Below, in pieces: positions 1 through 64,000 of a stretch of DNA of 64,000 bases. The stretch is taken from NCBI RefSeq assembly GCF_000003815.2, contig NC_049994.1, forward strand, positions 2,026,884-2,090,883. The letters run 5' to 3'. Below the pieces are notes generated by a model, which saw nothing but the letters and a program-made list of their open reading frames with translations, did no database searches and had not been told where the DNA came from. How positions within the stretch are numbered: position 1 is the first letter of the stretch; every line of letters begins with the position of its first letter. This stretch comes from Branchiostoma floridae (lineage: Eukaryota; Chordata; Leptocardii; Amphioxiformes; Branchiostomatidae). The position numbers and the translations under genes were made by a program.

Positions 1-34
1 TGAGTTCTTCTGCTGGAAAACAGGCTGGAATAAC

Positions 35-110
35 ATGGCTGGTTTACATGGCTGGTTTAAGGAGTTCATCCTTGTGGTATTCTTCGCCTGCTTGACCAGT
101 GCCCAACAAG
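35..110 (+). CDS. Exon 1: start codon and signal peptide
   Basis: ATG at 35 opens a 25-residue leader with the hydrophobic core FILVVFFACLTS followed by AQQ, a typical cleavage context. The exon ends at GT in AAG|GTAAGG with phase 1, which fits the two-base start of the next exon. A more upstream start cannot be excluded because the window begins 34 bases earlier, but the length and hydrophobic core suit a complete signal peptide. Confidence 0.7.
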
Positions 111-3100
111 GTAAGGGACTTCACGATATTTACCGAGGGGTGTGGGGTGGGGTGGTGTGCACTGGGGGGAGGGCCATGAATTTTTTGGGCGTGGGGGGAG
201 GGTCATCAAATTCATTTTGGCCTGGGGGGGAGGGTCATCGAAATAAGAGTGTCTTTAGGGGCCTTAGTAAATACAAGCAAAATGCGCCCTTCAAATGCAG
301 GAAATGACGTTTCAGACAGTCAAGATTTATAGATTTTTCCAAAACACGTCACATGCTCCTTAACGTCTGACATAAGGTACGTGACGTCTTTTACAAATGT
401 CACACGTCACACTGCCGACATACTAAAACACGTCACATGCTCCTTACTGTGTGACGTCTTTTACAGATGTCAAAACGTCATTATGACAAGTCATCGATGT
501 TGTTATTGGCAACATAAGTCGTAATAAACATTATCGTTCTGTTATCTGCACTTACTGTTACATTTTTGTAGCATACATTGAGGTTTTCTGGGAATTCCCC
601 CCTTTCACGGTTCCAGCCAATCAAGTCAAATTGATGACGTCATAATTACGTCATATTACGTCACCGTTGCGTCAAACGTACATAAACGTCAGATATTATG
701 TCTATATCATGCTCTGAAAGGGGCGGGCCTCAAAAGACCAAAAAAGCCCGGGAAAAGCCACCCCTGCATAGGGTTAATGAGAAAATCTATATTTATAGTG
801 TTTTTCATTATAGGACTCAAATTCCTGTAACATATAACTTGTGGTAGGTAGGTAGGAAGATTTGCAGATATCAATTTTGCAACACTTCCATTATTTGCAT
901 AATATTGCACAAACTAATTGTACTGCCCAAAGAAATGTGCAGCTTTTCAACAGAGCTGGAATCTACGACAGGAAGAGATGTGTCAAGTTTCCTATGTACG
1001 CGTTACTAGTATAATCAATATCTGATTGGTTGAACGCCCGTGCAAACTATGTCTAGAATACCGTCAAATTTCCAACGTAGTTTGTATGTATCTCAACGTA
1101 AGAAGAACAGGCAGATGTCTGCCATCTCGTACGGCCTAAATTTTATTTTTATTTTTATTTATAGTGTTTCCCTTTTAGGACTCAAATACCTGTAACATAA
1201 ATTACATAGCTTGTGGTAGGTAGAAGATTAGCGGATATCAATCATGTAAATAAGTCCCTAAATTGCATAATATTGCATACGATTAACGTCAAAGTGCCCT
1301 AATTAATCTCAGTACATATAGTAAATGATTGGATTGTCAGTATTGTGACCTTTGTTAGTTAAAAATGTTCATAATCAAGCATAAATTATGCAGATGTGAA
1401 AGTCATCTGCATCATCAGAATATTTCATGGAGGTATTAGGTCTACGAACTCTTGTCTTTGAAGCACCCTGTCCGCAAGACAACCGAATCGTACTGTCCAG
1501 TGGTAAAATGTACACCGTCCCTGAAGGCAGCTCAACGTATGGGGGTGCTCAGGAAGAATGCAGACAACAAGGCGGCATGGTTGCGATTCCAAGGGACGAA
1601 GAGGAACAACAGAACCTGGCGTTCCTAAAGAACTGCGTCAGCAGGTAAGGTGACAAATGTATGGGCTTTGGCCTCACTGCTAGTTGAATGGAAATTAGTG
1701 AACATTTTCATCAGGTCGGTACGTCACTTAATAAAGAAACTCATTTAACACAAAAATTGCTTTATTCATAACGACTTTTTGGTGACCGTCTGTCACTTTC
1801 GTCATGGCAATTCTGGATGGTTGACATAGCACTACAGCACAAGATGTTGCTGCGTCCGAAAGACGTTGAATGGATATTGTTGTCTGCAAAACTAGCAATA
1901 AGAGAGGCAGTAGCAAACTCATGCCATGCACTTTTACATTTAACAACATAGGGACGCTCAGTTTTGGCTTGGTATAAGGAACACAGCGGGTGTCTGGAGA
2001 GACGAAAGGGGCACTGCACTGGGCAGTTATACCAGTTGGGCATCCGGGGAGCCAGACAGCGGAGTGAACTGTGCGCACATCGTCTTCGGGGACAAAGTGG
2101 GCGAACGACGAGACAAGTGGGCAGACGCAAACTGCCTCGACCAATTCCGCTTCGTCTGCGAGATACAGGATGGTAAGACATATTAGACTTCTCTTTTCGA
2201 TCACCTTTGGCAGAATTACTCTAAAAAAAAGATATATTGTATGATAGAATTGTCCGATCAAAACAACATCCAGACGGAAATATGAACTGTGTCAATTGAA
2301 GAATCTTTATAATAGAAAGTTTATTTGCAAGATCATGCCCGAAGGATAATTGCAAATACATGATAGAAACATAGGGAACATGCATGTGACAATGAACAGT
2401 GATCAACATAATTGTAATCTATGGCCATAATCATTACGCACTTAAACGCACGTTTTGTGATACGATATTCCGATATAGAATGTACAAAACAAAACAGAAC
2501 GATACAGTATCGCCTGAATTGCGATATCATATACCTGATGACGATATTTAAATTACGTCTTAAGCTAAGGGCACAACCCACCGTACGTGCTTTTGGTCCG
2601 TACGTTTTTTGGGAGTCATGTTTTTCTGAAAAAAGTGGGGAAGGAATAGTAAGGGAAGGGAGGGAGTACGTCTCAACGCGCGTCACTTGCACGGCTGCGT
2701 AAGGTGTAAGTATGTGGTCTGCACGCCACGCCTGGTCGTGAGCCGGTTGTGTGTATCGTTCGTTGCGCAAGTGGTAAGTGAGTTGAACATGCGATTTCTG
2801 TGTGATTGCCACGTTACCGTATATGCAGGCCCTGCTTATATGCGCTGCGTATGTACGGTGTCCTTACTCGCGTTACGGGGCACACGCGTCGCCTGTAACG
2901 TGGACAAATAACATCCCGCTCAATTTCTAGTTATTGATAGTTAACTATTAAGTTAATCGATACAATTAAGTCACGTATGCTTCGCTTTCATGTGACGTGT
3001 TCGTAATAGGTCGAACGTGACGTATTTCACGTCCCATGTGACGTAAATATAGGTCAAACGTCACGTATATAGCTCCTGTATTTTTGAAACAGATATATTG

Positions 3101-6100
3101 CCATATACTGTATATACTACAAGTGTATGTGTGCCGTAGTGGTGGTGAGTAATGTGTGTCAACGATATCGATAGCTCCATATTTAATATAAGACACATTT
3201 TACGTTTAGTTAAGGTACCTTTTTTCTACACGAAATATTGACAGAGAAATGATGCCATGTGTCATACTTCTCCAGGTGTGTGGCTGGTACGGGATCCGTC
3301 ATGGGTTGTGGACTCCGCCGGCACACCGAAGGTACACAACGGAGTGACGTATGATGCCACAAAAGCCTTGGATGGAGACACTGGGACCTACTGGAACCCT
3401 AGGGGTATGGGTCAGAACTACAACAACTGGTACATTGTACTGAACCTCACAGCGCCCCATACTATCACCCGCGTCGCTGTAAACAACTACGGAGACACCA
3501 CCCATGGCACTGCAGCCTTTACGCTGCAAAAGTCGCAGGTTGGGAGTCCGTACAACTGGGAGGACGTCGTGACCGTTACTACCGTGCAGGGAGGGACGGA
3601 CGAGCGGCAGGAGTTCGGTGGGTTCCAGGGAACAGCTCAGTATTGGAGGTTCCTAATTACCGAGACCCACTCGGGCTGGCAGCCATGGCTCACAGAGCTG
3701 GACTTCTACGGAGGTAAAGGAAAAATCGTCTTGTTTTATAAGCTATAGAAACATGGATACAGGGAAGGTTCAAAGTAAATGGTTACTAAAGGGTAACATT
3801 GATTTGAATTTAATAAGTAGTGCGATCGTTAAGTGGGTCGTACAGCCGTAGCCACACCCTTTCAAAATAATCTTCACGTTTGCCTGTCGCTCAGCGCTTT
3901 TGCAGTCGGCGCTCAGTGGTCACACAACTGTCGCTCAGTGATCACTAAGTTGTCCACTTTACATGCCCTTTGTGTTGCGCCCGGATATATCCGTGATAGC
4001 GTATTCCCCCAAAGTAGCAGCTTTTCGTGCGTGTAGCGCACGAACCCCGGAAGTTAGGGACTTGTTCGGGGGTTTCTTTTTGGAGGTCAGCGGCCAACCC
4101 TGGCACTGAAAATCTGGCAGTTTAAGGGTTAATTCTGTGTTATGATCTTCTTCCATCTGTATTAAAGGGGCATTCCACTCCACACGGGAGTGTTATTTTC
4201 CGATAGATCTTAATTTTAGGAATAAATAAATACAAACTACTTCACATCATACGATAAAGTATCCAGTTACTCCAGGTGCCTCAAAAGCATTCAGTCTTCT
4301 ACTAACTCCCCAAGTACCCGCTAATTGAATTAATCCTATGGTTGAATACAATAAAATTCTTTTAGGTAAGGTTACAAAGCTAATTTCATGGGCGCTAAGA
4401 AAGATACGTCTTGTTATGTGTTCTTTGATATCTTGTGAACAATTGAACTTCTTGATGTACTTAGCGCCCCTCATTAATGCCGAAATTATTCACGATAAAG
4501 GAAGTGTCTACACGTATAGGGAATGCATTGGTAGGGTCTGCATGGGTTTAGTCATATTGTTTTACAAAACACACATTGCGTAATTTATCCCAAGGTGAAC
4601 TCAACAAAATTCGGCTGATTATGTATTCATTGACACATTATCTATCGAAAAACACCACCCCCTTCTGGAGTGGAATGCCCCTTTAACTACATTGGCTCCT
4701 CAACATTCAAATCCTTTCCTACACATCAATCGATCAAGAACATTTGATGACTAGTTAACGATACCGTGGTATGGCAAGATTGTGACAGAAAATCAATTCG
4801 TGTGAACCAGTCAGAATTGCCCTGAAGAAGGCGACAGACGAAACATCGGTGAGAATAAAGCATTGGTTGTGTAAAAAGAGTATCTTTATTTGGTAGCTGT
4901 CAATGTCGCCCTGAGGAAGCCGGCGTTCCAAACCAGCACCGGTTGGGGCGGGGTCGCCAGCCGGGCCGTAGACGGGAACACCGCTACCGACTGGGACTCT
5001 GCCTCCTGCACAAACACTGCACATTACGGGGAGGAAAATGCCACCTGGTGGGTGGATCTCGGACAAGCGTATGCGGTTGATAGGTAGGGATTTATACATT
5101 TATGTTCATCTGTCGGTCATTAGAGTAAAGATGCAAAACTAATTAAGTCACACAAAAGTGCAGACCCGCACAAACAAACGCAGAAAAACCTGTCGGACCT
5201 CCTGGTCATTCTGGCCTCTTTTCAATGGTCCCCAGATTTTCCTATTTGATCCAAGCATCAACAATTCTGTCTATAGCAGCCAACATGTTTTTTTTTCTTA
5301 AAGTCCCTTGAGTGTTCGCTATAGACAGGTTGGACTAAATAACACTGTCTTTGCGTTTGTGTACGTATGATTATTAGCATTAGGCATTTAGGACATATAA
5401 CTATATTTTGTTCTCCTGATTTCTACGATGATTCGAGAGGATGAGTCAAGATTCAAGTCACAAAATCCCTAGCAATGATAGTGATTGTGGATCTATCAAT
5501 CTTTACACACATTATGTGATGTTTATACTTTTCTTAGGAACGTTCATCCGAATATTTGTATAAAACCTATTGCTCTTCCGAAAATAATGCCATCAGGTTG
5601 GTAAATCATATGACATACAAGATTTTTTACACAACCAGTTTGTCTCACCTGCTGACGTTTCGATATCTGTCAGACATCTTCCTTAGAGCTTCTAACTGGA
5701 GTTATAGGTGCGTCAGTAGGTGAGAAAGACTGGTTGTGTAAAAGAAAACTCTAACACATTGTCTATAATATCTACAGAGTGGTCATAGTCAACCGTCAGG
5801 ATTGCTGTCGTGATCGGCTCAACCCCTTCAACATCCACATCGGGGACTCCGAACAGGTCAGCACCAACCCCCAGTGTGGAGGTGACCATCACATCAACGT
5901 GACCCAGCCGTCCATTTCCGTCGCCTGTCCGGGGATTCGGGGGCGCTATGTGGCCGTCCGTCTGCCTGGACCATCAAGAATACTGACCCTTTGCGAAGTC
6001 CGGATATTGTCGGGTAAGTCTGCACTACATTTACTTCACATATACCGAGTCCTAGCTTATACAACTATACAAATGAATGCTGACTTTATTCTTATGACCA

Positions 6101-9100
6101 GCTAGTAGACCTCCAAAAAACTACATTCCTGTTAAAATCACAGAACTCACTAATCATTAAAAACGTGTGAGTTATGTAGAATCATGATATAGCTGAATAA
6201 TAGACATAGAATAGACACTTTTTTTACTGTCTGTACCCTTTCAATTAGCCTACTTGCATAAATAGATAAAAAATAAATAGATTATTCGCTTATAACAGTT
6301 ATGTGCAAGCGAATCTGTTATCTATGACTCCTAACCGCCAATATCACGTCCCTTCAGTCCCTGTGGAGGGTGTCAACGTCGCACTGGGGAGGTCAGGTCA
6401 GTTAATTTCAAACGGTCATTTCAATAACTGTCTAACGTTATATACTAGTGAAGTAATTTGATAGAGGGGTGCTATCGCATTTTTTTCTCTTACTGGGGAA
6501 TTAGTAGACATGAATTTAAACATGTCATGATCACAGCATTACTTAGTGAGTTAGCAGAGTTAACATGCCGCTTCATGCTGCCTACGCAGATGTCAGCTGC
6601 TCCCCCGGGAAACTGCCATGCGAAGGTTCCTGCATCCTGGCGTTGCAGCGGTGTAACGGTTGGATGGACTGTTCGGACGGGAGTGACGAGGAAGGTTGCG
6701 GTAAGGCTTAGGTCACATTTCCCGTCCGGGCAGTTGTAATAAACAAAAAAAAAATACACCGTATACCTAGAAATATACACAAATCATGCCCATGAGTCTT
6801 ATTTTGACATTTTGTGTATTTTGATGCATGTCATACCATTCCCGTAAACTGCCCTGCCGGGCCCCGGTTTGAAAATGTGACCTAAGCCTAAGCAGTGAGA
6901 TCGCATAGCGCAGTGGTGGCGCAGCAGTGGCGCAACGGTGGCGCAGCGGTGGCGTGTTTGGCTCGGGACCGAGAGGTCTCGAGTTCGAACTCTGCCGTGC
7001 CACCGATATTGTGCCCTTGGGAAAGGCACTTTAAACGACTTTACTCTGGTGAAAATGAGTACCTAGCTTCGGATCGAATAGAACATTAAATGGAGACCCT
7101 GTGTTTGGGGAGAGCCACACCTCACGCACGTTAAAGGACCCGCCACAATTGTCGCAAAGAGTAGGGGACTTTCCCGGTGTGTGTGGATCAAACCTTACAG
7201 TCTGGNNNNNNNNNNNNNNNNNNNNNNNNNNNNNNNNNNNNNNNNNNNNNNNNNNNNNNNNNNNNNNNNNNNNNNNNNNNNNNNNNNNNNNNNNNNNNNN
7301 NNNNNNNNNNNNNNNNNNNNNNNNNNNNNNNNNNNNNNNNNNNNNNTCAGTCACTTACGAATACAGTTAATTCCAATTTTCTTCAATCAATGACTGTTTT
7401 TGTAAGGTAAGGTACATACCTCCCAAATTTTCTTGTGTTCTCTCGCGAGAATTGAGACTAGATCATTCCCCATGACGACGATGTGCTGTTAGACATCGAA
7501 AATTTGGGAAGTATGTACCTTACCTTACAAAACAGTCATTGATTGAAGAAAATTGGAATTAACTGTATTCATACGTGACTGATGAACCTCTTCAACGATG
7601 ATCAGATGGTGATAGTCACCTGTTACGTCAATCCTTCCACAACCGTGGTAAATCTAGATAAATAAATAAAGTTATCACGGATCCGTTCCTGCTTCCTCTC
7701 GGAAACAGGATTGATTGATAAAAGTTGATGTTATAAATTATGTTCTTTCCGCTGATAACAAAAGACGCGGGAAATGTCATCTGCACGCACTCCCGTCTCT
7801 TTGAGGAAATTAAATTTAAAAAATGATGTAGAACATACCGAGTTTTACTTTCTCTAATATGTCATGTATGTAAAATTTCATATTGAAAAAAATAAATACC
7901 TGATTATGAGTACTCAGAAATAGCTCAAGTCTTATTTCAATTATTGCAGTACAATTGTGATTAGTATTTGTTGTTAAATGAATAGGGTTTGTATATAAGC
8001 AAACTAGGCTTTTTTTCTCCCGTACGGAGTTTTTTTAAAACTATTTCAGCTTTAGTTTCTGTATTTGTATTCTCGTAAAAATAAATGAAATAACATTGTT
8101 ATAACTGTCAGTGTGCCTGCCGACTCCTGTGGATCTGAAGCTTGGCGACAGACTTACGATGCTGCCGAATCAGCTGGGCCAGACGACGTTTGAGGAGATA
8201 CGGAATTCCCCTGTCGTGGACCTGCTCGACAGTTCGACCAGCAACGCAGAGAACCGACATCCTGAGTTCCGGGAATTTGCATCTACGGTCATCTTCCCGC
8301 GATGTCTCCCGGTCTCCCAGTCCCCCAGGAGGTATTGAAAAACGCCAGTAGGCGATGTATTTTCCTGGATAAATAAATAAACTGAAACTGAATGTCTTGT
8401 CTCCGAAGATAACAGCCATTCCTAGAATTCGTCTCCACATGTAGACAACACGGCCTCGTTCTTATGAGTAAAGGTCACATTGGATTGATTATTATGGCAA
8501 TTATTCGGGAATGAACATACATTCAACTTAATATCAGACATGTTCATACTCACTATTACAAAAAGATGTTCGCGCTTAAAATTTCTTAATTTTGATTTTA
8601 CTTTGGCGGTCGGTAGAGCATAACAAACCTCACATGTGCACGTCTATCCTACCCGTTTCTATCCAGATTGTGTATAGACAGGAGAAGAGAACGGCAAGTC
8701 TAACCTGCCTTTTATTGTACATTGTAGGGGCACACAGCTGCTGCCGTGCCGCTCGTGGTGTGAGGAAGTCCTCCGCATGGCTGATGACCGGACGAAGACC
8801 AGGTTCCCTCCCTGTTACCTGTTTCCGTCACCACCTCACGCCTGTTGGAACCCGGAGCCAGAGACGAACCACAACGAAGGTAAGGAGGAAGACTAGATTT
8901 ATCACTTTCGACTGGTATTAGCACCTACAAAATGATTGATACCCTTTTCTAGACTGTTTCTAAATATATGAATTTAGTATAGAAGAGAATTTAGTCTCTT
9001 ACCCTTGTAAGAAGCAAACGTACAGTTCAATGGTCTGGTCGCTGTACATGTACAACCTCATTTCCCCACTTAAAATGACAATAGACGCGACTACAAGTAT

Positions 9101-12100
9101 ATTCCCAAAGATTACACAACAGACTGCAGGACGAGTTTAATACATTGCTTACGCTTACCACTTTAACACAGAGATAATAGACCAATGTTTTTAGTCAAAT
9201 GCTTTCTATGACATCATGATCTCGCAACTGACAAATACATAAAATCTCCTCAGGCATCTTTAACCCTCATCCGACCGTTACATTTTTACGACGAATCTGA
9301 TCGTATGGGGTCATTTTTGACCCCATTTTGTTTTGCTCATAGACATATTTCTGCTGGCTTATTTTGTCATTTCTATGTATTTACTGTTTCACCAATCTAT
9401 GAAAAATATTTTAACAAGTTTTGGTGTCAGTAGTTATTACTCATTATCATAATTTATGCAGAAAATGAGGAGAAACCACATTTGCTCTGAAAATCTACTA
9501 TACTCAACCTACTTAAACAATGTTTTGAATTATAGATTTCTAAACAAAGGTTTTGATGCTGCAATAATACTTATAGCATAATAATGCTATTTAACAAGAA
9601 AAAATACAATATTTGTGAAAAGTAACGAATTTATTACTTAATTATGCACCATATTCCGCCATTGAAACACACACATACAATAACTCTTGTCTATTTTCCC
9701 GCAGAGATATTTCTTGTAGGTTCCTTCTGCATATTCTGTCCATATATTGTTTCTTGATTAATTAGAAACATTTTCATTTTCATTAGCAAAGGTAATTAGT
9801 GCGTATTATCATAATTTATGCAGAATGTCGAAAAACAGTGTTTTACACTAAAATACTAAATTTCTTTCAAAATATTCGGTGTCTAATCATCTAAGCAACT
9901 ATAACTTGTTGCTGTAATAGCAATGATGAGGAATGCCTGTTATTTCATTGACATGTCTTGATATTTATGTAATTAATGATTCATAATTGGCTCGGGTCAT
10001 TTTTGACCCCACCGAACCAGACACAAACTTTCAAGTATAGCTTATACAATAATGGACAAAACTCGGTGAAAAAATGGTAGATGTTGTAAGACATGTATAC
10101 AAACAAATTCATGGAAGGAAATTTTTCTCCGATGAAAAATGTTGCTATGACAGATAAAAATATAGGCCTGGGGTCAAAAATGACCCCATACGGTCGGATG
10201 AGGGTTAAGATCAACTTCTCATTTCAAATTTCAATCATGGAAGTGTCTTTCTAAAAATTTTAAACAATTTTACTTTAAGATGAGTCATATATATATATAT
10301 ATATATATATGAAACTCACTACCGGTTACAATAAATGTCATAGTTCCGATGTAACTTTCGTCGCACAGATTCGCCATGCATCAGTTAGTACATTTATACG
10401 ATACATTACTAGTGTTTGGCCATTTCTCTTTCCCAGTTTGCTACCATGGCAGTGGCATAAACTACCGCGGTACAGCTTCCAGGGCAGATTGTGTGGAGTG
10501 GTCAAGGGTGCCGGCAGTCCTGTTTGTTATGTTAGTGAACGCTTACCCCTGGGCTAATCTGGACAGCAACTACTGCAGGAACCCTTATGGGGTCGAGCAG
10601 CCATTTTGTATGGTGGATGGCGGAGGCGGATACGGGGACTATTACACGGCGACATGTGATGACATCATGCCTTGCAGTAAGTTGTATTTCCAAGATGGAA
10701 TAACTTTCCTGGACCATATTCCCATGTCACTCGAAACATATTCCCAAGGTTACTCGGACCATATTCCCATGTCACTCGGATTATATTCCCAAGGACACTC
10801 GGACCATATAACCAAGGTCACTCGGACCATATTCCCAAGGTCACTAGGACCATATTCACAAGGTTACTAGGTCCATATTCCCAAGGTCATTAGGACCATA
10901 TTCACAAGGTCACTGGGACCGTATCGCCGAGGTCACACGGACCATATTCCCAAGATCACTAGGACCATATTCCCAAGGTTACTCGGACCATATTCCCAAG
11001 GTCACTAGGACCATATTCCCAAGGTCACTAGGACCGTATCGCCGAGGTCACACAGACCATATTCCCAAGGTCTTTCGGACAATATTCCCAAGGTCATTCG
11101 GACCATATCCCCAAGGTCACTTGAACGCATTTCCCAGGTTTTCGGACATGTATGAATGAAAACTTGTCAAGAGTCTTGGTCTGTATCTTTATCTATATAG
11201 CCTGCATAACCGCCCTTCGGCGTAACACACCAGGCTTTTTTTATTGCAACATATATTTACAAGACATGGTGACGGCACACTCAAGTCATGACTTATATTC
11301 ATGCCGCCACCGCAAAAGAATACAAATACATGGGTAAATAAGAAAACAAGATAACATTACATAATAACAAGTAAGCAAAGCACTGAAGCAAAAACAACAA
11401 ATGAAGATTGAAAGATATAAACTCAGAATATGATGATTAACTAAGTCCCTTAAGACGGGAAAATGATGTTTAGTCATTATTGAAGCCATTGGTATCTATT
11501 AAGAAAGTCTGCACAAACATCAATATTTTGGAATTTTCTGCAGAGGACAGAAAAAAATCGTTTCAGGAGCAACTGTACTAAAATGTCGTCGGATAGATTG
11601 TCCAAATCAAAACCTGCCAGTCTTCTCAAATTGCCGAAGATGAAAGATCTCTGTTGAGTGTAGTTAGGACAGTGTAGCATAAAGGGGCAAATGCTTTCGT
11701 ATGGGTTACCACAAGAACAAGCTAGACTAACAACAAGATTACGGGTGAACAAACTTTGATTTAAACTAGGAGTCCCAAGACGTGTGAGTAAAGCGCAGGG
11801 GAAACGGGGACCTAACGCGAAGTAACAAGCAAGGACGAGGCGCACAGATTTGGTCAATTTTTTTCTGAACAGAGGAAGGCTCAAGGATCGGCCAGAGTCA
11901 GTTTATTCCAATGATAAGTAGCGTATAAGTAGGGAACAAAAGATCTTTTGAAACGATCTGTAACACATATAGGTGTCTGAATATTTTGTTTGATGCGTAG
12001 ATCGTAATGAGTGGAGTGTAACACGAAAGGTGGTATCAACTCTCTCAAATAAGGACGGGTGAGACCTTGGATAATTTTGTAGAATAAAATACGAGAGTGA

Positions 12101-15100
12101 ACATGTCTACGGTCTGATAGTTTTTCCCATCCAAGTTCTTTAAGAATAGATAAATATGAAGACCCTACGATAGCACCGGATACAATAAGTGAACATTCGT
12201 ATTGAATGCGTTCCATCAGTTGTGAGTCGGGGATAGTGCAGCCATGCCATATAACGTCTCCATATTCAAGTGTACGGCGAATAAAAGATTTGTAGATAAT
12301 TTCCAGAACATTATGAGATAACTTGAATTTAAGTTTATTTAAAATAGATACCTTTTCTGGTGCATTGACTAGCATCTGCACTATATGGGGGTTCCATGAC
12401 AAGTTTGACGAAAGGTGGACTCCGATATGTCTGTGGCATTTGACAGATTAAATTACTTCGGTTCCAAGAAAAAGAGGAGGATGAGAAGGGGGATTTGATT
12501 TTCTGGAATAACACATCTCAACAGTTTTAGAGGGGTTGAGTTCCATTAGCCATAAATTCGTCCATGATAATTTTTTAGAAAGATGAGAGTTAAGTCTGGC
12601 AGCTGATGAAGAGGGACTTTCAACAACGTCAAACAATGAGCTGTCATCGGCGAAAAGGAAAGGATGTGTTACAGGTCCATCAACCATATCATTACTATAA
12701 ACGAGAAATAAAAGGGGCCCTAACACAGATTCCTGAGGAACACCTGCGATTATTTCACACAAATTTGAGCATTGACCATCAATTATGACTCGTTACCGTG
12801 TAAATAACTCTGAAACCAGTTAAGAATTGGCCCTACCACCCCGTTTCGTTGAAGCTTGAATATCAATCCTTGATGCCAGACTTTATCAATGTCGACTTAT
12901 CAACTTTAGAAATGTCGAAATATACAGCTCTGACTTCATTATTTGAGTCGAGTGATTGACAAATTTTGTTGGAGATATAGACCAGTTGACTAAAGGTTGA
13001 ATCCCCACGAATGAATCCTGACTGGAAAGAGTTTAACAAGTTTTGAGATAACAAATGATTATACAAATGTTTATATACTATATTTTCAAGAATTTTGGAT
13101 AAAGAGGGTAATAACGACACAGGGCGGTAGGGACAATACACGTGGGTCACCTTTTTTAAAAATTGGCACAACATTTGCCCGTTTCCAAGCTTCAGGAAAA
13201 ATGCCGTGGCAAAGAGACAAATCAAACACATACGCAATTTTATCAGAAATAAAGGGGGAAATAGGTTTTAAAAAACGATTATCAATATTATCCCACCCAT
13301 ATGCTTTGGAAATGTCAAGCACAAAAATTTAAAATTCGACCTCAGTAGCTGAGGTTTCACAATCAAACAGACGTACATCAGTCAGATAATCAAAGTGCGG
13401 TAGGCATGCATTAGTGTAGTCAATTGTTGACTGGAGTGAAAAGTATTTGTTTTGTATTTGCTTCTGTATCTGTATCTATATAGCCGGTATAACCGCCCTT
13501 CGGCGTAACACACCAGCTTCTGTATCTGTATCTATATATCCGGCATAACCGCCCTTCGGCGTAACCCACCAGCTTCTGTATCTGTATCTGTATCTATATA
13601 GCCGGTATAACCGCCCTTCGGCGTAACACACCAGCTTCTGTATCTGTATCTATATAGCCGGTATAACCGCCCTTTAGCGTAACACACCAGCTTCTNNNNN
13701 NNNNNNNNNNNNNNNNNNNNNNNNNNNNNNNNNNNNNNNNNNNNNNNNNNNNNNNNNNNNNNNNNNNNNNNNNNNNNNNNNNNNNNNNNNNNNNNNNNNN
13801 NNNNNNNNNNNNNNNNNNNNNNNNNNNNNNNNNNNNNNNNNNNNNNNNNNNNNNNNAGCTTCGCAGGCACGCGGCGCGGCAGCAGCTGGTCGTATTACAC
13901 TGAACAACCCGTCACACCCAACTTCTGCTCATCGCCTCTGATCTATGCTGAAAATAAAGCATGATGATTCCTATTTCATTTAGAAGGCGTTTGCTTGGAC
14001 ATGGGTCTTCCAACATTCGGTAGTAGAAGCCCTGTCAAGAGGTTCTACCGCGTGGGAGAAAAGGTCACGTACACCTGCGACGAAGGGTACACTCTGGACT
14101 CCAGACATACCAGCAGAGTCAGGTGCCTCCAAGGGGGCATCTGGCAATATGACAAGCCCAGCTGTTCAGGTGATTGTGAGAGATTTGTCGGTCTGAACAA
14201 TTCTGCATGTTCTACAAAGATGTGCACAGTAAAGTTAGCGCTTAGAGGAAGTTTGAACGTGTCGCATGAACATTTGGTATGTTTTCTTCAAAGCAGTTGT
14301 ATCACTTTCTACATGATCAATGTATTTGTCCGAGCCGAGATGAGAGCAAAAATACGATATCATTATTATATGAAGAGGAATCTCTATTTGTCAGCTATAA
14401 AAGAAACGTTTGCCACAGTTATTAAACAGAAACATTTTCTGTTTCTTTCTGGACCTAATAACTAATCAGTTCTGTCTGCCTGTACAACACATTTAAATAC
14501 CTCTAAATCATATTACGCATAAAATACTTTTATTTTACCTTATATTTACGTGTGCCCAAAGGTCCGATATTTTAANNNNNNNNNNNNNNNNNNNNNNNNN
14601 NNNNNNNNNNNNNNNNNNNNNNNNNNNNNNNNNNNNNNNNNNNNNNNNNNNNNNNNNNNNNNNNNNNNNNNNNNNNNNNNNNNNNNNNNNNNNNNNNNNN
14701 NNNNNNNNNNNNNNNNNNNNNNNNNNNNNNNNNNNNNNNNNNNNNNNNNNNNNNNNNNNNNNNNNNNNNNNNNNNNNNNNNNNNNNNNNNNNNNNNNNNN
14801 NNNNNNNNNNNNNNNNNNNNNNNNNNNNNNNNNNNNNNNNNNNNNNNNNNNNNNNNNNNNNNNNNNNNNNNNNNNNNNNNNNNNNNNNNNNNNNNNNNNN
14901 NNNNNNNNNNNNNNNNNNNNNNNNNNNNNNNNNNNNNNNNNNNNNNNNNNNNNNNNNNNNNNNNNNNNNNNNNNNNNNNNNNNNNNNNNNNNNNNNNNNN
15001 NNNNNNNNNNNNNNNNNNNNNNNNNNNNNNNNNNNNNNNNNNNNNNNNNNNNNNNNNNNNNNNNNNNNNNNNNNNNNNNNNNNNNNNNNNNNNNNNNNNN

Positions 15101-18100
15101 NNNNNNNNNNNNNNNNNNNNNNNNNNNNNNNNNNNNNNNNNNNNNNNNNNNNNNNNNNTCTGTTATATATGTGAGATTCTTCTAGATCTATTTATAGACA
15201 GTACACAGAGATAACAGAATTTAAGTAATTAATGTTGTAACTTTTATTTTTCAGGACGAAAAGAAGGAGCTTCTTGTAGCCACTTTAGTCATCGAATTCG
15301 TAAGTAGACGCAGTTATAGCACATTCAGTCTCTTTGAAAAAAATATTCCATTTTTTCGTTTTGCATTTCGCGACTTTTCCACAAAGAAAATTAAATTGTT
15401 TGCCAGACCTGGCAGGACAGCCGGCTGACGTGGTGGCCAGAGTACTACGGGAACATCCAGACCCTCAGCGTGCGGGACAGCAGCATCTGGACACCTACAC
15501 TTACTCTGAAGAGGAAGTATGTGATGGTCTCTAAGTAAACTATTATCATATCAACAACATCACATCATGTTAAATATGTTTTTGATATGATAAATGGTAT
15601 GTGCGCGTGTGTTTGTGTTAATGTGTCTGTGTACATGCGTTTGTGGAGAAATCTGTTGATCTTTTCCAGAACGAAATCAGCCATGTTATTAGAAATAGTA
15701 TGATGCTTTGTTACCCCGCAGTGCCGATGGTAAGTACCAAGGCTTGCAAAAGGGCGTACCGATCCTGATAAGACCCGATGGTACCGTAACATGGAGGGTG
15801 GAGACTCTGACAAGCACCATCTGCGATGCAAAGCCGTTCTTCTTCCCTGCTGACACAATGGAATGCCACATCTGTTTCTCTGTGTCCTCTGCAATTGAAC
15901 AAACCATAGGTAAGATGCTGTGAATATGCCACGAATGTTTTCATTTGTGTTTATTTGAGTGGAATAAAGATTTCCATTAATTTATTTCAGGTTAGGCCGC
16001 TTCCAGTAAACTTGAGAAATATGTATTGTTGTAAGAAGTGAACTAGTGTAGTAAAATTGGCACTAGTGCGGTAGACTATCACGTACAAAGTTGTCAACCA
16101 CCTTCATGGCTTCCATATTGGTGCCACTTTTACAACTATCAAACTAGTTTCACTTCCAGAACTACAGATACGGTTCCTCCCTAGTGTCATTTCTACAAGT
16201 ACAATCTAGGGTTAAACACTGGAATAAAAACGTCATTCATTCCAATTTTTTCGACCTAACTCATTATTTTGCAGAGGATGTCAATGATGCAATTTGCTTA
16301 ATGCGTCCAAAGATTAGAATATCCGAGACAAAGAAAACTAATCATGCCAGGACACATCTCTCATTGACAATCATTTTTTGAAATGATTTGTGAAACACAG
16401 AATGTGGAGGGGGCAGTACCTGTGACGTCTGGTCTCCCCCACAACAGGAGGGCGAATGGAATCGGAAGGACAAGATCTTCGCTGAAGGCAACAAGAAGGC
16501 GTGCTTCGCTGTTCAGCTAGAGAGGATCCCGCTGTTCCACATCGCCACGACCGTTGGGCCCTGCGTCATCCTGGTGGTGCTGATGACCATCACCTTTATC
16601 ATGCCCATAGACAAGGGAGACAGGATCTCCTTCGGAGTGACCATCCTGCTCTCCATGGTCGTGTCTCTCGTGTTTGTCACGGAGGTACTTCCTGTTAAAG
16701 GGGCGCTGCCGTTTTTCGGTGAGGACAGAAAATTGTCATATTCTTATTTTTGCTCATATATACACGACGAAGGGGTCACCCACACGTCTTAAGATAGAAT
16801 AAACAAATAGATACATAGACTGATTTTCTTTAGCTCCTTAGTTACCTGAATGGACTTCGGGAAGGTGGGGAATGTAATTAACGTAATAACTTTTTTTTAA
16901 ATTCAAGAACCTTTAAGTTATTTTTCAAGGACCAATCAGATAAAGCCATTCAGAGAACATTCGGGTATCTGTTAATTGAAAAGAGTAGGAGTCCTTTCCG
17001 GTGTGAGTGGACTTGTAGCTTATGCTCTTCAGTGCAAACCTGGCAACGACGTAAGATGTTTTACCGGTTATGTACTGAAACAAAACAAATGCCATGATTC
17101 ATATTACAGCCACGCTTATCGTCGTCTGCATGGGGCTGATGGGACTTTTCCTGTTCTTCACCATGTACATCATCAGCCTCCACGACAAGGAGGGGAGTCT
17201 GTCACCAATGGCCAAGACTTTCTTTCTCCACTACATGGCAAAGTATGTTCTACTCGTTACAACACAAAGGTTTTAGACTGAAAAGACCAAATGAAATAAT
17301 GCGAATTGCGTACATTGAGGCATTCTTGTTTCTATAAAAGCACAGGTATCATCAGAAAAATTGCAAATCTCTTATCCTCGAAAACATTTAAAATATCTTA
17401 CTTAAGTTTAATTTAGCAGGTTGAAGCAGCCCAAACCAGCACCTAAGTGGATTTCCGTGGGAGGAAGATTTCATAGCGGATTTTGAGAGAGTTTTGTTGA
17501 ATACCAGTGGTCACATTTTGTAATGATATGAACGTTAGATCATAGAAATTAAGATAAACATTGGTTAGAAGCTTCCACATCGTCATCTTTCCTTCTTGCT
17601 GATGTTTGATAAGGTTCCTGCTGCTCGGAGACCTCACAGAGAAGGAGGCTGGTCCGACCGGCGGGAAGCTGTCCTGGCCTGAGCGGGCCAACCGCGTGGT
17701 CCCTGCCGATGACGTGGTCAAGGTCGACGGAGAGGAGACCACAGACAATGTCTACGAAGACTTGGCGGAGACCGACGGAAAGAACCCGACCGATGTCTTC
17801 GAATTCGATGGTATGATAAAAGTCGAGGTCGAGAGCCAAGATCAAATCTCCGATGACGTAGTGAAGGTCGACGGAGAAACCCCAGCTGATGTCTCCGGTA
17901 CAACAGGCGACATCCCTGCCGAAAACGTTGCGGAGACCGACGTAGAGACCCCCGCAGCTGTCTCCGGGACACCCCACCAGCCGTCCGGCCCGCCCACTCG
18001 CCTGGAGGCCGCCGTGGAAGAGCAGACCTCTTGCCTGCGTGACCTGATTAGCATCGTTCAGGAGCAGGCGGTGAAGTCCGAGCAGAAGGCGGAAGAGGTG

Positions 18101-18256
18101 ATCCACAGCCTGGAGGAGCTGGCCAAGGCGGTGAAGGGCGATCAGGAAGTGTCCGATTACACCCTGCTGACCAAGGTCCTGGACAGGCTGTGCCTTGTCC
18201 TGTACGTCATCAGCGTTGCTGTGGCCGTGCCCATTTCCATGTATCTGGGCAAGTAA
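35..18256 (+). CDS. Mosaic lectin/Frizzled/kringle/sushi - Cys-loop ligand-gated ion channel (multi-exon gene model)
   Basis: Exons read from splice sites and domain matches: 35-110, 1464-1644, 1952-2172, 3276-3713, 4897-5083, 5778-6013, (6358-6396, optional), 6590-6700, 8112-8331, 8728-8879, 10437-10676, 13984-14169, then gap 14576-15158, 15255-15299, 15407-15516, 15722-15909, 16401-16718, 17110-17242, 17614-18256 (TAA). About 1240 codons are visible. Domain order: signal peptide, CTLD, F5/8C, F-lectin, LDLa, Fz-CRD, kringle, CCP, channel LBD, TM1-TM4. All junctions are phase-compatible except CCP (ends phase 1) to the first visible channel exon (starts phase 0). That exon lacks the usual ~50 N-terminal LBD residues, so at least one exon must lie in the gap. 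Predicted role: a plasma-membrane channel subunit with a very large adhesive ectodomain. Alternative: two genes in tandem, with the end of a secreted lectin and the start of a receptor both hidden in about 1.1 kb. Domain identities are sure; one transcript is likely but unproven. Confidence 0.72.
300..790. repeat. Interspersed repeat with ACGTCA-rich body and TTAACCCTAT end
   Basis: About 480-620 matches, in inverted orientation, 36330-36490 (shared CATCGATG, GTCGTAATAAACATTAT and the GGTATTCCCAGAAAA-type block). Its end near 740-775 carries an AAAAAAGCCCGG/TAGGGTTAA block that also occurs near 36130 (inverted), 18790, 22090 and 47330, marking an abundant dispersed family. No coding content. 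Confidence 0.5.
797..1276. repeat. Direct duplication of ~115 bp in intron 1
   Basis: The segment 797-910 (from TTTATAGTGTTTTTC through TTGCATAATATTGCA) recurs at about 1159-1276 with scattered substitutions. Both copies contain CTTGTGGTAGGTAG. The sequence between holds no gene I can recognise. Confidence 0.6.
1464..2172 (+). CDS. Exons 2-3: C-type lectin domain
   Basis: Exon 1464-1644 (acceptor TTTGAAG|CA) and exon 1952-2172 (acceptor AACATAG|G) join in phase 2 to give one CTLD of about 130 residues. Visible hallmarks are CPQDN at the start, AQEECRQQGGMVAIP, FWLGIRNTAGVW (the WLG core), SWASGEPDSGVNC and the closing WADANC...FVCEIQD. The sugar/calcium motif is degenerate: EPD in place of EPN or QPD, and WAD in place of WND, so canonical calcium-dependent mannose or galactose binding is doubtful. 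The domain leaves in phase 1. It sits first after the signal peptide, as the outermost module. Confidence 0.85.
2966..3091. repeat. Half of a CGTCAC-rich MITE
   Basis: Matches the right arm of the element at 24936-25252 (shared CACGTATATAGCTCC and GTATTTTTGAAACA). Only one arm is clearly recognisable, in intron 3. Confidence 0.5.
3276..3713 (+). CDS. Exon 4: F5/8 type C (discoidin-like) galactose-binding domain
   Basis: One 438-nt exon (146 codons), bounded by TTCTCCAG|GT and GGAG|GTAAAG, phase 1 at both ends. The protein shows the discoidin pattern: ATKALDGDTGTYW near the start, NNWYIVLNLTAPHTITRV in the middle, YWRFLIT near the end and a final LTELDFYGG. These are the conserved strand signatures of F5/8C-like jelly rolls, which bind carbohydrates, lipids or matrix proteins. 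It is entirely one exon, as expected for a shuffled module. Which ligand it binds cannot be told from sequence. Confidence 0.8.
4166..4682. mobile_element. TTAA-flanked MITE (piggyBac-like) in intron 4
   Basis: AGGGGCATTCCACTCC at the left end is repeated inverted as GGAGTGGAATGCCCCT at the right end, and both ends are flanked by TTAA (4162-4165 and 4683-4686). A 517-bp non-autonomous element; no transposase frame inside. Confidence 0.75.
4897..6013 (+). CDS. Exons 5-6: F-type lectin (fucolectin) domain
   Basis: Exons 4897-5083 and 5778-6013 join in phase 2 (AG|A, Arg). The first half has VNVALRKPAFQTS, ASRAVDGNTATDW and the strand WWVDLGQAYAVDR. The second half has RQDCCRDRLNPFNIHIGD and ends with CEVRIL. 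The vicinal cysteines and RxDxxxxR motif match the F-type lectin signature. The upstream His (in AHYGEE) is 25 residues before the Arg, one fewer than the canonical 26, so L-fucose binding is probable but not certain. The module is phase 1 at both ends. Confidence 0.85.
5623..5745. repeat. Foldback repeat in intron 5
   Basis: TTTTTACACAACCAGT at the left pairs with ACTGGTTGTGTAAAA at the right, with further pairing CTCACCTGCTGACG / CGTCAGTAGGTGAG. A related tail occurs at about 4855-4882. Confidence 0.6.
6358..6396 (+). CDS. Possible exon 7: short 13-codon linker resembling an F-lectin start
   Basis: CCCTTCAG|TC to TCAG|GTCAGT bounds 39 nt, phase 1-1, reading roughly VPVEGVNVALGRS. NVAL followed by a basic residue echoes the first strand of the neighbouring F-lectin domain. 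It may be a linker exon or the remnant of a duplicated lectin domain whose remainder has decayed. Including or skipping it does not change the frame. Confidence 0.35.
6590..6700 (+). CDS. Exon 8: LDL-receptor class A domain
   Basis: One 111-nt exon (37 codons), CTACGCAG|AT to TTGCG|GTAAGG, phase 1-1. It reads as a full LDLa repeat with six cysteines and the calcium cage CNGWMDCSDGSDEEGC. The family coordinates calcium and mediates ligand binding in receptors; LDLa modules also occur in acetylcholine-receptor clustering proteins of nematodes. The donor site directly abuts a small transposon (see the MITE at 6705). Confidence 0.9.
6705..6888. mobile_element. Harbinger-like MITE abutting the LDLa exon donor
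   Basis: Perfect 16-bp terminal repeats GGCTTAGGTCACATTT / AAATGTGACCTAAGCC, flanked by a TAA duplication (6702-6704 and 6889-6891), as made by PIF/Harbinger elements. 184 bp, no coding capacity. The left TAA lies inside the splice donor of the preceding exon. Confidence 0.75.
6897..7205 (+). mobile_element. tRNA-derived SINE
   Basis: A tRNA-like head with a B-box-like GAGTTCGAACTC follows a triplicated GTGGCGCAG motif. The GCCCTTGGGAAAGGCACTTT block is shared with the SINE at 19440-19893. The body runs into the 7206-7346 gap. Confidence 0.65.
7206..7346. other. Assembly gap (141 N)
   Basis: Run of N inside intron 8; open frames across it are artefacts. Confidence 0.99.
7347..7583. repeat. 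Large inverted repeat with 85-bp arms
   Basis: Left arm 7347-7432 and right arm 7498-7583 are nearly perfect reverse complements (for example GACTGTTTTTGTAAGGTAAGG and its complement), separated by about 65 bp. The left arm starts at the gap edge, so the element may be longer. Confidence 0.75.
8112..8879 (+). CDS. Exons 9-10: Frizzled-type cysteine-rich domain
   Basis: Exons 8112-8331 and 8728-8879 join in phase 2 (AG|G). Hallmarks in order: VCLPTPVDL, TMLPNQLGQTTFEEI (the LPN-LG-T motif), FREFASTVIFPRC, then LLPCRSWCEEV (the PCRSxCEEV motif) and FPPCYLFPSP. Fz-CRDs bind Wnts or lipid groups in Frizzled, ROR, MuSK and sFRPs. The loop between FPRC and PCRSWC is 15 residues by this model, longer than the usual 9-11; the extra residues come from sequence shared with a transposon at 31.6-31.9 kb. 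Exit phase is 1. Confidence 0.82.
8308..8695. mobile_element. Interspersed element filling intron 9
   Basis: Reverse-complement match to 31552-31941 over about 390 bp, with only scattered differences. It begins inside the last ~24 nt of Frizzled exon 9 and ends 32 nt before the exon 10 acceptor. It carries TAAATAAATAAACTGAAACTG and no coding frame of note. Confidence 0.75.
9264..10204. mobile_element. piggyBac-like non-autonomous transposon in intron 10
   Basis: Flanked on both sides by TTAA (9260-9263, 10205-10208). Terminal repeats CCCTCATCCGACCGT / ACGGTCGGATGAGGG, plus subterminal GGGGTCATTTTTGACCCC palindromes near both ends. The 941-bp interior is AT-rich with no transposase frame. Confidence 0.8.
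10437..10676 (+). CDS. Exon 11: kringle domain
   Basis: One 240-nt exon (80 codons), CTTTCCCAG|TT to TTGCA|GTAAGT, phase 1-1. It starts CYHGSGINYRGTASRADC, then VEWSR, later NYCRNPYGVEQPFC and closes with TATCDDIMPC, giving the six-cysteine kringle pattern. One feature departs from the family: the stretch AVLFVMLVNAYPW is unusually hydrophobic between the second and third conserved blocks. Fz-CRD followed by kringle is the arrangement of ROR-family receptors. Confidence 0.88.
10708..11140. repeat. 23-bp minisatellite in intron 11
   Basis: About 19 diverged copies of GGACCATATTCCCAAGGTCA(ctc), starting about 30 bp after the kringle exon. An open frame runs through part of the array but is not coding evidence. 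Confidence 0.85.
11285..13440 (-). pseudogene. 5'-truncated CR1/L2-like LINE, decayed reverse transcriptase
   Basis: On the - strand, pieces of one reverse transcriptase appear in broken frames: GWDNIDNRFLKP, EAWKRANVVPIFKKGDP, VSLLPSLSKILENIVYKHLY, QSGFIRGDSTF, VPQESVLGPLLFLVYSNDM, then FLFADDSSL with the catalytic ADD, and a C-terminal cysteine region. It is the same family as the + strand LINE at 48452-51989, so two copies lie in opposite orientation 36 kb apart. Endonuclease sequence is missing, as expected for 5' truncation. It sits in intron 11 of the channel gene, antisense to it, between two stretches of the 56-bp minisatellite. Confidence 0.85.
13459..13695. repeat. 56-bp minisatellite, continuing into a gap
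   Basis: Units of the form TAACCGCCCTTCGGCGTAAC plus (TGTATC)n, four copies before the N gap. One single unit also lies at 11177-11236, on the other side of the LINE. Confidence 0.8.
13696..13856. other. Assembly gap (161 N)
   Basis: Probably a collapsed minisatellite, because the 56-bp array runs into it. Confidence 0.95.
13984..14169 (+). CDS. Exon 12: sushi/CCP domain
   Basis: One 186-nt exon (62 codons), TTTCATTTAG|AA to TTCAG|GTGATT, phase 1-1. Four cysteines and the CCP signature are visible: YRVGEKVTYTCDEGY, RVRCLQGGIW and KPSC. CCP modules mediate protein-protein contacts in complement and in synaptic receptor scaffolds. The next downstream exon must begin in phase 1 and is probably inside the assembly gap. 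Confidence 0.88.
14576..15158. other. Assembly gap (583 N) expected to hold channel exon(s)
   Basis: Lies between the CCP exon (exit phase 1) and the first visible channel exon (entry phase 0). The missing part of the ligand-binding domain, about 50 residues, would fit here. Confidence 0.95.
15255..15909 (+). CDS. Exons 13-15: Cys-loop receptor ligand-binding domain (N-terminal part missing)
   Basis: Exons 15255-15299 (DEKKELLVATLVIEF), 15407-15516 and 15722-15909. The second begins TWQDSRLTWWPEYYG and reaches IWTPTLTLKR; the junction creates NADGKY, the classic loop-A region of nicotinic receptors. The Cys-loop is perfect: CDAKPFFFPADTMEC, two cysteines 13 residues apart with the FxPxD core. 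After it, where nicotinic alpha subunits carry the loop-B Trp (GSWTY), this protein reads FSVSSAIEQ, so the key aromatic residue is absent. About 50 residues are missing upstream and are expected in the gap. Confidence 0.9.
16401..17242 (+). CDS. Exons 16-17: end of LBD, TM1, TM2 pore, TM3 of Cys-loop receptor
   Basis: Exon 16401-16718 starts ECGGGSTCDVWS, lacks the vicinal CC of alpha subunits, contains GEWNRKDK, then TM1 from PLFHIATTVGP. The pore helix TM2 reads GDRISFGVTILLSMVVSLVF with an Asp at -1', Arg at 0', Thr at 6', the gate Leu at 9' and a Glu near 20'. Acidic -1' is the pattern of cation-selective subunits, so cation permeability is predicted. Exon 17110-17242 encodes TM3 (ATLIVVCMGLMGLFLFFTMY) and PMAKTFFLHYMAK, equivalent to the start of the intracellular loop. 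Phases: 1 in, 1 between, 2 out. Confidence 0.92.
17614..18256 (+). CDS. Exon 18: acidic intracellular loop, coiled coil and TM4, with stop
   Basis: Terminal coding exon, acceptor GATAAG|G in phase 2, stop TAA at 18254. After FLLLGDLTEKEAGP the large M3-M4 loop is acidic and internally repetitive: DDVVKVDGE occurs twice, with related AETD/TPA units between. A helical, coiled-coil-like stretch follows (LEAAVEEQ...VIHSLEELAKAV), matching the position of the nicotinic MA helix. TM4 is VLDRLCLVLYVISVAVAVPI and the protein ends seven residues later. Codon composition is GC-rich, unlike the flanking AT-rich DNA, which supports real coding use. Confidence 0.92.
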
Positions 18257-18414
18257 AGATAGTGTTCAGACCCAGGGGCTCCGTGAATACGCCCGAGCAC
18301 AATCACAGCATAACTGTTACTTATTTACTTCAGCTTTGAATGATCTATATATACAGCTAGAGCTGCCCAATTGTTACAACGGGTTAGTCCGTCAATCAGA
18401 TATTTTGAAGGTAA

Positions 18415-18420
18415 AATAAA
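18415..18420 (+). promoter_or_regulatory. Candidate polyadenylation signal AATAAA
   Basis: AATAAA lies about 160 nt after the stop codon of the channel gene. Similar hexamers are common in this AT-rich DNA, so this is only the nearest plausible signal. Confidence 0.3.
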
Positions 18421-18789
18421 ATACATATCCCTTTTTAAATCAAAAGTCTCTAAGTGGAGCAATGATCTAATGTCTGCTGAGTTTGTAGAGAATTTTATAC
18501 AGACATTCAATGTAAGATAAGGAAAATGCTTGAAGTTCATTTTATGGTAATTTCTTTGCATGGTATGTTGTATCTACCCTATCGTATTAACCACAGTGTG
18601 GATTGTTTTTACGGTATTTGTAAATGTCATACATATAAAATAATGTGTTATAAATTTGCATCTCAAAGTCAACAACAGTAAAATGCTGTTGTCCGGATTT
18701 TGGTCTTGCGACAACAATTCTACATTAAGTACCTTATTTATTGATTCATTTATCCATCCATTCATATAAGTAGGAAATGCATGCGGCTT

Positions 18790-19430
18790 TAACCCTAGTC
18801 AGCTTTTTTTGTCATTCTGCGAAGGGGATGGGTGGGCATAATGCCAATTTATGTGAATTTATTGGTGACTTCTCAAAATAACATCTTAGATTTGGTCCGA
18901 TGGCGACATCAAACCAGCATGAAGAATCATGAAAGTTACATTGAATTGTATAAGATGTAATTGAGTAAGAAATGTAAGAGATTCATCAATAAAACCTTGG
19001 AACTAAATCGTTCAAACCTAAAATCAGCAACTTTTGAAAAGGATGATTATATATACGCGGTCTACATTTTGTGCAAATTGACTGTTTTACAGCCTCACAA
19101 CACCGCCTAGCGGGCAGTACCAGTGCAGCAACAGAGTGTTAGTGTAGACGACCGGTAGTTTATCTAACTGTTTAAATGTATCCAATAAAACATGATGGAC
19201 TGGCTCCTGACAGCCGCACCATGCACTGGGTAACGCTTGTTCACCTTTATCCGCAGGGTAACATATATACGTTGCTTTAGAAAGACGGGTATTTAGGGAT
19301 ATCAAGTCGACGGACGATAGTTTCAAACTACAAAAGTTTGAACATATTACAACTTGAAGCCAACGTCTGTCGACTTGATATCCCTTAATGTTGGCATCCG
19401 TCTGTCTCGGAAGACAATGGTAGGCGGATG
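18790..19430. other. Intergenic DNA with small inverted repeats, no gene seen
   Basis: Contains a TTAACCCTAGTCAGC repeat end (18790) and two facing copies of a GGGATATCAAGTCGAC motif near 19300 and 19375. No coding sequence was recognised. Confidence 0.4.
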
Positions 19431-19439
19431 GGTTTAAGG

Positions 19440-19893
19440 CGACCCGTCTGCCTGGCCTGCACTTGGGTTTTTAAGGTGAAGGAGGGGTGTGCACGTCCTT
19501 CTCCACCCTCTCGTCCACTGGCACACTAGTCCTACAGGGGCAACTGTATGCAACGTGTAAGACGGCCCCAGCAGATGCAGGTTTGTTGTTTGGAGTTTCC
19601 GTCTCCTAGGAGGACTTCCGACCAAGGATGCAAGGGGTTCCTCCTACCCCTGACTCATGTGTCATGGCGGGTGCGTCATGCCCGAACATGCCCCTATGGC
19701 CTGTCACCACCACAAAGGCCTGTCACTGCCACTAGCCGCAGCTATGTACTCATTCACACCTGAGTTAGGCGAGGAAAGTCGTGTAAAGTGCCTTTCCCAA
19801 GGGCACAAGATCGGTGACACGGCAAGCGGATTTGAACCCCGGACCTCTCGGGCCTGGGACCAACGCGCTCCCGATCGTGCCACGCGGTCCCAC
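19440..19893 (-). mobile_element. tRNA-derived SINE
   Basis: On the - strand the head reads like a tRNA with GGGGTTCAAATCC as B box, followed by CTTGTGCCCTTGGGAAAGGC shared with the SINE at 6897. The GC-rich body extends to about 19440. Confidence 0.7.
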
Positions 19894-19931
19894 TATCCCT
19901 TAATACCGTGTGGGTATTAAACACTACGAAT

Positions 19932-20805
19932 ATAGGTTAGGCCATGTTGATTTCATTATATGGATGACATCCGCGCTCGCACCAATTTTCGGCCGTTTCC
20001 ACAAAAAAAAAAAAGGTTTCGACCACACAATGAATTGTGCAAAGCAGCTGTAAAATGAGCACAAATATTCCGTAGATAGAAAAAAAAGTACCAGAAAACA
20101 GATAACTAATCATAGTCTAATGCCATAGAATGCCAAAATAAATCCAATGTCAAAGAATAAGATGAAAGAAAAAAATCTACTGTTGGTACGGGGATGGTAC
20201 CAGTACAGAAAATTCAGGTCCCGTTCTGGTCCAGATGATCATTTTCAGGTCCGGACCTGAACCTTATTGTCTGTGGAAATTTGAGAACTGGCAACACTCA
20301 AAACAATGGTAATTGGTCAGCTTTCCTACAAAGGAATCTCTTTGGTGGATTATTGGACTCCCACTGGCATTTAAAAATCACATCTCCAAGTAATAAAGGC
20401 TAACTGTCTCTGTACCTTTGACTGTAGAAACTTGGTACAATTGACTATAAACTCTACTTGACTTCGCTCTTGTTGTCTTCTTGGCCCCCGGTAAGACCCC
20501 AAATGCCTGCTGACATAGTGTGTCCATTTTGTAATTGGCAAAACCTGTTCCTCTGATTGTTTTTCCAGGTCTGTTTTTTTTCGGATTGGTCCAAGAAGAA
20601 AAAAAAAAAGTATTGCACCTGTATAATGTACTGGTCCCTACACCTAACTGTTGGTATACCATACTATGTGTGTTTAGTCCTATGTTATACCTTCCTGGCC
20701 ACTTTGATTTCATATTGGAGGCAACTTTTTTTATTCGCTCGCTCGCATCAGTTTTGGAGTTCCCAGAGGATGTCATCCATATAATCAAATCAACATAGCC
20801 TTACC
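19932..20805. mobile_element. Long-TIR non-autonomous element, copy 1
   Basis: Left end TAGGTTAGGCCATGTTGATT, with ATTATATGGATGACATCC following, is repeated inverted at the right end (GGATGTCATCCATATAAT...AACATAGCC). The interior shares GTCAAGTAGAGTTTATA-type sequence with the second copy at 55987-56695. No transposase. Confidence 0.65.
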
Positions 20806-22297
20806 CTGCGGGTAAAGGTGAACTAGCGTTGCATCTGCATCTCCGATCCGGTCCCAGTTCTACATACTCTGTTTCCTTCTCTACGGAAAATACCCAATCT
20901 ATCTCAACAACGTGTCTTTAACTGTTGCCATTAAATCCGTTTTTTTTTTCTGTTTTGACTGGCAGTCGTCTCATTGACTCGAACACCTTTCCGACGCCCA
21001 TGTAACCTGCACCAACGGGGGTACCATTGTCTTAATACTCAGTATAGTCACATTGGGCTGGTGAGTGAACATGTACTTGGTACATAACTATGTGTTCATT
21101 AGCCTCTACCAGGCTCCATAGGTCGATATAAAAATAGTAGAAATTGATCAAATAAGGTCTAATAACTAAAGGTAAGAATTTAAATTAACATTTCTGCGAC
21201 GGCTCAAAATTTCTTAGAAAGACAAGATCTAAACTTTATATCTGTACAAAAGTTAATCCTTGCTGTAAATAAGTTACCTTCATTGCGTCTAAAAATAAAC
21301 CAACTGTAAGCTATTGTGTCAAGAGTGTTATCGTAATATACGAGTCTTCATACTGTATACTGTATAGTGATTTAATAAAAACTAGATAGATACCGTAGGG
21401 TACTAGTAGCGATCACCACGGGTCTGCCTACAGAAACAGACGAACCTTAAGTTAAGATGGTATTTCACTGCACTTGGGGAAAAGGTGCGGCACTGAGTGG
21501 TTCGTTCACTGTTGCACTGTTGTGCTGTTTTAAGTTTTTTTTTCTCATAACTTCGATACTGCGTATTACGTTAAAGTATGACTTAAAGAATAAACAAAAC
21601 GTAAGACAATTTGCAAAAAAAGAGTTAGTTTATGATTTTTCGTGTTGCCATGGCAACGGGTTTCTTAAAGGCATACTTTACGAAAAAACTAATTTTGGTA
21701 TAAACAATGGGATTTTAAGATTTTATTGTTAAAACTAAACTTCTTATCATATATCTGTATTATCTAACACATCTTAGTTGAACATTTATAATTAGATATT
21801 CATAAATTATGCTAATGTAATGACGTAATTGGTCAAAATCCAAGATGAAAAGTATAACCAGCTCATTTTCACTCGGATTTTATCACTTCTTTGTATTTAG
21901 TTACAGAAAACATTCATGTGAAGGTTTTAAATTTATTTTCATGGGGTTTTAACGTTATATGCTGAAAAAATGTATCTTAAGGCATTTAATGTTGTTAATC
22001 CAAGATGGCGGATAGCTAAACTACAGATGAAGTCATTTTATGACGTCATTTCGACGTCGTTGCGTTGGCCAAGGCCATAGCGCCATAAAAGCCCAGTCTG
22101 GATAGGGTTTAACATCTAAAAGCACATGCTACATTCATAAAATTCATAACAACAAGTCTTTTTGATTTTACCTGATTGCTTAGCTTTAACAATATCTTCA
22201 TCCATATTTTGTCCTAAACAATCATAATACAATCAGCACTTAAACTCTTCATAAAAAATCATCATTTTGCATATGCAGTATGTACTATTTGATGTCG
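20806..22297. other. Intergenic AT-rich DNA, no gene seen
   Basis: Holds a decayed dispersed repeat whose end is near 22095-22110 (CCCAGTCTGGATAGGG). No exon or RNA gene recognised. Confidence 0.4.
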
Positions 22298-22545
22298 TCA
22301 TAGCTTGGCACACTCTACATCGGTCTCAGACACGTGCGAACTGTTCTCCTCAGCCTGGGGTACGTCATCTGTTTCCATGGTGATATACTTAGTGACGTCA
22401 TTGCCCCTTGACACGTGCGGAGTGTTCTCCTCAGCTTAAGGCACGTCATCCGTTTCCATGGTGATATACTTAGTGAGGTCAATGCCTGCAGCCTTCACCA
22501 TGGTGGCAAACCGTGAGCTCGTATTGGCCAAAAGGGCAAGAGGGG
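22298..22545 (-). pseudogene. Orphan C-terminal fragment of an ABCC (MRP-type) transporter
   Basis: On the - strand the frame reads FDTPLALLANTSSRFATMVK then AAGIDLTKYITMETDD. This is the end of the second nucleotide-binding domain of ABCC transporters, where (E)FDTPxxLL...S.F..MV precedes a short tail. The tail holds an 81-bp (27-codon) in-frame tandem duplication, 22411-22491 and 22330-22410. The first unit carries TAA where the second has CAG, and the second runs on to TGA at 22298. No Walker or LSGGQ motif lies upstream on this strand, and no AG acceptor directly precedes the FDTP codons. It is therefore most likely an exon relic, or the last exon of a gene broken by rearrangement. Confidence 0.55.
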
Positions 22546-23693
22546 TGTCGAATGTGGAAAGTTGACGTTAGCCTAAGCTAGAAACATCGTAAGTTTCCCG
22601 GTTTTTTTTCGGTGCTGGGAGTGTAACCCGCCCACCCAATTCAATAGCGCACGCCGGATAATTTATCGGGGTTAGTTCTAATAACTAGCAGTAATAAAAA
22701 AAAAAGCCGGTTGGAAAGGTAGGCTGTCAGAGGAGGCCTACATGTATGCGCACCAAGAATGGTCTGGGTGAGTACAGTATTTTGTACTGCGCGGGCAAAT
22801 GTTACCCTCTGATGTCTAAATTCCCCTGCAAACTATCATCAATTTAGCCAGCGTGGTTAGTCTGGTAAGACTACTTTTGTAGAAATTTATAACTGGTATG
22901 CTTTAGCACAAGAAGGTAAGGGGGTTGCAGGGCCATTATAAAATCACAATTATAAGAGAATTGATATCGGGATATACATGCTTCTGCATGTATAAAGTGA
23001 TAAAAATGTACACTTTCTTCCTCTTGCAAACAACGTCATGGGTACAACACAGAACGCCACATGAGAACAAGCTACTGCTTCAGACAAGATTTTATTCATA
23101 ACATTGACAGCTATAATGGTTAATGGTGTATTATTTGCATAAGATAATATGGAGGTATGATTCAGGGCATGTGCTTGTTTTGAAAACATCAGAAAGCAGT
23201 GAGCTCTATACACAGGTAAGAAGTACTGAAACAGTATCTGATATGTGACGTTGAACTTATTCTCTGCTCAGTTCCTAGCGAAGCCAAAGAGACTGTACCC
23301 TCATACATAAGGGTGATATCCACCCTATCATATCAAGCAGGGAAAGCAAACGTCCCTTTGGACATAATTACTTGAACAAAGGATGACAAATATTAGTTGA
23401 AGCAAAATTTATTTACGGCGGAACAAGTGCAAAAATAACGCAAAACATATATTGTGATAAGTGAAAACCGAATATCATGAAAACCAACAAACTGTCATGT
23501 AAACTTGTTTGTTATCTTAACTTTGTATCCATAAACAAGGTATCAAAGAAACGACGGCGAGCATAAAGTTCTTGTCAAAAGTTGACACACAGATTCACAA
23601 CAACATTCTCCATTGACTCCCATTGTTGAAGACTCCGTCCGGTTGCCTCTAGTTTAGTGGCTGTAGTCCTCCATCTGACTACCCTGAGAAAGG

Positions 23694-23939
23694 AGTAAAG
23701 ACTGAATCATTATCTACGCTAATTAAGAACATGAAGTAAAGACTGGGTCATTATCTACGCTAATTAAGAACATGAAGTAAAGACTGGGTCATTATCTACG
23801 CTAATTAAGAACATGAAGTAAAGACTGGGTCATTATCTACGCTAATTAAGAACATGAAGTAAAGACTGGGTCATTATCTTCGCTAATTAAGAACATGAAG
23901 TAAAGACTGAATCCTTATCTACGCTAATTAAGAACATGA
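23694..23939. repeat. 41-bp minisatellite, six copies
   Basis: Six near-identical units of AGTAAAGACTGGGTCATTAT followed by CTACGCTAATTAAGAACATGA, with only a few substitutions between copies. Confidence 0.9.
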
Positions 23940-24057
23940 AGAACATGCTGTTTGTCACTTAAAGTCAGGGCAAACCGTCCTGTAGGATTTCAGGTGCGAT
24001 ATGTACCAGGACCGAATGCACTGGAAAGTTTATCTCCAAAAAGATTTTACTTTGGCA

Positions 24058-24133
24058 AATGGGAAGGAGTTTAGCCAGCAGAGAAGTGTTATTGGCCGAT
24101 GACACTCCTCTACTGGCTAAAGTCCTTCCCATT
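24058..24133. repeat. Imperfect hairpin, miRNA-precursor-like
   Basis: AATGGGAAGGA, TTTAGCCAG, AGAG and AGTGT on the left each pair with complements on the right in the same order, separated by single mismatches. The stem is about 34 bp with a 6-nt loop. It could be a pre-miRNA-like fold or a tiny MITE. Confidence 0.55.
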
Positions 24134-24935
24134 GGAGATTAGAGTTCGTCGACCTTATACCTCCCTGAAATATTAAAGTTTTGTAAATCTTATGAGAATG
24201 ACTTAGTATACACATTTACATGATTTATGCATGGTGATGTTCACTATTGACCAACATACACACGTCACTAGTAAAAAATTTCCATCATTAATCATTAAGC
24301 GGTTTTACAAAAATGAACATATTATGCAAGTTAGTTCCTCATTTGCACATTTGGTATCCGTATATGTTCCACCTATCATAATTTACATGTTTTACATTTA
24401 TTGAAGTCCAGTTATTAAAAACAATCGCGTTATACACATTTTAATTATGCAAATTAAGCCACCATTTGCATAACAGGTATATAATCAAAAACATCTTTGC
24501 CTAAGCTACATGCATGCCTAAAATGATGCCAATCCGTCAATCCTTTCTGCAGTCTTTTGAATGTTTTAAGAAAATGTCCCTGCAATTTAGAAATTTGCCC
24601 TATTTTGTCCTTACAAGACAAGACCATATCACGTCCGGGACAAGAGATACATAGAAAAAACTGCTATGATAGAATATTCTCATTAATTATGAAAATGTAC
24701 TCCTATTTTGCATAGTTAGTATTTCATTTTGTACATCATTGCCTAAGGTGCCTACATCTCAAAAATTATAAAAAATCCGTTGTTCCCCACGTGTGTTATG
24801 AAATAGTCCTTTTTACCAACAATCCTACAAATTTTGCAAACTGGGAACTAATTGGTACGGTCCACCCGCCTCGAAAGTGACGCGTGGGGGCCAGGGAGTC
24901 TGACCCGTGTGCCTTGTATGACAAAATAAATGTTT

Positions 24936-25252
24936 AAAAAATACGGGGGTTATTTACGTGACATTACACCTAAATTCGCGTCACATCGGACGTTAAATAC
25001 GTGACGTCCGACCTATTACAAACGCGTCACATGAAAGCGCAGCATACGTGATTTAATTGTATCGATAACTTAGTTAACGATCAATGACTACAAATTAAAC
25101 AGGACGTTACTTGTTCACCTACGACTTTTTAATCAGTCACGTATGCCGCACGTAAGTGTGACGTCTATGTAATACGTCGGACGTCACGTATTTGTCGTCC
25201 CATGTGACGTGAATTTAGATAAAACGTCACGTATATAGCTCCCGTATTTTTG
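24936..25252. mobile_element. Palindromic CGTCAC-rich MITE
   Basis: Arms of about 130 bp face each other: AAATACGGGGGTTATTTACG on the left against CGTATATAGCTCCCGTATTT on the right, with many ACGTGACGTCCGAC-type blocks inside. One arm is also present at 2966-3091. Confidence 0.7.
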
Positions 25253-25799
25253 AAACAAACGTATTGCCAAGATATGAGTCAAACACGGATCTGGGACACG
25301 GAAATTATGCCATAATATGTACCCTAAGTAAGTGGTCATATTTCGACGATGCCGCAAATAAGGCATGAAAGACCTTCTTCTGGTGGATATGAAGTCTGCA
25401 GTTCTGTGGTACAAGATCTCATAAGCATATCAAGTGGTTTTGTAAGCAAATTGTATCTCAAAGACCAATACTAGCTTTTGCTGTTGAGTTACCCAGTTTG
25501 ATAAATGATGTACTTGATAGATGCTCCAACCTGGTATAGGAATCCGATCGTACATGTTGCCACCCGATGAAAACACTTTCTCCCCAACTGTGCAGAGCCA
25601 TCTTTTCAAATAGCATTGGTTGACTATGTTGTACTGAAATGACAGGCATGTCGAGTCGGCACAACATGCTTCTGCACAGCCCTGGAGGGTGACACCAGGA
25701 GGACTGGATATGTCTGAACCTGGACCCCAACAATCAGTCCGGGGGACGTGGCGAAACGCTGATAATCCGCATGTTTCTGAAAAAGATGAATGAAGCTTG

Positions 25800-25990
25800 A
25801 AACCATCGTGTGTGGCGTAACTGGTAGAGCGTTCGGCTCAGAATCTATAGGTCCTGAGTTCGATCCCTGCCGTGCCCCCAGCGTTGTGCCTTTCCTCACT
25901 TCACCCAGGTGTAAACATGGATATCTGACTTCGGTCAGGGAGGTAAAAGACTACCTTTACCTTCTGTCTGTACCTTGTATGGGGCACTCT
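25800..25990 (+). mobile_element. tRNA-derived SINE
   Basis: TGTGGCGTAACTGGTAGAGC resembles an A box, and CCTGAGTTCGATCCC a B box, at normal spacing; then GCCGTGCCCC and a non-tRNA body. Confidence 0.7.
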
Positions 25991-26518
25991 TTATATAAAT
26001 TACAAAACTTGAGTGCAGTGCAACATTGTCCTAGTCTGTTAAAAAGCAAATAGAAAAAAAGCTTAAAAATTCGGTCACAAGCGCGCACGATTAACTGCGA
26101 TTTGCGCAGTACGTCATAAGTCGGGAACATTCGAGCGCAATAGTTGAAATATGTAATTCCCTGGTCACAAAGGTCGTAGTTCATCGTGCGATAAGGTCAT
26201 AAGACCGTGCCGGCGTCAATCGCTGGTAAATCAAAGTAAAACGGGGAGCCTCCTATGACGAAAAATAGGGCTGAATTGGATTTTGAACATGTATAAAGTT
26301 TCTCCATCGTCGTAAGTTTTTTTTTTATTGTCCCATATCAGACTTCATTACAGGGGGCATAGATTTGTAATGATGACGTTAATTATTCATATATCTTTAG
26401 CATGTTGTGATGGTTTCAGTTTTCCCTGATATTTTTCTTCAGGCTTTATTCAAACAAAATTCAACATCACATTACAAATCACAACAGTGCAATAGAAACA
26501 TTAATTACAAGCATGCCA

Positions 26519-26815
26519 GTACAACACGTTACTTATAACAATAACAGCTTATTCTCATTGAAACGTTTCCTAAAGCTATTTTAGGTTCGAAAAATAAATC
26601 AGCTAATTTTTTGTCAAAGTACCTGATTGTTCAGGAAATTCATTTAATTAACCATAAACAAAAGTGACAAGGTATTTTTAAAAACTCATTGGTCATGTAT
26701 TGCAGGGCTTTTTCCTTCGAAATGATATTATAGATATATCCGAAACTGTATATCATAGCTTTTGGAAACGTTTCAATGAGAATAAGCTGTTATAGTTATA
26801 AGTAACGTGTTGTAC
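26519..26815. mobile_element. MITE with 60-bp inverted ends beside the GON exon
   Basis: Left arm 26519-26580 (GTACAACACGTTACTTATAA...) is the reverse complement of 26753-26815, with 2-3 mismatches. The right end reaches into the splice donor hexamer of the exon at 26820. No clear target duplication seen. Confidence 0.75.
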
Positions 26816-26819
26816 ATAC

Positions 26820-28292
26820 CTTCTGAGGGTGTCAGATATATTTTCTCTCCATCGGGCCGGCAGTCACCACACCATCCACCACATCGGCCAGAGGCTACCT
26901 GAAAAAATGAAAAAAAAAAAAAAATTTCAATCAACATATAAAGGAGTATGTAAATGAAACATTTCTCTTGTTCATGATATTTAAGGATCTTGTTTTTTCT
27001 TGTTGATAATATTTCAAGATCTTAATATGTATTGTAGATGATATTTAAAGATCTTGCAGTTTGGGATTGGTTATACTGTGAATCCAGTATTGAGATTTAA
27101 GTGAAAGCTTTTGCTGCATGGATGCGCGGTAAACCTTACCACATTACCGAACAGTAAGTTATAGACAAACCTTTCTGTCCTCCGAGATAAACATGTCGTT
27201 GATGGTCAGATATCCTGGGTAGGTGGGACCCATGGCCCAGTGGACTTCTGGTGCTAGCTCAAGTCCCGTCCCAATCAGATCCACTTTGAACGTTCCCTTC
27301 GCACATCCCTGTGCAGCTGTATAACAGTCGCCTGCATGCCCGTAAGCAACATCGTTTGGCCCTGTTGTCATTAGAAATATATGTCACCTAAATTGACTTC
27401 CTTGGCAAAAGGTGAGCAAGTCAATCTAAAAAGTATCTATCATGATGGTGCAAATTGTTTGACCAACAAACGGTTGACCGATTACATCAATTATCCTGCG
27501 TCATCAAAAGGAAAAAGAAATATTTCTTTTTTTTTTCTCAGACTTGATGGCGCATTGACTTGAAGCATTCTTACGAGTCAGTCATCCATGGGTCATTAAT
27601 ATTTAGCACTACTTACGGGGCACATTACAAGTTACAATCTTATAGTAAGGTAATAACATGTTGAACTACCAGTGGTTTGAGCAAAGGTGTAGTCATTTCC
27701 AATAACTTCGATCCTGGACGTATGAAACTGGATTCTGAGCTTGCTGAACTTTGTGGTCCCGCGTCTGGCGAATGGTTGCTGAATAAAATATAGAAGAAAT
27801 CTTGATTGACACGACAAAAGTACAGCGACTTACGTAAATATTTCATCACAGTGACGCTGGCCTTACACGTGTGCTCCTTTAAAGTATAATCACTACGACA
27901 AATTTGTTGCACAAATATATTAATAGCAATTTAGTTCATCCTTCAACTTAACGTGGCCACTGTTGTGAGTAGTTATGATTTGCTACCAATAGTTTCACCT
28001 ACCTGTAATGGGCCGGTGCATTGGAACATATTTTGGTTTACCAGTCGATCGCCAAAGAAAATGGCATAGTTCTCATCGGGACCGGATGGTAGGGTCAGGA
28101 ACTCTTTGGGTTTCTCCGATGCCATGTCATGGCAATAGACGCGGAGGGATACATCACTGTCCGTGGAAAAAGGGTAAAGTGTGTACTCGCCGTCGTTGGT
28201 ATTGGAGCGTACAGATTTTGCTTCAGCGCACGATGTGGGCTTGTGGTCTGCATCATCATCATCGGTATGCTGCAGCGCAGGCGACTGCAAGC
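26820..28292 (-). CDS. GON domain (four exons)
   Basis: Exons 28003-28292, 27670-27778, 27171-27361, 26820-26898. Motifs in order: SCAEAKSV; DGEYTLYPF; LRVYCHDMASEKPKEFLTLP with ENYAIFF; GTTKFSKLRIQF and NDYTFAQTTG; YGHAGDCYTAAQGCAKGTFK then LIGTGL; and finally GRCGGWCGDC. This order matches the GON domain over about 200 residues with its cysteines kept. Exit phase is 1; a few C-terminal residues are unassigned. Confidence 0.85.
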
Positions 28293-31200
28293 CTGCAAGA
28301 GTTAGTATTATGTTAATATTAAATGCTGTGTCTAAGAATAAGTGATATGTTTGCCCCAGCCAAGACAATCATGATTTTAATATCTTATTCCACCATCTGG
28401 GATCAAACTGCAGACTGTATTATCAACTAATTAAAAACTTAGCGGCGGCAGCCATGCACCTGTTCTGTCATGCTCGCTCTGTTAATGACGGAGATGTTTC
28501 AAGTAGAACCATGATTGAAAAGGGGGTGTGGCTTCAGGATCGGTCCTTTTATACATGAGCCAAAAGTGTAAGAATTAGGTTTCCAGGCTTGTTCGCCAGC
28601 TACCAACGCCCTCTAGACCTGACAGATCAAATCAGATCGTTCCCTTCACTAAACTTGGAGTTTTTGTAAAGGTGGTTTATGCATCCCCCTTTTTTAACGA
28701 GATCAAAACAAGGTCATGATACCACTAGCACTTCAAGGCAATGAGCTAAGAAGTTGGAAATATTCTATGCTGTGGATATTTCTTTTAAAGGCCGATAAGT
28801 TGTAGACAGGACGGAAACAGTTGTCGTCGAGAGAATTACATAATTTAGCAGTCCGGGGAAAGAAACAGTTGCTGTAGAAGGACCTGCAAATCGGCAATTA
28901 AACAGTATAACGATGTGAGTTTGAAACAGTACCTAGTGTTGCGCTAAAGGCTCTCAGCGGAAGGAAAAGTAGTATGAGATCATTGGAGCAAAAGCCGTCG
29001 GTGCGTTATGAACTTCACACAGCTAGTGCAATGTTTAGTTCATATAGCACTGACAGAATTTGTTTCATTTTGTACTGATGAAGGCGACACATAGTCGCCG
29101 AAACGTTTACGGAAGAATTAAAAGAAGGTTTTGAAACGAAGAAGACTTTACAGCATTAATCTTATAGCGTTCATTAGTAATCACTCTACACAGTCTACAG
29201 CCATAATTTATAGTCTTCACTAGTTATCACTCTACAGCCATAATTTATAGTCTTCATTAGTAATCACTCTACAGCCATAATTTATAGTCTTCATTAGTAA
29301 TCACTCTACAGCCATAATTTATAGTCTTCATTAATAATCACTCTACAGCCATAATGTATAGTCTTCACTAGTAATCACTCTACAGCCATAATTTATAGTC
29401 TTTACTAGTAATCACTCTACAGCCATGATTGATAGTCTTCACTAGTAATCACTCTACAGCCATAATTTATAGCCTTTACAAGTAATCACTTTACAGCCAT
29501 AATTTATAGTCTTTACTAGTAATCACTCTACAGCCATGATTGATAGTCTTCACTAGTAATCACTCTACAGCCATAATTTATAGCCTTTACAAGTAATCAC
29601 TTTACAGCCATAATTTATAGCCTTTACTAGTAATCACTCTACAGCCATAATGTATAGTCTTCTCTAGTAATCACTCTACAGCCATAATTTATAGTCTTCA
29701 CTAGTAATCACTTTACAGCCATGATTTATAGCCAAGAAGCTGACCTCACCTTTACACGCATCGCGCGCTGTGACGATCTGTTTTTGAGTCATGGCGTAGT
29801 TGTACAGTTGCAGGCAGGCGATACGACCCGCGAAGTACCGAGGATCATCTTCGTCCTGGGCCCTCACCGCCACCCGGACAGGATGCTGACTTGCAACTTC
29901 GGTAACCCCGATGTATTGTTCACGTGCCAGTTCCCCGTTGCTCCAGAGGGAGGCCACTCCTGTTGTGCTGTCGTAGGTTCCACCAACGTAGTTCCAGGCG
30001 TCCAGTTGCAGCACTCTTGCAACTACGTGATCTGAAAAAGGCCCATCTCTGCCTACCGGCCTACAACATACAAGGATAATTCTATTCAATTCAAAAATGA
30101 GAATAATAAATTGATCTGGCTTTAGATAAATAAACAAAAAAACAGGTATCTTTACACTAGACAAGCAACTCAGCGGGGGCGGCCAATTCCTGTACTAACA
30201 AAACTCTCATGGCAAAATATTTTCCCTATATTGACCAGCGTATTTAGTTTAGTAGAGACGAAAACGTACCGCAACTGCAGGTCATGTGGTTGGTACTGCC
30301 AAAAGTGCAGTGCCCAGTACCAGGTATTGGGGTTGGTACCGACGTAGTCGAAGATCGGTCCATCCTCTCCGGTAGGATAGACGTGTGCCAGTATGGTGAA
30401 GGAGTAGCGCACGTCCAATTTGCCGTTGTTGGGAATGTCGATGTAGGAATTTGCAGTTCCAGAAAACAAGAAAGCTCCGTCGGCGTCGTCATACGGACCT
30501 GCGACTAACTGGGTCCCCGTTGCTGTCCCGTCGTTTCCGTTTCCGGTGATGTCTGATGCTCCAAACCGTGCGTTCAAGGGCCATAAACCTACCGCATCAG
30601 TCGTAGCTGCAGGGACGGCTGTAGTACTAGTAGCTGAAACTGAGATTTGTTTATATATTTGTGCAAGGAGAAAGCACATAATACATGATACAATATACAA
30701 TAGTCACGGGTGTAGGAGAGAAATATGTCAACAGAATCTGTAATCTAACACTACAGAGTGCCTGCTACTTTACCAGTAACCAATATGACAGCCTTGTGGA
30801 CCAGGTCATTGCCTTTATTTGTTTGGGCAAGAAGAGCAGGAAACGGGGCAAAAACAATTACATGTTTCCCTCCCATGAATGCAAACACGAAATGTAACAG
30901 GGCACAGACTATCAATGCACTCATGTAGAATACTTAGAAAAAATCTAAGAAAGGGCTGTGAAAAGTCACCTACGTGAGGTTTAGTGGGTGGTAAAGTCTG
31001 CCTTCTATATTGTATCTTTAGAAACTTTCGGCCAGTTTGGTACGGTGCAAAGGTCAACACTACAGCAGAACGAACTCTTGCTGTCCCCCTTGACTAGTAG
31101 GTCAAATGTCACCAAACTTATATATCAGACTGCCTAGGACACCTCAAATATTCTAACTGAGCTAAAAGTCTATTTAAAATTTGAAAAATAGCTAAAACCG

Positions 31201-34200
31201 TTATCTGTCATTTCCAGCTCAAAAATGCCAACATTTCCCAAGGAAAATGCTGTTTTTTACATATAAAGTTGGCATCCAATTCGACCTAATACGACTGCGT
31301 ATTAATGGTTACCTGTCACCTGCTAAAATGTCACTAAAGAATTCGTCCTACCATGCGGCTGTGTGAAGGCCGGAAGTCTCTGTGACAAGGTATGTTCCCG
31401 GATGTGAGCAACCCGCAATGTTAGCCTGTCGATCTTAGCCTGCACTTCTGAGATCCGTCCTAGTAAATGTAGTAAAGACTAAATGTACGATGGTCTTACA
31501 CACAATAATAACTTCTCCTCTCTCCTCCTCTCTCCTCTCTCTCCTCTCTCTCTCGTTCTCTTCTCCTGTCTATACACAATCTGGATAGAAACGGGTAGGA
31601 TAGACGTGCACAAGTGAGGTTTGTTATGCTCTACCGACCTCCGAAGTAAAATCAAAATTAAGAAATTTTAAGCGCGAACATCTTTTTGTAATAGTGAGTA
31701 TGAACATGTCTGATATTAAGTTGAATGTATGTTCATTCCCGAATAATTGGCATAATAAGCAATCCAATGTGACCTTTGCTCACAAGAACGAGGCCGTGTT
31801 GTCTACATGTGGAGACGAATTCTATGAATGGCTGTTCTCTTCGGAGACAAGACATTCAGTTTCAGTTTATTTATTTATCCCGGAAAATACATCGCCTACT
31901 GGCGTTTTTCAATATCTCCTGGTGGGCCGGGAGACCCCAACATAAAATAACACAAAATCACAACAACTGAATCAAAATTGAAATCCAAGGTCCAACTTGC
32001 ATAAGTAATCGTCAGCTGTCAACTATTTACAATACAAATAACTCAAGATAACTTAATATAATAATGGTAATAATAATAACAATGATAACACATTCAGACA
32101 GTGGATCAACTTAAAATCAAAGTAATGAAAAGTGGAATGAAAAGTGGAATTTGCATATCAATGTGTCGCTGGTCGGGCAGTGTTTGTTACAAAGTTGATT
32201 TGAAAATGAAAAATAACAGTCAGAAGAGAACATAAATGTCAGTCTTAGCGTCAAAACATAATACAGAAATCAAACAAAAGGATCCACTGTGATATGACAG
32301 GTACTAAAGTTAAAATATATACAATCAGAATCCTTTAGTCCTGGTTATACAATCGTTTAAACTGTGACAGTGTCCTCGCAGATCTTAATTGGGGCGAGAG
32401 GGAGTTCCAGAGCACCGCACCTGCGTGTGAAAAAGCTTTCTTTCTATATTCAGATTTAGCTTTAGGCAGTAGGAGTGATCTGAGACGGGTATTATGTGTG
32501 TGTATTTCTGAGAGTTGGGAGAACAATGCAGTAAGGTGGGGAGGGGTCATGCCGTTAAGTGCCTTAAAAACGAGCGTTGCCTTACTTCTTTTATGTACAT
32601 CGGCTATTTGGACCCATCCGAGAGTACGTAAGACGTTTGGTGTAGAAGTATAGCGATCGTACCCCAAGATCACGCGGCCAGCTCTAGTTTGGAGTTTCTG
32701 TAATTTATCCAGACTTCCTTTACCCCCTTGATCCCAGACAGTGCTGCAGTACTGTATGTGTGGGAGAAATAGGGCTTTGTAAATTGTGAGCGGCGCCTCT
32801 CTATTCAGGTAGTGTTTAAGGTACTTCATTATTCCGATTGTTTGAGCAAGCTTCTTGTTAAGATGATCACAATGATCATGCCACTTTAACATGTTGTCGA
32901 TAATGACTCCAAGATACTTGAATTTATCAACTTGCTCAAGAGTAGTGCCAGCTAAAGTGATGTCTAGTTCAGTGTTAATGTCGTTTGCTCTTGACGAACC
33001 CACTAACATCGTTTTACATTTCGTGGGGTTTAACGACAATTTGTTAGCCGCAAACCACTGGGAAAGTCTGGCTGCGTCGCTCTGTATGGCCTGCTCAATT
33101 GCCTGTACATTGCGTGCCGCGAAGTGAATGATCGTATCGTCGGCATACAGTGCAATCTTACAGAGTTGCAAGCAATTTGGTAAGTCATTCACATATATGA
33201 TAAACAGAACTTAATTGCAACTTAATTGCAAATCTCTGTCAGAGGGCTATTTGCAGCGGGAAAATAGTGTAGAACAATATCATACTTGTGTAGTCTAAAA
33301 CGACTCTAAACACTGACGTATTGGGTTTGACTTCTTTTTCGAGACAGTGGAAGACGTAGGTTCCCACCTTTTCTGTAATGTTTTTGTGATGTTGAAAATC
33401 AGGGTGGAATTTATTGGCCTCTTTAGGAGCTCTTTTCTTTCGTGATCGTAGAAGGGTTTGAATACTATATACTATTATTATTATTATCAATTTTTCGCAC
33501 ACGTTAGCTTATAAATTAGCTATTAAAATATTTCATTATAGTACACCCCTTGCCTACACATCGAATCACAGAGAAGTCAGAACTTTCTTGATTCGTCAGG
33601 ACCAAGGAGGTTGAAAAGAGGACCTCCTTAACAGGAGTAAGTACGATCAAAGAGCTAATTGCATACCGACCGTAGTGAATGTTGTTACCGTCTTAAGAAG
33701 AAGAACATTAACATTTATTCCCTGCCTACTGAATGGCGCAAAGCAAGAATCGTTTTATAAAGGAGTTTATGACATTTACTGTCTAAGAATTCAAACTTTC
33801 TAGGAAATAGTTTCATCAGCATCGTGAATCACTGTTTATACCCCCTGTCCACTAGGACGGCGCTCTCGCCGCGTTCTCTCTGTGGCCTCAAGTTTGACTT
33901 ATCGCTTAACGGGTTCTATGGAAATTATTTTTACTGCGACCTTAATAGGATATGTGTAACCTTCACTTTCACATTGGGTATATTATACAAATACGTAAAA
34001 GTGTGACTCAGAAGACAACAAAACACAACGTATAAAAAGATTAAATTCTGTTCTATACATTTGTTGAGCGATATTTATTGTCAAATTATATATCTTGTCA
34101 AATTTTTTGTCGCAGAGAGAGCGCGGCGAGAGCGCAGTCCTAGTGGAAAAGGGGTATAAGTACGTACGTCACAAAATCAGACCAATATTGGTGGGAACAG

Positions 34201-34467
34201 ACAGTAGCCGGAACGAAGGCTAGGTATAAACTGTGTTGAGAGAAATTTGATAAACGCTAAGGTGGGCCTACTGACAAGAACTTGGTTAACAACAAGAAGA
34301 AATAATTATGTTTCCAAGTGCCAAAGAACCGAAGAACCGTAAGGGTAGACCTACTGACTTTTCAATCGGGCCGCGTCCTGCTTAGTTATTCCGTACACAT
34401 TCTGGTTTGGCCACATCACCGCAAAGTACAGGAGAACGAAGGCCTTGCTGTAGGTCCAGTTTACCAT
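26820..34467 (-). CDS. Secreted LamG-GON protein (multi-exon gene model)
   Basis: Exons on the - strand, in order: 34359-34467, 30270-30633, 29750-30060, 28003-28292, 27670-27778, 27171-27361, 26820-26898. All junction phases agree (1, 2, 1, 0, 1, 0) and the last exon exits in phase 1. The first exon has ATG in a strong Kozak context (ATCACCATGG) and a signal peptide. The mature protein is a Thr/Ser-rich linker, a LamG/concanavalin-like domain and a GON domain, so it is probably secreted. The stop is not fixed: unspliced read-through ends after about 16 more codons in the MITE, and a weak acceptor near 23.69 kb is another option. GON domains are best known from the C-terminus of ADAMTS9/20 proteases, but no protease or thrombospondin repeat is present here. 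Confidence 0.7.
29163..29735. repeat. 37-bp minisatellite, about 15 copies
   Basis: Units of TAATCACTCTACAGCCATAA plus TTTATAGTCTTCACTAG. The array ends about 15 bp from the LamG exon donor. Confidence 0.9.
29750..30633 (-). CDS. LamG/concanavalin-like domain (two exons)
   Basis: Exons 30270-30633 and 29750-30060 join in phase 2. Visible pattern: VGLWPLNARFGASDITGNGN, a typical LamG_3 start; AFLFSGTANSYIDIPN; SFTILAHVYPTGEDGPIFDY; then after the splice LDAWNYVGGTYDSTTGVASL and GRIACLQLYNYAMT, the closing strands. Such domains bind sugars, glycosaminoglycans or proteins. The last residues (ARDACKG) lead into the GON exons. A 37-bp minisatellite begins only a few bases downstream of the donor. 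Confidence 0.85.
31500..31560. repeat. CT-rich microsatellite
   Basis: Runs of CTCTCCTCT directly before the repeat at 31552. Confidence 0.7.
31552..31941. mobile_element. Inverted copy of the Frizzled-intron element
   Basis: Near-identical reverse complement of 8308-8695, lying in intron 1 of the LamG-GON gene. At the position matching the exon 9 splice donor this copy reads GAGATATT rather than GAGGTATT. Confidence 0.75.
32335..33207 (-). pseudogene. 5'-truncated LINE with an intact 285-codon reverse transcriptase end
   Basis: The - strand frame 32335-33192 runs from MNDLPNCLQLCKIALYADDT, with the catalytic YADD, through KFKYLGVIIDN, PHIQYCSTVWD and the closing WNSLSPQLRSA...FKRLY, without a stop until the end. 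Upstream reads FIIYV before homology ends at about 33207, so it lacks the endonuclease and the fingers. It is of the Jockey/CR1/Rex type and distinct from the two GDIHPNPGP-type copies. The intact frame suggests a young insertion in the LamG-GON intron, in the sense orientation. Confidence 0.85.
33837..34158. mobile_element. MITE with ~38-bp TIRs
   Basis: TATACCCCCTGTCCACTAGG and GGCGCTCTCGCCGCG at the left are mirrored by CGCGGCGAGAGCGC and CCTAGTGGAAAAGGGGTATA at the right. 322 bp, no coding capacity. Confidence 0.75.
34359..34467 (-). CDS. LamG-GON gene exon 1: signal peptide
   Basis: 109 nt, MVNWTYSKAFVLLYFAVMWP with the hydrophobic core AFVLLYFAVMW, then NQNVYGITKQDAARLK. The donor GTCAGT is weaker than average but leaves phase 1, exactly what exon 30270-30633 needs; the junction encodes Thr. 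Codons are GC-rich against an AT-rich background. It lies 3.7 kb from the next exon, with LINE and repeat insertions between. Confidence 0.6.
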
Positions 34468-34869
34468 GGTGATCTTTCTTGGTCTAAGAATAAGAAATAC
34501 AAAGTCAATAGTTAAGTGGATTTTTTAATGATAACTTGCCAAAGGTGTAGTAAGTTTACATACTTACTACCAAGTTTACATAAAGTAAAGCATAGGTTCA
34601 ATTTCTAACATACCTGGTAGGGCGTTACATCTGTAGGAAAGGAACGCAGCGTTCTTCAATCTTCCCAAGTGTAAAATGTGTACATGCCTTCGGTTGGGGA
34701 TGTAAAGGTGGTAGAAAGAGAGGGATGTACTTATGACACTATGGTTCACTGCCCTTTTGACCTCGAAATGCTCTTTGGACCTTTGGCGATGACTTTATTG
34801 ATAATGAGACAAGTCATTACATGGGTCTGCCTAGGCAGCTTCGGGCTAGTAGCGGCAGAACCTAAAAAA

Positions 34870-35580
34870 ATACGAACGAACAACAGGGCTTATACCTTCC
34901 TAGTTCGCCCTAAGTTAGAATACTCATCTTCAGTCTGGGATCCCCATAGACTCAAACACGCACAAACAAACTGCCTTAAGGAGAAACTGGAAGCAGTACA
35001 ACGACGTAGGGCTGCCAGGTTTGTCACAGGCAACTACAAACTATCAACCAGCAACACNNNNNNNNNNNNNNNNNNNNNNNNNNNNNNNNNNNNNNNNNNN
35101 NNNNNNNNNNNNNNNNNNNNNNNNNNNNNNNNNNNNNNNNNNNNNNNNNNNNNNNNNNNNNNNNNNNNNNNNNNNNNNNNNNNNNNNNNNNNNNNNNNNN
35201 NNNNNNNNNNNNNNNNNNNNNNNNNNNNNNNNNNNNNNNNNNNNNNNNNNNNNNNNNNNNNNNNNNNNNNNNNNNNNNNNNNNNNNNNNNNNNNNNNNNN
35301 NNNNNNNNNNNNNNNNNNNNNNNNNNNNNNNNNNNNNNNNNNNNNNNNNNNNNNNNNNNNNNNNNNNNNNNNNNNNNNNNNNNNNNNNNNNNNNNNNNNN
35401 NNNNNNNNNNNNNNNNNNNNNNNNNNNNNNNNNNNNNNNNNNNNNNNNNNNNNNNNNNNNNNNNNNNNNNNNNNNNNNNNNNNNNNNNNNNNNNNNGGCA
35501 TCCTCACTCCCCTGCAGCTGGGCCCGCGAGGGGCATTGCCCAGTAGTTACGTAGATGTAGATACAAAGAATTCATTACAA
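34870..35580 (+). pseudogene. LINE reverse transcriptase 3' fragment interrupted by a gap
   Basis: FLVRPKLEYSSSVWDPH and LEAVQRRRAARFVTGNY match the C-terminal part of CR1/Rex-type reverse transcriptases. Positions 35058-35496 are N. After the gap the sequence LQLGPRGALPSSY resembles the same family's end. Confidence 0.7.
35058..35496. other. Assembly gap (439 N)
   Basis: Run of N inside a LINE fragment. Confidence 0.99.
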
Positions 35581-36130
35581 GAAACGTTACAATACATTTG
35601 ACCTATCCAATTAATGATGACTTATTAAAGTTTAAGGACCTACCTTGTCTACGATGACTTCACGTACACCTGTATGACCAACGGAATGTCTGTTCTTAGT
35701 GCAACACATAAAACGTTTGAAGTCTATATAAAGTCTACAGTAACATTACTAATCTGTTGTAACTGCATTACGTCAACACAAGAGCTTTTAGCGCAAGGTT
35801 GACTGAGAAAAGAAAAGAATGGTATCTGGTGTCTCCGTAAGTGGCACCAATTTCCCCACTCTCAATAAACAGTTTTTCTTAATTTGTAATGGTGAACATC
35901 ATCAACAATTGCAGTACAACGTCAGACCTTGAACCCAGGGCGATTTAATTATAGGCTTAAAAACCCTTCCATTATATAACACTTCCCCACAGATTGAATT
36001 TAGGGTGTGTTTGGGTTGCTTTAACAAATGGTTGCTTAGGATTGAACCTAATTAACAGAAATATGTGCCTCTCCTTACATACAACTAATTTCTATTGAAT
36101 CGACTTCTAAAGAATGCATTATTGCTTTAA

Positions 36131-36930
36131 CCTTATTCAGACCGGGCTTTTTTGGTCATCCTTGGACGGGGTAGGGGTGCTTTTAAGGTCCACCTGACAC
36201 CTGTAATTCTAAAACGAATTATCGTATGGCCACTAAATTTTTAGAGAATGATATAGACATGTTTTTTTGACATTTATATGATTTTTGGCGAAACGGTAAC
36301 GTAACATGACGTAATTATGACGTCATTAATTTGTCTTGATTGGCTGCAACAGTGAAATGGGGGTATTCCCAGAAAACTTCAAGATATGCAGCAAAAAATG
36401 TAACAGCAGATAACAGAACAGTGCAGATAACAGAACAATAATGTTTATTACGACTTATATTGCCAATAATAACATCGATGACGTCAAAAAATGACGTCAT
36501 ACATATGTAAGATACCAGTTGGCCTCCGCCACGTTATGTCCACCTCCTTGAATTTTAAAAATCCTTTTTTTACAAAAAAAAATCGCAAAACACGACGGAA
36601 ATTGAAAAAAAAAATACCAGATAGTTTCAACTTTTTAGGGATAATAAGCTAGTTATTCTTGATCTATTCATAATAGCATTTATGTCGTAAATAAACGTGA
36701 AAAATACATTGTTAGAACCAAAATTAGCGATTTTCGTCAAAAGTGCCTGTCAACAGACGGTTGCCATGGCAACAAGAAAAATCTGAAAATTATTCAACCA
36801 TTATGAAAATGTTTCAAATTAAATTTTAGAAAAAACTTACTAAGTTTGGTGGCTCTAGTGTATACCGTTCTGGCGTTATGGGACATGAATGTTGGCGCGG
36901 GCTTCCCCTGGTGTTGACTATTTGACATCC
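36131..36930. repeat. Dispersed TTAACCTTATTCAGACCGGG-end repeat
   Basis: Inverted match to the 300-790 repeat (shared GATGACGTCA-rich, GTTTATTACGACTTATATTG and GGTATTCCCAGAAAA blocks), and a looser match to 46960-47345 and 21800-22110. A non-coding repeat family. Confidence 0.5.
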
Positions 36931-37644
36931 AGTAGTTTCTAGCGAGGACCAGTCAAATAGATGCTGGCAGGTCACTGACACTGGGCGATACATGTCCTGT
37001 TGCGAGCTTTTCGCACATTTGCTTATCATGTAAATTGACGTGAACTAAAACCAACCATGCATTTTTGTTCGTCAATTTGCACCGTGGGAGAGTTTTACAT
37101 GTTCACAAACAGCTGGTGTAACTTTATACTATTATAGTTTTAAAAGTTTACTTTGGTGAACAAAAGGTGAAGGGACTGTAGCGATAGAGTGTTTGCGCCT
37201 TCAGGGGTTTTGAAATGACGGCACTGCGGCTTTCTAGAGTATTTCCGTCTCGTATTATTACACGCTTCGTCACTTGAGTTCTATTTATTCTGATCATTTG
37301 TACTGTGAGGTTTCGTTTCGTAGTTGACTAGTGATTGGAATTATAACATTTAGAATCGAGTAAACGTTAATTTTCAAAGTCATTTGAAGTGATGAGGGCG
37401 GTGGACCATACTGTTATAGACCCATCCTTCTCCTTCCATCGTCTTTCAAATTTTGCCTCCCCAACCGATCCCCCCCCAAACGAAAAAAGGGAACTCGGTG
37501 GAGTCGGGACTGTTGCATGCATTATAGGGCATTCCCACTGAAATCGAATCAGCAGGAATAAAGCAGAACCCGCTGGGATGAGGTATTCACAAAATTCGTG
37601 CCACATTCGGTGCCATTCCCAGAGGGTATTCGAAATGGGCCTAA

Positions 37645-38184
37645 AATCCCCTTCACACGAAAAGGAATGAGCAAGAATGCTGCCAGAAAGAAAATCCTTT
37701 TCTATTCCTGGGATTCGTTGTGTATTCTAGACATTCTCAATGCATTCGAGATATTCTTTCGGCCACAATCTGACAGGATTCGAGATGGCTTGCCGTTTCG
37801 GTTCTCCTTCGAATGAGATAAGAATGTTTCGAATAATGTTGGAATACCGTAGAATGTGGTCAGACTGCATGGTCGATAAGGCGTCAGAAGGATGACGGCT
37901 GAGACACAACGATCCGTAGAATGTGGTCAGACTGCAGTTAGAATAGTAAGAATACATTTCGAATCCACTATGAATGCCATTCGATATTTGTCCACTTCGA
38001 ATGCACCTCGACAATTTTTAACATGTCAAAAACTTTCGAGCCAGCCAAAAGAACGGGGACGAATATCTCGAATGCAGTAAAAATGTTTATGATACAGTAC
38101 GAGTTGCGAGGAATTGCCACGAACAGGAAAAAAATTCATTCGGACGGCATTCCGGCTCAATCGTGCTCTCGTGTGAAGGGGGCT
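37645..38184. mobile_element. Harbinger-like MITE (540 bp)
   Basis: Ends AATCCCCTTCACACG / CGTGTGAAGGGGGCT are inverted repeats (13 of 15 match), flanked by TAA on both sides (37642-37644, 38185-38187). The interior is rich in ATTCGAA/GAATG motifs. Confidence 0.65.
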
Positions 38185-38379
38185 TAAACAAACACGTTGA
38201 AGAATGTCTTACTTATAAGAAGATTATTCTGTACGACATTCACTAGGTCTGCTGTTAGAGGTGAAGGTCATGATCAGTGGGGCGATGGAGCAGGTGGCCC
38301 ACACCCGGGAACTTCCCTTGTTATATTTCAGCCATACCATAGGTATGGTGAAATATATTGTATTCTCCTGTCAAATCTT

Positions 38380-39540
38380 CAGAACATGGTATCTCCCTTG
38401 TTCCTCAACCGAATGACTGAAATTTTGGCACAAGGGTAGAGTGGGCCAATACCCTCGGACGATTTTTTTTTTCATTTTTTTCCATATCTGTCTCTTAAAT
38501 TATTTTATTAAGGTTTATGGTCATCTTAAGACCAAAACTGTATATTTGGCCCCCTGTACCCTGGTATCATAACCGAATGAGCTGCAAGTTGGTACAGATG
38601 TGCCTTGATAAGTCCCCCATATAGATTCAATATCAGTTTTGGTGTACAGTATAACGAAATACTTATTTTAGCGATTTATTGGTCATTTTTTTTACCAAAA
38701 AAGGACAATTTTGGCTCCTGTACCTTGCTTTTAGATCCGGATGACCTGAAATTTAGTATAGGAGTGCCCTAGACATATGCGCACATGGATTCAATAACAC
38801 TTGAGGCATTAAACAACAAAATGCTTAATTTTGCGATTATTTGGCCATTTCATGACCAAAAAGTACACTTTGGGCTCTTGTGCTCTGGTTTTAAAACCGA
38901 ATGACCTAATTTTGGTAAAAGGGTGCACTAGATATTTATTTAAATGAAACATGTATAATTTTTGTCATAGACTACGTCAAAATGATATATTTGGGGATTT
39001 TTTTGTCGTTTTCTAATAGCCAGAGGGGTCAATGACCTTAAGGTCTAATTTGCAATTTTACATGGGTGTTCTGGAAGAGTCCATTCTTGCATAGAGGGGG
39101 CTTTTTTAAAAATCCATTTTTTGGACTTCATTGATTATGTCAAAGTCCTATTTTAGCGGATGTATTTTTGGACTGCTCGACTTAACATGGAAGAGTCCAT
39201 TTTTTTCACACGGAAGGGGATTTTTTCAAATTCAGTTTTGAACGGGTGATGATTCAAAATTCAATTTTAGTGGAAGTGTTTTTAGACTGGTCTATTATAC
39301 CTTTTCATGCACTGGGACCTTTTTTGCTAAATTCATTTTTGGATTTGGTTTCTTATTCAAAAGGCCAAGGTTTCAGTGGGAGTATTTCTGGACTGGTCTA
39401 TTGTGCACATTCACATAGGGTGCACTTGAGTCCATTCTTGAACGGGGGAATGTTGTAAGACTCATTTTTGGGTTAAACCGTCATTAGTAAAAGTGATTTT
39501 TTAAATGGGTGATTTGAAATAGCCTATTGTTGCATGGGGA
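38380..39540. repeat. Diverged tandem repeats
   Basis: A phrase like ACCGAATGACCTGAAATTT recurs near 38405, 38573, 38743 and 38898 (period about 160-170). A second set with TGGACTGGTCTATT follows to 39540. No gene. Confidence 0.5.
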
Positions 39541-40372
39541 GGGAGATGGCTGAAATATGCTGTATTCGCTCTCAAGCAAATGTCGGCCTTTCTAGTTAGA
39601 GAGATTCGTCTTCACCCCGCAGCATGGTAAAAACCCTGAGTGTCGTGTCCCTTTTCGTTATGTTTACCTTTATGCTCCGTTTCTTCTCGAAACAAATAAG
39701 GTGATTGGCCTTGACCAGGAGGCTGTCACCATGGTAACTGGTAATGAAGCTGGCACCCTGTGGTGTATAATTACATTATGTGGCAGGTTTATTAGGACAG
39801 ATCAAGAGGGACTGGCCATCTTATACATGCATATGAATATGTTTAAGTATAGTTTAGCAAAAATAAACAGGCTACAGTTAGACCATGTGAAGGGAACCTT
39901 ACTTGTTTTCTAGTTTAAAGACATTTTTGTCGTTTATTGAAGGTCTACTTTTAAAACTTCCTTGCTAAAGACGATCATTCTTCTTGTAGCGTCTGCATGC
40001 AGGAGCATTCGCGTTTGTTTCGTGTATATTGGCTTCCGATGCTCTGTTTTTCTGTGTCATAAACGGTCACTTCCCATTGAAACAGCCAAAATGACAAATT
40101 ATCATCATGTTCATCAACTGCAGCGAAATTGGCGGAAGAAAAGGCAGTACATGTCATTTTTATGAAGGTTTTATTCCGAGAATATTTACAATTTCATGGC
40201 CTATTTGTTAACGCTAGTTACTTTTCCCGTGGGTCAACCTATATCCGTTTTTAAAACCGTGGCATTTAGGGACATCAAGTCGACGTACAGTGGTTTCAAA
40301 TTGCAATATTTCCAAAATATTGTACCGCCCGTTAACTTGATATAGTCTTAAATACAAAACAGCGAATATAGG

Positions 40373-41677
40373 CTAGCCCGCGGCTAGCATTGCATAAGGT
40401 GCCCTTAACGGGGACACTTGCTTGAGGTGCCAACCGCCGTCAACGGGCACATGCGCCCCGGTGATGAAGGACGCGTCTGCCGAGGCCAGGAGGGCGATGG
40501 TCCGCGCCACTTCAGACACCTCCCCGTTCCTCCCCAATGCGTGCACAGACTTGGTATGTTCCAGAAACTGCATAATAAAGACAAGATGTAAATGTTGGTT
40601 CACACGTGCGTATATATTGAAGTTTGTGTGAAATTCTTAATTTCTACAATGGTCCATACTTCCTGGAAAAATAAAAGACATTGGAAAACACCAATAGACC
40701 ATGAGACAACATACCAGGCTGGGTCTCAAACCATACTCCTTGGTCAGCTAACTGCTCTGGCATTTTTTGCGTCCATATACTAATTTCTACTATTTTTTCA
40801 GTGACATGTGGAGGCTCGTAGAGAGTAAGAATGCCACTAGGTCATAATGAAGTATGAAACCGGCCTATAATAGGTATCCGACAAGACTGTGGCACGTAGG
40901 CGGTCTCGCTGCGTTTCAAATTAAGTTTGTGTTACCCTTGACCTTTTTGTGGGAATATGATAAAACAGCTACAAGTACTATGACAAAAAAGACACAAAGT
41001 GTAAAAATTGTCCTTTTTATCTATGAAATTTGTTGATGAGCGCTCAGTCAAAGGGCGAACTGAAAATCAGTGATCGACATACGTCAAGTAAATTAAAATA
41101 AATAAAATGTGCTCCTATTTATATAAATGTCTATTTGATTATATAACTACTTATAATCGGATAAACATGGCCTTACCTGGGCATATTTCTGGTCAGTCAG
41201 TCCCGGAATGGTACGTTTGTGGCCTTCTGTCGGTATCACCCCAGGGCTGTGGTCGTGACGTATAACATGACGTAGGTCGTGACGTAATCGTGACGTAGTT
41301 GTAACGTAGGTGGAGGTGAATTCCAGGATACTGGAATGATGTTTTCATGAAGATCACACAGCCATGTTAATAATATCAACAGACAATTTAATCTCTACAA
41401 CTGCAGAGAATTCGGAGGTTACAGTCAGACGTTTTGACAATATTAGTGTGTCAAATATGCAAATCACTATTCAATGTGGTGACATACAGATACATATATT
41501 CATTCGCATTTATGCAAAAAAGTGTTTTAGTTTCTTTACTCCCTCATATTTAGTTGTGATAAGATTTCACTAAAATTAAACCATTTAAAGGCCATTAAAA
41601 GTCATGTTACGGAAACAGGTTCAGAAATGCGTGAACTTACTTGGCAGAGTTCACCCTGATTTGCTTGGGAGCAAGTT
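40373..41677 (-). CDS. Short-chain dehydrogenase/reductase, last three exons
   Basis: Exons on the - strand: 41641-41677, 41177-41246, 40373-40567 (stop TAG at 40373). Joined, they read ELAPKQIRVNSANPGVIPTE, then HKRTIPGLTDQKYAQ, then FLEHTKSVHALGRNGEVSEV, ARTIALLASADASFITG and the SDR C-terminal motif AHVPVDGGW. Splice phases are consistent (1 in, 2, 0). IRVN...PG and FITG...VDGG are signatures of the classical FabG-like SDR family, NAD(P)H oxidoreductases of unknown substrate here. The Rossmann glycine motif and the YxxxK catalytic pair would be in upstream exons, which I could not find up to 64 kb; the gene may be broken by transposons or have far 5' exons. Confidence 0.8.
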
Positions 41678-42332
41678 CTGAAACATTAGATGTAAAAAAC
41701 ATCAACATTTTTTGATAATAAAAAATGCAGAAAGGACATTATTAAACTGCACCCGAACGATTTATTATTATTATATTCGGACACCCTGAATACAATATTA
41801 TGAATGTGTTTGAATAAGAATAAATAGATCGATAGTTTGTTATGTTAGCCAATCTGAAGGTAAAAATCACCAAGTATTTGCATGCATGCAAAAATTACCC
41901 AATTGTTCTGGGCAAGTGAAAGTGCTTCTTGGGCAAACAAATACCACACCTTTCCACGAGTGAGATGCAAATGTTACCTTTCTTTTTTTAGCCAAGAGGA
42001 AGAATAATTTTGATTTGGAGTGACGTCCTTATTGTATTGTTAGTACATTCTATGTTTATTTTATTATTCATCAGTCATACTCAATTATGTTTCGTATAGA
42101 GGAGCAAGGCGTGGTATATGCTAAATGTTTTACCCCTCCTGCAACTGTTTCATCCGTTTTTTTATCGTAGTATGCATCTTGTGCAAAATAAAAAAATAAT
42201 TTGCAAATAAATAAACAAACTAGAGTTCAACTAACCCATCTCTTCGCCAATAACCATGCCTTTATTTAAGACTTTAAGGTCTTATTCATGTATTACTAAA
42301 TAGCAGATGACTGCATGAACTGTGTTCCTCAC

Positions 42333-42608
42333 TACCCTGGGAAAACGAGGCACGCAAAGTTTACCGATCCCTACAACACGCACGCACGGGACACCCGCCG
42401 CCTAACACCCGCCGGCCCTCGAACCAGCTGGCCCCTACTAACACGAGCCTCTTTCGAGAAGCGAGCGATGTTGGGGACCGGCGTAAGTGGGGCCAGCTGG
42501 TAGTGGGGCGGGTGCATAGAGGCGGGAGGGCGCGCGTTAGGCAGGGGATCGGTAACTCTTATTTGCGACTCTTATTTGCGAAGCTTCTCGAGCAGGTTTC
42601 CCAGGGTA
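42333..42608. mobile_element. Foldback MITE with 9-bp target duplication
   Basis: TACCCTGGGAAA / TTTCCCAGGGTA ends, flanked by perfect GTTCCTCAC direct repeats (42324-42332, 42609-42617). GC-rich interior with a second inverted pair, CCAGCTGGCCCCTACT / AGTGGGGCCAGCTGG. A 9-bp duplication is typical of Mutator-like elements. Confidence 0.75.
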
Positions 42609-42825
42609 GTTCCTCACAAACACACAAACATTACCAAAACCAGACTGTGACCTGACAGATGACCTGGTAGCATCCCTGGTCAATCAGAATTTCATGCTTG
42701 TCAATTTAGACTTTGTCCCCAGTGTAAGGGCGTCCTCCAGCAAACCATCTGTATAACAGCTGTGTCCATAGATATAGGTCAAAATGAGATATATAGAGCA
42801 CAGTTTATTTCTGATAATAAGTTTT

Positions 42826-43870
42826 GCTGCAGTACCTTAGGAAGCCGCTAGGGGGCCCACTATCATAATTTGTCTTCGTTTTCCTGACCCCTACCCACCT
42901 ACCAAATATCATCAGGATTTTTTCAAGGCTTCTCGAGTTATGCATACCACAAACAAACGGACGCACACACTCGGCCCGCTACCGTCCTAACGGAAAATGC
43001 TACGTCAACTATTTTCGAACACAACCTTCCTTTCCGCAGCCGCTACTTAAATACTAAATAGCATGAAAATCCATGCACAGCTTCTTGGGTTATATGCTTT
43101 TGGCATGGATTTATGAAGTTTACTCATTAATTATGCAAATTAGCTACTGATTTGCATAATTAGTATTACATTGTATAAGTCACCACTCATTCTATCTACA
43201 TACCGAAAATCCTGATGATCTGTTTACACGTTCTCAAGTTATCCTCGTCCAAAGTTTGAACGGAAATCGGTGCCTGCAGTTCCCCAAAAGCCGCTAGGGG
43301 GTACAAACTCACAGCACTTACTCTCTGTTCTAAGGGCTATGTACCACTCAAAAATCATGACCACAGCATGTCCAGAACACGAAGTGCCAAAATTAAAAGT
43401 TTTGCTGCAGTCCCTTAGGCAGCCACTAGGGTGCCCATTATCGAACTTGACCTTCGTTTTCCTAACCCAAATCCACCTAACAAATATAATCAGGATCCAT
43501 TCAAGGGTTCTCGAGTTATCTTGCATACAGACAAACGCACTTACATACAAATCCCGCTACAGCACCATATGTAAGAGCCAGGTAAACCATTTTCGCACTT
43601 GACCTTCCTCTCCAAAACCGCTACACACCTACCAAGTTTCGTGAATATCGCCCAGCTAGATTTTGACTTATGCTGCCAAAAACAAACCGCAAAAAACATA
43701 CCAAGCTCGCTGCAGTACCGTAGGAAAACGCCAGGTAAACCGTTTTCAAACTTGGCATTCCTTTCGACAACTGCTACACACCTACCAAAAATAACATAAG
43801 TATAATATAAAGTAAAATAATATAAGTTCCATCCACAATTTCTCGAGTTATATGCTGTTGACCTACATAC
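42826..43870. repeat. Diverged tandem units (GCTGCAGTACCTTAGG family)
   Basis: Blocks such as CTAGGGGGCCCAC, CACCTACCAAATAT and TTCTCGAGTTAT recur near 42830, 43270, 43400, 43600 and 43710 with strong divergence. Non-coding; short frames inside are not genes. Confidence 0.55.
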
Positions 43871-44099
43871 AGACCCAAGTCAGCAATCTCATACTCTTCT
43901 TGGCGAAGAGAATGAAAGTCAACAAAACATTGTAGTCCATATACAAGGAAAAGCTTAACACCTTAAACACAATATGTTACAATTGTAAGAATCTTGTATC
44001 CGTGCGCCGTAGACAAATTAAAACGCTTACCAACAAGCTTTCGATCAGTCCTCTGATCCTTCTCAAGATGAAATGACCTAAAGCCTAAGTTGGCTAAAT

Positions 44100-46400
44100 T
44101 AAGGTCTTTTTACTCAAACCTTTATTCATTTAAAGAACCCCCAAAGCGTCTAGATGAGAAAAATTGCTCTGCCTTTTTTTCAAAGTACGGATAACGTCAA
44201 TAAACATTTAACTCAGAGCAACAAAACTCCTGTGAAGGTCCCATTACTGAAAAAGAATTGTGGATAGCAATTAATAGCTTTAAGAATGGAAAAGCTCCAG
44301 GACTAGATAATTGAAATATATAAGGTATTCTTCTCTAGCTTAAAGCAACATCTGCTCCAATCCTTTAAGATTAGGACTAATCACTCTTTTACTAAAGCAG
44401 AACTCAGAGGGCCAAGACAAGGACCCGTCCAAACTTACAAACTGGAGGCCTCTTTCACTTTTGTGTTGCGATGTGCGGATCATCTCTAAAGTAATTTCGC
44501 TTAGATTGAAAAATTGTATTAGTCATTGGATAAGTGAGGATCAAACTGGTTTTTTGAAAAACAGATTCATTGGAGAGAATATACGAAGAATTTTAGAATA
44601 AATTGAATATTATGACACTAACGAAAAAAAAGGACTGATCTTTATTGCCGATTTCGAGAAGGCATTTGATAGCCTAAGATGGGATTATATGTTTAAAGTT
44701 TTGAACTATTTTGGTTTTGGGGAATCTCTTATTAAATGGATTTAGGTTTTATACAATAATATTTCTAGTAATGTATTAAACAATGGACATATTTCTGACG
44801 CCTTTCCTCTTCTCCGTGGTGTTCGACAGGGGTGTTCCCTCTCCCCCTACTTGTTTATTTTATGTGTAGAATTATTAGCCACAAAAATCAGGACCAACGA
44901 ACACATAAAAGGACATAAAATAAACACTCTGGAAACCAAGGTCTCACAGTATGCTGATGATTCTAATTTTCCTCTGCAACCCGAAGCACAATATCTAGTA
45001 GCCCTCATTGAAGATTTAGATAATTTTTTCAATAATTTCTGGTCTAAAACCGAATTTTGACAAATGTACGATTTTAAGAATAGGCTCTTTAAAGAACACA
45101 ACTTTTTCTCTCCCTTGTGATCTTCCTATCAAATGGACTAATGGCCCTGTACAACTTCTAGGGATTATGATGGGTTTAGGCATAACTGGTTATACCGAAA
45201 AATTAGATCAGAATTACTGGACAAAACTTTCTAAGATAGACAAGACCTTGCTCCCCTGGAAATGACATTCCATATCACTTTTTGGTAAAATTGCCTTAGT
45301 GAACTCCCTAATAGCATCACAATTTACACATCTATTTATGGCGTTACCCTCTCCTAGCGACAAGTTCTTTAAGGAGTATGAGAAAAAGTTATTCAAATTC
45401 ATTTGGAATGGGCGCCCAGAAAAGATTAAGCGCAAGGTTATATATAACACCTATGACTGTGGTGGTCTGAAATTAATACACTTACCCACTTTTGATCTCA
45501 CTCGTAAGGCGTCGTGGATACCTAGACTATGGCAAGCAAAAACACCTTTAAGTAAATACTTGACAGATTTCCCAGACCCTGTATGTAAACTTTACCCTTT
45601 CTTGCAATTATTAAATATCATATAGACTGTATTTTTACTAAGTTTTCTCGGTCTGTTTGTCCTTTCTTCATCAATGCCATTAAAGCATGGCTTTCCTTCC
45701 AATTTAAGCCACCTGAAACACACCGGGACATACAATCACAGCTCTTATGGCTCAATTCAAATATTACTATAGACAGCAAGACTATTCACTTTAGAAATCA
45801 AGCCACACGTCAAATATTATTCATAAGTGACCTTTTAGATACAAATGGAATTTTTTTGTCATATGAGGACTTATCGCTGAATGTTGGGAGAATTCTTCAA
45901 AAGATGGAATATGATCAAATAATCTCTGCTATCACCACTTACTATAGGACCTAGTGCACCCTTCATATCAAACTATTCTTGGTTGGGAACACGTAAGATA
46001 AATAAAGATATATACATGACAACTCTTTTAACAAATAACGTTGTCCAAACCCCCGTCAAAATCCAAACATATTAGGAAGAAATACTTGACATGATAATAC
46101 CATGGAAACAAGTTTTTAGACTGATATACAAGACTACAATATGTCCGAAACTAAGATTTTTCCAATTTAAGATGTTACATAAATTTCTACCTACCAGAAA
46201 GATGTTATATATTTGGAAACTCTCGGACAGCCCTATTTGCATACACTGTGGAATTGAGCAAGAAGATACACTGCATCTATTTCGGGAATGTCCAAGAGTT
46301 TCCCAATTTTGGAGGGATGTTAAGAAATGGCACGAACGAGTATCGAGTTATTATAGATAGATTTAGATTTAGCACATAGCTTTAGCAAGTGTTATTTTGG
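44100..46400 (+). pseudogene. Decayed L1/Tx1-like LINE
   Basis: + strand pieces in several frames with many stops: ELWIAINSFKNGKAPGLDN, EDQTGFLKNRFIGENIRRIL, IFIADFEKAFDSLRWDY, GVRQGCSLSPYLFILCVELL, VSQYADDSNF (catalytic YADD), then KLFKFIWNGRPEKIKRKV and a zinc-knuckle-like end ICIHCGIEQEDTLHLF. The order and motifs match L1/Tx1-group ORF2. No endonuclease is recognisable upstream. Confidence 0.8.
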
Positions 46401-46769
46401 GTGATCTAACAGTAAATTCACCTAGGCTGAACAATACAATAATATTAATGGCAATTTTTTTTTTATTTGCAAACAGCAAGAAAAACACCTACAAATTGGA
46501 ATTCATAATAGCTTCCACAAAGAACAAATTGGCAGTTCACTACAGCAAATAGGGAGAAATACTTCACATCATTTCTTAAACCCCTCTATTTTCTTTTCGT
46601 CTTTTGTTACTCTTGTGGTTTTGCATTATTCGACTATTTTCACTAGTATTTAAAGCGAAGTGTTGTATTGATGTGTCTGTACTTAATTTGAGATTAATGT
46701 GTTAGTCAATATGTCTCATACCTTCTCCAAAGTTTTCGCAGAGATAAGTACAATTATGTGGAAATTATA

Positions 46770-47570
46770 AAGAAAGTTTGTGTTCAGTCCCTCTGGGGTC
46801 CAAACGGACCCCAGCAAAAATGTGCAGTTTTTAAAACAAACTTTGGAGGCTAACTCCTAATCCACATTTAGTATGACTACCAGACTTTTAGACGATAATA
46901 AGAATGTAAACTTAAATCCTAACAAAAATTTCTGTGTCATCAACATGTAATGTGGCAACACTATGGCGTAATTTACCTAATCAGGGCGGCCATATTGGAT
47001 TTGAACAATGACGTCATGAAATTAGCATAATTTATAAATTTTAAGTCATGAAAATTACATTGAATGTCATGGAATTTAATTTTTGTCAGAAAACATGTGT
47101 AGTTTACCAAGAAAACCTTGTTTAAATTGAAATTGGCAAATTTTGGCAAAATATGCCTGTTAGAATATGGTTACCATGGAAACCTCCGAAAATGATAAAC
47201 TTACTTTATTGACCAAAAACTTTTGCGACTAATATTTTGTATTGAATTACCAAGTTTCGTAGCTTTAGCTCTAGCCATTCATGAGTTATGCGACATAAAT
47301 GTTGCTGAGGGCCTCAAAATTCCCCTATCTGGTCGGAATGGGTTTAGCGCAAAACGTGGTCCTTCTGAACTTTTGCATGAATTATGATGATAAGTTGGAA
47401 TTAGCAACATCTTAACATCTCAAAATCTTCCTCTTACATTGACGAAGCAATGTATATACAATGAACGCCGATAAGAAATGGTACTGAGATTTTATGAACA
47501 AAACATTTTGGTGTCCGTTTGGACCCCACTCGGTCATTTTAGTCGCAAAAAAAGGTCGAGTGCTTGAGGG
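46770..47570. repeat. Element with GGGGTCCAAACGGACCCC ends
   Basis: GGGGTCCAAACGGACCCC near 46793 faces GTCCGTTTGGACCCC near 47513, and the right end finishes TTGAGGGTTAA. The layout resembles the piggyBac-like element at 9264, but no left TTAA is seen. No coding content. Confidence 0.5.
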
Positions 47571-48451
47571 TTAAAAGTGTGTCTAACGATCTTATCGTGT
47601 CAATATCTGTAAATATATTTTCCAGGAAAACTACAAACCAATGTACAATTGCGATTGTTGTTATAGAGTTTGCAAATCCAATGAAAACGTGAAGTAAAAT
47701 ATAGAACAAATACATTTTACTAGTAAACATAAGATACAGCACAGAACATTAGCAACAAACATGTAGGATGTCAACTTAGCAACTGTATGTACTAGTAGTT
47801 GCCTGAGCGCCGGTATCAGCACAACTCAGCCCCTAGCTGAGGCAACTAGGCTCTGAAAAACGAATGTACTTGTGTTTTCCTGCCTAGTTGAGGAAAACCC
47901 CATTTGCGATAATCATTTTAAACTTTATAACCGAACGCGATCCCCTGGACTCATGAAAACAGTAAACATGGGCAGAGCTGGAAACTGACAAATGAGATAA
48001 CAATCAGGGAGGCTCTACTAAGAAAAGTCAGCTGGAAGGAAACTCACAAAAAGAACGAGTACAGAGCTGGTACAATCATTTTTAAAACCACTTGGTAATC
48101 CACCATACGAGGACGAGGAAATTCCCACTATTTAATCAGTGTACAGGCAGTTTGGGAGCTATCGGTATAAAGGCCCTTTTGACAGTGAAGAATATGATAG
48201 GCAAGGAAATCACTCGTGGAAGGAACAAGCAGTGGTGAGAATAGAATACCACCTGAGGTACTGAAAAGATGCAAGGATCTGGACGAGAGTACGAGTATCC
48301 TTGACTTTTGTTACAAGGCACTGCTGAAAAACCAACACAATGGAGTACTCTGAATAGTGTACCCATACCCAAAGCTGGGAATCTCAGACTTACAGAGAAC
48401 TATCGTGGCATTAGCTTGATCTCTATTGTTGCCAAGACATACAACAAAATG

Positions 48452-51400
48452 AATTACTGCCGGCTTACCAAAACTGTATATACTCAAATCTACCTTAACT
48501 ATTTGTCCACAATGCATTCTTATATTTATTTCCCTTATCATGATAATTCTTGCGGGTGATATTCATCCCAACCCAGGGCCACTCGTTCGCAAGGAAATTA
48601 ATTTTATGCATATTAATGTTAACAGCCTGTCTGCTGGGTCCAAAATGGACGAACTGTCAGCTATTGTAACTAGATTTAAATTAGCTGTAGTCGCTATTTC
48701 CGAAACTTGGTTGGGAGATTCTGTTAATTCTGCCGACATATTGTTAAATGGGTTTCAGGCCCCCATTCGCCGCGATAGAAACAGGCACGGCGGCGGTGTG
48801 CTCATTTATGTATCTGATAAGATCGCCTTCAAGAGACGCCTAGATCTGGAGCCTTCACCTGTTGAATGTATTTGGCTTGAACTGTCCACAGGATGCTCTC
48901 GCATCATATTTTCTGTTTACTACCGTCCACCTGGACAGGACTCTAGCACTGCTAATGAATTCATTGACTTATTCATCGACTCTGTCTTTGCAGTTGGGTC
49001 CTCTAATTATGACGCTATGATAATAACAGGTGATTTCAATGCCAAACACAATGCATGGTGGGCTCCTGATCCAATTACCCCAGTTGGCATGAAACTATTT
49101 CAAGCATCAACTATGTTAAACCTCACCTAGGTGATCAGTGAGCCGACATGTGACCTGTCACGCTCGCCGTCTTTGATTGACTTACTATTTACTGATGTGG
49201 GACAGCTTGTTAAACAAACCATTGTTTTGTCTCCACTCTCCGCATGCCACCACTGTCCGATGATTACCACCTTTAATCCATCTCTGAAATGCCCAAAGCC
49301 TTATACTCGTACTGTATAGGACTATTCTAAGATTGACCTTAACTTACTAGAAGATTTCTCATTTGATCCCAATTGGAACGATATTTTCTATTGTAATAAT
49401 GTCGATGATGCATGTGACAAGCTCGTTGAACTTATATTTGAAGCTAAATCCAAATGTGTTCCTCACAAAGTTATAGTTGTAAGACCCAGAGACAAACCTT
49501 GGATGTCTCCTAGAATTAGATCGTTAATGCGGCAACGAGACAAATTACATAGAAAAGCTAAAGTATCAAATAGTCCTACATTATGGTCTTTATACCGCAA
49601 TGTTAGAAACAAGCTTGTACGTGAAATCTCTCTCTCTAAGTCTAACTACTACAACCGTCTCGTTGACTCATTGACGTCTTCTCCTTGTTCCAGTAAGAAG
49701 TGGTGGCACATTGTCAAAATGTTCTTTTGTAGCAAAGCGAGCTCTACCATTCTCCCCTTAAAGTCGGGTCACTCTTATGTAACTGATTCTTGTGAAAAGG
49801 CAAGAATGTTCAATGATTTTTTCTCTGCTCAAGCCTCTGTGGATGACACCAAGGCAAGCCTTCCACAAATTGATTACCTTACCGATGTTCGTTTGTCAGA
49901 ATGTTTTACTACACCTGCTGAGGTTGAACTTTACGTATCGTCTTTAGATATATCTAAAGTATGTGGCTACGATAACGTCGACAACCGTTTTTTTAAACTT
50001 ATATGTCCCCTTATATCTGACAAAATCGCTTACGTTTTCAACATATCTCTTTGCCATGGTGTCTTTCCAGAAGCCTGGAAACGGGCAAATGTGGTTCCTA
50101 TTTTCAAAAAGGGAGATCCCGATGATGTATCTAATTACCGTCCCGTTTCTTTGCTACCTAGCTTGTCCAAAATCTTGGAAAGAATTGTATTTAAACACTT
50201 GTATAACCATCTGATGTCCCAAAATTTACTTTATTCTCTCCAGTCCGGCTTTATCCGCGGAGATTCTACTGTTAATCAGCTCATTTGTATAACTGACAAA
50301 ATTTTTGATGCTCTAGACTCAAACAGAGAAGTCAGAGCGGTTTGCCTCGACTTTTCAAGAGCATTTGATAAAGTCTGGCATAAAGGCCTTATTTTTAAGT
50401 TGCAAAGAAACGGGGTTGACGGTTCAATCTTAAATTGGTTTTACAGTTATCTCTCTAGTAGAGAGCAAAGAGTTGTTATTGATGGACAATGTTCAGATTG
50501 GTGCTATGTTGGCGCAGGTGTACCTCAGGGTTCGGTGCTAGGCCCCCTACTGTTCCTTGTGTATATTAATTGGTGGATGGTTTAGTCACTTGCCCTTTTT
50601 TATTTGCGGACGACAGCTCCTTATTGGATATCGTGGAAAATCCCAACTCAACAGCCATTCGACTCAATGGTGATCTCATGAAGACTTCATCTTGGTCGGC
50701 AAGATGGCTTATGGAGCTAAATTCCTTAAAACTGAAGAAATGCTTTTTTCTAAGAAATTAAATCCCCTTTACCNNNNNNNNNNNNNNNNNNNNNNNNNNN
50801 NNNNNNNNNNNNNNNNNNNNNNNNNNNNNNNNNNNNNNNNNNNNNNNNNNNNNNNNNNNNNNNNNNNNNNNNNNNNNNNNNNNNNNNNNNNNNNNNNNNN
50901 NNNNNNNNNNNNNNNNNNNNNNNNNNNNNNNNNNNNNNNNNNNNNNNNNNNNNNNNNNNNNNNNNNNNNNNNNNNNNNNNNNNNNNNNNNNNNNNNNNNN
51001 NNNNNNNNNNNNNNNNNNNNNNNNNNNNNNNNNNNNNNNNNNNNNNNNNNNNNNNNNNNNNNNNNNNNNNNNNNNNNNNNNNNNNNNNNNNNNNNNNNNN
51101 NNNNNNNNNNNNNNNNNNNNNNNNNNNNNNNNNNNNNNNNNNNNNNNNNNNNNNNNNNNNNNNNNNNNNNNNNNNNNNNNNNNNNNNNNNNNNNNNNNNN
51201 NNNNNNNNNNNNNNNNNNNNNNNNNNNNNNNNNNNNNNNNNNNNNNNNNNNNNNNNNNNNNNNNNNNNNNNNNNNNNNNNNNNNNNNNNNNNNNNNNNNN
51301 NNNNNNNNNNNNNNNNNNNNNNNNNNNNNNNNNNNNNNNNNNNNNNNNNNNNNNNNNNNNNNNNNNNNNNNNNNNNNNNNNNNNNNNNNNNNNNNNNNNN

Positions 51401-51989
51401 NNNNNNNNNNNNNNNNNNNNNNNNNNNNNNNNNNNNNNNNNNNNNNNNNNNNNNNNNNNNNNNNNNNNNNNCGCCTTCGCATAGGTACCTGCAGTCTAAA
51501 CCAAAGTTTATTTATCCGAAATTTAACTTCTAGTCCAGCCTGTAACTGTGGGTGTCGATGTGAAGGTGTTGTGCATTTTTTGTTATAATCCCTACCTATC
51601 AACAATACAGAACCATTTTTTTCGACAATCTTCAGAACCTGCTAGGCAATTCTCTTAATTTCAATAGTTTATCCGAATCAGCCCGTATCCATTTACTTTT
51701 AAGGGGTTCAACTTTTCTGTCATATCATACAAACTGCAGTATCTTAAAGTTGACCCAGTCATATATTGTACATACCAAACGTTTTGCAACTACCTTGTAA
51801 CCTGACTTATATGTAAATAGCTGTGAATTGTTTGTTTCGATACTGTCACTTTATTTGTTCTTGTCAATCATCCTTTTTTTAGAGGTGATATGAATATTAG
51901 CTTTCTGCTAGAGTGTATTACCTCTCTGTCCTGTCTGTACTTTGTTGTTCAATAATAATAAAAAAAAAATAAATAAATAAAAAAAAAAG
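48452..51989 (+). pseudogene. CR1/L2-like LINE with endonuclease and reverse transcriptase
   Basis: The frame from ATG 48540 begins MIILAGDIHPNPGPLVRKE, then the apurinic-endonuclease domain (FMHINVNSL, ISETWLGD, VYYRPPG, ITGDFNAKH). The same frame continues past two TAG stops (49128, 49317) into the reverse transcriptase (PWMSPRIRSLMRQRDKLHRK; VCLDFSRAFDKVWHKGL; GVPQGSVLGPLLFLVYIN). A frameshift near 50568 precedes FLFADDSSL. A gap (50774-51471) hides the thumb, and the 3' end closes with AATAAATAAA-type tails at 51950-51989. Few lesions, so relatively recent. Confidence 0.85.
50774..51471. other. Assembly gap (698 N)
   Basis: Inside the LINE; open frames spanning it are artefacts. Confidence 0.99.
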
Positions 51990-53059
51990 ATCCTGAACAG
52001 AATAAGACCAGTACTGGATAAACACAAGAGGAGAAACCAGAACGGATTCAGGGTTGGGAGGTCTTCGGTAGGGTACATTCTTGGGATTCGTAGGCTTATT
52101 GAAGGTATCAAGACATATAATTTAAAAGCAATAATTACATTTATAGACTTCTAAAAGGCCTTCGATACTATTCACAGAGGTAAGATGCTGAAGATTTTCA
52201 GAGCATAAGGCATACCCGAAGAACTAGTGGATGCCATAGCCAGCATGTACCAGGATACTAAGGCAAAAGTCATCTCCTCTGATGGTGAAACTGAGCTTTT
52301 TAAGTTGTATCCTGGGGTGCTGCAGGGGGATACGCTTGCTCCATACCTGTTTGTGATCGTACTTGATTACGTAACGAGGATGGCTATAGAGGGTAGTGAG
52401 GAAGAACTTGGTCCTCTAGGAGTGGATGAGAAGTATAGAAGGATAGGCCCGAAGGTAGTGTCTGACTTGGGTTTCGCTGACGATATAACGCTGCTATCAG
52501 GGGTAATCCAACAAGCTAATGAGTTATTTGTGTGCGTGGAGAGTTCAGTGGGCAAGGTTGGACTTCATATGATTGCCGGAAAACCAAAGTTCATGGCCTT
52601 TAACATTCCGACTCCATACTGCCTGAAAACAAACAAAGGTAATGCCTCGGAGAAGGTTAAGGATTTCAAATAACTGGGGTCTAGAATGGAAAGCACAGCA
52701 AAGGACGTTACAGGAAGAAAAGTAGCAGCCTGGCTTGCTTGCAACAGGTTAAAGAAGATTTGTAGATCAAACCTCTCACGTGAGCTGAAAGTGAGGCTCT
52801 TCCTCTCGACTGTCGAATCAGTACTCCAGTATGGGTGCTAGTCCTGGACACTTACAACCAAGCTGGAAAAGCAGTTCGACGGTTGTTCTACGAGGTTACT
52901 AAGAACTGCTCTCAACGTCCGCTGGACACAGCATACCTCTAACAAGGACGTGTATGCTGACATAACAAAACTTAACCATGAGATTCAAATGAGAAGATTA
53001 AAGTTGGCAGGTCACTGCCTAAAGCACGGAAATGGTTGCTGACCTGGTACTCTGGCATG

Positions 53060-53640
53060 GGAAGAGCGGTTATAACGTTTAGAATTGTGTCATAAAAGAA
53101 ACATTCATTTTTTCACACATTGTACTGTCATTATGACCAGCTCGTAGGTTTTTACAAAAGATCGTTGCAAAGTTCAACCACGATGTCTGAACATATGTGA
53201 GGAAATATTGATAGAGTTATAATTCAAAACATTTCTTATGTTCCTGCATTTAAGTCAAAGCAATGTCTTGCCGACGGATCAGACTGGATTGAATACAGAC
53301 AATGACATTATGTACAATAATAGGCTGCTTTTGAAGCAGTATTACATTTAACTATAGATTATGTATGAAGTTGAAATTTGAATTACTTTATCAAGTCAAA
53401 TATGCCATCCTTACCTTTTGTTGCATTGGTCATGTATAAAAAAAAACCTGAACGTAGCCCATACTGTCTGTGCCGCTAGTCATCACAGATGTTATATATA
53501 ATGGTTAAAATAAAGGATGCAAAAGACAATGTAGTAATCTGAAATATGTGCACTGCCATAGATATTATATATGTTTAATATTTATAGAAATAAGTCAAAT
53601 ACAAGCTGTGTTTAAGATCATGAGATAAACTTAATATGAA
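53060..53640. other. AT-rich DNA without recognisable features
   Basis: No domain, exon or inverted repeat seen. Confidence 0.4.
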
Positions 53641-54430
53641 TGAATGAATGAATGAATGGATGAATTTTATGAATGAATGAATTTTATTGCTCAACAATCG
53701 AACATGGTACAATGTATGGCAATAATAACAACTAATAGCTATACAGATAATGATACTAAGAGGCTACATGCAAAACAACAACAAAACATTATCGATAACA
53801 GTACAGTTATGGGTGATTCATCTGGTCTCGCATTTGGAATACATTAAAAAGAAACTGGCCTACGTAGACGGATATATGAGACGAACATGAGAGCAATACA
53901 TGGAAAATATCGCTTTCTGCAACAGCGAGAGAGATGTGTGTTTTGGTTCTTATATTGTCAAACAATGTTTCTCTCTCTTTACTGTAGGTAGGACATTTCA
54001 TAACAAAGTGGAATACATCCTCTATATTTCCATGACATGTAGGACACAGTCTCTGAGTGGCTGGTGTGATACTGTGACGACTGTTTTCGATTTCTAAACA
54101 ATATGCACTTATTCTCAGTTTTGTAATGCTGTATCTAAATGGTCTATTATGAATTGATTTGAGATATTCTTCGATACCAAAGTGTTTTTTGATTTGCGAA
54201 TATGTTTTAGTTTGTTGGTGCTTTTGAGCTGTTCCCTCCAGCCAGAACGAAACGTGTCTTTTAGACGCTCTTTGAAAATGTTCCCAAAATGTTTGGCATT
54301 AACAGTGGGGTTTAGCCAAACATTTTGGAACCCATGTCGGCATAAAATGTCCTGAACGTGAGTAGCCCAATCATGTTCTTGATCAAGTGTCGTAAGCCTT
54401 TTTAACAATCCTATCATTTGGTAGAGTATG
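53641..54430 (-). pseudogene. 3' end of a LINE with ATTC-repeat tail
   Basis: - strand fragments LLKRLTTLDQEHDWATHVQD, FKERLKDTFRSGWREQL, then HFVMKCPTYSKERETLF in another frame, resembling the C-terminal zinc-knuckle region of LINE ORF2. The - strand end runs into repeated ATTCATTC units (53641-53690), a typical LINE 3' tail. Confidence 0.65.
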
Positions 54431-55986
54431 CAATCTTAGCCAGTATTTAATCAGATGTGTTTGACTGTCAACGAATAGAGAAAATACTCCTAATTCTCCT
54501 CTTACGGCGGCATTGACAGAGCTTTTCGGTACATGAAGTAAAATTTTGCAGAAATTTAAGAGAACGTATTCTATGTTAACAGGTCACTGCGTAGCTACCT
54601 ATTATCTCCTACAATCTTAGCTACTTCAGTAGCAGATCACACAATCAGTTGGTTAACATGATTAGTGTCTGTTGCAAACATGTTTACATCGGTGCTTATA
54701 CCCATTTTGGGGTTTTGATGGCTTATATAGTGATAATTATATCACATTTTAAACATGTTTTAATTGTTATAATGTTATCCTGTACTAATGGTATGCCCAT
54801 CGTCAAAAACAGTTCAGAAGGATATTTAGCTACCAACAACTGTTGCTCGATTTGAAAGAAATAGGTCAGAAAGATATTGTGGCTATGCACCTTTAGATAC
54901 AACTGTCTATAGTATTTAAATGATTATGATTTTGAATAAAATGTAAATTCTCTTTAGGTACCTGCTGTGCTCTTTATAATCTTAGGCGTCGGTATTAAAT
55001 ATTCTAAAGGCCATCTTATTGATGTCTTCTGCGTATACGCATACGTATATAACAAAGGCATTGTTACAGTAGTAATCCTTTTACAATGTACCATGGGAAG
55101 AAATTACCGTCTAAGATTGAGATAAATTAGTTATATATAAGATGTTACATACACTACCTGGTTTCTCCTCCAACAATCCCATACAGATACTGCAGTAGAA
55201 TATCAGACACTCAGTTGGTTTCATGCTCTAGACTGGTGATTTTTTTTACAACAGATATTTTTGTTTCTGTAATTTCACCCCGTTTACGCAATCCTGGTAT
55301 TCTCGGACAGAGCTAGCCCCGCTGTCATCGACCGTATTCGAGGACAATTCGGTCAGCACAAAATTGATTTAAAGAAGTCAGCATTTAACTGAATGAGCCC
55401 CATAGGTTTAACTAAAGATTGATTAACGCTTAATTATGATCCAAACCTAACAAATGGTTTTGTAGGGTAGCCTACATAAAAAAAAATGTCGGCGAGCGGA
55501 AAAAAATCATAAGTACCATTGTAACACCAATAAACATCATCTCATCAGCGTCTAGTAAGGATACAGGTAACTACATTTATACGTCAGACAAACGGATTAA
55601 CTTCTTTTAGGGAAAAGTTCATGCTTTGAACTCCTCCGTATGGAGGAATGCAAGGAAGGCTTTCTGTTTACCGTGTAGTTTTCTTCCAGTCATTTAGCTA
55701 TCAGCTATGAATCAACAAAAAAGATAATTTTTTCACGACCAAAATAGGCAGGGCAACTTAACCCTGTTACGCTGTCAAGTTTGAATTACTCTGACAAGAT
55801 TTAACGAAAAGAGAGCTCCAACAGAAGAATGTTTTTTTTTTCGCTGACAAATCCGATTAAGAACAACTTTTCTTCAAAGAACTCACACCACGATCCCGCG
55901 ATTCTATTCGACGTTTGAATAAAGAGTGCTGCTAGTATATCACAGGTTAATAAAAACAAATATAAGCTTGGTCTTGTTGCGCATGG
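54431..55986. other. Intergenic AT-rich DNA, no gene seen
   Basis: No convincing exon, RNA gene or repeat structure. Confidence 0.4.
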
Positions 55987-56695
55987 AGGTTAGGTCGTGT
56001 TGATTTGGTCATATAACATCATCTGGGAACACCAAAGCTAATGTGAGCGCGTAAAAAAAAGTTGAGCAAAAAAAGTTGCCTGTTTAAAATCTGGGTGCTG
56101 AGGAAGGTTGAACATGAGACTTACAGTATAATATACGAACAATTAGGTACATCCCAAGAGTTCAAAACATTTATTTCATTACTTTCTTGGACATGTCCAA
56201 AAAAAGCAGACCTGAACAAAACAGTGGAATGGGTTTCGCAAATTAGAAAATGTACACACTATATCGGCAGGCGTTTGGGGGCTTACCAGGCCAACAAAAT
56301 AACAAGAAGAGCAAAGTCGAGTAGAGTTTATTTATTAGTTGTCATTTGTACCAAGTTTCTACTGTCAAAGTTACAGAGGAAGCTAGCCTTTATTACGCGA
56401 AGATGGGATTTTTAAACGCTAGAGACAGTTGGAGACAGATTCCTTTAAAGCAAATTAATAATTATTTTTAGTGTCACTAAATCTTATTCTTTGACTTTTA
56501 TATTTACTTTGGCTTTTCATTACATTAGTTATCTTTTTTCCGACACTTTTTTCAACCTAAGGATTATATGTGCTCATTTTTCAGCTGCTATGCAAGATTT
56601 ACAGTATGGTCCAATTTTTGTCTTTTTTTTGGAAACAGCCGGAAATTGATGCTCGCGCGGATGTCATACATATAACCACATCAACATGGCCTTCC
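55987..56695. mobile_element. Long-TIR non-autonomous element, copy 2
   Basis: Left end GGTTAGGTCGTGTTGATTTG faces right end CAACATGGCC with ATGTCATACATATAACC. The interior GTCGAGTAGAGTTTAT and TACCAAGTTTCTACTGTC match copy 1 (19932-20805). Confidence 0.65.
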
Positions 56696-56759
56696 ATCAT
56701 TATGATACTATTCAATTTAACTGTAATGTCAAAACAGCATTGATCAATTCTGGGCCAAC

Positions 56760-57343
56760 CTAGGCGAACATGTCGTAAGCCATAATAACGTGAGCCATAA
56801 TGATTGAGACAAGAACACCACCACCAACGGTAGCAACAGTAGCCTCCGAGTCTGTTGAAAATAATCAAAGGTAGACCGTGAATATCTGATGTTCCATTTA
56901 AAAAAAATAATTCAAAGACTTGCCAATGAATATGTAGTGAAAAACTGAAGTAAAATTATCAGGTACATATCAAGTATATGCCTGTGCTGTAAGTCAATGT
57001 ACGGAACAATACATTGCTTTTATCAATAGAGATAAAATTTCACATTTCTTCCTTTGAGTATTCTAAAGCTACCACCCATTTTGACATGGATCTATAATAT
57101 AAGTTTGCCTAAAGAGAATTATGTATTTTGTAGATGCTTTTTTATATGATAATTATCAGATTTTAGTGCAAGCGCAAAGCAAATAAATGGACACATAGGG
57201 CGTGTACGTGTACCATAGCATAGAGGACATGCTGAGACATTTCTGCGCTGACGCAAAAAGGTGTCTGTGTTCTTACCATCATCAGTTGGCATGGGTCCAA
57301 TGTCCGTTGTAACACGGGGAGGCATGGTGGCCTGTGGTTGTCC
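56760..57343 (-). CDS. C-terminal exons of a single-pass membrane protein (partial)
   Basis: Exon 57278-57343 (phase 1-1, 22 codons: GQPQATMPPRVTTDIGPMP then TDD) and terminal exon 56760-56851 (phase 1 in, stop TAG). The second reads DSEATVATVGGGVLVSIIMA followed by HVIMAYDMFA. GGGVLVSIIMAHVIM is a good transmembrane helix with only a few residues after it, so the protein would end in a membrane anchor with a very short cytoplasmic tail. Acceptors (TTTTGTGCTGTGCATAG, TTTTCAACAG) and the donor (GATG|GTAAGA) are sound. The Pro/Thr-rich stretch looks like an extracellular stalk. Upstream exons are not found in this window and the family is unknown. Confidence 0.55.
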
Positions 57344-57599
57344 TATGCACAGCACAAAAACGAATATTTAAGCATACTTTCCGAGATACTTAAATGTAGC
57401 CTAAAGGTGGGAAATATTTCCGCAGAGTTTACGGTACCGTAAAGACCACGGAAACCATGGTTTTATATTTCCGTAACCTTTCCGTATTCGTTAAGGCAGA
57501 TTAAATACATGCAATATCTTTACATAATCTTTAAGCATCCTTATATGCGCCGTATATGAAACGGGTATTGCTTATGCACAGAAAACATCTACAGGCTTT

Positions 57600-59640
57600 G
57601 AACCGACCATACGTTCACATACAATCAGTTGACCTTCGCCTTTTTTTTCGTGGCTCTCTACGGTGGAAATTACCAATAGGAGATGATATCTTTTCATTGC
57701 CCTTCCGTTACAATTGATCTCATTTACATACTCTTATTAGTATAGGTCTATGGAGACCTCCCCCTTTTACGTATAGGTGCAAAAAAAAGATGTCAGAATG
57801 GTAGCGTTTATTTTTAAGAAGAGGCATTGCTTTTACCAAATTAAGAGTATTTTCTGCTCAATATACCACATGCGCCGTTCAATAAAGCAGCGGCTTCAAA
57901 TGAATAGCTCCTGCTGTGTTTGCGTGTTAAGTTTAACCAAGAAAAGAAAATCTCCTCCTGTGTGAAAGCTACATATAACAGATACAATCTTTCCGATGTC
58001 TTTCCGTTACGTTTGAGCTGACTTTACATAAAAGGGGGGAGGTTTAAGCAAACCTCCCCCCTTTTATGTATAGGTGGAAAAAAGGTGTCGGAAAGGTAGC
58101 GTTAATCATTATTTGAAGAAGAGGCATTGCTTTTACCAAATTAAGAGTATTTTCCGCTCAATACAGTACATGCGCCGTCCACTAAAGCAGCAGCTTCAAA
58201 TGAATAGCTCTTGCTGTGTTAGCGTGTTAAGTTTAACAAAGAAAAGCAAATCTCGTCCTGTGTGAAATCTACATATAAAAGATACAATCTTTCCGATGTC
58301 TTTCCGTTACATTTGAGCTGACTTTACATAAAAGGGGGAGGTTTAAGCAAACCTCCCCCCTTCTATGTATAGGTGGAAAAAAGATGTCGGAAAGGTAGCG
58401 TTAATGATTACTTGAAGAAGAGGCATTACTTTTACCAAATTAAGAGTATTTTCCGCTCAATATACCACATGCGCCGTTCACTAAAGCAGCGGCTTCAAAT
58501 GAATAGCTCCTGCTGTGTTTGTGTGTTAAGTTTGACCAAGACAAGCAAATCTCCTGTGTGAAAGCTACATATAACAGATACAATCTTTCCGATGTCTTTC
58601 CGTTACATTTGAGCTGACTTTACATAAAAGGGGGGAGGTTTAAGCAAACCTCCCCCCTTTTATGTATAGGTGAAAAAAAGGTGTCGGAAAGGTAGCGTTA
58701 ATCATTATTTGAAGAAGAGGCATTGCTTTTACCAAATTAAGAGTATTTTCCGCTCAATATAGTACATGCGCCGTCCACTAAAGCAGCAGCTTCAAATGAA
58801 TAGCTCTTGCTGTGTTAGCGTGTTAAGTTTAACAAAGAAAAGCAAATCTCGTCCTGTGTGAAATCTACATATAAAAGATACAATCTTTCCGATGTTTTTC
58901 CATTACATTTGAGCTGACTTTACATAAATGGGGGGAGGTTTAAGCAAACCTCCCCCCTTTTATGTATAGGTGGAAAAAAGATGTCGGAAAGGTAGCGTTA
59001 ATCATTATTTGAAGAAGAGGCATTATTTTCCGCTCAATATACCACATGCGCCCTCACTAACGCAGCGGCTTCGCCTGAATAGCCCCTGCTGTGTTAACGT
59101 GTTGAGTTTAATCAAGATAAGCAACATTTACTCATGGTTAAAACTTACATATAGCAGAAACAATTTTTGGAATGTATAGGTGCAAAAAAGATGTCGGAAA
59201 GGTAGCGTTAATTATTATTCTTAAAAGATGCATTGCTTTTACCAAATTACCGAGTATTTTCCGCTCAAATTACCACATGCGCCGTTCACTAAAGTAGCGA
59301 CTTCGCCTGAATAACTCATTCTGTGTTAGCATGTTTGACTAAACCATGAAAATCAAAATATCCTCATGGGTGAAACATAAATATAACATATGGTATCTTT
59401 CCAATGTCTTTACGTTACCTTTGAGCTCACTTTACACAAAAAGATGCTATGTACAGGTGCAAGAAATATGTCGGAAAGGTAGCGTTTATTTTTTCCAGTA
59501 GTATCGTATGTTACCGATATCGTTCCGTTACCTTTGCCTTTGAGCTTACTTTTCAGAAAACTCTCAGAACTTTCTTTAAAGAGGTGGAGATCGATAGTTA
59601 CTGAAAAAGATGTTGGAGAGGTAGCGTTGAAAGCAATGAA
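57600..59640. repeat. ~299-bp satellite, five good copies plus degenerate ends
   Basis: Unit starts at about 57777, 58074, 58373, 58672 and 58970, with decayed units near 59177 and 59455. Each contains GATGTCGGAAAGGTAGCGTT, CACATGCGCCGTTCACTAAA and CTTTCCGATGTCTTTCCGTT. A near-perfect hairpin with GGGGGGAGGTTTAAGC / GCAAACCTCCCCCC sits at the unit junctions. Each unit keeps a 62-63 codon frame lacking an ATG start. Confidence 0.9.
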
Positions 59641-59716
59641 ATTAAATATTTAACCTCCTTGTTGAAAGGAAACAACAGTCGCCGGGAGCACTGCGTACAT
59701 GCCGCCGAAGATTGGT

Positions 59717-59765
59717 GGTCATAATTACGGCGTGTTCGCGTTCAGGGTAAGAGGACTAGTACTGG
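59717..59765 (+). CDS. Possible first exon, very weak
   Basis: ATG at about 59717 gives MPPKIGGHNYGVFAFR followed by GTAAGA, a good donor. No downstream partner exon was found. It may be chance. Confidence 0.2.
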
Positions 59766-61022
59766 GCGGCCTGTCCAGTATGTCGCTCGCGTTTGGCTGT
59801 GCCTTGCAGCTTGGCATCCCGACGACATAGCGTCCTCACTACCCAGTAACGTATCATGGGAATATAGCGGGTTTGCTGTTTATATAATTGTACAAAGAAA
59901 CTTTCTTATCATCTGGAATAACATTTATTATCTACAAGCAATAATCACGTTCTCCCAGAAAGGCTGGTATTTTCTAGTGTGGTAACAGTTGTGTTTAGCT
60001 TAACCTTAGCTAAACAGCGTACAAAGGGGATGGTGTTTTTCAAATTCAAATTTATTCGCCGTCAACTATGAATAACGAACAACGCGGCATTGAATTTCTA
60101 ATTAGCAGCTCCCAGAAGAGGCCAGTCATGTGATAGGGCGTTATCCAATGACAGACAAAGGTGGGTTTTCTAAACCTAACGAATATGCCATAATTTATAG
60201 AAGAAACCAGTTTGCAGGGCGTCTGTTTCGGGACAAGTCAAGAAGGAGCATTGGGAGTAACATAGTTGGTGTGTTACCTGGTACCTATATGGCACCTTAT
60301 TACCGTAAGATGTCATACCTTGTTCGGTGCAAGCACTACATTGAAAGGACATTTTTTTTTGCAGCTGACATGGCAGAGGTGGCATAGAAAACAATGCTAT
60401 TGTGAACGTACAAATCAACACCGTCTATGGCACGGAATACGTCAGCTATATGTTTTCAATTTGTCACAGTATTTTCTTTCTTGTGCAGAAAACATTTCCA
60501 AAGCACTAAGAAAAACACAATTGAATAATAGTTTCTTATTATAAACACTATCTACGCACAAGTTCATATACCTGTTGCTAAATGCTACAAAAAACTGGTT
60601 AAGTACCAGTCTTAAGAAACACGGCTAAAACACCAGTTCCTAAATACTAGAAAAACAGTCATATTGGAGGTGAAGATATCCATAGGGTAGGTGCATATAA
60701 CGTACCAGTTTCTAACTAGAAAGGCCGACATTTGCTTGAGAGCAAATACAGCATATTTCAGCCATACCCGTTCCCATGCAAAATTGAACTGTTCCAAATC
60801 ACTCCTGCGGAAGAATTGAACATTCTAACAGTAACTTCTCGAAATGAACTACTACCAAGGCCGACATCAAGGATCAAAAAGGATTGACATGAATGAAATT
60901 AAAGCCATCATATAGAAGTCAAACGAGTGACATTTGGTATAACATCTACACAAATCACAGTCCAAAGGATGAATTAATATAAATATTAACAAAATTATAA
61001 ATTAAAAAACAGAAAGAAACAA

Positions 61023-61105
61023 ACATGCCGATAACGGGGATCGACCCCGGGTCGGCGAATTACAAATCGAGCAACTGACGTGGTCAGTTTGGCAGCGCTT
61101 AAACC
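61023..61105 (-). tRNA. tRNA-like sequence (degenerate, Thr-TGT-like)
   Basis: - strand CGATTTGTAATTCG resembles an anticodon arm with TGT, followed by GGGGTCGATCCCC (T arm/B box) and TATCGGCA. The 5' acceptor strand does not pair, so it is probably a pseudogene or SINE head. Confidence 0.3.
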
Positions 61106-62293
61106 CCACTGTTACACAATAAGCAGCATAATATATTTGACCCCCCCCCCCACAGAAAAATACTAGTATGTGGACGTCGTCACGATCAAAATAAAGATAA
61201 CTAGTTACCGTCAAAAAACAGAAATGATGCACAAAACACCATGACATCTCGTGTGGAAGTATCTTTTCCCCTTTCCCAAGGAAAACTGATTTCGCCTACT
61301 AACGTTATCAGTTCATGCATGTTTTTGACAACAAACGGAGATACACAACGACGGCAGTGGCTTGTCAGCACTTGCCTGCGGTACCAGCGTTCCACAGTTC
61401 TCATATAACGTTGTTTTGACGAATTTCACAAACGAAAACACCTTTCAATGTACATTAACAACGGAGTGAACAATGTAAGGCTAGCCATATCTCACCTAAA
61501 GATGTTCTGCTACCGATGACAACCGAAACTGGGTAGAAGCTGACGTAAAATGCGCAGAAAACTGCAGACTAAATGCAGTTGCTGCGGGAGTCTGTGACGT
61601 AAATGTAAAATTAAAAATGGACGAGTCCGGGGTGGAATCTTCAAGAAGGTCTGCATAAAAATCTCAAACCTAAAAGTTTCTTTCCGTATATATATTTTGT
61701 GTATATTTGTAATTGCTGTTTTCAAAATAATGGTCACATATTATATTCCTATTTTCTTTGCAGTAACCTTTTATGGAGTAACATAAATTACAAAATCCTC
61801 TCAAATATGAATGGTTCCGTCTACATATAAACATGACAATCAAATGTTGCGTCATTGCAGACGAAGTGTTCCTTTCTCTTCGCTAATTGGCTGGCGGCAC
61901 AATTCAATTACTAGTAATTAGCAGACTGACACCTGTCACCTGTCGCCCAAGGCGGGAGTTATTGCTTTGTTTGCCATATATGGAACGCACTAAACGTCGA
62001 GAATGGCCAAAACACCTCCCGTAAAACCCCGAAATGGGTCATTTTGAAGTGATATACACCAAAAATGAAAATTGGGTTCTTTAAATAAATACTCAATGCA
62101 CGCATGTACCAAACTTTTAGGTATTGGTCCACTCTACCATATGCATTGTGCAAAATTTCAGGTCATTCGGTCCAGGAACGACGGAGATGAAAATTTGACA
62201 GGAGAAAGAAAGAAAGAAGAAGAAACACAAGTTAGGAATGTTTGTAAGCATAAGTCCGTGAGATTTCTGAAACAACAGCAATTCCGTGATAAA

Positions 62294-62354
62294 CGGAACC
62301 TTCTAAAAACGTACGGAGCTAACCGTTAGCTCCGTACGTTTTTAGAAGGTTCCG
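62294..62354. repeat. Perfect 61-bp palindrome
   Basis: Two 30-bp arms, each containing AACCTTCTAAAAACGTACGG or its complement, are exact reverse complements around a single C at 62324. Confidence 0.9.
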
Positions 62355-62378
62355 AGTGCAGCGAAAATACCATCGATA

Positions 62379-63057
62379 GCGATTCAACTTCGGATGGCAA
62401 ACCGGACAAAAGTTATAAGTACTGTTGAAGTCATTAACGTTAAAGTATGTTTTTATTTGCCTTTGACGGTTTGACCTGAAATACTGTTACGCTAAACTCC
62501 TGCAGAGAAGTTAAGTGACTGCTGTGATTATTACAGAAATGCCCCTAAAAACTGATACAATAAGCCTTCAGGCGGGCTTCGCCCCCCTGGGACCCCCAAC
62601 GGGGCTCTGCCCCTGGACCCTGCCGGGCCGGGGCCTTCGGCGTTAATCGGCGGCCCCCGAAAAAAATTCTGGCGGGAACACTGCAGTATATAGTGAGTGA
62701 ACAGTGTTCTCGCCAGAAATTTTTCACAGCGTCGGGGCAGGGGTCCGGGGGCCGGCGAAGGCCCCCGGCGTCGGGGCAGGGGTCCGGGGGCCGCCGAAGG
62801 CCCCCGGCGGGGTCCAGGGGCAGCGCCCCGGTGGGGGGACCTTGCATTTTAGGCTATTGAGAAGGCTTATTTTATCAGTTTTTAGGGCCATATCTACGAT
62901 CATCGTAGCAGTCACTTAACTTTTCTTCAGCAGTTTGACGTAACAATATTTCGGATAAAAGCTTCAAAGACAACTAAAAACTCATAAACAACAAACTTTA
63001 CTCAGCTCAACAGTACTTGATAAATATTGTCCGGGTTGCCATCCGAAGTTGAAGCGC
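62379..63057. mobile_element. 680-bp foldback element with GC-rich core
   Basis: Outer arms GATTCAACTTCGGATGGCAA and TTGCCATCCGAAGTTGAAGC, mid arms AAGTTAAGTGACTGCT / AGCAGTCACTTAACTT, inner arms AAATTCTGGCGGGAACACTG / CAGTGTTCTCGCCAG. The core has two direct copies of GTCGGGGCAGGGGTCCGGGG. No coding capacity beyond low-complexity frames. Confidence 0.8.
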
Positions 63058-63534
63058 TTACTAAGTTAGAGCGCTAGCGCTAGTAACGTTATCTTCGCAG
63101 CGTTGTTAGCCACCGTGCGACTTATGTAATGTTGACGGTTTGATATCCCTGCGTCGCCGCCTCGCCGTCAGACGATATTCCCACGGACATGTTTCAAGAA
63201 AAATACCGGGCAAAAACCGCTGTTTCGCGTCAGATTCTATTCTTTAAAACATGTGGGACTCAGTGTTACAGTCTAATAAATATTTTGTAGAAGCACCGCT
63301 GTGGGCAAGAAAGTCCAAGGAATGTATTCACGAAGCATGAATTTCGCTGTACGGCACCATGACTGTTTGAAACTCTAATCAACATCCGCGTTTGATTGAT
63401 AGCCGGCGGCCCTTTGACAAAGTCGGCGAAGGATCCCACTAACACTGCCGACACTGCCCTGGCGGTTTATGGGCGGGGTCACTTTGCGAGGCTTGCCTGA
63501 CGCCCGGGTTTTACATACAAACTTACGATGGTTT

Positions 63535-63935
63535 GTAACTTACGTTGCCGAGCCAAAGAGCTTCAAATTTAGAACAGGAATTTTGGGAACGCGACCCGCT
63601 ATTGTTCCAAAATTATGTCGGAAAGAATTGATTCTATTTCCCGCGCTGAAATAAAAATTACGCAACTACTAGTAACTGCCTGTTGGTCAACCCCGATCCC
63701 CAAATACGGGACATTCCCCGGGAACTGGCTGTTCCGGGGAGGGATCCCACCCCACTGATAACTCGCGGCAAGGCACAATCGCTACACTTTTTACATTTTT
63801 TGGCGCGAAAGCAGGGCGGCACACGCAAAATTTAGAACAGGAAATTTGGGAACGCGACCCGTTCTTGCTCTAGAAATGTGTCAGAAAGAATTGATTGTAT
63901 TTTCCTCACAGAAAAAGAAATGACGCAACTACTAG
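63535..63935. repeat. Two direct repeats, ~110 bp each
   Basis: AAATTTAGAACAGGAA, TTGGGAACGCGACCCG and GCAACTACTAGTAA recur at 63568-63670 and 63828-63935, about 262 bp apart. The frame at 63469-63654 overlaps the first copy and is not supported as a gene. Confidence 0.65.
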
Positions 63936-64000
63936 TAAGAGCCTTTGTTTACATCAACCACGCTCCCCAAGTAAGGAGTTTCGCGGGAAAGCTTATGCAT

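Follow-up and report, generated by a model that had tools for sequence, protein, structure and literature searches.

A family of predicted Cys-loop channel genes with kringle, CCP and, in subgroups, lectin modules ahead of the ligand-binding domain in Branchiostoma floridae

Introduction

Among Cys-loop receptors, the subunits of the nicotinic acetylcholine receptor (nAChR) and the 5-HT3 receptor combine a ligand-binding domain (LBD), a Cys-loop, four transmembrane segments (M1-M4) and an acidic, cation-type M2. The cation-selective branch has an acid at M2 positions -1' and 20' and lacks the PAR motif. The acetylcholine site comprises a loop A WxPD motif with Tyr and an aromatic box of loop A Tyr, loop B Trp, loop C Tyr and loop D Trp. 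Vertebrate nAChR genes have LBD exons of 45 nt and 110 nt. To our knowledge, eukaryotic Cys-loop receptors have the LBD alone outside the membrane. The amphioxus gene described here shares the listed channel features with both receptors, and the 45- and 110-nt exons with nAChR genes. It differs in seven additional extracellular modules with 764 residues and in the lack of a signal-peptide exon ahead of the LBD; its family further differs in lacking the vicinal Cys pair and the canonical aromatic box and in a shorter loop C region.

ROR and MuSK receptors span the membrane once and carry Ig domains. They share with the amphioxus protein an Fz or Fz-like domain followed by a kringle, as described for chick MuSK (PMC3927609), and an amphioxus paralogue on contig C18 has PDB matches that include ROR kringles; they differ in being kinases with neither a CCP module nor a channel.

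In functional terms, the nearest counterpart is DeCLIC, a bacterial pentameric channel that likewise has extra domains N-terminal to the LBD. According to passages of PMC12664993, this N-terminal domain makes up about half of the receptor mass, consists of two calcium-binding jelly-roll lobes and appears to speed gating; DeCLIC is presented there as the sole pentameric channel whose N-terminal domain has been characterised in part, and the eukaryotic parallel is drawn to the intracellular domain. Its modules are unrelated to the amphioxus arms.

Amphioxus nAChR expansions are reported in PMC6354393, in passages that mention no extra domains; its main text does not contain the word "kringle". 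Likewise, "kringle", "sushi" and "fusion" are absent from the main text of a pentameric-channel inventory (PMC4795631), and a search of the texts of PMC6071037 and PMC6526094 for the domain names gave no match. Within the literature searched, from which subscription papers mostly fell outside, the sole trace is one sentence in PMC4967905. The passages of that paper list ortholog pairs with domain architectures that seem restricted to Branchiostoma, one of them with Neur_chan_memb (B. belcheri 269420_PRF0 and its B. floridae partner), and warn that such models can be prediction artefacts. This pair may belong to the family described here; the passages name neither a family nor a function for it.

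Results

A single reading frame from signal peptide to M4

We analysed a stretch of 64,000 nt of contig NC_049994.1 (C16:2026884-2090883; in the following called the window) and searched the whole 513 Mb assembly of 431 contigs for related loci. A preliminary description of this DNA had proposed a series of extracellular domain exons followed on the same strand by a Cys-loop channel. Pfam searches of the three forward frames of positions 1-18301 bore this out, identifying Lectin_C, F5/8C-type (in two places), LDLa, kringle, Sushi, Neur_chan_LBD and Neur_chan_memb domains; of the modules named before, Fz alone was not found in these unspliced frames. The three reverse frames of the same region gave nothing above the cut-off.

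The 17 visible exons (Table 1) could be chained with in-phase joins, using GT-AG splice sites chosen by eye and joined by script. With LBD exon 2 borrowed from the paralogue P2, the spliced model encodes 1281 residues in a single frame without internal stops that opens with the signal peptide and ends with the stop codon at 18254-18256. It places 764 residues ahead of the LBD, in agreement with the approximately 760 extra residues estimated earlier. Every border between extracellular modules is in phase 1, and phase 2 introns lie inside the C-type lectin (CTLD), F-lectin and Fz-like modules. The DNA around exon 1 is 96% identical between the window and P2. The LBD had initially been recognised from 15407 onwards, which overlooked the 45-nt LBD exon at 15255-15299.

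Table 1 Features of the predicted gene in the window (positions in the 64,000-nt stretch)
Feature	Position	Strand	Remarks
Exon 1, start codon and signal peptide MAGLHGWFKEFILVVFFACLTSA	35..110	+	phase 1 out; also in paralogue P2
C-type lectin exon, first	1419..1644	+	phase 1 in, 2 out; second acceptor inside exon possible
C-type lectin exon, second	1952..2172	+	phase 2 in, 1 out; Pfam and splicing
F5/8C (discoidin-type) exon	3276..3713	+	phase 1-1
F-type lectin (fucolectin) exon, first	4897..5083	+	phase 1 in, 2 out; Pfam, phmmer
F-type lectin exon, second	5778..6013	+	phase 2 in, 1 out; Pfam, phmmer
LDL-receptor class A exon	6590..6700	+	phase 1-1; Pfam
Fz-like cysteine-rich exon, first	8112..8331	+	phase 1 in, 2 out; donor gtattg, least sure border
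Fz-like exon, second	8728..8879	+	phase 2 in, 1 out
Kringle exon	10437..10676	+	phase 1-1; Pfam and genome search
CCP/Sushi exon	13984..14169	+	phase 1-1; donor CAG/GTGATT (exon/intron)
Assembly gap, 583 N	14576..15158	+	place of LBD exon 2 by paralogue comparison
Channel exon 3, 45 nt, DEKKELLVATLVIEF	15255..15299	+	LBD
Channel exon 4, 110 nt	15407..15516	+	LBD, reaching loop A region
Channel exon 5	15722..15909	+	LBD including Cys-loop (C-x13-C)
Channel exon 6	16401..16718	+	LBD end, M1, M2
Channel exon 7	17110..17242	+	M3
Channel exon 8	17614..18256	+	acidic M3-M4 loop, M4, stop

LBD exon 2 is absent from the visible window sequence. In the N-free paralogue P2 (C16:2405087-2418133; 13047 bases), the interval between CCP and exon 3 contains, besides a 232-bp inverted-repeat element, a single exon of 116 nt that is entered in phase 1 and left in phase 0 (VDIKGTLQDDLLYGYSPNQAPDADTAITFSGTVEQITDL). 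We place the missing exon in the assembly gap because gap-free paralogues have it at this position. The CCP end and exon 3 are separated by 1086 bp both in the window and in a third paralogue, P3, and by 1071 bp in P2; because this spacing matches, the length of the gap is approximately correct and exon 2 must lie inside it. Channel exons 3 and 4 match the exon sizes known from vertebrate nAChR genes.

The 232-bp element in the P2 intron is bounded by terminal inverted repeats (ATACCCCTGTCACATT) and is visible in P3 as well. The window gap probably contains it too, and it may be the reason for this gap. In the paralogue at C16:1720k, an otherwise normal LBD exon 2 carries a Thr/Glu-rich insertion of approximately 44 residues between helix 1 and strand 1.

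Further features were observed in the window. The kringle-CCP intron contains two minisatellites, at 10711-11136 (23 bp x 18.6) and 13460-13695 (56 bp x 4.1), and, at 12400-13150 on the minus strand, two weak, broken reverse-transcriptase traces below the cut-off. Reverse-transcriptase/endonuclease frames of the non-LTR retrotransposon type lie at 32338-33210 (minus strand) and 48453-50582 (plus strand). Neighbouring minus-strand frames at 25433-30703 encode PAN, GON and laminin-G-like/concanavalin-type domains and probably represent another shuffled extracellular gene.

Identity of the extracellular modules

After splicing, Pfam matches were obtained for F5/8C (1.1e-21, two stretches), Lectin_C (5e-15), kringle (1.3e-10), Sushi (2.4e-8) and LDLa (1.6e-7). 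The F-lectin is firmly identified by phmmer matches to FBP32 (1.9e-48) and to the lectin 1k12 (3e-16). The fucose motif of F-type lectins reads H...RxD...R; the window module has the H and RQDCCRDR, with a spacing one residue shorter than in that motif.

The module listed as Fz in the preliminary description is best named Fz-like, because the Fz profile stayed below the Pfam cut-off of 32.1 bits in both the window (spliced, E 0.0024, 18.8 bits) and P2 (1.4e-5, 26.1 bits), and Pfam gave no Fz match for the C18 copy, for which an exon border had to be guessed. The other modules of that list were all recovered by Pfam.

A short frame at 6270-6458 of the window, with VEGVNVALGRSGQL, is also found in P2. 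It resembles the start of another F5/8C or F-lectin exon and may be an exon remnant. In the minus-strand gene of the C18 paralogue, a 21-bp tandem repeat of 31 copies (6335-7014 of the stretch read) sits in a long Thr/Ser/Pro-rich open frame upstream of the LDLa exon, which may encode a mucin-like stalk of that copy.

A cation-type pore without the canonical acetylcholine site

The joined channel half (exon 2 from P2) matched Neur_chan_LBD (5.4e-28) and Neur_chan_memb (1.6e-17) in one frame. The latter profile was covered over positions 2-226 of 233, with M1-M4 including the M2 pore and the M3-M4 loop present. The best PDB matches were nAChR subunits (E 1.9e-29). By its predicted LBD, Cys-loop and M1-M4, the channel half belongs to the Cys-loop pentameric ligand-gated superfamily.

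We compared 20 loci, the window copy included. All 20 have the Cys-loop C-x13-C. In all 20, M2 positions -1', 0' and 9' are occupied by D, R and L, respectively, and position 20' by E or D. The PAR motif is absent, and the acidic M2 residues agree with the cation-type rule in 20 of 20, so that the predicted pore looks cation-selective.

The vicinal Cys pair of the loop C region was absent in all 20 sequences, and the corresponding region of the best-matching nAChR is longer. In loop A, the 18 of 20 sequences with an exon 4 match have IWTP, IWIP, VWTP or IWKP, and in alignments by eye, with exon 4 visible in these 18 of 20, the aromatic box residues are missing at the aligned places. Loops A and C therefore led us to reject a canonical acetylcholine receptor; a small ligand other than acetylcholine could possibly open the predicted channel.

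At least 63 related loci

The preliminary description had treated the architecture as a lone oddity. The architecture itself stood, and the genome search placed the fusion in a family. Searching the genome with the channel half yielded 144 exon matches. We counted the 74 matches to the M1-M2 exon as loci, the remainder being other exons or second pieces, and excluded a lone M3 match at C11:56705. All locus counts refer to the best 139 of 387 candidates, which were scored. Sixty-three loci, window included, had 39-96% identity to the query and were assigned to the family, and 11 with 24-33% were called classical; the line at 39% was drawn after the step from 39% to 33% had been seen. Separate searches with the Fz-like module, CCP plus exon 2, and kringle were intersected with these loci by position, up to a limit of 32 kb or the next channel. 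This intersection used 112 of 127 CCP matches (15 exon 2 matches being kept apart), 82 of 136 kringle matches, the last two picked for their nearness to channel loci, and 88 of 88 Fz matches.

The family thus comprises at least 63 channel loci on 19 contigs. Among the 63 listed, 61 have a CCP match upstream on the same strand, 60 a kringle match, and 59 both in order. An Fz-like match accompanies 43 of 63, with Fz-like, kringle and CCP in this order in 41. None of the 11 classical loci has a CCP, kringle or Fz-like match upstream. The CCP lies 1.4-6.2 kb from the channel in 59 loci and 23-25 kb away at C11:103880 and C3:9265565; with the limit tightened to 16 kb, 59 of 63 loci still have a CCP. 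The exceptions are C4:18898458, with neither CCP nor kringle, C11:19757784, without CCP, and two loci without kringle, C16:2345465 (with a 1153-bp N run upstream) and C19:8582868. A match on the wrong side or strand within 10 kb was found at one locus, C16:1712142, which has an opposite-strand family neighbour at C16:1719886. The family may be larger, because 139 of 387 candidates were scored, or smaller, because some of the close copies on C16 (94-96%) may represent duplicated alleles.

We considered whether the seven-module array might be a constant family trait and rejected this, since lectin exons occur near few of the 63 loci. Near family loci, window included, we found a CTLD exon in at least 2 of 63, F5/8C in at least 7 of 63 and F-lectin in at least 9 of 63; these are lower bounds, because each search scored its best candidates and the counts are based on 14 of 150 CTLD and 28 of 150 F-lectin matches, both selected by eye, and on 65 of 65 F5/8C matches. 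The predicted family core is kringle-CCP-channel, to which Fz-like, LDLa and lectin modules are additions in subgroups.

At C8:9517k-9519k and C5:4746k-4749k, sets of Fz-like (four matches), kringle and CCP modules were observed without a channel match of their own. They may be truncated copies, copies with missed exons or related non-channel genes.

The junction between CCP and LBD

Spurious fusion by gene prediction is known to affect lancelet gene models, as passages of PMC4967905 point out, and the window gap falls exactly between the two halves. The model could thus combine two adjacent genes, one for a secreted multi-lectin protein and one for a channel, that were repeatedly co-duplicated. 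We therefore examined the 13 paralogues that are N-free from CCP to LBD exon 2, together with the donor visible in the window. The CCP donor is in phase 1 in all 14 loci and the acceptor of exon 2 in all 13 paralogues. The exon 2 match had an E-value of 1e-5 or better in 11 of 13 and was weak in the two most distant loci, C10:11259k and C19:1376k (0.003 and 0.09). Wherever an exon 2 match was listed (15 of 15 loci), it lies between the CCP and the M1-M2 exon.

Measured from the last full CCP codon, the intervals to exon 2 are 99, 128, 193, 224, 231, 270, 360, 364, 392, 458, 631, 846 and 861 bp. The shortest, 99 bp, leaves no room for a gene end, a promoter and a signal-peptide exon. The introns of C17:6528k, C14:10645k and C18:5856k have no ATG frame of at least 14 codons; C16:1722k and C10:11259k have such frames, none with a phase-1 GT in the tested range. 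In the other 8 of 13 introns at least one such frame is followed by a phase-1 GT, the most hydrophobic being in C17:2079k; compared by eye, these frames are not common to distant copies. An ATTAAA occurs at 14421 in the window, after the CCP exon; like the frames with a phase-1 GT, it speaks against a single gene. The read-through frame past the window donor is not a conserved gene end, because the C18 copy diverges beyond the donor.

A stop codon and poly(A) site after the CCP, with a separate promoter and signal peptide in the gap, had been named as the arrangement that would speak against a fusion. It is contradicted by the four copies with intervals of 99, 128, 193 and 224 bp; three of these four lack any ATG frame of at least 14 codons, and the fourth has no phase-1 donor on any. 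A separate channel gene would also need a signal-peptide exon ahead of LBD exon 2, and a shared one is absent, while order and strand agree in 59 of 63 listed loci on 19 contigs. On this junction and linkage evidence we rejected the two-gene artefact, which we consider highly improbable. The earlier proposal of a single gene for ectodomain and channel is thus supported at the genome level by phase, by 13 of 13 junctions and by linkage in 59 of 63 loci. As judged from genomic sequence, the architecture is real rather than a chance juxtaposition, and one fused gene is predicted with near certainty.

Selection on the two halves

Compared with P2, dN/dS was 0.35 for the ectodomain (655 codons), 0.13 for the channel (261 codons) and 0.37 for the M3-M4 to M4 exon (202 codons); two short exons reached 1.25 and 1.34, with very few changes. 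The values against P3 were 0.40 for the CCP (61 codons) and 0.13 for the channel (261 codons), and against the C18 copy 0.49 for the ectodomain (421 codons) and 0.29 for the 51 channel codons compared. These ratios indicate purifying selection on both halves. A pseudogene was rejected, as the aligned codons are free of stops and dN/dS is below 1 for both halves.

We compared identity to the window copy in 41 loci and left out three that lacked a CCP or kringle value. In the remaining 38, median identity was 78% for the M1-M2 exon, 63.5% for the CCP and 61.5% for the kringle; the M1-M2 exon had the higher identity in 35 of 38 loci when set against the CCP and in 38 of 38 when set against the kringle. 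This pattern is as would be expected for a constant effector with a variable sensor; alternatively, the greater divergence of the arms can reflect weaker constraint.

The constraint on the channel half also bears on the idea that these genes mostly provide soluble or membrane-tethered decoy lectins, with a channel part that is non-conducting or usually spliced out. The lost canonical agonist site and the channel-less Fz-like/kringle/CCP sets at C8:9517k and C5:4746k would fit such decoys. Against them, constraint is strongest in the channel half (dN/dS 0.13) and M2 hardly varies across 20 loci, which makes decoys an improbable explanation. A functional cation channel is the likely product.

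Discussion

As predicted from the genome, these genes represent an apparently undescribed variant of the Cys-loop receptor that exists as a large family. Its likely source is phase 1-1 exon shuffling, for which passages of PMC4284660 describe lancelets as active.

The presence of kringle, CCP and, at some loci, sugar-binding modules on a channel suggests surface sensing rather than ordinary neurotransmitter sensing. In the arrangement we propose, the adhesion and sugar-binding chain would join the start of the LBD, where an ordinary subunit has its signal-peptide exon. Assembly of the subunits as pentamers would give each channel several arms, with kringle and CCP as a constant stalk; the lectins, LDLa and Fz-like module would form binding heads whose set varies from copy to copy. 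These arms might bind glycans, cell surfaces or microbial surfaces, and binding, clustering or pull on the CCP beside the top of the LBD, acting as a mechanical link, could gate or tune the cation current. We favour, with some confidence, this overall reading of a fused cation channel subunit that is gated or tuned by what its arms bind; that the arms are the main sensor or gate control is more tentative. Among the ligand classes considered (glycan, Wnt, adhesion, immunity), Wnt appears least supported because the Fz-like module is divergent.

The arms of the fused gene might instead merely place or anchor the channel, for instance at a synapse, a secretory surface or a cell junction, while a small ligand opens it through the LBD. 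F5/8C, CTLD and CCP modules are common adhesion parts, and purifying selection acts on the LBD, which is preserved from helix 1 through the Cys-loop; both points are in line with anchoring. The loss of the acetylcholine-site signature (no vicinal Cys pair in 20 of 20, loop A altered in 18 of 18 with exon 4) and the greater divergence of the extracellular modules relative to the pore argue against it, and we regard anchoring alone as rather unlikely.

Beyond gating by the arms as such, a large family with variable arms and a constant pore could form a recognition system, in which each gene has its own module set, pentamers are mixed, and binding to microbial or self/non-self surfaces opens the pore. 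This extension is speculative and, on balance, unlikely; if true, recognition would be converted into ion flux without a second messenger.

The finding bears on the doubt, printed in passages of PMC4967905, that such lancelet architectures could be prediction errors. The family would further offer a natural test of N-terminal gating control, so far known partly from one bacterial channel, as described in passages of PMC12664993. A family of approximately 60 genes with adhesion and lectin arms would indicate that a basal chordate co-opted this channel class to sense contact or patterns.
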